Below, piece by piece: positions 1 to 64,000 of a DNA stretch of 64,000 nucleotides (the first letter of the stretch is position 1; each line of letters begins with the position of its first letter). The notes below the pieces were generated by a model. The model was not told the origin of the DNA. It was given only the letters and a program-made list of their open reading frames with translations, and did not search any database. The position numbers and the translations under genes are program-made. Origin of the DNA: Mercurialis annua (Eukaryota; Streptophyta; Magnoliopsida; Malpighiales; Euphorbiaceae); contig NC_065577.1 in the NCBI RefSeq assembly GCF_937616625.2, positions 20,411,501 to 20,475,500 of the forward strand, read 5' to 3'.

Positions 1-61
1 TTCCTAAGAGGCAAATCTATAAACTGACCATTGGGATTTTGAATCTGGCATGTTTTGGACA

Positions 62-150
62 GTGTGCGAACGCACACAATGAGTGTGCGAACGCACACCC
101 TAAATTTCAAGGAGTGTGCGAACGCACACTCAATGTGTGCGAACGCACAC
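62..150. repeat. Array of four identical 16-bp palindromes, GTGTG-CGAACG-CACAC
   Basis: Four identical copies lie at 62-77, 83-98, 114-129 and 135-150. Start-to-start distances are 21, 31 and 21 bp, close to two and three helical turns. The 5-bp arms are perfectly complementary around a CGAACG core. The same 5-6-5 design with other arms occurs at 4145-4262 and 18456-18631. Confidence 0.95.
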
Positions 151-160
151 CCTTGACAGC

Positions 161-183
161 CCCCGGAAAGTCGTTTTCCGGGG
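161..183. repeat. GC-rich hairpin, 9-bp arms
   Basis: CCCCGGAAA at 161-169 is the exact reverse complement of TTTCCGGGG at 175-183, with a 5-base loop. It lies beside the palindrome array in the family-B LTR. No T run follows on either strand, so it does not read as a terminator. Confidence 0.8.
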
Positions 184-964
184 CTTTTCAGCCATCCCAA
201 CGTGCTATACATTCAACTATATAAAATCCGCCTCTCGGTTTTCATTAAAACGCTATAAAAACTTCAAAAACGTTAAATTCGATCCTAATATTCTATATAC
301 CTAAAACAACCCCTTTTTAGCCATTTTTAACCAAAATTTTCGAAGATTCACCTTGAAACGAAGCTTAGGATCGATAGAGGATTCGATTTTGAAGAAATCG
401 CTGCGAAAATCTCTTGAATCGTACGTCGAACGGCGAAACGATCGTAATCAGCGATACTTTCTTTAACTCTCGCGATCCTTCTCTCTGCTTCTTTCTTTCA
501 TAAACCATTCCATATATATTTTGGTTAAAATACCATTTAGTACTTGTCCTTTCTGTTTCTTACCATTTATCCTTTGAACTTTTCTTTCGTACGATTTAGT
601 CCATAACTAAATCAATAAATTCTTGAATTATAACTTATACGTATTATTTATACCCAATAAATAATACGAAATTCGATATTAAAACTTTTCGGTCAAAACC
701 TACAAATTTCCATTTTCGACATAAAGTGGCTAAATTACCACTTTGGTCCATGTACTTTATTTTGAGCTTTTCTCGACACTTTTCCTTTTAATTCCAATTC
801 CAACTTTTTAATTGAAATATATTATTAAATTCCTCGCATATAATCCTTTCCAAAACCGACCTACTAAAACTTATTTATCGGAAAACTTTTTGATATCGTC
901 ACTACTGCGACTCAAAACTGGACACGTGATCCAATTAGCTAATTAAATATTTTGGGGTATTACA

Positions 965-1548
965 ATCTCATATCAAAGCATTTAAAATATCACAAGAATC
1001 GAGTTATCCAACTTTTAATAACAAAATTTCACAATCAACAATATCGATCAACCAACCTTTACTATCGAAACCTACTCTTCACGATTATCGAATCAACTAA
1101 CTCAAAAATCTGAACCGAACTCAAATTATCAAGATCATTTCACCAAATGTAACTCTTGCAATCAAGGTATCAGCTAGATTATATTCACTAGTAAATGGGT
1201 CATTGGTTATGCTCATGTCGAACTTACAGGAAAACAAAATCTCCAAAACACAAAATGCTATATCTATATTTTCACCTTTTAAAGACGTTAACATCTTATA
1301 CCCATTTTCATATACAAAATTCAAAATCCTTTTACCATTGAAAAACCTCCAGTTTTATAAACTCCTCAAAAAATTTGTATTTGTAATTTGCATATTAACC
1401 TTACCTTTAAACAAATTTACAAATCCTAAAATTATTTAAATGCCAAAATTTTATTTCCTTTAAATAAAACATGATAAAATAGGTTTATTCTTCTTTTTTT
1501 TTCAAAATAGAAAAATATTTGTAATGAAAATACTTTTTGCTAAAAAAA
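965..1548. other. Unassigned AT-rich interval between two LTRs
   Basis: This stretch lies between the family-B LTR terminus (964) and the next LTR (1549). It has no satellite monomers, no recognisable protein motif and no polypurine tract. Two overlapping short frames on opposite strands (1121-1324, 1203-1439) show no family similarity I recognise. It may be the flank into which the LTRs inserted. Confidence 0.4.
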
Positions 1549-2132
1549 TGATTTTCATGAATCGGGCTCGACGCTACGGTATGGGTAATATAGTACCAAA
1601 ACCTGTATCTAGCCTTTCATTTAACATAATAACACATAAACCTGCAGAAAACCAATACTCGGGGGCAACCGAGACTTCAGCCTAAATCTAGCAGTTATAA
1701 TATTCAACAATTAAAATAACATGCTTTCCAATAATAATATTAATTCGGTTTAACATAAATAATTCTGATTAGTATTATAACATGCCAAAGCAATAATAAT
1801 CCAGTCGGACCAATCCGCCAACAACTAAAATAAAATAAAGACGTCTAGTTAACTACTGCGGTCTAAGAATAAAACAGTTTTACAGTTTATCAAAAATAAA
1901 TGGAACCTCCGAGGAAAAGTAAATGCGGAGATCACCAGAATCTCTCAGATCATAACCCTGGGAAACATTGGGAAAACAACGGGGTCAGATATACTGAGAT
2001 GAGTTTATACCACTATCTACATTTATTAAGTGGAAAACCTTTAAGACCGTTTAAAACATTTAATAACGATATTACGAATAATAGTTGGAACCCTAATCCA
2101 TAAATCTAAATAATATCATAATCCATTAGGTC

Positions 2133-2253
2133 TGGTCCCGAGAGCTTAGCTACAGCGAGTTACCACTGACCACTTTTATACCAGAGTCCCGAGAGCTGAG
2201 CTACACCGAGTTACTCTATTTGGTCCCGAGAGCTACGCTCACACCAAGTTACC
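2133..2253. repeat. Three spaced copies of a GTCCCGAGAGCT...GAGTTAC block in the LTR
   Basis: Copies start near 2135, 2186 and 2223. Each runs from GTCCCGAGAGCT to an AGTTAC end about 30 bases later. The equivalent block occurs in reverse complement in the solo LTR at 20451-20575, so it is a conserved feature of this LTR subfamily. Confidence 0.8.
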
Positions 2254-2970
2254 GCATTTCCATATATAACTTACCCATATCAATACCGGTGCGCACGCGG
2301 TCCTAATGATGCCATTAGGTAGCATGTTCCAACTAAAAGCCATAATATAAAAACAGTTCGAAATATACATACAGTATGTATATTTAATATTAAAATAACA
2401 ATTTACTTAATAAAGCGGTAAATAGTAAGTACAAACTCACTGCTTGCTAATCCACGTGAAAACCGGCAAGCAACTAATCCTGGTTCGCCTCTGGAGCACG
2501 AACAATAGACGGGTCTAGACAAATAAAATAATTATTAAAAACAGACCCTGACTCTAGAGAGTACTAGACACCACACAGGACTAGCACAAATAACACGTCG
2601 GAATAAACACAAGCCAGAACACACAAAATACCCATTAGGTAATAAAGCCCAATTAATATAAGTTTATTGAGTTCTCGCTTTAAAATCCAATTTTTAAATA
2701 TTATTTAATAAACTTTAAATAATAATTAATTTTCCAAATAGTGGGTTAGCCGAGTTATCATTAACTACCAAGCTAACCTCACTTGTCGGGTGACCCAAGT
2801 CTAACCCGACTCAAAACATTTATTAATATAAACCAAGTTTATATTTAAAAAACAATTCAATAAAATAATAATCCATTTTAAAATCGGAACTCAATAACTT
2901 CAATTTCAAGTAACCCAAGTTACAACCCAAAAAGTTAATTAAATAAATCTTAAAAAAAAGTTTAGGGATT

Positions 2971-3051
2971 AAATTGTACTTTAGCCAATTAAGGACTAAA
3001 CTGTACTTTTGCCAATTACGGACTAAATTGTACTTTAGCCAATTTGATATC
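2971..3051. repeat. 27-bp tandem repeat, three copies
   Basis: Units beginning AAATTGTACTTTAGCCAATT start at 2971, 2998 and 3025, with a few substitutions. A related single copy lies near 3151. The repeat sits inside the A1 3' LTR. Confidence 0.85.
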
Positions 3052-4065
3052 GAAAATCAATTTAATTGCTTTTGTTTATATTTAAAACAAAATATAAAAT
3101 AACCAACCAACGATCCACTTAATTAAATTATAAAATAGGTTCAGGGGCTAAATTGTAATTTAGCCAATTTCATGCCAAATTGATATTCTTAATTACATAG
3201 AATTACCCGAGTAATTATATTAACTAAATTTATAATTAATTATCATTTTTAATGTTTAATTTGTAAATCAAAATAAAATCCAAGTTATTAGGTAATGTTA
3301 AACTTAAAGGATTAATTTGTTTTGATCAAAACAATTACATGATTGGAATGGTCATTTTTCCATCTCCTTCCTTTTAAACAAATAAAATCCCCGCCACCCT
3401 TAACTCTCAAAACTCCATTTTCAAGCTTCTGGACATGATTTTCAACCTTCTGGACATGATTTTCAACCTTCAAACCATCAAGACTTCATACTATAACCAC
3501 ATCATTCATCAAAATCAACAACCCAACATATCAAAAGCAAAACTGTAGTGATTTATTCAAGCACAAGTGAACGACAGTGGACACTATCACTAAGAGTAAA
3601 CCGAACTACGGAATAACATGGCTCACAATCCGATCAATTGATTCTAACAATCAAGGGTGCTAATAAACATACAAGAAATCTCAAATCAATGACCAAGACA
3701 ATGAAATTATAAACGGCAACAACAATAAATCAAGAACAGTTGACGCAAACTAGAAAACGGAAACCGTACGGCGATTTAAAACGAGGTCGATCACATACTG
3801 TTCAACGAAAACGAGGTGGGGAATCGAAGGTATATGAGTCTAGAATGTTTGAGATCAAACCGTGTTGATTTCGATCTAGAAACGAGCAAGAACGAGTCAG
3901 AGAACCGAAAGACGTTTAAAAATGAAAACTGAAATTCAATGAAACCAGAAAACTTACCGAGGCAGCAACTTTGGATGACTATTCCCGCTTCGTTTTTCAG
4001 AAAATGAGCAAGAAAATGACGGCTAGGGTTTCAGTGAAGTGTGGTGAAGGTTTTCTATTTAGAAA

Positions 4066-4076
4066 GCTTTTATAAA
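4066..4076 (-). promoter_or_regulatory. Probable LTR TATA box
   Basis: The minus strand reads TATAAAAG about 70 bases downstream of the palindrome array and about 350 bases inside the LTR. This is a plausible U3 core promoter. The start site is not mapped. Confidence 0.55.
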
Positions 4077-4144
4077 TATCGAGAGGAACTAGGTCGAAAA
4101 CGAGTGCAAAGTGGGATGGATGCAAGGCTCCCATGGCCTGCAAT

Positions 4145-4262
4145 GTTCTCGAACGAGAACAGCCCATTTGGGCTTGGTTCTTGTTCGAGAACCCCTGGTT
4201 TCATACGAGACCAGGCACTAATTACGATTCTCGTTCGAGAATCTTAATTCTCGAACGGGAAT
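4145..4262. repeat. Array of five 16-bp palindromes with TTCT/AGAA-type arms
   Basis: Units lie at 4145-4160 (GTTCTCGAACGAGAAC), 4177-4192, 4197-4212 (GGTTTCATACGAGACC), 4227-4242 (ATTCTCGTTCGAGAAT) and 4247-4262 (ATTCTCGAACGGGAAT). Start spacings are 32, 20, 30 and 20 bp. Most arms are complementary around a CGAACG or CGTTCG core. The third unit has GGT/ACC arms like those of the solo LTR at 18456-18631. The array is directly upstream (element sense) of the TATA box. Confidence 0.92.
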
Positions 4263-4419
4263 GACAAAATTCCTTTTTTTTTTATTTAAAAAAATAGATG
4301 GTTAAACCACAACATCAACCCATCACGAACCAACTCGAACCAGACCTTTAACTTCGATTTTTCTTAAAAACGATTGGAAAATTTGTCGGAAAAACGCTGA
4401 AAATTTACGGGGTATTACA

Positions 4420-4431
4420 TTCTCCCCAACT
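4420..4431 (-). promoter_or_regulatory. Polypurine tract of the chromovirus
   Basis: The minus strand reads AGTTGGGGAGAA immediately before the LTR start TGTAATACCCC. This is the usual plus-strand primer arrangement of Tekay/Del elements and fixes the LTR boundary at 4419. Confidence 0.9.
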
Positions 4432-4535
4432 AATTAAAAATTCGTCCTCGAATTTAACACGATAAGCAATTAACAGTAGTAAAACACATAACCCAATAAA
4501 ACTCATAAAAATCACATAAAATCGAATATCGTACC

Positions 4536-6142
4536 TCACGGAAAAAGAAAAGGATAGCGATTCCGTATATCCGACTCGGTCTCCCAAGTACATTCTTCAA
4601 CAGAATGATTGTGCCAGAGGACTTTGACCATCGGAATCTCCTTGTTCCGCAACTTACGCACTTGCGTATCCACAATCTCAATTGGCTGTTCCTCATAGGA
4701 CAGCTCCTGGTCAATCTCAACACTCTGAGGCACAATCACGTGCGAAGGATCAGAAATGCATTTTCTCAACATAGAAACATGAAACACAGGATGTACTAAC
4801 GACATGTCTGGCGGCAGAACCAGACGATAAGCCACAGCTCCAATCCTCTCTGAAATATCATAAGGACCAATATACCTCGGTGCCAACTTTCCCTTGACAC
4901 CAAAACGAACCACGCCTTTCATAGGCGAAACACGAAGAAACACGAAATTGGCAACATGAAACTCAATGTCTTTCCTCTTCGGATCAGCATAACTCTTATG
5001 CCGACTAAAAGCAGTCTCTAACCTCCGTTTGATCAATGGTACCTTCTCTGAGGTAATCTGAATAATCTCTGCTCCCGAGAGTTTACGCTCTCCGACCTCC
5101 TCCTAACAGATAGGAGATCTACACTTGCGCCCGTACAAAGCCTCATACGGCGCCATCTCGATACTCGAGTGGTAACTGTTGTTGTAAGAAAACTCAATCA
5201 ACGGCAAATGAGTATCCCAGCTATCCTGAAAATCGAGAACACACTTCCTGAGCATATCCTCCAATGTCTGAATAGTTCTCTCAGACTGACCATCAGTCTG
5301 AGGATGAAAAGCTGTACTGAAATCCAACCGAGAATCCAAGGATTCCTGTAGCGCTTTCCAGAACCTCGAAGTAAACATAAAACCTCTGTCTGGAACAATA
5401 GAAATCAGTACACCATGCAAACTGACATTCTTGTCGATGTACAACTGAGCCAACCTCGAAGCAGTATACGAAACCTTGATCGGGAGGAAATGAGCTGACT
5501 TGGTCATACAGTCAACTATCACCCAGATTGAATCGTACCCCGGTCGAGTACGTGGAAAACCAACCACAAAATCCATGGAAATCCGCTCCCACTTCCACTC
5601 TGGAATAGGTAGTGGCTGCAGATAGCAAAAAGGTCTCTGATGCTCCAGCTTCACCTGCTGGCAGGTCAGACACTTAGAAACATACTCAGCGACATCCTTC
5701 TTCATCCCGCTCCACCAGTAGGTACCCTTAAGATCATGGTACATCTTAGTAGAACCCGGATGAACACTATAAGCAGATTTGTGCGCTTCCTCCAGAATCT
5801 GGTCCCTCAAACCATCTGAATCTGGAACACACAATCTCAAACCATGTATCAGAACACCATCCATAAAAGTAAACTCAGAATTACCGTCCTGCTGAACCTC
5901 CTCAATAATCCATTTCAACTGTGGATCCTCATCTTGTAAAGCTTTAATCCGATCAATCAAAACAGGTTGCACTTGCAACTCTGCCAATAAATAACCAGCC
6001 TGCAAAACCTGAAAATCATAGCCCGAAGCTATCAAACTGTGCCACTCTCTAACCATGGGTCTACGCCCAACCTCAGAAATACGAGCCAAACTGCCCGAAG
6101 ACTTGCGACTCAACGCATCGGCTACCACATTAGCATGTTCCA
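4536..6142 (-). pseudogene. pol: Chromovirus pol fragment: RNase H tail, integrase, chromodomain
   Basis: Ty3/Gypsy polyprotein remnant that would insert element cDNA into the genome. Minus-strand reading from about 6140 starts with the [10 protein letters not shown] end of RNase H. The integrase zinc finger follows (H121, H128, C158, C161 counted from 6143), then a catalytic core with D191, D252 and E288 (DD35E spacing), all kept. After the integrase come the GPYDI and HPVFHVSMLRK blocks and a C-terminal chromodomain (ending in CTWETESDIRNRYP). One in-frame TAG at 5103-5105 replaces the tryptophan normally found after CRSPIC (TGG to TAG); the frame continues unchanged to 4536, so there is no frameshift. 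Gag, protease, reverse transcriptase and most of RNase H are missing because the right end runs straight into LTR sequence near 6131-6140. The apparent first Met is a TTG codon at this junction, not a real start. The domain order and chromodomain indicate the Tekay/Del lineage. Confidence 0.93.
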
Positions 6143-6515
6143 ACTAAAAGGCATAATGGAAAAACAGTTCGAAACATACATGCAGTATATATCTATATAT
6201 ATTAAAATAACAATTTACTTAATAAAGCGGTAAATAGTAAGTACAAACTCACTGCTTGCTAATCCACATGATAACCCGGCAAGCAACTAATCCTGATTCG
6301 TCTCCGAAGCACGAACAGTCGACGAGTCTAGACAATATAAATCTGAATTAAAACATGTCCTAACTCTAAAGAGTACTAGACAATACATATAACTAGCACA
6401 AACATCAACAAGCCAAGACAAAGCAAACACACTTACTTAATCCATAGCCAAAGCATAAACCAAAGTAGAATAATCATACATACTGAACATAACCGAAGTC
6501 ATACGATATTTAAGT

Positions 6516-6771
6516 CAAATTGAGTTCCCACTTTGAAAACATAATCCGGAAATAATTTCAATAACTTAGTTAAAATCATAAAACTAAGTTTAAACGAAAG
6601 TGGTGAGCTAGCCGAGTTATCACAACTGCCAAGCCTATACTCACAAATTGAGTTTCCACTTTGAAAACATAATCTGGAAATCATTTCAATAACTTAGTTA
6701 AAATCATAAAACTAAGTTTAAACGAAAGTGGTGAGCTAGCCGAGTTATCACAACTGCCAAGCCTATACTCA
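6516..6771. repeat. 128-bp tandem duplication inside the LTR
   Basis: 6516-6643 and 6644-6771 are adjacent direct copies differing at a few bases. Both begin CAAATTGAGTT and end with CTATACTCA. The other chromovirus LTRs here have only one copy of this block, so the duplication is private to this LTR. Confidence 0.9.
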
Positions 6772-8226
6772 CAAATTAGGCGACCCAAGTCTAACCCAAA
6801 CCAAACATCCAACCAAAGTAAAACAATTCGTTTAAAGTCCGGAATCATTTAAATATACCAAAGTCTAATTTTATAAAACAAGGGAACTCAAATCAAAGAT
6901 TAAAATCCAAGTACATCATCATGATTATAAAGTGTTCGATAAAAGTCCTCAAAGGATAAACACAACCAAATAAGTCAAAAGTTAATATACAACAGCCCTA
7001 TCATGCTTAATAATCATATTTGATATAAGACATGTCATATCAAAACATTTGGTATCAATCAAGCAAACCTTTCATAAATTAAGCCAATTAAGCATTCATA
7101 TAGCTCAAGACAAGACCAATCGTGAAAGTCAAACCAAAACACCTTAGATTAGATTATGAACTTTCCTTAACATATAATATAAAATCAAATCAGATCCTAA
7201 GTCACCACAAATCAAAGAATCCGAAAACATAGCTTTTTAGCGTAAAACTAGCTAGTTTACAAAATATGCTAACACGTACCAAAACAAATAAGATACTAAC
7301 TCGAAAATTCATTTAGATCAGTAGTATATCCCATAAGTACATACAAAACAACTTAAGATCAGTTTCAAAACAAGCCAAAAACACTTAAACAATAATATTG
7401 ACAATATTGTCAAAAATTGCCTAAACAAGCCAACTAAAGCAAATAAGAATTCTCTAAATCAAATCAGGTTACTACTAATCTAAAACCTTTAAAACACCAC
7501 TTAGAACATATTAGATCAGTAGGTAAAGCATTTCAAACCCGTTTTGTATTCGTAGCGTTCAACTTCCTTAAAATTGTCATTTTCGCAAACCGTGGAGATT
7601 TCACAAACCAATTCCATTTTAATTATTATTTTCAATCAAAAATATTTAGATCGGTAGCTATTGATATAAAAACACCCAACAACTCAAATAACTCAGATTC
7701 AATACTTGAACAAATCGTTAATCGAATCAAATTTGTACAAGTCTAGATTTTGGTAAATCGTTGATTAATTACACCAAATTGCTCTTAATTCAATTAGGAT
7801 AAGATTATATTCATGAATAACTTTATAATACTTAATATACTCAGATTATACACCACCAACCAACAATCAATTGAATCCAATCATTTACAACCCTAAATCA
7901 CATGTTTCTACGCATCAAACGTAACAAGTGAATAATAAATCAAAAGGAAATGGATAAGATACATAAGATTAATGTATGAACTGATGTGATGAAAATAGAA
8001 CAAGAATAAAGGTCTGGACCAAAACTAAGTGAAGCCACCAACACACCAACAATGAACGCGACGAAAAACGCACTTAAATCTTGCGAGAGGAACGTAAAAT
8101 CACACACTTAACGTAATGAAATGAACCCTAACGTTTTGGAATGAAGAAATATAGGTCTATAAGTGTAATAGATCTTCTTTTAGGTTTTAGGGTTCGAAAA
8201 GGGGCTGATAACATTAGTTAGAGGGT

Positions 8227-8236
8227 CTATTTATAG
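8227..8236 (-). promoter_or_regulatory. LTR TATA box CTATAAATAG
   Basis: CTATTTATAG on the plus strand reads CTATAAATAG on the element strand. The identical decamer is at 51539-51548 in the truncated LTR. It lies just downstream (element sense) of an inverted repeat. Confidence 0.65.
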
Positions 8237-8242
8237 ACTATT

Positions 8243-8275
8243 GTGGGCTTTACATGGGCTTCGAATAAAGCCCAC
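8243..8275. repeat. Inverted repeat GTGGGCTTTA / TAAAGCCCAC
   Basis: Perfect 10-bp arms at 8243-8252 and 8266-8275 with a 13-base loop containing TTCGAA. It occupies the position, just upstream of the TATA box, where other LTR copies carry palindrome arrays. Confidence 0.85.
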
Positions 8276-8700
8276 GGTTTAATAGGTATATTTAGAGTTA
8301 GGGACCTCCAAATAACGATCCAACTGACCGGACTTTAGCAAATCCTCTTGGGAACAACATATCCAAAGATGAGCCTTATCCGACCGTTTAATTGTGAGAT
8401 ATTAACGTTTTACTAACACATGACAGTTTTGGAAAATAAGTGAATGCTGTTTTTATTAATACCAATAAATAAATTGAATGAACATCGAACACATAAGGGC
8501 TCATGGGATACATATGAGACACTCAAAAAGACACTATCAAGGTATCATAAGTGTTACTTCTAACGTATAACAATCCATAATCAAGTCGGAAACATAACAA
8601 GAACATGCTGAAATACAAAAGAACAAAAATTCAAGAAAATAACTAATTTCTAACGGATAACCGAACTGACAAATCAAGTTTGAAAACACGGGGTATTACA

Positions 8701-11700
8701 TAAACCAAACGTTTACAAACGTTTCCCATTTTTAGCGATTTAAACCAAACGTTTACGAACGTTATGAAACAAATCCAAATGTTTCACCTTTTTTAGCGAT
8801 TTAAGCCAAACGTTTACAAACGTTGCGAAACGTATCCAAATGTATCACCTTTTTAGTAATATAAGCGAAACGTTTACAAATGTTACGAAACAAATCCAAA
8901 CCTTTAACCTTTATAGCAATTTATGCCAAGCGTTTAAATCTTTACGAAACCAGTCCAAATGTTGAAAATGTTACGAAACAAATCCAAATATTTCACCTTT
9001 TTAGCGATTTAAGCTAAACGTTTACAAACGTTACAAAACAAATCCAAACGTTTTAAACATTATGAAACAAATCCAAACATTTCACTTTTTTAGCGATTTA
9101 AGCCAAACGTTTTTAAGCGTAACAAAACAAATCCAAACGTTTAACCTTTTTAGCCATTGAAACCAAATGTTTACAAACATTACAAAACAAAACCAAACGT
9201 TGTACCTTTTTAGCGATTAAAGCCAAACGTTTAAAATGTTACGAAACCAATCCAAACGTTGAAAACGTTACAAAACAAATGCAAACGTTTCACATTTTTA
9301 GCGTTTTAAGCAAAATGTTTACAAACCCTACGAACCAAATCCAAATGTTTCACCTTTTTTAGCGATTTAAGCCAAACATTTACAAATGTTACAAAACAGA
9401 TCCAAATGTTTCCCCTTTTTAGCGATTTAAGCCAAACGTTTACAAACATTACGAAACAAATCCAAACGTTTTACCATTTTAGTGATTTAAGCCAAACGTT
9501 TACAAATGTTACGAAACCAATCGAAAAGTTTCCCATTTTTATCAATTTAAGCCATCCGTTTACAAACTTCACGAAAGAAAACCAAATGTCTCACCTTTTT
9601 AGCGATTTAAGCCAAACATTTACAAATGTTACGAAACAAATCCAAACATTTCACATTTTCAGCGATTAAAGTCAAACGTTTAAAATGTTATGAAACCAAT
9701 CCAAACGTTGAAAACATTACGAAACAAATCTAAACGTTTCACATTTTTAGCGTTTTAAGCAAAATGTTTACAAACGTTACGAACCAAATCCAAATGTTTC
9801 ACCTTTTTTAGCGATTTTAGCCAAACATGTACAAATGTTACGAAACAGATCCAAACATTTCCCCTTTTTAGCGATTTAAGCCAAATGTTTACAAACATTA
9901 CGAAACAAATCCAAACGTTTTACCATTTTTGTGATTTAAGCCAAACGTTTACAAATGTTACGAAACCAATCGAAACGTTTCCGATTTTTATCAATTTAAG
10001 CCATCCGTTTACAAACGTCACGAAAGAAAACCAAACGTCTCACCTTTTTAGCGATTTAAGCCTAACGTTTAAAAATGTTACAAAATAAATCCAAATGTTT
10101 CCTTTTTTTTTAGCAATTTAAGCCAAACGTTTACAAACATTACAAAACAAATTCAAATGTTTCACCTTTTTAGCGATTTAAGCGAAACGTTTACAAACGT
10201 TGCGAAACGTATCCAAATGTTTCACAGTATAAGTGATTTAAGCCAAACGTTTACAAACGTTATGAAACAAATCCAAGCGTTTCACCTTTTTAGCGATTTA
10301 AGCCAAACTTTGAAAACATTACGAAACCTATCCAAACATTGAAAACATTACGAAACAAATCCAAACGTTTCACCTTTTTAGCGATTTAAGCCAAACGTTT
10401 ACAAACGTTACAAAAACAATCCAAATGTTCAAAACGTTAGGAAACAAATCCAAACATTTCACCTTTTTAGCGATTGGAACCTAACATTTACAAACGTTGC
10501 GAAACAAATCCAAACGTATCACCTTTTTACCGATTGGAAGGAAACGTTTACAAACGTAATAAAGCAAAACAAATGTTTCACCTTTTTAGCTATTTAAGCC
10601 AAATGTTTACAAACGTTAGGAAACAAAACCAAACATTTCACCATTTTAGAAATTTAAGCCAAACGTTTACAAACGTTATAAAAAAATACAAATGTTTCAT
10701 CTTTTTAGCGATTTAAGCCAATTTAAAACATTATGAAACCTATCCAAACGTTTAAAATGTTACGAAACCAATCCAAACGTTTAAAACAATACAGAACCAA
10801 ACCAAACGTTTCACATTTTTATCAATTTAAGCCAAATGTTTACAAACGTCACGAAGCAAAACCAAACGTTTCCCCTCTTTAACGATTTAAGCCAAACGTT
10901 ACGAATCAAATCCAAACGTTTCCCATTTTTAGCGATTTAAGCCAAACATTTACAAACGTTACGAAGAAAATCCAAATGTTTCACCTTTTTAGCGATTAAG
11001 CCAATCGTTAACAAACGTTACGAAACAAATCGAAACATTTCACCTTTTTAGCGATTTAAGCCAAAAGATTAATACGTTACGAAACCAATCCAAACGTTTA
11101 AAACATTACGAAATAAATCCAAATGTTTCACATTTTTAGCAATTTAAGCCAAACGTTTACAAAAGTTAAGAAAACAAATCCAAATGTTTCACATTTTAAG
11201 CGATTTAAGCCAAACGTTTAAAACATTACAAATCCAATCCAAAAGTTTAAAACGGTACGAGACAAATCCAAATGTTTCATCGTTTTTTGCGATTTAAGCC
11301 AAACGTTTACAAACGTTACAAAACTAATTCAAACATTTTATAAACGTTTCGCCTTTTTAGCAATTTAAGCCAAACGTTTACAAACGTTACAAAATTAATC
11401 CAAACATTTCACCTTTTTTGCAATTTAAGTCAAACGTTTACAAAAGTTACAAAACAAATTCAAACCTTTCACCTTTTAAGTGATTGAAGACAAATGTTAC
11501 GAAACAAATCCAAACGTTTCAACTTTTTTAGCGTTTTCAGCAAAACATTTAAAAAGTTACGAAACTAATCCAAACGTTAAAAACTTTACGAAATAAATCC
11601 AAACATTTTACCCTTTTTACGATTTTAAGCCAAACTTTTACAAACGTTAAGAAGCAAATCCAAACGTTTCACATTTTTAGCGATTTAAGCCAAACGTTTA

Positions 11701-14700
11701 CAAACGTTACGAAATAAATCCAAACGTTTCACCTTTTAAGCGATTTAAGCCAAAAGTTTAAAACATTACAAAACAAATCAAGTATGAAACAAACTAGTGA
11801 TTGAACCCAAACGTTACGAAACAAATCCAAACGTATCACCTTTTTAACAATTTAAGCCAAACGTTTACGAATGTTACGAATTAAATCCAAACGTTTTTGC
11901 ATTTTTGGAGATTTAAGCCAAACGTTTACAAACGTAACGAAACAAATGCAAATATTTAAAACGTCACGAAACAAATCCTAACGTTTCCCCTTTTTAGCGA
12001 TTTAAGCCAAACATTTACAAACGTTACAAAAAAAAACCAAATGTTTCATCTTTTTAGCGATTTAAGACAAACGTTTAAAACGTTACGAAACCAATCGAAA
12101 AGCTTAAAACATTACGAAAAAAAATCCAAACGTTTCGCTTTTTTAGCGATTTAAGCCAAAACTTTCTAAACTTTACGAAACAAATCCAAATGTTTCACCT
12201 TTTTAGCGATTTAAACCAAACATTTACAAACTTTACGAAATAAATCAAAACGTTTCACCTTTTTAGCAATTTAAGCGAAACATTTAAAAACATTACGAAA
12301 TAAATCAAAACGTTTCAACTTTTTTGCAATTTAAGTCAAACATTTAGAAAAGTTACGAAAAAAAATCCAAACGTTTCTCCTTTTTAGCGATTTAAGCAGA
12401 ACTTTTACAAACGTTAGGAAACAAATCTGAACGTTTCACCTTTTTGGCGATTTCAGCCAAACATTTAAAATGTTACGAAACCAATCGAAACGTTTAAAAC
12501 GTTACGAAATAAATCCAAACGTTTCATCTTCTTAGCGATTTAAGCCACTAATTTAAAACGTTACGAAACAAATTCAAATGTTTCATATTTTTAGCGATTT
12601 AAGCCAAGAGTTTATAAACGTTACGAAACAAAGCAAAACAATTCACATTTTTAGCGATTTAATCCAAACGCTTACAAACCCTACAAAACAAATCCAAACT
12701 TTTACCTTTTTACCGATTTAAGCCAGACGTTTAAGACGTTACGAAACCAATTCAAACGTTTGAAAACATTATGAAACAAATCCAAACATTTCACCTTTTT
12801 AGCGATTTTTTCCAAAAATTTAAAACGTTACGAAACAAATCCAAATGTTTCACCCTTTTAGCGATTTAAGCCAAACGTTTACAAACGTTACAAAACAAAT
12901 CCAAACGTTTCTCTTTTTTAGTGATTTAGACCAAATGTTTACAAACGTTACGAAACAAACCAAAATGTTTAAAACGTTACAAAACAAATCCAAACGTTTC
13001 ACCATTTTCGCGATTTAAACCAAACGTTTAAAAACGTTATGAAACAAATCCAAGCGTTTCACATTTCAGCGATTTAAGCCAAATATTTACAAACGTTACT
13101 AAATAAATCAAAATGTTTAAAATGTTACGCCACAAATCCAAAAGTCCAAATGTTTCACCTTTTTAGCAATCTAAGCCAAATGTTTAGAAAAGTTACGAAA
13201 CAAATCCAAACATTTCATCTTTTTAGTTATTTAAGCCAAACGATTAAAACGTTACGAAACCAATCCAAACATTTAACCTTTTTAGCTATTTAAGCCAAAC
13301 GTTTACAAACGCTACCAAACAAATCCAAATGTTTTACCTTTTTAGCGATTTAAGTTAAAAGTTTAAAACTTCACAAAACCATTCCAAACGTTTAAAACGT
13401 TATGAAACAAATCCATACGTTTCACCTTTTTAGTGATTTAAGCTAAACATTTAGAAACGTTTCGATACAAATCTAAACGTTTACAAACATAACGAAACAA
13501 ATCCAAACGTTTCCCCTTTTTTGAGATTTAAGTCAAACGTTTACAAAAGTTACGAAAAAAATCCAAACGTTTCTCCTTTTTAGCGATTTAAGCCAAACCT
13601 TTACAAACGTTACGAAACGTATCCAAACGTTTCACCTTTTTAGCGATTTCAGCCAAACATTTAAAATATTACGAAACCAATCCAAACGTTTAAAATGTTA
13701 CGAAATATATCCAAACGTTGCATTTTTTTAGTGATTTTAGCCACAAATATAAAACGTTACGAAACAAAACAAAACGTTTCACCTTTTTAGTGATTTAATT
13801 AAAACGTTAGGAAACCAATTCAAACGTTTAAAAACGTTATGAAACAAATCCAAACGATTCACCTTTTGAGCGATTTAAGCCAAACATTTAAAACGATATG
13901 AAAGAAATCCAAACGTTTCACCCTTTTTAACAATCTAAGCCAAACGTTTACAAACGTTACAAAAACAAATCCAAACGTTTCACCTTTTTAGTGATTTAGG
14001 CTAAACGTTTAAAAACGTTACAAAACTAATCCAAATGTTTAAAACGTTACAAAACAAATCTGAACGTTTCATATTTTTTGCGATTTAAGTCAAACGTTTA
14101 AAAATGTTATGAAAACAATCCATGCGTTTCACCTTTTTAGCGACTTAAGCCAAATGTTTACAAACGTTACAAAACAAATCCAAACGTTTCACCTTTTTCC
14201 CATTTAAGTCAAATGTTTACAAACGTTGTAAAAGATATCAGAACGATTCCCATCTTTAGCGATTTAAGCCAAACATTTACAAGCGTTACGAAACAAATCC
14301 AAACATTTCACTTTTTTAGTGATTTATGCCAAACGTTTACAAACGTTGCGAAACAAATCCAAACGTTTCCCATGTTTAGCGATTGAAGCCAAACGTATAC
14401 AAACGTTATGAAACAAATCCAAACGTATGCCCTTTTTAGCGATTTCAGCCAAACGTTTACAAACTTTACTAAACAAAACCAAACGTTTCCCCTTTTTAGC
14501 GATAAAGGCCAAACATTTACAAACGTTACAAAACCAATCCAAACATTTCACCTTGTTAGCGATTTAAGACTAATGTATACAAACGTTACGAAAGAAATAC
14601 AAACATTTCATGTTTTTTGCTATTTAAACCAAACGTTTACAAACCTTACGAAATAAATCCAAACGTTTCACCCTTTCAGCGATTTAAGCAAAATGTTTAC

Positions 14701-14975
14701 ACACATTGCGAAATAAAACTAAACGTTACGCCTTTTTAGCAATTTAAGACAAACGTTTACGAATGTTACGAAACAAATCCAAATGATTATAAACGTTACG
14801 AAACAAATCCAAACGTTTCACCTTTTTAGTTATTTAAACCAAATGTTTACAAACTTTACGAAACAAATCCAAACGTTTCACCTTTTTAGCAATTCAAGCC
14901 AAACGTTTACAAATGTTACAAAACAAATCCAAATGTTTCTCCATTTTAGGGATTGAAGCCAAAAGTTTACCAACG
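8701..14975 (+). repeat. 60-bp satellite array, forward orientation
   Basis: Tandem monomers of 60 bp. Conserved boxes in order are GCGATTTAAGCC, AAACGTTT (monomer 13-20), ACAAACGTTACGAAAC, AAATCCAAACGTTT (AACGTT at 44-49) and CACCTTTTTA. Copies differ by roughly 10-20 percent, with many C/T and G/A differences at CpG. A second form of about 89 bp recurs, made by duplicating a 29-bp segment around GTTACGAAACCAATCCAAAC. Because 60 bp is 20 codons, one frame stays open and gives a repeating FSDLSQTFTNVTKQIQTFHL peptide with scattered stops; this is a by-product. The array begins at an LTR end and stops at an orientation switch near 14,975. Confidence 0.95.
9212..10080 (+). repeat. Higher-order repeat, two copies 449 bp apart
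   Basis: 9212-9660 and 9661 to about 10,080 share diagnostic variants in the same order: GCGATTAAAG, then GCGTTTTAAGC, a GAACCAAATCC monomer, an ACAGATCC monomer and a CATCCGTTT monomer. The period fits six 60-bp monomers plus one 89-bp monomer. Confidence 0.85.
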
Positions 14976-17900
14976 ATGAAACGTTTAGATTTGTTTCGTA
15001 ACGTTTTAAACATTTGGCTTAAATCGCAAAAAAGGTGAAACATTTAGATTTGTTTCGTAATGTTGGTAAACATTCGTCTTAAATCGCTAAAAAGGTGAAA
15101 AGTTTTGATTTGTTTAATAAAGTTTGTAACCGTTTGGCTTAAATCGCTAAAAAGGTGAAATGTTTCGATTTGTTTCTTAGCATTTGTGATCGTTTGGATT
15201 TTTTTCTTAACGTTCGGAAACGTTTGTCTTATATCGCTAAAAAGGTGAAACGTTTGGATTTGTTTCGTAAAGTTTGGCTTAAATTGCTAAAAATATGAAA
15301 CGTTTGGATTTGTTTCGTAATGTTTTAAACGTTTGAATTTGTTTTGTAACATTTGTAAACGTTTGTCTTAAATCGCTATTAAGGTTAAACATTTGCTTTT
15401 GTTTCGAAACGTTTGTACGTTTGTAACTGTTTGACTTAAATTGCTAAAAATGTGAAACGTTTGGATTTGTTTCGTAACGTTTGTAAACATTTGGTCTAAG
15501 TGGCTGAAAAGCTTAAACGTTTGGATTCGTTTTGTAACGTTTGTAAACATTTTGCTTAAATCGCTAAAAAAGTGAAACGTTTAAATTTTTTCGTAATGAT
15601 ATAGACGTTTGGATTTGTTTCGTAACATTTTAAATATTTGGCTTATATCACTAAAAAGGGGAAACGTTTGGATTTGTTTAGTAACGTTTGTAAACGTTTG
15701 GCTTTAATCGCTTAAAATGTGAAATGTATGGATTTGTTTCGAGACGTTTGTAAACGATTGGCTTCAATCGCTAAAACGGTGAAATTTTTGGATTTGTTTC
15801 GTAACGTTTTAAACGTTTGGATTCGTTTCGTAACGTTTTAAACGTTTTGCTTAAATCGCAAAAATGGTGAAATGTTTGGTTTTGTTTGGTAACGTTTGTA
15901 AACGTTTGGCTTAAATCGCTAGAAAGGGGAAACATTTGGATATGTTTCGTAACGTTTGTAAACATTTTGCTTAAATCGCTAATAAGGTGAATCATTTTGA
16001 TTTGTTTCGTAACGTTTGTAAACGTTTCGCTTAAATCGGTAAAAAGGTAAAACGTTTGGATTTGTTTCGTAACGTTTGTAAATATTTGGCTTATATTGCT
16101 AAAAAGCTTAAACGTTTGAATTTGTTTCGTAACGTTTGTAAACGTTTGGCTTAAATTGATAAAAACGTGAGACTTTTGGATTTTTTTCATAACGTTTTAA
16201 ACGCTTGGATTTTTTTCGTAACGTTTTAAACGTTTAGATTGGTTTCGTAACATTTTAAACGTTAGGCTTAAATCGCTAAAAATGTGAAATGTTTTGTTTT
16301 GTCTGATAACGTTTGTAAACGTTTGACTTAAATCGGTAAAAATATGAAACGTTTGGGTTTGTTTTGTAACGTTTGTAAACGTTTGGCTTAAATTGCTAAA
16401 AAGGTGAAACGTGGTGAAACGATTGGTTTGTTTCGTAAAGTCTGTAAAAGTTTGGCTTAAATCGCTAAAAATGTGAAACATATGGATTAGTTTCGTAACG
16501 TTTTAAAAGTTTGGATTTGTTTCGTACCGTTTTAATCGTTTGGATTTGTTTCGTAACGTTATGAAACGTTTGGCTTAAATTGCTAAAAAGGTGGAACGTT
16601 AAGATTTATTTTGTAATGTTTTAAACGTTTGGATTGGTTTTGTAAAGTTTTAGACGTTTGGATTTGTTTATTAACAGTTGTATATGTTTGGCTTAAATCG
16701 CTAAAAAAGGGAGACGTTTGGATTGGTTTCATAACGTTTTAAACGTTTGGATTGGTTTTGTAACATTTGTAAACGTTTGGCTTAAATCGCTAAAAAAAAG
16801 TGAAACATTTGGATTTGTTTCGTAACGTTTGTAAAGATTTGACTTAAATTTCTAAAAAGGTGAAAGGTTTGGTTTTGTTTCGTAACGTTTGTAAACATTT
16901 GGCCTATCTCGCTAAAAAGGTGAAACGTTTGGATTGGTTTCGTAACATTTTAAACGTAAACGTTTGGCTTGAATCGCTAAAAATGTGAAATGTTTAGATT
17001 TGTTTGGTATGTTTGTAAACGTTTGGCTTATATTGCTAAAAACATTTGGATTTTTTTCGTAATGATTGTAAACGTTTGGCTTCAATCGCGAAAAAGGTAA
17101 AACGTTTGGATTTATTTCGTAATGTTTTAAACATTTGGATTGGTTTCGTAACGTTTTAAACGTTTGGCTTAAATCGCTAGAAAGGGGAAACGTTTGGATT
17201 TGTTTCGTATAGTTTGTAATTGTTTTGCATCAATCGCATAAAAAGGTACAACGTTTTGATTTGTTTCGTAACGTTTGTAAACGTTTGGCTTAAATCTCTA
17301 AAAAGGTGAAACGTTTGGATTTGTTTCGTAGAGTTTGTAAACGTTTTGCTTAAATTGCAAACAGTTGAAATGTTTGGATTTGTTTCGTAACGTTTGTAAA
17401 CGTTTAGCTTAAATCTTTAAAAATGTTAAACGTTTGGATTTGTTTCGTAACGTATTAAACGATGTGATTTTTTTCGTATCTTTTTAAATGTTTGGATTGG
17501 TTTCGTAACATTTTAAACGTTTGGCTTAAATCGCTAAAAAGGGCAAATGTTTGGATTTGTTTCGTAACGTGTGTAAACGTTTGGCTTAAATATCGAAAAA
17601 GGTGAAACGTGGTGAAAAGTTTGGATTTGTTTCGTAACGTTTGTAAACATTTGGCTTAAATTGCTACAAATGTGAAACATTTTGATTTTTTTTGTAACGT
17701 ATTAAACATTTGGATTTGTTTCGTAACGTTTTAAACGTTTTGATTTGTTTCGTAACGTTTTAAACGTTTGGCTTAAATCGCTAAAAAGGTGAAACGTTAG
17801 GATTTGTTTTATAACGTTTTGAACATTTGGATTGGTTTTGTAACATTTTATACGTTTGGATGTGTTTTTTAACGTTTGTGAACGTTTGCCTTAAATCGCT

Positions 17901-18282
17901 AAAAAGGTGAAACATTTGGATTGGATTCGTAACATTGTAAACGTTTGGATTGGTTTTGCAACATTTGTAAACGTTTGGCTTAAATCGCTAAAAAAAGTGA
18001 AACATTTGCATTTCTTTCGTAACATTGTAAACGTTTGGCTTAAATTGCTAAAAAGGTTAAATGTTTGGTTTCGTTTTGTAACGTTTGTCAACGTTTGGCT
18101 TTAATCGCTATAAAGGTGAAACGTTCGGTTTTGTTTCATAACGTTTGTAAACATTTGGATTGGTTTTGTAACGTTTTAAACTTTTGTCTTAAATCGCTAA
18201 AAAGGCGACACGTTTGGATTTGTTTCGTAGCATTTCTAAACGTTTGGTTTAAATCGCTGAAAATGTGAAACAATTGGATTTG
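14976..18282 (-). repeat. 60-bp satellite array, reverse orientation
   Basis: Same monomer read on the other strand (GGCTTAAATCGCTAAAAAGG, GGATTTGTTTCGTAACG). The forward array ends at CAAAAGTTTACCAACG and the reverse one starts at ATGAAACGTTTAG, with no foreign sequence between. It contains many 89-bp long-form monomers. The array is interrupted at 18283 by a solo LTR and resumes at 21171. Confidence 0.94.
18278..18282. repeat. Target-site duplication atttg, left copy
   Basis: ATTTG before the LTR matches ATTTG at 21171-21175 after it. Both fit the satellite monomer GGATTTGTTTCG. Confidence 0.9.
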
Positions 18283-18455
18283 TGTAATATCCCATAAAAA
18301 AAATCTTTAGAAATTTGTGATGAATTTCCTATTAGGATTATTTCAAGTTTCGTGGGTCGTTCGTGGTCTGGTTCTTTTTTAGGTTTGATTTAAAAAGAAA
18401 GTAATCCATTGAGTGGTGGTTCAACCAAGTGATTGAACCACTTGCGTTTAACTCA

Positions 18456-18631
18456 GGTCTCAAACGAGACCTGAGTTAAAACGCAAGGTCTCGTTCGAGA
18501 CCGCATAACTCAGGTCTCGTTCGAGACCATGCGGTTTCGAACGAGACCTTGCGTTTTGAGGCTGGTCTCGTTCGAGAGCAGCAGGTCTCGAACGAGACCT
18601 AAGCCTTTTTTTGCTTGTCTCGTTCGAGACC
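18456..18631. repeat. Array of seven 16-bp palindromes, GGTCT-CGTTCG-AGACC type
   Basis: Units start at 18456, 18487, 18513, 18533, 18564, 18584 and 18616; spacings are 31, 26, 20, 31, 20 and 32 bp. The best copies read GGTCTCGTTCGAGACC or GGTCTCGAACGAGACC. The first lies in a larger inverted repeat with arms of about 22 bases (roughly 18438-18490). The third is nested inside CCGCAT...ATGCGG (18501-18534). The array ends about 57 bp before the TATA-like box. Confidence 0.93.
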
Positions 18632-20450
18632 AGCGTTAGGCTGCCAAAGGACAGTTTTGGTCTTCGTTTTTCTTCCTATTCTTTGCCTTATTTATACGTT
18701 TTTCTAAACTTAAATCCTTCCCCACACTCCAAACAAACCCTAGATGCCATTAACGTTTGATTTCCCTGAGAATTAACGCTGGAATCATGTCTAAAAACTG
18801 CTGTCTCGGTAAGCTTTTTTGTCCCTCTTAATTTCAGTATAGCTTTAAAACGGCAACTCCGTAAATCGATTCGTTCTCCCTCGTTTTTTGATTGAAATCT
18901 ATGCCGTTTGATCCGAGAGATTGTAGACTCAGTTCTCTACCATTCTACTCTTTGATTTCACAACACAGTATGCTATCGATCTCGTTTCAATCGCCGCCGT
19001 TTTACCGTATTATTGGTTCATGTAAACTGTTCATGTTTTCTTATTACTGCCGATCCATTCCTTTTTATTTGCTTCGATCTTATTATATTTCATGATGATT
19101 GGTTCTTAGGAATGTTGTGATTCATAAGCAAATTGATAATGTTGTGATAAATCTATCCATTTGTCGTCGTTTTGAATTATCGAAGGCACACTATAGTTTC
19201 TGCCGTGTTGTTCATGTTACTATTGCTTTGGATTCATTGGTTTTGCTTTAGGGTTATTGTTCATGCTACAACTGCTTTGGATTCATGGGTTTAGCTTTAG
19301 GGTTATTGTTCATGATTCATATTAGGTTCAGTGACTTCAATTTCTGGTGAATGATGAGAAGCTTGGGCGGGGTTGCTTGATTTTTGAATGAAGAAGATGG
19401 TTAAATTGCAATTATAATCACCATAATGTTTTACTTTAAACAAATAAATTCTTAAGTTAGTTTTACCTATTGATTTGATAATACCTTGGATTTCGTTATG
19501 ATTTATAAGTATTATTTTGTAAACGATAAGTATTTTACAAACTTAAGTTAATTTAATTACTCGGGTAATTAAATTTAAATATCAAAGTGGCTAAATTATA
19601 ATTTAGTCCTTGAATGATTTTATAAACTTATTTGATTAGGTTGTTGGTTAGTAACTTTATATTTGTTTTAATTATAAACAAAAATAATTATATTTATTTT
19701 CGAATATCAATTTGGCATGAAAATGGCCAAATTACAGTTTAGCCCTTGAACGTTTTTAAAACTTATTTAATTAAGTTTTTGGTTTGTAACTTGGGTTACT
19801 TGAATTCGAAGTTATTGAGATCTGTGTTAATAGTTAACTATTTTATCAAATTATTTTTATAAATATAAACTCGGGTTTATATTTAATAAACGTTTTGAGT
19901 CGGGTTAGACTTGGGTCACCCGACAAGTGAGGTTAGTTTGGTAGTTATTGGTAACTCAGCTAACCCACTATTTGGAAATTTATTTATTATTTAAACTTTA
20001 AATAATATTTATTAAATGGATTTTAAAACAAGAACTCAATAGACTTGTATTAATTGGCGTTTTTACCTATTGGATATTTTGTGTTGCTCTGGATTGTTTT
20101 ATTCCGACGTGCTATTTGTGCTAGTCATATGTGGTGTCTAGTACTCTCTAGAGTTATGGTCTGTTTTTAATAATTATTTTATTTGTCTAGACCCGACTAC
20201 AGTTCATGCTACAGAGGCGAACCAGGATTAGTTGCTTGCCGGTTATCACGTGGATTAGCAAGCAGTGAGTTTGTACTTACAATTTACCGCTTTATTAAGT
20301 AAATTGTTATTTTAATATTAAATATATATTGTACGTATATTTAGAACTGTTTTTATATTATGGCTCTTAGTTGGAACATGCTACCTAATGAGCATCATTA
20401 GGACTGCGTGCGCACCGGTAATGATCTGGGTAAGGTATATTATGAAATGT

Positions 20451-20575
20451 TGTAACTCGGTGTGAGCATAGCTCTCGGGACCAGGTAGAGTAACTCGGTG
20501 TAGCTCAGCTCTCAGTACTATGGATATGGTATAAGTGTGGTCAGTGGTAACTCGGTGTAGTTTAGCTCTCGGGAC
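20451..20575. repeat. Three spaced GTAACTCGGTGTAG...CTCTCGGGAC blocks
   Basis: Counterpart, in reverse complement, of the repeat at 2133-2253. It confirms that the two LTRs belong to one subfamily. Confidence 0.8.
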
Positions 20576-21170
20576 AAGACCTATTGGATCATGTATATAT
20601 ATTTAGAATTGTGGATTATGGTTCCAACTATTAATCGTAATATCGTTATTAAATGTTTTATACGGTTTTTAAGGTTTTCCACTTCATAAATGTAAATAGT
20701 GATATAAACTCATCTCAGTATATCTGACCCCGTTGTTTTCCCAATTTTCAAGGGTTATGATTTGAGAGAGTCGGCTGATCTCCGTTCTTTACTTTTCTCA
20801 GAGGTTTCACTATTTTGATAAACTGTAGAACTATTTTATTCTTAGACCGCAGTACTAACTAGACGTCTTTATTTTATTCTAGTTGTTTGTCGGATTCGTT
20901 CGACTAGATTATTATTGCTTTGACATGTTATATGATTATTCATATTTATTTATGTTATGCTTGTTTAAGACCAGTATTGAGAAAGCATGTTGTATAAATG
21001 TTGAATATTATAACTGCTAGAATTAGAATGAAGTCTCGGTTTCCCCCGAGCATTGGTTTTCTTGCAGGTTTATTATAATTGTATGTTAACCGAAAGGCTA
21101 GCTACAGGTTTTGGTACTACACCACCCATACCCTAGCGCCGGTCACGATTCATGAAAATGAGTCGTGACA

Positions 21171-21585
21171 ATTTGTTTCATAACTTTTTTAAACGTTTGG
21201 CTTAAATAGCTAAAAAGGGGAAACGTTTGGTTTTGTTTCGTAACTTCTTCAAACGTTTGGCTTAAATCGCTAAAAATGTGAAACGTTTGAATTTGTTTCG
21301 AAAAGTTGAAATGCTTGGATTGGTTTCATAACGTTTTAAACGTTTGGCTTAAATCGATAAAAAGGTAAAACATTAGGATTGGTTTTGTAACGTTTTAAAC
21401 GTTTGGATTGGTTTCGTAACGTCTTAAACGATAGCTTAAATCGCTAAAAACGTGCAATGTTTTGTTTTGTTTCGTAACGTTTGTAAACGTTTGGCTTAAA
21501 CCGTTGAAAATGGGGAAGGTTTGGATTTGTTTCGTAACATTTTAAACGTTTGGATTGGTTTTGTAACGTTTTCAACTTTTGGTTT
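21171..21585 (-). repeat. 60-bp satellite, reverse orientation
   Basis: Continuation of the reverse array after the solo LTR, starting with the duplicated ATTTG. It ends near 21,585, where TTTTGGTTTA is followed directly by forward GATCCAAACATTTCACC. Confidence 0.92.
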
Positions 21586-22459
21586 AGATCCAAACATTTC
21601 ACCTTTTTAGCGATTTAAGCCGTTGCGAAACAAATCCAAACGTTTCACCTTTTTAGCGATTTAAGCCAAACATTTAAAACATTACGAAACCAACCAAACG
21701 TTTCACATTTTTAGCAATTTAAGCCAATAAGTTTACAAAGGTTACGAAATAAATCCAAATGTTTCACCTTTTCAGCGATTAAAGCCAAAAGATTAAAACA
21801 GTACAAAACTAATCCAAACGTTTGAAACGTTAAGAAACAAATCCAAATGTTTCATCTTTTTTAGCGATTTAAGCCAGACGTTTACAAACATTACGATACC
21901 AAAAACGTTACAAAGCAAATCCAAACATTTCACCTTTTTAGCAATTTAAGATAAACGTTTAAAAATGTTATGAAACAAATTATAACGTTTCACCTTTTTT
22001 GCTATTTAAGCCGAACGTCTAAAACGTCATGAAAGCAATCCAAACGTTTTAAACGTTGCGAAACAAATCCAAACGCTTGAAACGTTAAAAAACAAATCCA
22101 AATGTTTCATATTTTTAGCGATGGTAGCCAAACATTTACAAACGTTACGAAACAAAAATAAACGTTTCTTCTTCTTAGCGAGTTAAGCCAAACGTTTACA
22201 AACGTTACGAAACAAATTCAAACTTTTCACATTTTTAGCGATATATAGAAAATGTTTACAAACATTACGAAACAAATCCAAACGTTTCACCTTTTTAACG
22301 ATTTAAGCCAGGCGTTTAGAAACGTTACGAAACAAATCCAAACGTTTCACCTTTTTAGCGATTTAAGCGAAACGTTTAAAACGTTACGAAATAAATCCAA
22401 ACCTTTAAAACATTAAGAAATAAATCCTAACGTTTCACCTTTTTAGCGATTCATGCCAA
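21586..22459 (+). repeat. 60-bp satellite, forward orientation
   Basis: Forward monomers with several shortened or fused units, for example near 21,621 and 21,901. The block ends at GCCAA, the left flank of the next LTR. Confidence 0.92.
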
Positions 22460-25096
22460 TGTCACGACCCAATTTCATGGATCGCGACCGACGCTGGGGT
22501 ATGAGTATGGTTGTACCAAAACTCGTAGCAAGTCTTGCGGAAAACAACCAATCCTATAAACCTGCAGAAAATCCAATGCTCGGGGGCAACCGGACTCCAA
22601 CTTAAACAAACAGTCTATATAATAATATTTCCATTAAATAATAAATAACTAGAGTTATACAATTTAATATGCCAAAGCATATAATAAGCAAGTCAGACCA
22701 AATCCAACAACAACTCTAATGATATAGACTTCTAGTTTACTACTTCGATCTAAGAATAAAAATTAGTTTGACAATTTATTAAAATGAAATAAACCTCCGA
22801 GGAATAAAGAATCGCAGATCTGCAGACTCGTTAAAAATAATAAACCTGAAAAGTGGGGAAACAACGGGGATCAGATATATTGAGATTAGTTCGCAATACT
22901 ATTTACATTTAATAAGTTTAAAACCCTTAAATCAAAACCTTTCATGCTAATATATAATACGATTATGGAATAATGTATTTAAATGATCCCAGCGTGAGTA
23001 TGACATATCATACCAAAAAACCCAAAGTGGACGGGAACAAATCCTCGTTAAATTTCCAGCGTGAGCAAGACCATAGTCTGCCGATATCAAAGTATATACT
23101 AGTGCACACAGTCTCGATACAAGTCTATCGAGTAGCTCGTTCCAATCCAGATCCATAATCCGTAAAAACAGTTCAAAACATTTATAATATTAAAATATGA
23201 TGCGGTACTCAATAAAGCGGTAAATAGCACTACAAATTACTGCTTGCTAATCCACGTGAAAATCTGGTAAGCGACAAAACCTTATTTGATTCCGAAGCAC
23301 CAGTAGTCGACGAGTCTAAGAATAAAGTAAAACCAAAACTAAAATCAACCCCTAACTCTAGAGAGTGCTAGACACCACATTGGACTATCACAATACCGAG
23401 TAAAGCACAAGTACAGCCAAAATAGAATGGATAATTAAACACATAATGTCCCAAGTCAAAATACGAACAACATCAAGCAATACAATACTCAAATACTTAA
23501 ATAAGTCCAGTCTATTGAGTTTCCGCTTTAAAATCCGTTCCGAAAAATATTACTTAAATAATATTTAAATAATCACTTAAATCCATTTCCCCAATTATTG
23601 GGTTAGCCGAGTTACCAATAACTACCAAGCTACCTCACATGTCGGGTAACCCAAGTCTAACCCGACCCAAAATATTTTATCAAAAATATAAACCAAAGTT
23701 TATAATTCCAAAAATAATACTTTTTTGATAAAATCATAATTTATAATAAAAAATGTAACTCAATAGCTTCAAACCGAAGTAATCAATAGTTATCGATAAA
23801 ATATTTAAATAAAATAAATTAAGAAAAAAATTTAAAAGCTAAATTATAATTTAGTCAAATTATTATTTTTCAGATTTTAAAAATAATACTATTATCGATT
23901 AGTAAGTTAGAAGTTTAAACGATAAGCAAATGCCCGGTTTCAAATTGATAATTAACCAATTTACTCACTCATAAAATCCTTTATGTAATGCGTAGATACT
24001 AGCAACCTGCCAATGCTTAACACATGATAATTTAACAAGCCATGAAGAAAAAAATGGCCAAAGTAATACATAAACCAAATTAATCAAAGATGAAACGGCC
24101 AAAACAATTGAAACATTAATGAAGACCATATCCCCGCCAACATCATCTTTGTCAAGTGAAGTCATTATCAAACCGAATATCACAGAATTACAGAAACAAT
24201 TATTAATCAATACTGAATAATATAACGCATGAATCATTAGTCAAGGATGAATTCCAACAAGGCATTACCAAGTCTCAGTCCTCTGAAATTAAGAATCCAA
24301 CAACAGCCACCATTTGTGACGAATCAATATCGAGATCGAATCGAACAAAAAGAACAACGGAAGCAACACAAACTAATGGTAAAACAGTTGACAACTAACA
24401 AAACATGAAATTCTAATCTTAAACAAAGAAGAATCACATCAACCACACAAAGACACAATCGATAGCAACAAAGCAAACAGTAAACAGCGAATCAAAACGG
24501 CATAGGAACGGAAAGATTTTACGTACCAATTTCCATTCCAACACGTAGGGATTAACGAGGTCTATAAATAAGGATGAATAAAGAGAATAACCTCAGCAAT
24601 ATGCTAGTACAACGAATAACACAAGTTACGTACAGTGAGACGATATCAAATATGAAATAATGAACAAAGAGCGAAACAACATAATTTTCTTACATGAGAA
24701 TGAAAGGAAAGGATGATGAAGATGATCTTTCAGAAAGCTTTAGAGCGTATGATGGCTAGGGTTTTTACAGAAACGAAAAGAGTAGCAATGGTTTGAAATA
24801 AGACTTATATATGCAAAACAATAAGCTTCCCGCAACTGCTGCATAATTCCTCTTAATAGATTGCATGGGATTTTCTTCTTAAAAGATTGCATGGCTTTTC
24901 ATGCTAACAATGCATGGGCTTTTCATGTTAAAAATTGCATGGGGTTAATAACTTTTTTTTATAACAATATACATGCTTAACATACTTAATTTAATAATAA
25001 TAATAATAGATTACCTGAAGTTCGATGGAATGCAAAATAAAAAAAATTAAACATATTTAAAAATAATAATAAAATAAAAAAATACGGGGTATTACA
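22460..25096 (-). mobile_element. Solo chromovirus LTR, subfamily A2
   Basis: Plus strand runs TGTCACGACCC to GGGGTATTACA, 2637 bp, so the element reads on the minus strand. The satellite is interrupted within one monomer: GCCAA (22455-22459) on the left and GTTAA (25097-25101) on the right, where the right flank continues the monomer with several C-to-T and G-to-A changes. The TSD is therefore likely GCCAA with two transitions. It matches the truncated LTR at 49266 in its R/U5 half (the block with GGACGGGAACAAATCCTCG). U3 carries four TTGCATGG repeats (24861-24942) upstream of a minus-strand TATATAAG near 24804-24813. Short opposing open frames at 22947-23158 and 23965-24237 lie inside the LTR and are unsupported. 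Confidence 0.88.
24861..24942. repeat. Four direct copies of TTGCATGG in the LTR U3
   Basis: TTGCATGG-like units start at 24861, 24887, 24910 and 24935 (spacing 26, 23, 25), with CTTTTCATG between the later ones. They occupy the place just upstream of the TATA box that holds palindromes in subfamily A1. Confidence 0.8.
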
Positions 25097-26305
25097 GTTA
25101 AATATTTACAACCGTTTTACCTTTTTAGCGAATTAAGTCAAAAGAAACAATTCCAAACGTTTAAAACGTTATGAAAAAAATCCAAACACTTTAGACTTTT
25201 TAGCGATTTAAGCCAAATGTTTACAAACGTTACAAAAAAATACAAACGTTTCACTTTTTTAGGAATGAAGCAAAACGAAACGAAACCAATCCAAACGTTT
25301 AAAACGTTCGGAAACAAATCCAAACGTTTAAAACGTTCGGAAACAAATCCAAACGTTTTTAATCTTTTTAGCGATTTAAGCCAAAAGTTTACAAACGCTA
25401 CAAAATCAATCCAAACGTTTAAAAGTTACGAAATAAATCCAAACGTTTCACCTTGGCTTAAATTGCTAAAAAGGCGAAATGTTTGGATTTGTTTCGTATC
25501 GTTTGTAAACGTTTGGTTTAAATCGCTAAAAAGGTGAAATGTTAGGATTTGTTTCGTAACGTTTGTGAACGTTTGGCTTAAGTCGCTAAAAAATTGAAAC
25601 GTTTGGATTTGTTTTGTAATGTTTTGGCTTATGACACGTTTGGATTTGTTTCGTTACGAAACAAATCCAAACGTTTCAACTTTTTAGTGATTGAAGCCAA
25701 AGGTTTACAAACGTTACGAAACATAACCTAACGTTTGCCCTTTTTAGCGAATTAAGCCAAAACGTTTACAAACGTTACAAACAAATCTAAAAGTTTCACC
25801 TTTTTAGCGATTGAAGCCGAACGTTTACAAATGATAAAAACAAAGCCAAACGTTTAAAACATCACGAAACAAATCCTAACGTTTCACCTTTTTAGCTATT
25901 TAAACAAAATAATTAAAACATTAAGAAACAAATCCAAACGTTTAAAATAGCGTTTGGATTGGTTTTGTAACGTTTTAAACGTTTGGCACGTTTCACCTTT
26001 TTAGCGATTTAAGCCAAACTTTTAAAACGTTACGAAACAAATCCTAGCGTTTAAAACGTTTCGAAACTAATTCAAACGTTTCACCTTTTTAGCGATTTAA
26101 GCCAAACGTTTACAAACGTTACGAAACAAAACCAAACATTTTACCTTTTTAGCAATTTAAGCCAAACGTTTAAAACGTTACGAAACAAATACAAACGTTT
26201 TAAACATTATGAAACAAATCCTAACGTTTCCCCTTTTAAGCAATTTAAGCCAAACATTTAAAACTTTACGAAACCAATCCAAAAGTTTACAAATATTATG
26301 AAACA
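25097..26305. repeat. Scrambled satellite block with five orientation flips
   Basis: Orientation changes within 1.2 kb: forward to about 25,453, reverse to 25,654, forward to about 25,950, reverse for about 37 bases (25,951-25,987), forward to about 26,305, then reverse. Junctions join different monomer phases with no filler sequence. The block starts exactly at the 5' end of the A2 solo LTR. Confidence 0.85.
25636..25674. repeat. Perfect hairpin at a satellite flip, 18-bp arms
   Basis: ACGTTTGGATTTGTTTCG (25636-25653) and its exact reverse complement (25657-25674) are separated by TTA. This is a head-to-head monomer junction. Confidence 0.95.
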
Positions 26306-29300
26306 AAAAGGTGAAACGTTTTCATTATTTTCGTAACGTTTTTAATGTTTGGCTTAAATTGCTAAAAAGGTGAAATGTTTGGATTTATTTTGTAACGTTT
26401 GTAAACGTTTGTCTTAAATCGCTAAAAAGGTGAAACGTTTGGATTTGTTTTTTAACGCTCGTAAACGTTTGGCTTAAATTGCTAAAAAGGGGACACGTTT
26501 GGATTTGTTTCGTAACGCTTGCAAACGTTTGGCTTCAATCGCTAATAAGTGAAACATTTGGATTGGTTTCATAATGTTTTAAACGATTGGTTTTGTTTCG
26601 TATTGTTTTTAACGTTTGGATTGGTTTTGTAACGTTTAAAACTTTTTCCTTAAATCGCTAATAATGTGAAATGCTTAAATTTGTTTCGTTACGTTTGTAA
26701 ACGTTTTGCTTATATCGCTAAAAAGTTGAAACATTTGGCTTTGTTTCGTAACATTTGCAAGTGTTTGGCCTAAATTGCTAAAAAGGGGAAACGTTTGGTT
26801 TTGTTGCATAACATTTGTAAACGCTTGGATTGGTTTCGTAACGTTTTAAATGTTTGGCTTAAATTGCTAAAAAGGTGAAACGTTTGGTTTTGTTTCGTAA
26901 CTTTTTTAACGCTTGGATTTGTTTCTCAACATTTGTCTTATATCTCCAAAAAAGTGAAATGTTTGGATTTGTTTCGTAACGTTTGTAAACGTTTGGCTGA
27001 AATCGCTAAAATGTGAAACGTTTGGATTTTTTATGTAACGAATGTAAACTTTTGGCTTAACTCACTAAAAATGTGAAACGTTTGGATTTTGTTTCGTAAG
27101 ATTTTGTACCGTTTGTAAATGTTTGGATTAAATCGCTTAAAAGGTTAAACGTTAGGATTAGTTTCGTACCGTTTTAAACGTTTAGATTGGTTTCGTAATG
27201 TTTTAAACGTTGGGCTTAAATCGCTAATAAGGTGAAACATTTGGATTTGATTCGTAACGTTTTAAAACGTTTGACTTAAATCGCTAAGAAGGTGAAAATG
27301 TTTGATTTCTTGCTTAACATTTGTTAACGTTTAGCTTGAATCGCAAAAAAGGTGAAACGTTTGGATTTGTTTCGTAACGTTTTGATTGGTTTCATAATAT
27401 TTTAAACGTTTTGCTTAATTCGCTAAAAAGGTGAAACGTTTGGTTTTGATCGTAACGTTTGTTAATTTTTTTTTAAATTGCTAAAAAGGTGAAATGTTTG
27501 GTTTTGTTACGTAACGATTGTAAACGTTTGGATTGGTTTTGTAACGTTTTAAATGTTTGGCTTAAATAGCTAAAAAGGTGAAATATTTGGATTTATTTTG
27601 TAACGTTTGTAAACGTTTGACTTAAATCGCTAAAAAGGTGAAACATTTGGTTTCGTCTCGTAACCTTTGTAAACGTTTGGCTTATATCATTAAAAAGGTG
27701 AAACGTTTGAATTTATTTTGTAACGTTTGTAAACATTTGGCGTAAATTGCTAAAAAGGTGAAACGTTTGGAATTGTTTCGTAACGTTTTAAACGTTTTAA
27801 TTAGTGTAACAACGTTTCAAATGTTTGGATTCGTTTCTTAGTATTTGTAAACGTTTGGCTTAAATCGTTAAAAAGGTGAAACGTTTGGATTTGTTTCCTA
27901 ACATTTTAAACGTATAGATTTGTTTTGTAACGTTTTTAACTTTTGGATGAAATTCTAAAATGAAACGTTTGGATTTGTTTCATAACATTTGTAAATGTTT
28001 GGCTTCAATCCGCTAAAAAGGTGAAATGTTCGGTTTTGTTTCGTAACGTTTGTAAACGTTTGGTTTAAATCACTAAAAAGATAAAATGATTAGATTTGTT
28101 TCGTAACGTTTGTAAACGTTTGGCTTCAATCCTTAAAAAGGGGAAACGTTTTGATTTGTTTGGTTACGTTTATAAACGTTTGGCTTAAATCGGTAAAAAA
28201 GGGAAACATTTGGATTTGTTTCGTAACATTTGCAAACGTTTGGCTTATATCGCTAAAAATGTGAAATGTTTAGATTTGTTTCATAACGTTATAAACATTT
28301 GGATTGGTTTCATTCCGTTTTAAATGTTTGGATTTTTTTCGTATCGTTTGTAAACGTTTGGCTTAAATCGCAAAAAAGGTGAAACGTTTGGTTTTGTTTC
28401 ATAAATTATGTAAACGTTTGACTTAAATCGCTAAAAATGTAAAACGTTTGGATTTGTTCATAATGTTTTAAAATTTTGTCGTAAATCGCTAAAAAGGAGA
28501 AACGTTTGGATTTTTTTTACGTTTGTAAACCTTTGGCTTAAATCGCTAAAAAGGTACAACGTTTAGATTGGTTTTGTAGCGTTTGTAAACATTCGGCATA
28601 AATCGTTAAAAAAGGGAAACGTTTGGATTTGTTTCGTAATGTTTGTAAACGTTTGGCTTAAATCGCTAAAAATGTGAAACGTTTAGATTAGTTTCGTAAC
28701 GTTTGTAAACGTTTGGCTTAAGTCGTAAAATAGGTGAAATGTTTGAATTTGTTTCATAACGTTTATAAACGTTTGGCATAAATCGCTAAAATTGTGAAAT
28801 GATTGGATTTTTTTTGTAGCGTTTTAAAAGTTTGAATCGGTTTCTTAACGTTTTAAATGTTTGGCTTAAATCGCTAAAAAGGTGAAACGTTTGGATTTGA
28901 TTCGTAAAGTTTTAAATGTTTGGCTTAAATCGATTAAAAAGGGAAACGTTTGGTTTTGTTTCGTAACGTTTGTAAACGTTAGGCTTAAATCGCTAAAAAG
29001 GTGAAACATTTGGATATGTTTTGTAACGATTGAAAAGGTTTGGCTTAAACGATAAAAAGGTGAAACGTTATGTTATGTTTCGTAATGTTTGTAAACGTTT
29101 GGCTTAAATCATTAAATATGTGAATCGTTTGGATTTGTTTTGTGACGTTTTAAGCGTTTGGATTGCCTTCGTAACGTTTGTTAACGTTTGGCTTAAATCG
29201 ATAAAAAGGTATTGTTTCCTAACGTTTTAAACGATTGGCTTAAATCGCTAAAAAGGTGAAACGTTTGGATTTGTTTCGTAACGTTTGTTAACATTTGGCT

Positions 29301-32300
29301 TAAATCGCTAAAACGGTGAAATGTTTGGTTTTTTTCGTAGCGTTTATAAACGTTTGCCTTAAATCGCTAAAAATGTGAAACATTTGGATTTGTTTCATAA
29401 CGTTTTAAACTTTTGTCTTAAATCGCTAAAACGGTGAAACATTTGGATTTGTTTCGTAATATGTGTAAATGTTTTTCTTAAATTGCTACAAAGGTGAATC
29501 GTTTGGTTTTGTTTTGTAACTTTAGAAATGTTTGGCTTAAATCGGTAAAAATGTGAAATGTTTGGATTTGTTTCGCAATGTTTGTAACTTTTGTTTTAAA
29601 TTGCTATAAAGGTTAAATATTTTGATTTATTTTGTAGCGTTTGTCAACGTTTCGCTTAAATCGCTAAAAAGGTGAAATGTTCTAGTTGGTTTTGTAATGT
29701 TTGTACACGTTGGGCTTAAATCGGTAAAAAGGTGAAACGTTTTGATTTGTTTTGTAACGTTTGGCTTAAAACGCTAAAAATGTGAAAAATTTGGATTTGT
29801 TTTGTAACATTTGTAAACGTTTTGCTTATATTGCTAAAAAGGTGAAACAATTGGTTTTCTTTCGTAACGTTTGTAAACGTTTGGCTTAAATTGCTAAAAA
29901 GGTGAAACGTTTGGATTTGTTTCGTAACGTTTGTAAACGTTTGGCATAAATCGCTAAGAAGGTGAAACGTTTGGTTTTGTTTCGTAACGTTTATAAACGT
30001 TTGGCTCAAATCGCTTAAAATGAAAAACGTTTGGATTTGTTTCGTAACTTTTGAACTTTTGTCATTAATCTCTAACAAGGTGAAACGTTTGGATTTGTTT
30101 CGTAACTTTTGAACTTTTGTTTTTTAACGTTTGTAAACGTTAGGCATATATCGCTAAAAAGGTGAAACGTTTGGATTGGGTTTGTAAACGTTTGTACACG
30201 TTTGGCTTAAATCACTAAAAAAGTGAAATGTTTCGATTTGTTTAGTAAAGTTTGTAGACGTTTGGCTTAAATAGCTAAGAATGGGAAATGTTTGGACTTT
30301 TTTGTAACCTTTTTAACGTTTGTTTCGCAATGTTTTAAACGTTTGGTTTTAATCGTTATAAAGGTGAAACGTTTGGTTTGGTTTTGTTTCGTAATGTTTG
30401 TAAATGTTTGGCTTAAATCTCCAAAAAGGTGAAACATTTGTATTTGTTTCGTAACATTTGTAAACGTTGGCTTAAATTGCTAAAAATGTGAAACGTTTGA
30501 ATTTTATTCTTAACGTTTTATACGTTTAGATTGGTTTTGTAGCGTTTTAAATGTTTGGCTTAAATTTCTAAAAAGGTGAAACGTTTGGATTTGTTTCGTA
30601 ACGTTTGTAAATGTTTGGCTTAAATAGCTAAAAAGGTGAAACGTACGGATTTGTACAGAAAGGTTTGTAAACATTTGGCGTAAATCGCTAAACAGGGGAA
30701 ACATTTGGATTTGTTTCGTAACGCTTGTAAATGTTTGACTTATATTGCTAAAAAAGGCAAAACGTTTGGATTTGTTTCGTAACGTTTGTAAACGTTTTGC
30801 TTAAATGGCTAAAAAGGGGAAACGTTTGGATTTGTTTCGTAACGTTTTAAACGTTTGGATTTGTTTTGTAACGTTTCAAACTTCTACCTTAAATCGCTAA
30901 AAAGGGGAAACGTTTGGATTTGTTCCGTAACGTTTTTAAACGTTAGGCTTAAATCGCTAAAAAGGTGAAGTATTTGGATTGGTTTTGTAACAGAGGTGAA
31001 ACATTTGGACGTTTGGATTTTCTTCGTAACGTTTTAAATGTTTGGATTGGTTTTGAAATGTTTGTAAACGTTTGGCTTAAATCGCTAAAAAGGTGAAACG
31101 TTTCGATTTGTTTGGTAACATTTTAAACGTTTAGCTTAAATCATTAAAAAGGTGAAAGGTTTGGATTTGATTCATAACGTTTGTAAATGTTTGGCTTAAA
31201 TCGTTAAAAATGTGAAACGTTTGGATTTATTTCGTAACGATTGTATACGTTTGGCCTAAATCACTAAAAAGGGGAAACGTTTGGTTTTGTTTCGTATTCT
31301 TTGTAAACGGTTGGCTTAAATATCTACAAAGGTGAAACGTTTGGATTTGTTTCATAATGTTTTAAACTTTTGGATTGGTTTCGTAATGTTTTAATCGTTT
31401 GGCTTAAATCGCTAAAAAGGTGAAACGTTTAGATTTATTTCGTAGCGTTTGTCTACGTTTGGCTTAAATCGCTAAAAATGTGAAACGTTTGGATTTGTTT
31501 CGTAACGTTTTAAACGTTTGGATTGGTTTCGTAACGTTTTAAACGTTTGGCTTAAATTGCTAGAACGGTAAAACGTTTGAATTTGTTACGTAACGTTTTG
31601 AATGTTTGGATTGGTTTTGTAACGTTTGGATAAAATCGTTAAAAAGGTGAAACGCTTGGACCTGTTTCGTAACGTTTGTAAATGTTCGGCTTAAATTGCC
31701 AAGAAGGTGAAATGCTTGGATTTGTTTCGTATCGTTTGTAAACGTTTGGCTAAAATTTCTAAAAAGGTGAAACGCTTGGACTTGTTTCGTAACGTTTGTA
31801 AACGTTTGGCTTAAATTGCTAACAAGGTTAAAACCTTGGATTTGTTTCGTAACGTTTGTAAACATTTGGCTTAATTTGCTAAAAGGTGAAACATTTGGAT
31901 TTGTTCTTAACCTCTGTAAACGTTTGGCTTAAATCGCTAAAAAGGTGAAATGTTTGGTTTTGTTTCGTAAATTTTGTAAACGTTTGGCATCAATTGCTAA
32001 AATGGTGAAACATTTGGATTTATTTTGTAACGTTTGTAAACGTTTCGCTTTAATCGCTAAAAAGGTGAAATGTTTATATTTGTGTTATAACGTTTTAAAC
32101 ATTTGGATTGGTTTTGTAACGTTTATAAACGTTTGGCTTAAATCGCTTAAAAGGTGAAACATTTGGATTTGTTTCGTAACGTTTTAAACATATGGATTGG
32201 TTTCTAAATGGTTTAAATGTTTGATTTAAATCACTGAAAAGGTTAAACATTAGGATTTATTTCGTAACGTGTGTAAGGTTTGGCTTAAATCGCTATAAAT

Positions 32301-35300
32301 AAGAAACTTTTGGATTTATTTCGTAATGTTTTATACGTTTGGATTGGTTTCGTCACGTTTCAAACGCTTAGCTTAAATCGCTAAAAATATGAAATGTTCA
32401 AATTTTTCCGTATCATTTGTTAACATTTGGCTTAAATCACTAAAAAGGTGAAACGTTTGGTTTTATTTTGTCAAGTTTGTAAACGTTTGGTTGAAATCTC
32501 TAAAAATGTGAAACGTTTGAATTTTTTTCGTAACGTTTTAAACTTTTGTCTTATATCTCTAAAAAGGTGAAACGTTTCTATTTGTTTTGTAACGTTTGTA
32601 AACATTTGGCTTAAATCGCTAAAAAGATGAAATGTTTGGATTGGTTTTGTAACATTTGGAAACGTTTCGCATTAATCGTTAAAAAGGTGAAATGTTTAGA
32701 TTTGTTTCGTAACGTTTGTAAACGTTTGGCTTAAATCGCTAAAAATATGAAACGTTTGGATTTCTTTCGTAATGTTTTACACGTTTGGCTTAAATTGCTA
32801 AAAAGGTGAAACGTTTGGTTTTGTTTCTTAATATTTGTAAACGTTTGACTTAAATCGCTAAAAAGGTAAAACGTTTGGATTTGTTTCGTAACGTTTTAAA
32901 CATTTGGAATGGTTTCGTAAAGTTTTACACGTTTGACTTAAATTTATAAAAAGGTGAAGCATTTGAATTTGTTTCGTAACTTTTGTAAACATTTGGGTCA
33001 AATCGCTAAAAATGTGAAGCGTTTGGATTTGTTTCATAATGTTTTAATCGTTTGGATTGGTTTTGTAACGTTTTAAACGTTTATCTTAAATTGCTAAAAA
33101 GGTGAAACATATGGAATTGTTTCGTAACGTTTGTAAACGTTTGACATAAATTACTAAAAAGGTGAAACGTATGGAATTTTTTCGTAACGTTTTAAATGTT
33201 TGGCTTAAATTGATAAAAAGGTGAAACATTTGGATTTGTTTGGTAACGTTTGTACACGTGTGGCTTAAATCGCTAAAAATGCGAAAAGTTCGGATATGTT
33301 TTGTAGCGTTTGTAAACGTTTTGATTAGTTTCATATTGTTTTAAATGTATAGCTTAAACTGATAAAAAGGGGAAACATGTGGATTTGTTTCTTACAGTTT
33401 GTAAACGTTTGGCTAAAATCGCAAAAAAGGTCAAACGTTTGGCTTTGTTTCGTAACATTTGTAAACATTTGAAATTTGTTTTGTAACTTTTTATATATTT
33501 GGGTTGATTTTGTAACGTTTTAAACATTTGCCTTAAGTAACTAAAAAGGTGAAACGCTAAAAAGGTGAAACGTTTGGTTTTATTTCGTAACGTTTGTAAA
33601 CGATAAGCTTCAATCGCTAAAAGGTGAAATGTTTGTAACATTTGAAATAATTGGCTTGGTTTAGTATCGTTTTAAACGTTTGGTAAATCGCTAAAAAGGT
33701 GAAATGTTTGGATTTGTTTCGTAACGTTTTAAACATTTAGATAGGTTTCGTAACATTTTAAACATTGGGTTAAATGTTTGGATTTGTTTATGTTAAATCG
33801 CAAAAAATGTGAAACGTTTGGATTTGTTTCGTAACGTTTTAATTGTTTGGATTGGTTTTGTTACGTATTAAACGTTTGTCTTATATTGATAAAAAGGTAA
33901 AACGTTTTGATTTCTTTCGTAAAATTTGTAAACGTTTGGCTTAAATCGCTAAAAATGTGAAAGTTTTGGTTTTGTTTTGTAACGTTTGTAAACATTTGGA
34001 TTGGTTTCGTAACGTTTTAAATGTTTGGCTTAAATTGATAAATAGGTGAAACGTTTGGATTTGTTTCGTAACGTTTGTAAACATTTGGGTTAAATCGCTA
34101 AAAATGTGAAACGTTTGGATTTGTTTCAAAACGCTTTAATCGTTTGGATTGGTTTTGCAACATTTTAAACGTTTGTCTTAAATTGCTAAAAAGGTGAAAC
34201 GTTTGGATTTGTTTTGTAACGTTTTAAACGTTTGGATTGGTTCCGTAACGTTTTAAACGTCTGGCATAAATTGATAAAAAAGGTGAAACATTTGGATTTA
34301 TTGTAACGTTTGTAAACATTTGGCTTAAATCGCTAAAAATGTGAAACGTTTGGATTTGTTTTGTAGCGTTTGTAACCGTTTTGATTAGTTTCGTAACGTT
34401 TTAAATGTTTAGCTAATATTGATAAAAAGGGGAAACGTTTGGATTTGTTTCTTAAAGTTTGGAAACGTTTGGCTTAAATCCCAAAAAATGTGAAACATTT
34501 GGCTTTGTTTCGTAACGTTTGTAAACGTTTGAAATTTGTTTTGTAACTTTTTGCATATTTCGGTTGGTTTCGTAACCTTTTAAACGTTTGTCTGAAGTCG
34601 CTAAAAAGGTGAAATGCTAAAAAGGTGAAACGTTTGGTTTTATTTCGTAGCTTTGTAAGTGTTTGGCTTCAATCACTAAAAAGGAGAAACGCTTGGGATG
34701 GTTTCATAACGTTTTAAACATTTGGATTGGTTTCGTAATGTTTTAAACATTTGGCTTAAATTGATAAAAAGTTGAAATGTTTGGATTTGTTTCGTAACGT
34801 TTGTAAACGTTTTGGTTAAATTACTAAAATGTGAAACATTTGGATTTGTTTCGTAGCGTTTTAATCGTTTGGATTTTGTTTTGTAACGTATTAAACGATT
34901 GTCTTAAATTGATAAAAAGGTGAAACATTTGGTTTAGTTTTATAACGTTTGTAAATATTTGACTTAAATCGTTAAGAATGTCAAATGTTTGCATTTATTT
35001 CGTAACGTATTAAACGTTTGGATTGGTTTCATAACATTTTAAACACTTGGCTTAAATTGATAAAAAGGTGAAACGTTTGGATTTGTTTCGTAACGTTTCT
35101 AAACGTTTGTCTTAAATCACTAAAAATGTGAAAGGTTTGGATTTGTTTTGTAATATTTTTAAACATTTGGATTGGTTTCGTAACGTTTTAAACGTTTGGC
35201 TTAAATTGATAAGAAGGGGAAACATTTGGATTTGTTTCTTAGTGTTTGTAAACGTTTGGCTTAAATTGCAAAAAATGTGTAACGCTTGGCTTTATTTCGT

Positions 35301-38300
35301 AATGTTTGTAAACGTTTGAAATTTTTTTCGTACCGTATAAAACATTTGGGTTGGTTTTGTAACGTTTTAAACGTTTGGCTTAAATCGTTAAAAAGGTGAA
35401 ACGCTAAAAAGGTGAAACGCTAAAAGAGGTTAAATTTATTTTGTAACGTCTGTAAACGTTTGGCTTCAATCTCTAAAAAGGTGAAACGTTTGGATTTGGT
35501 TCGTAACGTATTAAACGTTTGGATTAGTTTCGTAATGTTTTAAACGTTTGGCTTAAATGGCTAAAAAGGTGAAATGTTTGGATTTGTTTCTTAACATTTG
35601 TAAATGTTTGGCTTAAATCGCTAAAAAGATAAAATGTTTGAATTTGTTTCGTAACGTTTGTAAACGTTTGGGTTAAATTTTTGTAATGATTTAAACTTTT
35701 GGATTAGTTTTGTAACGTTTTAAACTTTTGGCTTAAATCGCTAAAAATGTGAAACATTTGGATTTGTTACGTAATGTTTGTAAACGTTTGACATAAATCG
35801 CTTAAAAGGTGAGACGTTTGGATTGGTTTCATAACGTTTTAAATGTTTGGCTTAAATTGCTAAAAACGTGAAACGTTTGGTTTGGATTTGTTTCATAACG
35901 TTTGTAAACGTTTGGCTTAAATCGCTAAAAAGGTGAAACAGTTGGATTAGTTTCGTAACGTTTGTAAATGTTTGGCTTATATTGGTAAAAATGTGAAACG
36001 TTTGGATTTGTTTCGTAATATTTGTATACGTTTGATTTAAATCGCTAAAAAAGGTGAAACATTTGGTTTTGTTTCGTAATGTTTACCAACGTTTAGCTTA
36101 AATCGCTAAAAAGGTGAAACGTTTGGATTTCGCTTAAATTGATAAAAAGGTGAAACGTTTGGGTTTGTTTCGTAACGTTTGTAATCGTTTGGCTTAAATC
36201 GCTAAAAATGTGAAACGTTTTGATTTATTTCGAAACGTTTTAAATGTTTCGATTGGTTTTGTAACGTTTTAAACGTTTGGCTTAAATTGCTAAAAAGGGG
36301 AAACGTTTGGTTTTGTTTCGTAATGTTTGTAAACGTTTGGCTTATATCGCTAAAAAGTGGAAACATTTTGATTTATTTCGTAACGTTTGTAAGCGTTTGG
36401 CTTAAATCGCTAAAAAGGTGAAGCTATTTGATTTGTTTCGTAATGTTTTAAACGTTAAGATTGGTTTCATAACGTTTTAAACGTTTGGCTTAAATTGATA
36501 AAAAGGTGAAACGTTTTTATTTATTTCGTGATGTTTGTAAACGTTTGGCTTAAATAGGTGAAACGTTTGGATTTGTTTTGTAACATTTTAAACGTTTGAC
36601 TTATATCGCTACATTTTTAACGTTTGGATTAGTTTCGTAACGTTGTAAACGTTGTCTTATATAGCTAAAAAGGTGAAACGTTTGGATTTGTTTCGTAACA
36701 TTTTAAGGTTTTGGATTGATTTCGTAACGTCTTAAACGTAAACTTTTGACCTAAATTGCTAAAAATGTGAAACGTTTGGATTTGTTTTGTAACATTTGTA
36801 TACATATGGATTGGTTTCGTAACGTTTTAAATGTTTGGCTTAAATTGATAAAAAGGGGATACGTTTGGATTTGTTTCTTAACGTTTATTCACGTTTTGCT
36901 TAAATCGCTAAAAGGGTGAAATGTTTGGCTTGGTTTTGTAACGTTTTAAATGTTCAGATTCGTTTTGTAACATTTGTAAACGTTTGAATTTGTTTCGCAA
37001 TGTTTTAAACATTTCGATTGGTTTCGTAACGTTTTAAACGTTTGGCTTAAATAGCTAAAAACGTGAAATGCTAAAAAGGTGAAACATTTGGTTTTATTTC
37101 GTTACGTTTGTAAATGTTTGGCTTCAATTGCTGAAAAGGTGAAACGTTTGGATTTCTTTTGTAACGTTCTGAACATTTGGGGTTGGCTTCGTAACGTTTG
37201 GCTTAAATCGGTAAAAAGGTGAAATGTTTGTCTTTGTTTCATAACGTTTTAAACGTTTGAATTGGTTTTTTAACGTTTTAAATGTTTGGCTTACATCGCT
37301 AAAAATGTAAAAAGCTTTGATCTATTTCGAAAAGTTTGTAAGTGTTTGGCTTATATCGCTAAATAGGTGAAACATTTGGATTTGTTTCGTAACATATTAA
37401 ACTTTTGGATTAGTTTTGTAACATTTTAATCTTTTGGCTTAAATTGCTAAAAATGTGAAACGTTTGGATTTGTTTCGTAACATTTGTAACGTTTGTCTTA
37501 AATCGCTAAAAAGGTGAAACGTTTGGATTGGTTTCGTAACGTTTTTAACATTTAGCTTAAATCACTTAAAAGGGGAAACCTTTGGTTCAGATTTGTTTCG
37601 TAACGTTTGCAAACGTTTGGCTTAAATCGCGAAAAAGGTGAAACGTTTAGATTTGTTTGAAAACATTTGTAAACGTTTGGCTTCAATCGCTAAAAATTAT
37701 GACGTTTGGATTTGTTTCGTAACATTTGTAAATGTTTGGCTTAAAAAGCTAATAATGGGAAACGTTTCGATTTGTTTCGTAACATTTGTAAACGTTTGGT
37801 TAAAATAACTAAAAAGTGAAACGTTTGGATTTGTTTCGTAACTTTTTAAACGCTTGGATCGCTTTGTAAAGTTTTACACGTTTGGCCTAAATTGCTAAAA
37901 AGGTTAAACGTTTGGTTTTGTTTCGTAACGTTTGTAAACGTTTGACTTAAATCGCTATAAAGGTGAAACGTTTGGATTAGTTTCGTAACGTTTTAAAGTT
38001 TGGATTAGTTTCGTAACGTTTTAAACGTTTAACTTAAATTGATAAAAAGGTGAAACGTTTCGATTTGTTTCGTAACATTTTATACGTTTGGATTGGTTTT
38101 GTAACGTTTTAAACGTTTAGCTTAAATTGATAAAAAGGTGAAACGTTTTGTTTTGTTTTGTAACGTTTGTAAACGTTTAACTTAAATCGCTAAAAAGTGA
38201 AACGTTTAGATTTGTTTTGTAACGTTTTAAACGTTTGGATTGGTTTGATAAAGTTTTAAACTTTTGGCTTAAATTGATAGAAAGGTGAAACGTTTGGATT

Positions 38301-38773
38301 TGTTCAGTAATGTTTGTAAACGTTTTGCTTAAATCGCTAAAAATGGGAAACGTTTGGATTTGTTTTGTAGCGTTTGCAAACGTTTTCATTGGTTTCATAA
38401 CGTTTTAAATGTTTAGCTTAAATTGATAAAAAGGGGAGACGTTTGGATTTGTTTCTTAAATATTGTAAACGTTTGGCTTAAATCGCAAATAAGGGGAAAT
38501 ATTTGGCTTTGTTTCGTAACGTTTGTATACATTTGAAATTTGTTTCTTAACTTTTTAAATATTTCGGTTGGTTTCTTAACGTTTTAAACGTTTTTCTTAA
38601 GTCGCTAAAAAGGTAAAACGTTTAATTTTGTTTTGTAACATTTGTAAACGTTTTGCATCAATAGCTATATAGGTGAATCGTTTGGATTTGTATCGTAACG
38701 TTTTTAAACGTTTGGCTTGGTTTCGTAAAATTTTAAACGTTTGGCTTAAATCTCTAAAAAAGTGTTTGGATAA
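26306..38773 (-). repeat. 60-bp satellite array, reverse orientation, longest block
   Basis: Roughly 12.5 kb of uninterrupted reverse monomers in the 60-bp and about 89-bp forms. No foreign insertion is seen. Between 33.3 and 38.7 kb a higher-order pattern appears: monomers with GGGGAAACGTTTGG and TTTGTTTCTTA, then one with GTTTGAAATTTGTT, then a slipped double AAAAAGGTGAAACGCT unit. It recurs near 33.36, 34.42, 35.2, 36.84 and 38.42 kb, and again near 49.0 kb beyond the Copia element. Short frames on both strands (for example 29716-30078 and 31560-31865) are satellite translations, not genes. Confidence 0.95.
35870..37112 (-). repeat. Satellite segment duplicated at 48110-49265
   Basis: Shared rare variants occur in the same order in both places: CAGTT variant monomer, a shortened monomer GTTTGGATTTCGCTTAAATTG, a CTATTTGATTTGTT monomer, TTATATCGCTACATTTT, TTATATAGCTAAAAAGG, a TTGATTTCGTAACG unit followed by AAACGTAAAC, and finally a GTGAAATGCTAAAAAGGT slip unit. 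The copies now lie on opposite sides of the Copia insertion; subtracting that insertion puts them about 2.85 kb apart. Confidence 0.82.
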
Positions 38774-39134
38774 AAGCCGAGTATATTATGACATGAGAAT
38801 TCGTAATAGAAGGTGTTTGGATAAATGAGTTTGTAACTGAACTAAGTACGGTTTTCTTCCATTAAATCGAAAGTTCCTCTTTTCTGCGACCACAATGGTG
38901 CTACTGCCCTAGCAAAAGAAACCGGGTCTCACAATTTATCCGAACATAAGGAAAGGCATTATCATATTATCTAATGAAATTGTTGGAAAGAGAATTGTTT
39001 CTCTAAAAGATAGCATTTGCCAATAACACGGCTAACCCACTGACAAAGACCATGACTTAGAGTCATTAATATTTACATCTTGTGAAGATGGGGCTTAGAT
39101 ATAGTTGTCAATGGCACTAGTGCAAGTGGGAGAT
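38774..39134 (+). pseudogene. pol: Copia RNase H tail plus polypurine tract (left, truncated unit)
   Basis: C-terminal end of a Ty1/Copia polyprotein, entered directly from satellite at about 38,774. One frame reads CDHNGATALAKETGSHNLSE, then HKERHYHII, the conserved RNase H end. A TAATGA and a one-base shift break the frame after HII. The same break is present in the matching right copy (45527-45887), so the defect predates the copying. The polypurine tract AAGTGGGAGAT (39124-39134) touches the LTR. This tail upstream of the 5' LTR shows that a further element unit once lay to the left. Confidence 0.88.
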
Positions 39135-40336
39135 TGTTAGTAGTATGTGCCCTAAGGCCATTTGATCATGTATATTTGTAGAACTAATCCCAATGGCAAA
39201 GATATATATGTTCTAATTGAACTAAGTGTCTCATCAACTAAGTGTTCATTTATTACGTATTGTCCTTATCACATTGTGATAGAATCTATTCTTATGGTGT
39301 TAAAAATATGAGTTACATATTTTATTATACATGTGATCTAAATAACAGTTCATGATCGATGGGGTCCTACAAATAAGGGTATCGTATTATCCCGGAAAGA
39401 TTGTCACCTCTGTTTATTCTCCTGATTAGTAAGGAGTTACTAATTATAGGAAGTAGTAAGTCTCATACTACTTGATGGAGATCAGGATAAACATGTGCAC
39501 ACTCAAGATGTTGAGTGGGTCGAACAAGTGACGCTAGATGACTTATACATGGTATTTCATCAAAGTCAATTTAATGTCATCTAGTTCATAATTGTACATA
39601 TGTCCTTTGACTTGCGGTGACACTATCTTGTATATAGGTGATTAGAGTTTGATACTCCTTATCCCTAGATCTTTCATGAGCTAGGGTCGCGGGATGTGTT
39701 GGCTCTAGTTAGTTGTATATGGAGATAGGGGTTTAACCAAGAGAGGATTTATCACTCCGGATGAACGGAGAAAAGATTCTATGCTATCTCAAATTGATCT
39801 TGATGGATGATAAAACCTGCGCGGGTGTATATGACTTACTTAGAAAGTTGTTTCTAGTGGAAGTCATATTTATCAAGAATAAGAACTGAGATGAGGTCAT
39901 ATGATTAAGACAAACAGTGTTTCACTTAACCGTGACACTAGTCGAGATCGGAATCTTAGATGAAGGAAATTTTGAGTGTACGGTAATTATGAACATTGGT
40001 TCATAAAGAATGCATCTAAACATTCATATCTATTTGGGGGTCGTGATATGTTGCTAGACATCACTCACGATCTACGAGAATTAATAATTAATGGGATTTA
40101 ATTATTTAATATAAGAAAGGCGTTTCTTATGACTCTCGTTGCCATATAGATGTGAACCTAGTTAGTCACACACAATAGGGTGTGCAACCGATTTGAGTTT
40201 ACGAGAGATCGATTTCATATAGATACTAGCATATCTCGGAAATTAATCTAAGATGAAAAACAAGTATAAATTAGGGACTAATTTGTAAGAGTTATAAATT
40301 AGTATGCACCTAATTTTATTTTATCAAAGTTAATGT

Positions 40337-40457
40337 GATGATGTCATTTGATGATGTCACGATGATGTCATGTGATGATGTCACGATGATGTCATGTGAT
40401 GATGTCACGATGATGTCATATGATGATGTCACGTGATGATGTCATGTGATGATGTCA
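40337..40457. repeat. Ten-copy GATGATGTCA array in the Copia U3
   Basis: GATGATGTCA recurs alternately followed by T or C. TGATGTCA is one base from the palindrome TGACGTCA bound by plant TGA-type bZIP factors, so an enhancer role is plausible. The right LTR has nine units (47089-47199). Confidence 0.88.
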
Positions 40458-40470
40458 TGGATGTCTCTGT

Positions 40471-40650
40471 GTGTGACACCTAGCATCTGACGTGTCAGAA
40501 GGTGGCAACACCTATGCTCGATGTGTGACACCTAGCATGTGATGTGTTAGATGGTGGCAACACCTATACTTGGTGTGTGACACCTAGCATGTGAGGTGTC
40601 GGATGGTGGCAACACCTTTGCTTGGTGTGTGACACCTAGCATGTGAGGTG
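40471..40650. repeat. 52-bp tandem repeat in the Copia U3
   Basis: GTGTGACACCTAGCAT starts at 40471, 40523, 40575 and 40627, an exact 52-bp period for three and a half units. Each contains GGTGGCAACACC. The right LTR repeats it from 47213. Confidence 0.93.
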
Positions 40651-40676
40651 TTGCATTCTTAAGCAAAGCTCTACCC

Positions 40677-40685
40677 TATAAATAG
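40677..40685 (+). promoter_or_regulatory. Copia LTR TATA box TATAAATAG
   Basis: Canonical TATAAATAG directly after the GATGATGTCA and 52-bp arrays. The same box is at 47419-47427 in the right LTR. Confidence 0.8.
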
Positions 40686-41117
40686 AGGTTGCCTTTGCTC
40701 ATTCTATTCACACCACACTTAAGAGACCATATTTGAAGGAGTTCAAGTAGTCATCAATCACAGAAAAGCTTGGAGAAAGTTTTTCATACATCCCAGCAAA
40801 GACGTAATCGAGGCGAGAGTTTGAGCTTAGGGTTGCTCGGCAAGAGGAACTCTTGCAGATTACTTCAAGGCGAGGATTCAATCGGACGCATACTCGTGTG
40901 AACGAGCTTGAGGTCGCCGTACTATCAGGACTACAAGAATCGTTGGAGAATCGACATAGGTATTCTTCTTACGGTTTCTAGATGTGTGCTTTAATTACTA
41001 GATGATACGACGATCCATTTGCTATTGATATGATCAATTTTTGGATCCGAATTGTTGGAATTCCAATTTTAAATTGAAATATACGATTCGGACCCTCACG
41101 TCCCGCTGCACCAACAG

Positions 41118-41129
41118 TGGTATCATAAC
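41118..41129 (+). promoter_or_regulatory. Fossil primer-binding-site sequence inside the LTR
   Basis: CCAACA followed by TGGTATCATAAC resembles an LTR end plus Met-tRNA primer site. The right LTR copy (47860-47871, TGGTATTAGAGC) is closer to the usual TGGTATCAGAGC. It lies 212 bp upstream of the functional LTR end. Confidence 0.7.
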
Positions 41130-41329
41130 AAAGGATAATGTGCATGGAGATGCAACACATAGATATGTGTCGATTATCCGATTCTAGGGAACTCTCACTC
41201 ATGATCGTGTGACGAAGTGAGGCTCTCCACCCTAGAGCGTATGTGATGCGTTCTTTGGTAGATACATATGGATGTCACCCTATGAGATAGGATCGAGTCC
41301 ATAACCTCACTATGGCTGGGAACCAACAG

Positions 41330-41342
41330 TGGTATCGGAGCC
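41330..41342 (+). promoter_or_regulatory. Copia primer binding site, initiator Met tRNA type
   Basis: TGGTATCGGAGCC starts two bases after the LTR end (AACCAACA, then G). It differs from the standard TGGTATCAGAGCC at one position. Confidence 0.82.
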
Positions 41343-43189
41343 ACCGTATCATCAAGTATTAAAGCCTTACGATTGAATGCATGTATTAATAATGATGGAC
41401 TTAGGAATTATTATTGGGCAAGTAATTTATAATTCCGAGGGTTTAGATCTTGTTTGCAAAAACGAGCAAACGTTATAGTGACATTAGTTACATTTGATTA
41501 AATTTTGTCTAGGAGATTGGTACTTAAGTGGTCCGCTCGTGACCCTCCAATCTATCCTGGGAATTTTTCTAATGTGATTATTTAACACAATACGTGACTT
41601 GCTTGTGCATTATGTTGTCCTCAACAAAACATGCAGAACAAGTAATAGTTTGCTCATTCTTTTGTGGCTAAAGAATGAGACCTAGGAAGTCCATGACCAT
41701 ACATGTGTTACTGCATGATTCATTTTAGCTTTAATATGTATGAGATGCATGCTAAAATGTGTTGTGTGCGTAGTGAGACCGGAATAACTTAAAACCCTAA
41801 GAAATCTTCCTAAAAGTAAAAAAGATTAAGTTTATATTGATTAATCATTAAATTGATTTATCAATGGCTCTCCATTGGAGCAATAAACTAACACGCTTTG
41901 AGTTATCATCTTGTCGGCTATGAATACATAGGGGTGAGATGATATCGTCAAGAGATGTTGTCGAGTTTATTGTTAAGCATACGATGTTGCGGGTGTAGTC
42001 GATATAATATACGGCGAGAAAGGAAATTAGGCGTACCTGAGTCGTATATTATTCAAATCGATACATCTTAGTTGATTCAATGGGTTAAACTTAACTAATG
42101 TGGAAACCCAAGAATAGCATTAAGTACTTGAGGGTGAAAGCATTAGGAGCCGGAAATGATTGAACCTCATATGAGATATGATGAACAAGTAGCTGTTCAC
42201 TTATATATCATTTTGATCCCAAGAATAGCATTAAGTACTTGAGGGAAAGATAAATGAGTATAAGAATTGAATCACCCGCTTGAATCTTTTTCCAACAAAG
42301 ATTCACGTTTCCTATTTTGGAAGTGTAGGATTCGAAAAAGATAGTGGGAGGCCATTTTGATAGAGACCAAATCATTATGGTTAAATATACAAAATAACAC
42401 GAATACTAATTAGAGATCTTTGCTATCTAAAGGACAATAAGATTAAATAGAATCCTTTTAAGGTGACATTCACGATAGTAATCCGCTAGTGGTTTAAAAT
42501 CATTTTTGTTTGATTAAGATATTTAGATGCCTCCAAGGCTTTTGCGAAAAAGAAATGCACATTGGTTAACAAAGAAAAGTGTTTTCGTTTGTTAAGATGT
42601 AGGACAATATAAGTCATAGCCGGAAATATTTGGAATATTTGAAAGGCGGTTCGGTTAATAAAAGAAAGTGTTTCTTTTGTCAAACCGAAAGACATTGAAA
42701 TGGAAATTGCATTAAGTATTGTGAATACTTAAAGGGCAATGACTGGAGGAACAATTCCATCAAGAACATGTGTCTATCTCATGTTCCAATGTCAATTGCT
42801 TATTTAAAAGCTTGGGTATTGAATACCGATGCTCATTCTCACATTTATTTATCTTTTACGGATTTAGTAAAAGTGAGAAAGAAAGGAAAAAGATGAAGTA
42901 ATCTTAAATCTCAGGAATGACGCAAGCGTTGCGACAAGAGCTATATGATCAACTTCAATTTTCTTAAATAACATAAGTTGTACTTAAACAAGTTTTTTGT
43001 ACTCACCCAATATATATAGAAATATCATATCAGAATTTGTATGACATATTTGGTAGTTGATTTTCTATTTACAAAGGATGTTTGTAGTATTATGTTTGAT
43101 AATACAGAGTTGGGTATGGATATGTACAATATGTTCTTTATGACTTGAATAAAGATGTTTAATGCAAAAGATGTTTTGGAAATTAATAC

Positions 43190-43770
43190 CATAAGTTATC
43201 AAACTTCTAAACAACTTTGGCATTTATAATTAGGACATATTGCAAAAGATAGACATAACAAGTTAGATAGGATGGGAATCTTGAGCAATCAAGATTTTGC
43301 ATCTCTTTCGATTTGTGAGTCGTATCTTAAAGGCAACATGGCCTGATTATTCTTTGTGGGACAAAGAGGTAGAGCTAAAGCCGTTTAAGAGATCATACAT
43401 AGTGATGTATATGGTACGTTTAAAGAAACGGACCAAGGTAGATACTTATACTTCATTTTCTACATCGATGATTTATCACGATATAGTTAAGTTTGACTTA
43501 TGAAGAACAAACATGAAGATTTTGAAATGTCCAAATAACTTCAAGAATGAAGTAGAAAACCAAATTGGAAAAGGTATTAATACTTTACGATGTGATCGAA
43601 AAGGGAAGAATACTTGAGTACAGAATTTGGTATGTTCCTAAAAGGAATGTGGTATTATTTTTCAACTTACTCTTTGGGAACACCATGGTTGAATGGTGCG
43701 TCTGCAAAGAAGGACGTATCGTACATTGTGGGAAATGATACGATCAATAATGAGCTATATACTGACTTAT
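43190..43770 (+). pseudogene. pol: Copia GAG-pre-integrase and integrase remnant
   Basis: Across frames one reads LWHL, LGHIAKDRHNKLDRMGIL, CESYLKGNMA, HSDVYGTF, YLYFIFYIDDLSRY, INTLRCDRK and GTPWLNGASAKKD. These match the order of a Copia integrase. The zinc-finger motif CESC has become CESY. The first catalytic Asp (HSDV) and second Asp (CDRK) remain. The catalytic Glu of the usual NGVSERRN block reads Ala (NGASAKKD). Stops occur after LWHL, after NMA and in the middle of the core. The protein is certainly non-functional. Confidence 0.85.
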
Positions 43771-44429
43771 CCTTCTCATTATAGGGTCAAGCACTTCTTA
43801 CCGCAAATAAAATTCTAAATTAAATTCCAACTAAATTTGCACCATAGATACCTTATGAGATATGGTATGGAATCAAGTCTTAAGGATGTTAAGATTTGAG
43901 GGTGTTCGGAACATATCAGGAAACTGATATCCGATAAATTTGGAATCAAAATCAATCATGGAAAGGTTATGTTGGATATCTTAAAGACAGTTTAGGATTT
44001 TATTTCTACATTCGAACCGAACAAAAAATCGTTGTTTAACGGTGGTAGTCTTTCTAAATAAAGCGTTTATTCAAGAGGGACACTAAGAAAGGAATATAGA
44101 ATTAGATGAGGAGTCATCTAGTTACCAACAAAATAATGAATCAATGAAGATTGATCAAACCCACTAAAAGTCGGAGTTAGTAAAAGATGTATCTACATTA
44201 ACAACTCGAAGATTAAGTAGAGTATCTCGTCCACCGTAGAGAGATGGTTTTCCCGCATGATAAATAAGAGTTGTTTAGTCATCGAGTAAAAGATCAAGTG
44301 TTGATCCCTCTACTTATGAGGAAACTATATGTGATATAGATTCTTCAAAATTGGTTTGAAGGAATAAAATCTGAAATGGATTCCATATAAAGAAACCAAA
44401 TTTTAGGAGCTAGTCGATCCATCCAAAGG

Positions 44430-45008
44430 TATTATACCAATAAGGTTTAAATGGATCTTCAAGTGTAAAATTGGTACTAATGGAAAGGTGGAGACCTTTA
44501 AAGCTAGGCTTGTTGCAAAAGAGTTTTGCTAGAGGCAAGAAGTTGTATTGTGAATACACTTTATCGCCGGTAGCCATGCTTAAGTCCATCAAGATTTTTC
44601 ATACCAAGGCTACACATTCAGATTTTGTGGTTGGACATATGGATGTAAGAACCACATTCCTTAATGGTTAAATTAAGGAGTATATCTATATGGAACAAGC
44701 CGAGGATTTTGAATCCGAAGAAGGTTCCGAGGCGTGTAAGCTAATATGATCCCTAGTGGATGGAAACAAAGCTTCGAGATTCGTCATCTTGATAAAGCCG
44801 TAAGGAGTTACGAATTTATTAAAAACGATGATAAACCCAATGTTTACAAGAAGGTTAGTGGGAGAAGACTCACTTTTGTGATCTTGTATATAGATAACAT
44901 ATTACTAATACATAATAATATTGGAATGTTAACTTCTGTAAAACTTTGGTTTATCTCATACGTACTCCATCAAAGACCACGGAGAGGTAGCCTAAATTCT
45001 CAGTATTA
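44430..45008 (+). pseudogene. pol: Copia reverse transcriptase remnant
   Basis: Readable blocks are WIFKCKIGTNGKVETFKARL, LSPVAMLKSIKI, HMDVRTTFLNG, IYMEQAEDFE, FIKNDDKPNVYKKVSG and LYIDNILLIHNNIGM. The catalytic YVDD box reads YIDN (about 44886-44899), so an active-site Asp is lost. Stops follow KEFC and FLNG, and a shift breaks the GLKQASRSW region. The sequence is clearly Ty1/Copia; I do not assign the lineage with confidence. Confidence 0.87.
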
Positions 45009-45119
45009 GACTCTATAGAGATAGATCTAAGAGAATAATTGGTTTCTCCTAAAGGCTCTTCTTAGAAAAGATATTGAAGTAGTTCAATATGGAAATTCTA
45101 AGAGAGGATTGATACTAGT

Positions 45120-45876
45120 TAGGCATAAAATAAATCTTTCAAAGGGAGTGTCTTCCGAAACTTCTGAAGAAAGAAAGAATCTAGCAAAGATACCATAAGC
45201 TTCGGCAATTGGTAGTGTGAGGTATGTGTTGCCACATACAAAGCTAGAAATTGTCTATGCGGTTAGTGGGACTAATCGGTTTTAATCCAATCTATGTTGA
45301 GAATATTGGATGGATGTTAAAGGTATCTTTAAGTACTTTTATTGAACTAAAGATATGGTATTAACAAATGGAGAACGAGATTTTTAAGTAGACCGTTTTA
45401 CAGATTCTGATTAATAATCAGATATGGATAATAGAGAGTCTATCTCCAGATTCATATTTATCTATAATGAAGGAGTAGTGAGCTAGAAGTGTTCTAAGCA
45501 AGAATCAACTCCATACTCCATTATAGAAGCCGAGTATATTATGACATGAGAAGTCGTAATAGAAGGTGTTTAGATAAATTAGTTTGTAACTGAACTAAGT
45601 ACGGTTTTCTTCCATTAAATCGAAAGTTCCTCTTTTCTGCAACCACAATGGTGCTACTGCCCTAGCAAAAGAAACCGGGTCTCACAATTTATCCGAACAT
45701 AAGGAAAGGCATTATCATATTATCTAATGAAATTGTTGGAAAGAGAATTGTTTCTCTAAAAGATAGCATTTGCCAATAACACGGCTAACCCACTGACAAA
45801 GCCCATGACTTAGAGTCATTAATATTTACATCTTGTGAAGATGGGGCTTAGATATAGTTGTCAATGGCACTAGTGC
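45120..45876 (+). pseudogene. pol: Copia RNase H remnant
   Basis: Readable pieces in order are LSKGVSSETSEERKNLAKIP, ASAIGSVRYVLPHTKLEIVY, LTNGERDF, FTDSD, SDMDNRESISRFIFI, SKQESTPYSIIEAEYI and CNHNGATALAKETGSHNLSE. The Asp-containing TDSD and the final HNGA/AEYI blocks mark RNase H. Frame changes separate the pieces. From 45527 rightwards it is a direct copy of 38774-39134. Confidence 0.83.
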
Positions 45877-45887
45877 AAGTGGGAGAT
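45877..45887 (+). promoter_or_regulatory. Copia polypurine tract
   Basis: AAGTGGGAGAT immediately precedes the right LTR start TGTTAG, exactly as at 39124-39134. Confidence 0.85.
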
Positions 45888-47088
45888 TGTTAGTAGTATG
45901 TGCCCTAGGGCCATTTGATCATGTATATTTGTAGAACTAATCCCAATGGTAAAGATATATATGTTCTAATTGAACTAAGTGTCTCATCAACTAAGTGTTC
46001 ATTTATTACGTATTGTCCTTATCACATTGTGATAGAATCTATTCGTAAGGTGTTAAGAATATGAGTTACAGATTTTATTATACATGTGATCTAAATAACA
46101 GTTCATGATCGATGGGGTCCTACAAATAAGGGCATCGTATTATCCCGGAAAGATTGTCACCTCTGTTTATTCTCCTTATTAGTAAGGAATTACTAATTAT
46201 AGGAAGTAGTGAGTCTCATACTACTTGATGGAGATCAGGATAAACATGTGGACACTCAAGATGTTGAGTGGGTCGAACAAGTGACGCTAGATGACTTATA
46301 CATGGTATTTCATCAAAGTCAATTTAATGTCATCTAGTTCAAAATTGTATATATGTCCTTTGACTTGCGGTGACACTATCTTGTATATAGGTGATTAGAG
46401 TTTGATACTCCTTATCCCTAAATCTTTCATGAGCTAGGGTCGCGGGATGTGTTGGCTTTAGTTAGTTGTATATGGAGATAGGGGTTTAACCAAGAGAGGA
46501 TTTATCACTCCGGATGAACGGAGAAAAGATTCTATGCTATCTCAAATTGTTCTTGATGGATGATAAAACCTGCGCGGGTGTATATGACTTACTTAGAAAG
46601 TTGTTTCTAGTGGAAGTCATATTTATCAAGAATAAGAACTGAGATGAGGTCATATGATTAAGACAAATAGTGTTTGACTTAACCGTGACACTAGTCTAGA
46701 TCAGAATCTTAGATGAAGGGAATTTTGAGTGTACGGTAATTATGAACATTGGTTCATAAAGAATGCATCGAAACATTCATATCTATTTGGGGGTCGTGAT
46801 ATGTTGCTAGACGTCACTCACGATCTACGAGAATTAATAATTAATGGGATTTAATTATTTAATATAAGAAAGGCTTTTCTTATAACTCTCGTTGTCATAT
46901 AGATATGAACCTAGTTAGTCACACACAATACGGTGTGCAACCGATTGAGTTTACGAGAGATCGATTTCATATAGATACTAGCATATCTCAGAAATTAATC
47001 TAAGATGAAAAACAAGTATAAATTAGGGACTAATTTGTAAGCGTTATAAATTAGTAGGCACCTAATTGTATTTTATTAAAGTTAATGT

Positions 47089-47199
47089 GATGATGTCATT
47101 TGATGATGTCACGATGATGTCAAGTGATGATGTCACGATGATGTTATGTGATGATGTCACGATGATGATGTCACGTGATGATGTCATGTGATGATGTCA
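47089..47199. repeat. Nine-copy GATGATGTCA array, right LTR
   Basis: Same array as 40337-40457, but one unit shorter and with one GATGATGATG expansion. The difference shows the array changes length between LTRs of one element. Confidence 0.86.
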
Positions 47200-47212
47200 T
47201 GGATGTCTCTGT

Positions 47213-47395
47213 GTGTGACACCTAGCATCTGACGTGTCAGAAGGTGGCAACACCTATGCTTGATGTGTGACACCTAGCAAGTGATGTGTCAGATGGTGGC
47301 AACACCAATGCTTGGTGTGTGACACCTAGCATGTGAGGTGTCGAATGGTGGCAACACCTTTGCTTGGTGTGTGACACCTAGCATGTGAGGTGTTG
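47213..47395. repeat. 52-bp tandem repeat, right LTR
   Basis: GTGTGACACCTAGCA units start at 47213 and 47265 and continue at a 52-bp period for about three and a half copies, as in the left LTR. Confidence 0.9.
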
Positions 47396-48081
47396 CATTC
47401 TTAAGCAAAGCTCTACCCTATAAATAGAGGTTGCCTTTGCTCATTCTATACACACCACACTTAAGAGACCATATTTGAAGGAGTTCAAGTAGTCATCAAT
47501 CACAGAAAAGCTTGGAGAAAGTTTTTCATACATCCCAGCAAAGACGTAATCGAGGCGAGAGTTTGAGCTTAGGGTTGCTCGGCAAGAGGAACTCTTGCAG
47601 ATTACTTCAAGGCGAGGATTCAATCGGACGCATACTCGTGTGGACGAGCTTGAGGTCGCCGTACTATTAGGACTACAAGAATCGTTGGAGAATCGACATA
47701 GGTATTCTTCTTACGGTTTCTAGATGCGTGCTTTAATTACTAGATGATACGACGATCCATTTGTTATTGATATGATCAATTTCTGGATCCGAATTGTTGG
47801 AATTCCAATTTTGAATTGAAATATACGATTCGGACCCTCACGTCCCGCTGCATCAACAGTGGTATTAGAGCAAAGGATAATGTGCATGGAGATGCAACAC
47901 ATAGAGATGTGTCGATTATCCGATTCTAGGGAACTCTCACTCATAATCGTGTGACGAAGTGATGCTCTCCACCCTAGAGCGTATGTGATGCGTGCTTTGG
48001 TAGGTACATATGGATGTCACCCTATGAGATAGGATCGAGTCCATATTGGTCCATAACCTCACTATTGGCTGGGAACCAACA

Positions 48082-49265
48082 ATGGTTGGTTTTGTTTCGT
48101 AACATTTGTATACGTTTGTCTTAATTCGGTAAAAATGGGAGATGTTTGGATTTGTTTTGTAACATTTGTAAACGTTTGGCTTAAATCGCTAAAAAAGTCT
48201 ACCAGTTCTATTTGTTTCGTAATGTTTGTAAATGTTTGGCTTAAACTGGTAAAAATGTGAAACGTTTGGATTTTTTTCGTAACATTTATATACGTTTGGT
48301 TTAAATCGCGAAAAAAGGTGAAATGTTTGATTTTTTTTCTCGTAGCACTTACAAACGTTTAGCTTAAATCGTTAAAAAGGTGAACCGTTTGGACTTGGCT
48401 TAAATTGATAAAAATATGAAATGTTTGGATTTGTTTCGTAACATTTTAAACGTTTGGCTTAAATTGCTAAAAAGGTGAAATATTTGGTTTTGTTTCGTAA
48501 ACGTTTGGCATAAATCGCTAAAAAGGTGAAACGTTTGGATTTATATCATAATGTCTATAGGCGTTTGGCTTAAATCGATAAAAAGGTGAAACTATTTGAT
48601 TTGTTCCGTAATTGTTTTAAACGTTTAGATTGGTTTCATAACGTTTTTAACGTTTGGGTTAAATTGATAAAAAGGTGAAACGTTTGGATTTTTTTCATAA
48701 TGTTATAAACGTTTGGCTTAAATCGCAAAAAATATGAAACGTTTGGATTTGTTTCGTAACGTTTTAAACGTTTGGCTTATATCGCTACATTTTATACGTT
48801 TGTCTTATATAGCTAAAAAGGTGAAACGTGTGGATTTGTTTCGTGACGTTTTGAGCTTTTGAATTGATTTCGTAACGTTTTAAACGTAAACGTTTGGCCT
48901 AAAACACTAAAAATAAGAAACGTTTGGATTTGTTTTGTAACGTTTGTAAACGTTTGGATGGGTTTCGTAACTCTTTAAATGTTTGGCTTAAATTGATAAA
49001 AAGGGGAAACATTTGGATTTATTTCTTAGCGTTTGCAAACGTTTTGCTTAAATCGCTAAAAAGGTGAAATGTTTGGCTTGGTTTCGTAATGTTTTAGACG
49101 TTTGGATTTGTTTCGTAACGTTTGTAAACGTTTGAATTTTTTTTTTGCATCGTTTTAAATATTTGTATTGGTTTCATAACGTTTTAAACGTTTGGCTTAA
49201 ATCGCTAAAAACGTGAAACGCTAAAAAGGTTAAACATTTGGTTTTATTGCGTTACGTTTATAAAC
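48082..49265 (-). repeat. 60-bp satellite, reverse orientation
   Basis: Reverse monomers between the Copia element and the next LTR. From about 48,110 the variant order matches 35,870-37,112. The block ends at TAAAC beside an LTR terminus. Confidence 0.92.
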
Positions 49266-51640
49266 TGTCACGACCCAATTTTCTGGATCGCGACCGGCGC
49301 TAGGGTATGGGTATGGTTGTACCGAAACCCGTAGCTAGCCTTGCGGATAACCATATAAACAATAAACCTGTAAGAAAACCACTGCTCGGGGGCAACCGAG
49401 ACTCCAACCTAAATCTAACAGTATATATAAACAGTTATATAATAAAATGCTCGGCACTAATCCGAGACTCCAAAAACATGCCTCATATATAAAATATCTG
49501 AATCCAAAGTAATACATGTCAACATAAGCTTAAACAACAGTCAGACCGTCCTGATATTAATAGTCTAGAATAATAAAGATATAACTATCACTACTGCGGT
49601 CTAAGAGTTTTAAGAGAATGACTATCTTTATTTTAAACCAAAAGCAGATCTCAATAGAATAATGAAAGGTGAAGATCAATTAGACGTGCTCAAAATCATA
49701 AACCAGGAAAAAATTGGGAAAACAACAGGGTCAGATATACTGAGATGAGTTCTCAATACTATTTACATTTATTAATTTTAAAATCCTTAAAACAAATCCA
49801 TTTATACTAATATATATAAGATTATGGAATAACAGTATTGAAATGATCCCAGCGTAACTATGACATAGCATACTGAAATACCCAGAGTGGACGGGAACAA
49901 ATCCTCGTCAAATACCAATGTAAGCAAGACATTAGTCTGCCGATCCCAGAGTACTTAGCAGTGCACACAGTCTCGATACAAGCCTATCGAGTAACTCGTT
50001 TCAATCCAGATCCATAATCGCTTAAAATAGTTCAAAAACATTTATAATACTAAAATAAGATGTGATACTTAATAAAGCGGTAAATAGCACTACAAACTCG
50101 CTGCTTGCTTATCCAGGTGAATCTTGGCAAACAGCTAACCCTGCGTTGACTCCGAAGCACGAGCAGTCGACGGGTCTAAACAAATGTATAAGTTAAAATC
50201 CGATCAACCCCTAACTCTAAAATTACTAGACACCACATAGGACTAGTATCTCAACCACAAGCCAAAGTATATGCCAAGTCATAACAATCAAATGTATACA
50301 ATCCATAACCAAGGTAATACCAGAGTCAAACAACTAAGTTAAGCATAATTGAGTTCCCGTTGAAAATATGATCCGGAGTACTTATATAACTTAGTTTAAA
50401 ACTTTAAAACCAAGTGAAAATCCCAGAGTAAAGAATTAGCCTTCAAGCTGAATCTCACATGTTGGGCGACCCAAGTCTAACCCGACCCAATGTTATGCCA
50501 GAGTAAAACCAAAGTATAATCCGAAACCTTTAAATCAAAACAATGTTCATTTGAAAACCATGGAACTCAATCATAGCTTAACAACCAAATAAACCATTTA
50601 TACAACATGCTTAAACCTTTTGCCAACACTTGGCAAAACCACCTAGAGTAGACACACGTGTGCTAAAATACTTAAATAGGTTTAATAAGGATTTAAAAAC
50701 ATATTTAAATCAACCAACTCAGATTTGAAACAAGAATAGATTCAACAAATTTAACATGGCACAACATTGCCAACTTGTATACAATCAACACGACATGATA
50801 GCCAACAACTTTAAATGATATTAACATGCTATATACATCCAAATCAACCTTAAATCATCTATGGGCAGCAACTATAATGTCAATATAACAATCGAACCAA
50901 CCCAAGGTGTAAACATGCATTACAAGTCAAATATCAACCTTAGATTCACCAAACATGCCAAACAATAAAGAGCTTATTCAATCATACTACATCAGCCCTA
51001 GACATACATTTCCAGCCCTTACGCATCACACAAAAACAGTGAATAAAACATGCTAAGAGCATACCAAGAATCTAGCACAAAACCTAGCAATTGATTTCAT
51101 GAAACCTATGTAAGAATTCAATACAAGCATGCTAATCTAATCATAACAAATTACAATTTCAGATCCAACAACCAAGGTAAAACAGTAGGTATATCAATAT
51201 ACAACACAACCATGAATCTAGAACATGATAAACACGAAATGGCGCAAGAATGGTACATACCCGATATGCAATAACGAATCGAAGCGAAGAACAAAAGAGA
51301 TCAGATTAGAGATGATATTCTAATACCCAAGTCGCTGGAAATCAAAGATTATCAAATAAGGATTCGATAAGAATAAAGGAACTATGTTTACATAAAGGAA
51401 AAACGTAAGAATCGCTTATCAAATTCCAAAATTGAGAGGGAATGGTGGAATAAAGATAAATCTCAGAGAGTGAAAGTGTTTTAGGTCGGCTAGGGTTTGT
51501 AGGAATGAAATAGAAGTGTTTTTGGTCGGATAAGGGGTCTATTTATAGGCCTCAATATCAGAATACGCGACAGGCGCGATGGCCCATCGCGCCTGCCGTC
51601 GCGCCTTCTCAAAAGGCACAAAACGTCGGGGGCGCGTTGC
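49266..51640 (-). mobile_element. Truncated chromovirus LTR, subfamily A2
   Basis: The 3' terminus (plus strand TGTCACGACCCAATTTT) is intact at 49266. The 5' terminus expected on the right (GGGGTATTACA) is missing; the LTR breaks inside U3 near 51,640 and continues as forward satellite. About 2375 bp remain. It shares with 22460-25096 the block GGACGGGAACAAATCCTCG and the following ACAGTCTCGATACAAG. U3 has CTATAAATAG on the minus strand (51539-51548) and a GC-rich palindrome just upstream. Satellite orientation differs on its two sides. Opposing open frames at 49307-49517 lie in the LTR terminus and are not genes. Confidence 0.86.
51571..51595. repeat. Palindrome with 12-bp arms around CGCGATGG / CCATCGCG
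   Basis: CAGGCGCGATGG (51571-51582) and CCATCGCGCCTG (51584-51595) are exact reverse complements with one base between. More GC-rich CGCG-containing sequence follows to 51,640. It lies just upstream (element sense) of the TATA box. Confidence 0.92.
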
Positions 51641-53442
51641 GATGTTTCACCTTTTTAGCAATTTAAACCAAACGTTTACAAAAGTTAAGAAACAAAACCA
51701 AACGTTTTCCCATATTAGCGATTTAAGCAAAACGTTTATAAACGTTACGAAACAAAACCAAATGTGTACAAATGTTACTAAACAAATCCAAATGTTTCCC
51801 CATTTTAGGAATTTAAGCCAAACGTTTACAAATGTTACGAAACAAATCTAAACGTTTCACCTTTTTAGCAATTCAAGCCAAATGTTTACAAACGTTATGA
51901 AACAAACCCAAGTGTTATGCCTTTGTAGCAATTTAAGCCAAACGTTTGCAAACGATACGAAACAAATCCAAGCATTTCACATTTTTAGCAATTTAAACCA
52001 AACGTTTGCAAACGTTACGAAACAAATCCAAGCGTTTCACATTTTTAGCAATTTAAGCCAAACGTTAACAAACGTTCCGAATCAAATCCAAGCGTTTCAC
52101 CTTTTTTAGCAATTTAAGCAAAAAGTTTACAAACATTACAAAAGAAATCCAACCGTTTCACCTTTCTAGCAATTTAAGCCAAACATTTACAAACGTTACA
52201 AAACAAATCTAAGCGTTTCACCTTTTTAGCAATTTAAGCCAAACGTTTAGAAACGCTACGAAATAAATCCAAGCGTTTCATCTTTTTAAAAATATAAGTC
52301 AAAGGTTTACAAAGGGAACGAAACAAATCCAAGCGTTTCACCTTTTTTGCGATTTAAGCCAAACCTTTACAAACTGTACGAAACAAATCCAACTGTTTCA
52401 CTTTTTTTAGCGATTTAAGCCAAACATTTATTAACGTTACTAAACAAATCAAAATGTTTCATCTTTTTAGCAATTTAAGCCAAACGTTTACAAACATTAC
52501 GAAACAAAACCAAACGTTTCACCTTTTTAGTGATTTAAGCCAGACGTTACAAAACAAATCCAACCGTTTCACCTTTTTAGCAATTTAAGCCAAACGTTTA
52601 CAAACGTTACGAAACATATCCAAGCGTTTCATCTTTTTAACAATTTAAGCCAAATGTTTACAAATATTACGAAACAAATGAAGACGTTTCACCTTTTTAC
52701 CAATTTAAGTCAAACGTTTACAAACGTTACGAAACAAATCCAAACTTTTCACCTTTTTGGCGATTTATGCCAAACGTTTACAAACGTTACGAAACAAATC
52801 CAAAAGTTTCACATTTTTAGCGACTTAAGCCAAACGATTACAAACGTTACGAAAGGAAACCAAGCGTTTCACCTTTTTAGCAATATAAGCCAAACGTTTA
52901 CAAACGGTATGAAACAAAACCAAGCATTTCACCTTTTTAGTATTTTAAGCCAAACATTTACAAACATTACGAAACAAATCCAAACGTTTCATATTTTTAG
53001 CAAATTAAGCCAAACGTTTACAAACGTTATAAAACAAATCCAAACGTTTCACCTTTTTACCAACATTACAAAAAAAATCCAAACGTTCACCTTTTTTGCA
53101 ATTTAAGCCAAACGTTTATAATGGTTATGAAATAAATCAAAATGTTTCACCTTTTTAGCAATTTAAGCCAAACGTTTGCAAACGTTTCGAAACAAATTCC
53201 AAGCGTTTCACTTTGTTAGCAATTTAAGCCAAACGTTTGCAAACGTGTCGAAACAAAATCCAAGCGTTTCACCTTGTTAGCAATTTAAGCCAAACGTTTC
53301 CAAATATTACGGAAGAAATCCAAACGTTTCACCTTTTTAGTGATTAAAGCCAAATTTTTACAAATGTTACGAAACAAATCCAAACGTTTCAAAACAAATC
53401 AAAACGTTGAAAACGTTACGAAGCAAATCCAAATGGCTCACC
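51641..53442 (+). repeat. 60-bp satellite, forward orientation
   Basis: Forward monomers, mostly the regular 60-bp form, with many copies carrying AAGCGTTTCACC instead of AAACGTTTCACC. A 150-codon open frame (52654-53106) is eight in-phase monomers of the FSDLSQTFTNVTKQIQTFHL translation. It has no start context or family similarity that would support a protein. Confidence 0.95.
53438..53442. repeat. Target-site duplication tcacc, left copy
   Basis: TCACC here and at 54974-54978 flanks the solo Copia LTR. Both are part of the satellite TTTCACCTTTTTA box. Confidence 0.82.
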
Positions 53443-54973
53443 TTTTGGGTTTTCTAGGTTGATAGCGCAGCGGAATTTTAATTTTTTTATCTAAAACCCA
53501 AAACAAGATCCATGTAATTCGAATAAATAGATTAATAACATAATTAATACTTACTTGTATGTCGAATTCAAACAGCAATGTAGAAAGGAAGGAGGTGGTT
53601 CACTTTGGTGATACCTGGCCTCGGATCAGAAACGCCTACAAAAGAACGTGTCCTCTACGAGTATTCACACGAACAGACCTTAGTCAAAACTAGTGCTTGT
53701 GTGATAGCACTATTGCTTCACAAAGCAATTTCAAATTTAGTGATTGTGTCTTGTGTTTATTTCGAAAAACACATAACTCAAAACCCTAGCCTTAAGAGTC
53801 TATTTATTGGAAAATAGAACATCTAGGGTTTACTCAAAAACGTGTTTTGCAATCATATGCAAACACTACGTTTTTTATAACTCTTTTGAGTTCATGTCTA
53901 TCAGAAACTCTTTTTGATAATTACACATATATATTAATTATTATTATTATCTTCAAAAGATAATACCTTAAGGAAAACACATATCCTGAAATTTTAAATT
54001 TCAATATATATATATATATATAATAATCTATTAATCACTTAATTTCATTAGGCTTGTACAACCCATAACTGTTTTGGGCCTGTTCTTAGTGTGCGACTCA
54101 GTAGTTTCATATATCGTTGGTAGTAGGCCCGAAATCCCTATATCAGCCCACAAGTCATAAGTGGCCTCTAACAAGACATTATGACTACCCAAGTTATACG
54201 AATATCGATAATCCAATTTAATCATTTACAATAATATTTTAATCCCTTTGTCACTCGATATCTTGATTGAATATAAGGCATAGTCCTGTCATCCTTATAA
54301 TATTCAATCATTAGTTTCCTTATTCTAAGTAGACTAAAAATGATAACTCTTTATCAATTCATTTAGCATGGCCATGCATTTCCTTCAGTATATCTTCTTC
54401 AAGGGGCCCATATATATCTTACTCAAATAAATGAGGGACAAATTCTTTCTCAGTCACTTACATTTCTCACATAGTTACTTTCATATCCAATGACAATCTA
54501 TTCCACTATCCTGTTAAAGATAATATAAGAATGTATGAAAACATGAAATACCTATGTAGAAATCCATGATGATTTCAATGTCAAAAGATTATACTAATAG
54601 AACTGTAATAAGAATTAATTATGACAGTAATCTATGTAGTATTCTCAAGGTGGGTCATCCAGTGCCTTATTTCTCAAATAGCACCTATGATTTGACTTTT
54701 GTATCTCATATACATGATTAGTAAAACATAATCATCAGTCAACATCATACTAGACTTAATGTACTATTAAGACTAGGAATATATGGAATATAATTCTTTT
54801 ATAAAACCTAAGAGTTCTATTATAAAGTCACATACTTGATGACTTTAAAAATAATTAACCATTCAAGTATTTTAATCATAATATAAAATGATAAAAACTT
54901 CCAATCAATAAATAAAATATCGATAAAGTCAATACATGGTAAAACATGATTGACCTAGTGCATATCACTAACA
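53443..54973 (-). mobile_element. Solo Copia LTR (second Copia family)
   Basis: On the minus strand it starts TGTTAGTGATATGCACTAGG at 54973 and ends at 53443 with ...CTAGAAAACCCAAAA, 1531 bp. The expected final CCCAACA has lost its CA through one substitution, but the 5-bp duplication TCACC on both sides confirms the limits. A CTATTTATTGG TATA-like box (AATAAATAG on the element strand) lies near 53,800. A (TA)n run sits at about 54,005-54,022. It does not match the 2194-bp Copia LTRs. The open frames 53605-53817 and 54031-54225 fall within the LTR and show nothing recognisable. Confidence 0.85.
54005..54022. repeat. TA microsatellite
   Basis: Pure TA run inside the solo Copia LTR, about nine units. 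Confidence 0.9.
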
Positions 54974-57513
54974 TCACCTTTTTAGCGATTTAAGCCAAAC
55001 GTTTACAAACTTTATGAAACAAAACCAAACGTTTACAAACATTACGAAAAAATCCAAGTGTTTAACCTTTATAGCAATTTAAGCCAAACGTTTACAAACG
55101 TACGAAACAAAACCAAACGTTTCACCTTTTTAGCGATTTAAGACAAATGCTTACAAACACTACGAAACAAATTCAAGCGTTTTACCTTTTTATCAATTTA
55201 AGCCAAACATTTATTAACGTTAAAGAACAAAACCGTTTAACATTTGAACGATTTAAGCCAAACGTTTACAAATGCTACGAAACAAATCCAAACGTTTCAC
55301 CTTTTTAGAGATTGAACCCAAATGTTTACAAACGTTACGAAACAAATCCAAATGTTTCACTTTTTTAGCGATTTAAGCCAAACGTATACAAACGTTACGA
55401 AACATAACCAAACGTTTTACCTTTTTAGCGATATAAGCCAAACGTTTACAAATGTTACAAAACAAAACCAAACGTTTAAAACGTTACGAAACAAACATTA
55501 CGAAAACAATCCTAACGTTTACAAACATTATGAAACAAAACCAAACGTTTCACCTTTATAGCAATTTAAGCCTATCGTATGCAAACGTTACGAAACAAAA
55601 CCAAACGTTTCACCTTTTTAGTGATTTAAGCCAATCGATTACAAACGTTATGAAAATAAACAAAATGTGTAAAACGTTACGAAACAAACGTTACGAAACA
55701 AATCTGAACGTTTACAAACGTTACGAAATAAAACCAAACGTTTCACCTTTTTTGCGATTTAAGCCGAACGTTTATAAACGTTACGAAACAAAACAAAACG
55801 TTTCACCTTTTAAGCAATATAAGCCAAACGTTTACAAACGTTACGAAGCAAATCCAAACGTTTTACCTTTTAAGCGATTTAAGCCAAACTCTTACAAACG
55901 TTATGAAATAAATCCAAACGTTTCACCTTTTTAGCAATTTAAGCCATACGAAACAAAACCAAATGTTTCACCTTTTTAGCTATTTTAGCAAAACGTTAGT
56001 AAACGTTACGAAACAAAACCAAACGTTTAAAATATTACGAAACAAATCCAAATGTTTCCAAACGTTTCCAAACGTTACAAAACAACACTAAACGTTTCCC
56101 CATTTTAGCAATTTATGCCAAACGTTTATAAACGTTACGAAACAAAACCAAACATTTGTAAACATTATGAAACAAATCCAAACATTTAAAATATTTTTTG
56201 ATTTAAGCCAAAAGCATACAAACTTTACGAAACAAATCCAACGTTTCACCATTTTTGTGATTGAAGCCAAACATTTACAAACGTTATGAAACAAATCCAA
56301 ACGTTTAAAACTTTACGAAACAAATCAAAACATTTCGAAACAAATCCAAACGTTTAAAACATTACGAAACAAATCCAATTGTTTCACCTTTTTAGCGTTT
56401 TAAGCTTAACGTTTACAAAGGCTACGAATAAATTCAAACGTTTCCCCTTTTTAGCCATTTAAGCCAAACGTTTACAAACGTTACAAAACAAATCAAAACG
56501 TTTCACTTTTTAGCGATTTAAGCCAAACTTTTACAAACGTTACGAAACCAATCCAAGCATTTCAACTTTTTAGCAATTTAAGCCAAACGTTTACAAACGT
56601 TACGAAACAAATGCAAACGTTTCACCTTTTTAGCGATTTAAGCCAAACGTTTATAAACGTTAAGAAACAAAACCATATGTTTATAAACTCTACGAAACAA
56701 ATCCAAACGTTTCACCTTTTTAGCAATAAAAGCAAAACGTTTACAAACATTACGTAGCAAATCCTAGCGCTTCACCTTTCTAGCAATTTAACACTAATGT
56801 TTACAAACGTTACGAAAAAAATCCAAACGTATTACCGATTTAAGCCAAACGTTTACAAACATTTGAAACAAATCCAAGCGTTTCACCTTATTAGCGATTT
56901 AAGCAAAACGTTTATAAACTTTACGGAACAAATACAAGCCAAACGTTTACAAACGTTACGAAACAAAACCAAACGTTTCACCTTTTTAGTGATTTATGTC
57001 AAACATTTACAAACGTTACAAAACAAATCCAATTTCTAGCAATTTAAGCCAAACCTTTACAATCGTTACGAAAAAATCCAAACGTTTCAACTTTTTAATA
57101 TTTTTCAGCCAAATGTTTCCCTTGTTTAGCGATTTAAGCCAAATATTTACAAACGTTACGAAACAAATCCAAACGTTTCATCTTTTTAGCGATTGAAGCC
57201 AAACGTTTACAAATGTTACAAAACAAATTCAAATGTTTCACTTTTTTAGCAATTTAAGCCAAACGTTTGCAAATATTTCGAAACAAAACAAAACGTTTAA
57301 AATTTTACGAAACAAATCCAAACGTTTCACGTTATTAGCGATTTAAGACAAACGTTTACAAACATTACGAAACAAAACTAATCGTTTACAAACGTTACGA
57401 AACAAATCCAAACGTTTAACCTTTTTAGCAATTTGAGCAAAACATTTACAAACGTTACTGAACCAATCCAAACGTTTCATCTTTTTAGCGATTTAAGCCG
57501 AACGTTTACAAAA
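54974..57513 (+). repeat. 60-bp satellite, forward orientation
   Basis: Starts with the duplicated TCACC and runs to the family-B LTR fragment. Several monomers are fused or shortened, for example tandem ACGAAACAAACATTACGAAAAC near 55,490 and 55,680. The 160-codon frame at 55452-55934 is satellite translation. Confidence 0.94.
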
Positions 57514-58107
57514 TGTAATACCCCGTAAATTTAAATTATCTAATTGGACCACGTGTCCAGTTTTAAGTTGCCGTAGTGGCGATATTGGAAAGATTTACGA
57601 TAAATTAAGACAAATAAAACTTTAGTAAAATTATTTCAGAAAGATTATTACGAGGAATTTATTATTATATCCAAATTTAAAAATCGGAATTGGGACAAAA
57701 AGAAAAAATATCAAGAAAATTTATACAATAAAGTTTAAGTACTAAAATGGTAATTAACCAATTAAGTCTCAAGAATCGAAGTTGATAAATATTTGACGGG
57801 AAAATATAAATACTTGGATCGTATTAGTTATTGGATATAAATAATACATGTGCGAATTATTTAAAGCATTAATCGATTAAGCGATCGATTATTTAAAATA
57901 GAACGTTTGAATGAAAAATAGTAAAAACAAAAGAAAGGAAGGATTTCGCTGCCGTTTCGCCATTTCTCTTCTGAATAAAGTGATTTCGCGCCGAAGTTTC
58001 AAAAAATCGAACCTCTATCAAACATAAGGTACAAATCGAGGTAAGAGATGAAGTTTGGAGGTTGAAATTGATGAATTATGGGCTGTTTTATATTTTTACG
58101 CTATATT
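57514..58107 (+). mobile_element. Family-B LTR fragment, copy 1
   Basis: Starts with an intact TGTAATACCCCGTAAAT and continues for 594 bp with clear similarity to the reverse complement of the first part of the 1-964 LTR. TATAAATA is at 57836-57843. It breaks off after GGGCTGTTTTAT, well short of an LTR end, and satellite resumes with TTTACAAACGCTACG. No target-site duplication is visible. Confidence 0.85.
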
Positions 58108-60428
58108 TTTACAAACGCTACGAAACATAACCAAATGTTTCACCTTTTTAGCGATTTATGTCAAACGTTTACAAATGTTACGAAATAAACCAAACGTTTA
58201 AAATGTTACGAAACAAACATTACTTAACAATCCAAACGTTTACAAACATTATGAAACAAAATTAAACGTTTCACCTTGTTAGCGATTTAAGCCAAACGTT
58301 TACAAACGTTACGAAACAAATCCAAACGTTTCATCTTTTTAGCGATTTATGCCAAACGTTTACAAATGTTAAGAAACAAATCCAAAACTTTCCCCATTTT
58401 AGCGATTTAAGCCAAACGTTACGAAACAAATCGAAACGTTTCACCTTTTTAACGATGTAAGCCAAACGTTTACAAACGTTAAGAAACAAACCAAACCTTT
58501 CAAAACATTGCGAAACAAATCCAAACGTTTCACATTTTTAGTGATATAAGCCACACGTTTACAAACGTTACGGGAAAAAACCAAACGTTCCAAACGTTTA
58601 CTAACGTTACAAAATAAATCCAAGCGTTTTACCTTTTTTGCGATTTAAGCCAAACGTTTGCAAAACTTACGAAACAAGTCCAAGCATTTCACTTTTTTAG
58701 CAATTTAAGCCAAACGTTTACAAGCATTACGAAACAAAACCAAACGTTTAACCTTTTTAGCGATTTAAGCCAAATCTATAAAACGTTGCGAAATAAATAG
58801 AAATTTTTACAAACATTAGGGAACAAAAACAAACGTTTCACATTTTTAGCAATATAAGCCAAACGTTTACAAACGTTACGAAACAAATCCAAATGTTTCA
58901 CCTTTTAAGAGATTGAAGCCAAATGTTTACAAATGTTACGAAACAAATCCAAACGTTTCCCCATTTAAGCGATTTAAGCCAAACGTTTATAAACGTTATG
59001 AAACCAAACCAAATGTTTACAAACTTTGCGAAACAAATCCAAACGTTTACAAACGTTACGAAATAAATCCAAACGTTTCCCCATTTTAGCAATTTAAGCC
59101 AAACGTTTACAAATGTTACGAAAGAAATCCAAATGTTTCACCTTTTTAGCGATTTAAGCCAAATGTTTACAATCGTTTACAAACATTACGAAACAAATAC
59201 AAATGTTTGCAAACATTACAGAACAAAAACAAACTTTTAACATTTTTAGCAATTTAAGCCAAAGGTTTACAAACATTACAAAACAAATCCAAACATTTCA
59301 CCTTTTTAGCGATTGAAGCCAAACGTTTACAAACGTTAAGAAATAAATCCAAACGTTTTTCCATATTAGCGATTTGAGCCAAACATTTATAAACGTTATG
59401 AAACAAAAGAAAACGTTTACAAATGTTACGAAACAAATCCAAATGTTTACAAACGTTAGGAAACAAATCGAAATGTTTCCCCATTTTAGCGATTTAAGCG
59501 AAACATTTACAAACGTTGTGAAACAAATCCAAACGTTTCCCCTATTTAGCGATTTAATAAAAACGTTTACAAACGTTGTGAAACAAATCCAAACGTTTCC
59601 CCTATTTAGAGATTTAAGCAAAACCTTTACAAACGTTACGAAACAAATCCAAACGTTTCACCTTTTTAGCGATTTAACCCAAACGTTTACAAACATTAAG
59701 AAACAAATCCAAACGTTTTCCCATATTAGCGATTTAAGCCAAACGTTTATAAATGTTACAAAACAAAAGCAAACGTTTACAAACGTTACGAAACAAATCT
59801 AATTGTTTACAAACGTTACGAAATAAATTCAAATGTTTCCCCATTTTAGCGATTTAAGCCAAACGTTTACAAACTTTACGAAACAAATCCAAACGTTTCC
59901 CTTTTTTAGAGATTTAATCTAGACATTTACAAATGTTACGAAACAAATCCAAACGTTTACCCATTTTAGCGATTTAAGACAAATGTTACGAAGCAAATCC
60001 AAACGTTTTCCCTTTTTTGCGATTGAAGCCAAACGTTTACAAACACTACGCAACAAATCCAAAAGTTTCAACTTTTTAGTTAATTAAACCAAACGTTTGC
60101 AAACGTTACGAAACAAATCCAAGAGTTTCACCTTTTTAGAAATATGGAAAAAAATCATTGAGTGACCGGTAAGCCAAACATTTATAAACGTTACGAAACA
60201 AATCCAAATGTTTCACCTTTTTAGCGATTTAAGTCAAATGTTTACAAAAATTATGAAACAAATCCAATTGTTTCTCCATTTTAGCGATTTAAGCCAAACG
60301 TTAAAAATTTTGCGAAACAAATCTAAACGTTTCACCTTTTTAGTGATTTAAGCGAAATGTTTACAAACGCTCCAAAACAAATCGAAACATTTCATCTTTT
60401 TAGCTATTGAAGCCAAACGTTTAAAAAA
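58108..60428 (+). repeat. 60-bp satellite, forward, within duplication unit 1
   Basis: Forward monomers, including several units with an added 30-base GTTTACAAACGTTACGAAAC segment. About 25 bases of unrelated sequence interrupt one monomer near 60,145-60,169. Confidence 0.93.
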
Positions 60429-61011
60429 TATAATACCCCGTAAATTTAAATTATCTCATTGGACCACGTGTCCAGTTTTGAGTTGCCGGAGTAGCGATAT
60501 TGGAAAGATTTCCGATAAATTAAGATAAATAAAACTTTAATAAATTGATTTCAGAAAGATTATTACGAGAAATTTAATATTGTATCCCAATTTAATAATT
60601 AGAAGTGGGACAAAAAGAAAAAATATCAAGAAAAGTTATAAAATAAAGTGTAAGTACTAAAATGGTAATTAACCAATTAAGTCTCTAGAATCGAAATTCA
60701 TTAACATTTAACGGAAAAATATAAATTCCTGGATTGTATTTGTTATTGGATATAAATAATACGTGTACTAATTATTTAAAGCATTAATCGATTAAGCGAT
60801 CAATTAGTTAAAATATAATGATTAAATTAAAAATAGTAAAAACAAAATAAGGGAAGGATTTCGCCGTTTCTCGTCCAAATCAAGTGATTTCGTGCCGATG
60901 TTTCAAGAAACCGAACCTCTATCAAACATAAGCTAAAACTCGAGGTAAGAGATGAAGTTTGGAGGTTGAAATTGATGAATTACGGGCTGTTTTATGTTCA
61001 TACACTATGTT
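60429..61011 (+). mobile_element. Family-B LTR fragment, copy 2
   Basis: 583 bp. The terminal TGTAATACCCC has become TATAATACCCC. It otherwise follows copy 1 to the same GGGCTGTTTTAT breakpoint. TATAAATA is at 60751-60758. It arose with its flanking satellite by duplication, not by a separate insertion. Confidence 0.86.
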
Positions 61012-64000
61012 TTTACAAACGCTACGAAACATAACCAAACGTTTCACCCTTTTAGCGATTTAAGCCAAACGTTTACAAACGTTACAAAACCAAACCAAAC
61101 GTTTAAAACGTTATGAAACAAACATTACGTAACAAATCCAAATGTTTAAAAACATTATGAAATAAAATCAAACGTTTCACCTTTTTAGCGATTTAAGCCA
61201 AACGTTTACAAACGTTACGAAACAAATACAAACATTTCACCTATTTAGCGATTTAAGCCAAACGTTTACAAATGTTACGAAACAAATCCAAAAGTTTCCC
61301 AATTTTAGCGATTTAAGCCAAACGTTACGAAACAAATCCAAACGTTTCACCCTTTTAACGATTTAAGCCAAACGTTTACAAACGTTAAGAAACAAACCAA
61401 ACGTTTAAAACGTTGCAAAACAAATCCAAACATTTCACATATTTAGCGATATAAGCCACATGTTTACAAATGGTATGGAAAAAAACCAAACGTTTCAGAT
61501 TTTTAACGATTTAAGCCAAACGTTTACAAACAATACAAAACAAATCCAAGCGTTTCACCTTTTTAGCGATTTAAGCCAAACGTTTGCAAAACATACGAAA
61601 CAAATTCAAGCATTTCACCTTTTTATCAATTTAAGCCAAACGTTTACAAGCATTACGAAACAAAACCAAGCGTTTCACCTTTTTAGCGATATAAGCTAAA
61701 TCTATAAAACGTTGAGAATTAAATCAAAATGTTTACAAACATTACGGAACAAAAACAAACGTCTCACATTTTTAACAATATAAGCCAAACGTTTACAAAC
61801 GTTACGAAACAAATCCGAATGTTTCACCTTTTTAGCGATTGAAGCCAAACGTTTATAAACGTTTCGAAACAAAACCAAATGTTTACAGACTTTGCGAAAC
61901 AAATCCAAACGTTTACAAATATTACGAAAGAAATCCAATGGTTTCCCCATTTTAGCGATTTAAGTCAAACGTTTACAAACGTTACGAAAAAAATCCAAAC
62001 GTTTCAACTTTTTAGCGACTTAAGCCAAATGTTTACGATCGTTTACAAAAATTACAAAACAAATCCAAACGTTTACAAACATTACAGAACAAAAACAAAC
62101 TTTTCACATTTTTAGCAATTTAAGCCAAAGGTTTACAAACATTAGAAAACAAATCTAAACTTTTCACCTTTCTAGCGATTGAAGCCAAACGTTTACAAAC
62201 GTTAAGAAGCAAATCCAAACATTTTCCCATATTAGCGATTTAAGACAAACGTTTATAAACGTTAAGAAACAAAACCAAATGTTTACAAACGTTACGAAAC
62301 AAATCCAAACGTTTCCCCATTTTAGCGATTTAAGCCAAACGTTTACAAACGTTAAACGTTTCACCTTTTTAGCAATTTAAGCCAAACGTTTACAAATTAT
62401 ACGGAACAAAACTCAACGTTTCAAATTTTTAGCGATTTAAGCCAAACGTTTACAAACGCTACGAAAAAAATCCAAATGTTTCACCTTTTTAGAGATTTAA
62501 GCCAAACGTTTACAAACGCTACGAAACAAATCCAAAGGTTTCACCTTTTTTGCGATCTAAGCCAAACATTTACAAACGCTACGAAACAAAAACAAACGCG
62601 TAAAACGCTACGAAACAAATCTAAACGTTTCTCCATTTTAGCGATTTATGCCAAATGTTTACAAACGTTACGAAACAAATCCAAACGTTTCACCTTTTTA
62701 TCAAGTCAAGCCAAACGTTATGAAACAAATCCAAAGGTTTCAGCTTTTTAGCAATTTAACCAAACGTTTACAAACGTTGCGAAACAAAGCCAAACGTTTC
62801 ATTTTTTTAGCGATTTAAGACAAACCTTTACAAACGTTACGAAACAAAACCAAATGTTTCACCTCTTTAGCGATTTTACGCCAAACGTTTACGAACGTTA
62901 CGAAATAAATCCAAATGTTTCCCATTTTTAGAGATTTAACCCAAACATTTGTAAACGCTACGAAACAAAGCCAAACGTTTCCCCATTTTGGCAATTTATG
63001 CCAAACATTTAAAAACATTACGAAACCAATTCAAACGTTTCACCGTTTTAGCGATTGAAGCCAAAACGTCTACAACATTACGAAACAAATCCAAACGTTT
63101 CACCTTTTTAATGATTTAAGCCAAACGTTTACAAGCGTTACGAAACAAAACCAAACGTTTAAAACGTTAAGAAACAAATCCAAACGTTTCCCCATATTAG
63201 CGATTTTTGCCAAATATTTACAAACGTTACAAAATAAATCCAAATGTTTCTCCTTTTAGCAATTTATGCCAAACGTTACGAAACAAATCCAAACATTTTG
63301 CCTTTTTAGTAATTTAAGCCAAATGTTTACAAACGTTACGAAACAAAACCAAACGTTTTGCCTTTTTAGCGATATAAGCCAAACGTTTACAAACGTTATG
63401 AAACAAAACCAAATATTTCACATTTTTTGCGATTGAAAACAAACGTTTATAAATGCTACGAAACAAGGCCAAACGTTTCCCCATTTTAGCGATTTATGCC
63501 TAACGTTTACAAACGTTACGAAACAAAGCCAAATGTTTCGCCTTTTTAGCGATTTAAGCCAAACGTTTACAAACATTACGAAACAAATCCAAACGTTTCA
63601 CATTTTTAGCGATTTAAGACAAACGTTTACAAACGCTACGAAACAAAGCCAAACGTTTCCCCATTTTAGCGATTTATGCCAAACGTTTACAAACATTACG
63701 AAACGAATCCAAATGTTTCACCTTTTTAGCGATTGAACGCAAATGGTTACAAATGTTATGAAACAAATCCAAATGTTTCACCTTTTTAGCGATTTAAGCC
63801 GAACGTTTGCAAACGTTACGAAACAAATCCAAACATTTCACCTTTTTAGCGATTGAAGGCAAACAGTTACAAACGTTATGAAACAAATCCAAATGTGTAA
63901 GCTTTTTAGCAATTTAAGCCAAATGTTTACAAACGTTGCGAAACAAAACCAAACGTTTCACCTTTTTAGCGATTTAAGCCAAACGTATACAAACGTTATG
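61012..64000 (+). repeat. 60-bp satellite, forward, to window end
   Basis: The first part is duplication unit 2. The last roughly 600 bases are the most regular monomers in the window, holding an exact 60-base phase from about 63,540 onward. The array continues beyond the window. Confidence 0.95.

Follow-up and report, generated by a model that had tools for sequence, protein, structure and literature searches.

LTR retrotransposons account for a large share of many plant genomes and, to our knowledge, what switches individual families of these elements on or off is mostly unknown. The closest described counterpart of the arrays analyzed here is the palindromic repeated motif (RM) in the LTRs of Sireviruses (Ty1/copia), which has element-specific arms and lies upstream of the TATA box (PMC2829016). 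In the window, that is, the entire 64,000-nucleotide stretch of Mercurialis annua DNA under analysis, three LTRs (LTR1, LTR2 and LTR3) contain arrays of 16-bp palindromes that share with the Sirevirus motif, as partially described, the presence of several to many short palindromes in the LTR, the position near and upstream of the TATA box (here not in LTR1), a CpG in the core, element-specific arms with the symmetry kept, and a design common to distant elements. Unlike the Sirevirus motif, these arrays reside in a Ty3 chromovirus (a chromodomain is encoded beside LTR2), not a Ty1/copia element, have the core CG-NN-CG as opposed to CGG..CCG, and number 3-8 units per LTR compared with 3 to 14 per Sirevirus 3' LTR (and eight or more per Sirevirus element), and their regular 20/31-bp spacing and slot-by-slot paired changes of the arms set them apart from the motif as far as its partial description goes (PMC2829016). 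The initial annotation of this DNA knew of no named system that matched the arrays, a statement that the Sirevirus parallel overturns.

Two other systems show a more limited resemblance. The VANC proteins of Arabidopsis VANDAL elements, which act in anti-silencing, likewise recognize short motifs sequence-specifically; these motifs lie in non-coding repeats and differ between related families (PMC5735166, PMC10398659), but the repeats are in the same orientation, palindromes are not mentioned in the portion of the source consulted (PMC5735166), and VANC is element-encoded. Repeat arrays specific to a family are also known from Retand, another Ty3/gypsy element of plants, for whose extra proteins a regulatory role has been suggested, but the tandem arrays and antisense ORFs of Retand occupy the internal region between pol and the 3' LTR, and the accessible part of the description includes no LTR palindromes (PMC11963269). 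No report of LTR palindrome arrays in Ty3 chromoviruses was found among the titles and abstract openings listed in searches of open-licence literature, nor in the available parts of PMC10794571, PMC11963269 and PMC6911290.

Palindrome arrays and their host LTRs

The arrays and the features of the elements that harbor them are the following.

1..964, minus strand: LTR1, cut by the window edge; its start at 964 is TGTAATACCCC on the minus strand
62..150, minus strand: array 1, four perfect GTGTGCG-TT-CGCACAC units (element orientation) at 62, 83, 114 and 135; spacing 21, 31, 21
515..530 (approximate), minus strand (element orientation): putative TATA-like stretch of LTR1, placed by analogy with LTR offset 438 in copy L091
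1538..4419 (lower end approximate), minus strand: LTR2, a 3' LTR, with an TGTAATACCCC start after GGGGAGAA; R/U5 homologous to LTR3
4069..4080, minus strand: TATA-like box of LTR2, preceded by array 2 at a distance of about 68 bp
4145..4262, minus strand: array 2, five units at 4145, 4177, 4197, 4227 and 4247 (slots A to E, counted from the promoter side); spacing 32, 20, 30, 20; core CpG lost in two units
4539..5102, minus strand: C-terminus of pol adjoining LTR2, with a Tf2-1-like SH3 domain (PF24626, E 2.6e-24) and a chromodomain (PF00385, E 8.8e-07)
5106..6143, minus strand: integrase region, zinc-binding H2C2 (PF17921, E 1.7e-20)
18278..18282, plus strand: left target-site duplication, ATTTG
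18283..21170, plus strand: LTR3, a solo LTR within satellite DNA, TGTAATATCCC ... GTCGTGACA, with ATTTG on each side
18456..18631, plus strand: array 3, seven units of the GGTCTCG-NN-CGAGACC type at 18456, 18487, 18513, 18533, 18564, 18584 and 18616; spacing 31, 26, 20, 31, 20, 32
18690..18696, plus strand: TATA-like box of LTR3, preceded by array 3 at a distance of about 59 bp
21171..21175, plus strand: right target-site duplication, ATTTG

All 16 palindromes that had been noticed by eye were recovered at their places. They had been described as 5-bp arms around a 6-bp core; the 16-bp palindrome stands, but the symmetric arms are 7 bp long and each ends in CG, so that only a 2-bp centre lies outside them. 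In 13 of the 16 units, the core is CG-NN-CG and the outer 5-bp arms have no more than one mismatch; the other three (4177, 4197 and 18456) have each lost one core CpG by a change of the C-to-T or G-to-A type, as judged against neighboring units. Array 3 consists of three perfect units, three with one arm mismatch and one with the lost CpG. Sharing of arms within an array, as originally proposed, does not extend to array 2, which mixes ATTCC, ATTCT, GGTCT (or its decayed form) and GTTCT. The proposed 20-21/30-32-bp pattern accommodates 12 of the 13 adjacent spacings, the sole exception being 26.

The arrays are far from being a chance simple repeat, an explanation ruled out by Markov simulations and by the copies elsewhere in the genome. 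The window contains 9 perfect units compared with a mean of 0.25 and a maximum of 2 in 40 order-1 Markov runs, and 13 units when one mismatch is allowed (mean 2.85, maximum 8, 40 runs); for every one of the three LTR segments, none of 2,000 simulated runs reached the number of units actually present, at either mismatch setting. The stretches used by the script began 9 bases before the LTR for LTR2 and one base late for LTR3, which does not alter the spacings.

The three LTRs were initially taken to be separate. This is not the case for LTR2 and LTR3, which are related (82% identity over 1,796 aligned columns of R/U5, with identical slot spacing), so that three independent LTRs are ruled out. 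The orientation of LTR1 comes from paired genomic copies (G000), one end of which has a purine tract before TGTAATACCCC and the other a TGGTATCAGAGC primer-site match; this comparison rules out a plus-strand LTR1 with a TATA-like string near 218. The stretch beyond 964 was also considered as a primer binding site and dropped. The genomic relatives of LTR1, for which a preliminary scan gave 1,034 candidates, have LTRs of about 2.34 kb, and the LTR start TGTAATA(C/T)CCC is common to the LTR1 and LTR3 families. We take the array-bearing elements to be chromoviruses of the Tekay/Del type; the chromodomain evidence comes from the element beside LTR2 alone, where the domain scan places it at the integrase C-terminus. 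The distance from the end of pol to the 3' LTR is 120 bp in copies L013 and L019, and L021 has no ORF of 60 amino acids there.

Arrays in other copies

Starts of chromovirus-type 3' LTRs in the host genome were sampled without regard to palindromes (100 listed of 4,437 places). At least two array units were found in 14 of these 100 LTRs; the remaining 86 are array-free over their first ~460 bp, a range in which arrays located deeper, like that of LTR1, would escape, so within this range the arrays do not appear to be needed by the lineage at large. Among the first 90 LTRs, 34 phased pairs of units with a 2-bp centre were counted, and 10 dinucleotide shuffles gave 0.0 on average. Palindromes with odd centres of 1, 3 and 5 bp are also in excess (35, 44 and 53 units, compared with 14-17 in the shuffles) but form no phased pairs. 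In the sampled copies, the spacing is kept at 19-20 and 30-32 bp, and the ~20-bp spacing recurs in LTR1, in the LTR2/LTR3 type and in the group of L112 and L121. The check suggested for other genomic copies came out in favor of the arrays: the spacing is non-random and the arms do not mutate freely. Helical phasing of the LTR3 spacings is weak (vector 0.41-0.66 at 10.3-10.7 bp per turn).

That the layout is kept better than its context, as proposed originally, is apparent from this survival of the spacing and from the differences among five close copies, chosen by hand, which amount to 4.0% in the outer arms, 17.1% in the spacers, and 16.9% and 43.5% in the flanks. Among 30 copies of the LTR1 family, 4 of 48 non-CpG sites vary in the units, and the spacers vary at 14 of 25 such sites and the remainder of the query region at 50 of 178.

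The arrays had also been placed upstream of the TATA box, which holds for LTR2 and LTR3 but not for LTR1, where the array follows the TATA-like box by about 380 bp (element orientation). In the 10 of 13 LTRs of the LTR2/LTR3 type that have a TATA-like string, and also in L128, the distance from the array to this string is 37-68 bp. A second LTR group (L112, L121 and L071), with quite different arms, has arrays that end 25-26 bp before the TATA, so that two of the three array groups are TATA-proximal. L112 and L121 themselves lack perfect units (1, 1, 3, 2 and 1, 1, 2, 1 mismatches of 7 pairs, respectively); the perfect unit of this group is found only in L071 and L072.

A search of viral contigs for relatives confirmed none. 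The contigs of other genomes contributed a single locus; it carries the label Streptomyces but probably represents plant contamination, and inspection by eye showed no array in the 517 bases that follow its pol match.

Covariation of the arms

Slots were assigned by hand from the spacing, with decayed units (in L013, L021, L044 and L065) put at the expected spacing; slot D of L058, which has no unit, was left out of the mutual-information and mismatch counts, slots B and A of L013 (apparent deletion) were left out of the slot table, and L128, fetched after the table was made, is absent from it. Across 36 distinct units (65 in total, from 13 LTRs), the arm pairs 1-16, 2-15 and 5-12 rank among the top five column pairs by mutual information. 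Of the 252 cells in these distinct units, 213 are paired, compared with a maximum of 200 in 2,000 permutations, which overstate independence because most copies share ancestry. Two-sided changes between standard pairs are seen at pairs 1, 2 and 5 of slots A, B, D and E, as in ATTCCCG..CGGGAAT of L056 compared with GTTCTCG..CGAGAAC of L019 and GTTCCCG..CGGGAAC of L118. Thus, the arms vary with complementarity largely kept, in line with the original observation. The companion claim that the units evolve in concert holds only in part, since slots of the same array often differ in their arms: in L019, L044, L056 and L108, neighboring units in slots C and B are each self-complementary at 14 of 14 positions and match each other at only 8-13 of 16, and LTR2, together with 8 of the 11 blindly sampled LTRs in the slot table, retains GGTCT arms in slot C next to slots of the ATTC or GTTC type.

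Possible functions and origins

The reading towards which we lean, with slightly more confidence than doubt, is that the arrays act in cis as regulatory sites, phased with the DNA helix, for a DNA-binding protein that works as a dimer and is probably encoded by the host. One 16-bp unit would accommodate a complete homodimer, one subunit per 7-bp half-site with its terminal CG. The units, about two or three helical turns apart and organized as pairs every 50-52 bp, would put the dimers on almost the same side of the helix and allow joint binding near the promoter. Should the half-site preference shift, through divergence of the factor or use of a different paralogous one, a working site could be kept only by changes in both arms, which would explain the paired changes. 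Binding sites for a dimeric protein, as suggested originally, are plausible; we infer from the sequence that a protein binds, that it does so as a dimer of host origin, and that it would activate rather than repress. Several observations count against this reading: no single protein of fixed specificity can bind every arm type, a C:A mismatch is kept at slot E in six related copies, and in units G, F and E of L114 the inversion between units is kept better than the pairing within them. The downstream location of the LTR1 array, the array-free LTRs of the sample, the imperfect units of L112 and L121, the weak phasing in LTR3 and the excess of odd-centred palindromes also speak against it. Inverted symmetry exists at three levels (unit, unit pair and whole array), and one dimer per unit does not account for the longer inverted repeats formed by unit pairs, by the LTR1 array and by the LTR3 centre.

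This symmetry is what would be expected if the palindromes had no function: template switching, at reverse transcription or at replication, would create and repair them, and duplication or conversion would spread them among units. The correction of quasi-palindromes is an established mutational process, arms are shared in a conversion-like manner by four of five slots in L056 and by all three units in L058, and imperfect units are many, above all in the L112/L121 group. Nevertheless, we consider such a neutral origin rather improbable: slot C retains its distinct arms beside slots of other types, the spacing survives while the spacers diverge, the units are the least variable part despite being rich in CpG, and TATA-proximal arrays occur in two LTR groups whose arms differ. 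It is similarly doubtful that a structure is kept instead of a protein site, that is, RNA hairpins or DNA cruciforms with a role in packaging, reverse transcription or as small-RNA precursors, although covariation alone does not discriminate between the two. The three arrays fold as RNA with z-scores of -12.2, -9.0 and -11.8 (for LTR3, 18456-18590 only), none of 200 shuffles being as good in each case, and the LTR3 centre folds into a single long stem; hairpin- or cruciform-type roles have been proposed for the palindromes of maize Sireviruses, the palindromic regions of which are reported to have an excess of small RNAs (PMC10760457). However, a preference for RNA wobble was looked for and not seen, mismatches of the G:T and A:C types being equally frequent (14 cells each of 455), the seventh pair is given up to a 4-nt loop in single hairpins (five units folded), and RNA hairpins give no role to spacing near two or three DNA turns.

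Sites of known plant factors, such as heat-shock factor (TTCnnGAA) or auxin response factor (TGTCTC), come to mind since TTCTCGAA lies within GTTCTCGAACGAGAAC and one unit of L109 is TGTCTCGTTCGAGACA. The variety of arms disfavors either element as a general account, and we regard this explanation as highly unlikely: in the listed units, TTCnnGAA is missing from array 1, array 3 and the L112/L121 group, and TGTCTC, on either strand, appears in single units of 5 of the 13 slot-table LTRs.

If the arrays indeed bind a dimeric protein, the palindrome arms might be the lock of a lock-and-key system, in which a dimeric factor with a fast-diverging half-site preference switches each chromovirus family. 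This is a speculative and, in our estimate, unlikely scenario. The factor would be either an activator recruited by the family or a host repressor that the family must escape; the arms would be replaced on both sides, and the phased, promoter-near frame would outlast the sequence within it. Dimeric binding would in any case mean that the promoter design of Sireviruses (Ty1/copia) has a counterpart in Ty3 chromoviruses. With their fixed frame and interchangeable arms, the arrays would lend themselves to use as probes for isolating the factor, and the multitude of copies in a genome would make the history of a binding specificity readable from sequence.

The motif clusters of Sireviruses form CpG islands. 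In the window, the CpG observed/expected ratio exceeds 1.2 in the 400-bp intervals that start at 1, 4201, 18201 and 18601 (G+C 0.35-0.41) and does not reach this value in those that start at 4001 and 18401; the satellite DNA of the window has a higher ratio than the array intervals.

Palindrome arrays and the LTRs that carry them

The three palindrome arrays reported in the initial annotation are present in the window as described, each within a different LTR:

LTR1, 1..964, minus strand, cut by the window edge; array 1 at 62..150, 4 identical GTGTGCG..CGCACAC units
LTR2, 1538..4419 (lower end approximate), minus strand; array 2 at 4145..4262, 5 units with mixed arms
LTR3, 18283..21170, plus strand; array 3 at 18456..18631, 7 units of the GGTCTCG..CGAGACC type

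Each 16-bp unit is built from two complementary 7-bp arms around a 2-bp centre, the first arm ending in CG. Both core CGs are kept, with at most one outer-arm mismatch, in 13 of the 16 window units, and 9 units are perfect compared with a mean of 0.25 in 40 order-1 Markov simulations; for each of the three LTR segments, none of 2,000 simulated runs reached the observed unit number. The centre of array 3 (18449-18590) is a large inverted repeat, spacers included, and folds as a single long stem, and a GC-rich inverted repeat (CCCCGGAAA..TTTTCCGGGG) at 160-185 in LTR1 directly adjoins array 1.

The window is mostly satellite with a ~30-bp unit, carrying retrotransposons. The satellite (unit near 30/60 bp) makes up much of 8700-18280, 21176-38700 and 48640-64000, and its monomers also contain 16-bp palindromes with a 2-bp centre, of the AACGTTT-NN-AAACGTT type, with a core unlike that of the LTR units. 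Judging by its coding sequence, the element adjoining LTR2 is a Ty3 chromovirus because it encodes an integrase region, a Tf2-1-like SH3 domain and a chromodomain; we take its lineage to be Tekay/Del. LTR3 is a solo LTR flanked on both sides by the 5-bp duplication ATTTG. LTR2 and LTR3 are 82% identical over 1,796 aligned columns in R/U5, and their U3 alignment is restricted to shorter, weaker patches; LTR1 gives no match to either at E 0.01, and a single 30-base patch in a separate comparison. LTR1, ~2.34 kb long in its genomic relatives, is assigned to the minus strand because paired genomic copies have the purine tract and TGTAATACCCC at the high-coordinate end of this LTR and the primer site at its other end. 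The placement of the arrays upstream of a TATA box holds for LTR2 and LTR3, with TATA-like boxes 68 and 59 bp downstream of the respective arrays, but not for LTR1, whose array (offset 818) follows the TATA-like box (offset 438) and so lies downstream of the likely transcription start. Two direct repeats (38770-40719 and 45523-47461, ~6.75 kb apart, 98% identical in two 300-base stretches) probably flank a young retrotransposon as its LTRs; neither was found to contain a CG-core unit.

Arrays across the genome

In the genome (451 Mb, 55 contigs), a 19-base pattern covering the purine tract and the start of the LTR had 2,270 plus 2,167 matches when up to one mismatch was allowed. The 100 matches listed, all exact and all on one contig (C1), were each read, giving a set of LTRs chosen blind to palindromes. 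At least two CG-core units (at most one mismatch) occur in 14 of these 100, a count that arrays positioned as in LTR1 would escape because the scan covered no more than the initial ~460 bases per LTR; the LTR2/LTR3 type accounts for 12, and the other two, L112 and L121, have different arms. The first 90 LTRs contain 95 units with a 2-bp centre, compared with 16.7 in shuffles, and 34 phased pairs of such units, compared with 0.0. Centres of 1, 3 and 5 bp yield 35, 44 and 53 units (14-17 in shuffles) and no phased pairs in these LTRs; even centres near 2 score as well because a 2-bp-centre unit can be read as centre 0 or 4. Single, non-arrayed palindromes (TAGTTTGGC..GCCAAACTA / TGCCATAATGGCA) occur in other LTR groups, at offset ~520 in L011 and L045 and ~335 in L006 and L007. 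A 3.8-kb contig of a Streptomyces assembly (L125) that encodes the end of a plant-type chromovirus pol, at 52% identity, is probably contamination.

L112, L121 and L071 align at 72-83% at the LTR start, L112 aligns with L121 and with L071 at 77-79% around the TATA box, and L072 clusters with L071. The arrays of this second group stop 25-26 bp before the TATA box and consist of TGTCACG..CGTGACA-type units in L112 and GTTAGCG or GTTCGCG types in L121 and L071; placement and design are thus preserved despite different arms. This group lends weaker support than the first because every L112 and L121 unit has 1-3 mismatches among its 7 pairs, and perfect units occur only in L071 and L072, one in each.

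Spacing, conservation and arm changes

Counting slots A to E from the promoter side, LTR2/LTR3-type units are mostly 31-32 (A-B), 19-20 (B-C), 30-32 (C-D) and 19-20 bp (D-E) apart. Of the 52 spacings between neighbouring units in 13 LTRs (LTR2, LTR3 and 11 blind ones), a few decayed units being positioned by hand at the expected spacing, 24 are 19-20, 26 are 30-32, and the remaining two are 26 and 28; two successive spacings mostly sum to 50-52 bp. Spacing near 20 recurs separately in LTR1 (21, 31, 21), L112 (20, 22, 22) and L121 (20, 18, 20). At 10.2-10.5 bp per turn, arrays 1, 2 and 3 have vector strengths of 0.94-1.0, 0.72-0.94 and 0.41-0.57, respectively. Within the LTR2/LTR3 type, centre dinucleotides alternate from unit to unit (TT in slot A and AA in slot B, each in 11 of 12), unlike those of LTR1.

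In five hand-picked close copies (LTR2, L019, L021, L044 and L108), divergence is 4.0% of comparisons in outer arms, 11.0% in CG cores, 17.1% in spacers, and 16.9% and 43.5% in flanks; arm divergence rises to 10.4% on adding L056, a consequence of two-sided arm changes in that copy. The 30 LTR1-type loci compared (window locus included) are not a blind set, as the query contained the array and they were taken as the best from 40 scored loci out of 1,034 candidates. Of these 30, 26 have four units at 21, 31, 21, and the variable sites are 4/48 in unit non-CpG positions, 14/25 in spacers and 50/178 in the rest of the query region.

Across 65 units (36 distinct, 13 LTRs), mutual information ranks columns 1-16 highest, then the centre 8-9, 2-15, 1-15 (not a pair) and 5-12, and 213 of 252 cells in distinct units are paired, compared with a permutation mean of 184.8 and maximum of 200 (2,000 permutations), both tests taking no account of relatedness among LTRs. 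By a per-slot tally, slots A, B, D and E show two-sided differences between standard pairs, located at pairs 1, 2 and 5. The units are not mere copies of one another because slot C retains GGTCT arms beside differently armed slots (8 of 11 blind LTRs, and LTR2); in undecayed copies, adjoining units remain fully self-complementary even where their arms differ from one another. Counter to this simple picture, a single C:A mismatch persists in slot E across six related copies, and in L114 inversion between adjoining units is better kept than the pairing within them.

Possible function and relation to known motifs

The paired arm changes, lower arm divergence, near-whole-turn spacing and promoter-proximal position in two groups fit candidate sites for a dimeric DNA-binding protein, dimers of which would bind the units cooperatively. 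Maintenance as RNA hairpins is a serious rival given the strong folding of all three arrays, but as the only cause it is disfavoured by the spacing and by the missing wobble preference among the 47 mismatches in 455 cells (14 of G:T type, 14 of A:C type, 19 other). The larger inverted repeats may well have been made by mutational homogenisation. For the putative dimeric protein, a host-encoded factor appears likelier than an element-encoded one because the 120 bp between the pol end and the 3' LTR in L013 and L019 are too short to accommodate an additional gene.

The initial annotation knew of no matching named system, but Sirevirus palindromic repeated motifs are a named parallel: according to PMC2829016, Sirevirus LTRs carry them just upstream of TATA, with element-specific arms and a CGG-CCG core in all elements but one, and the motif, which the classic Ty1/copia elements compared there lack, is termed Sirevirus-specific. 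As far as sequence can tell, the Mercurialis annua arrays resemble this system in working but differ in element type and core.
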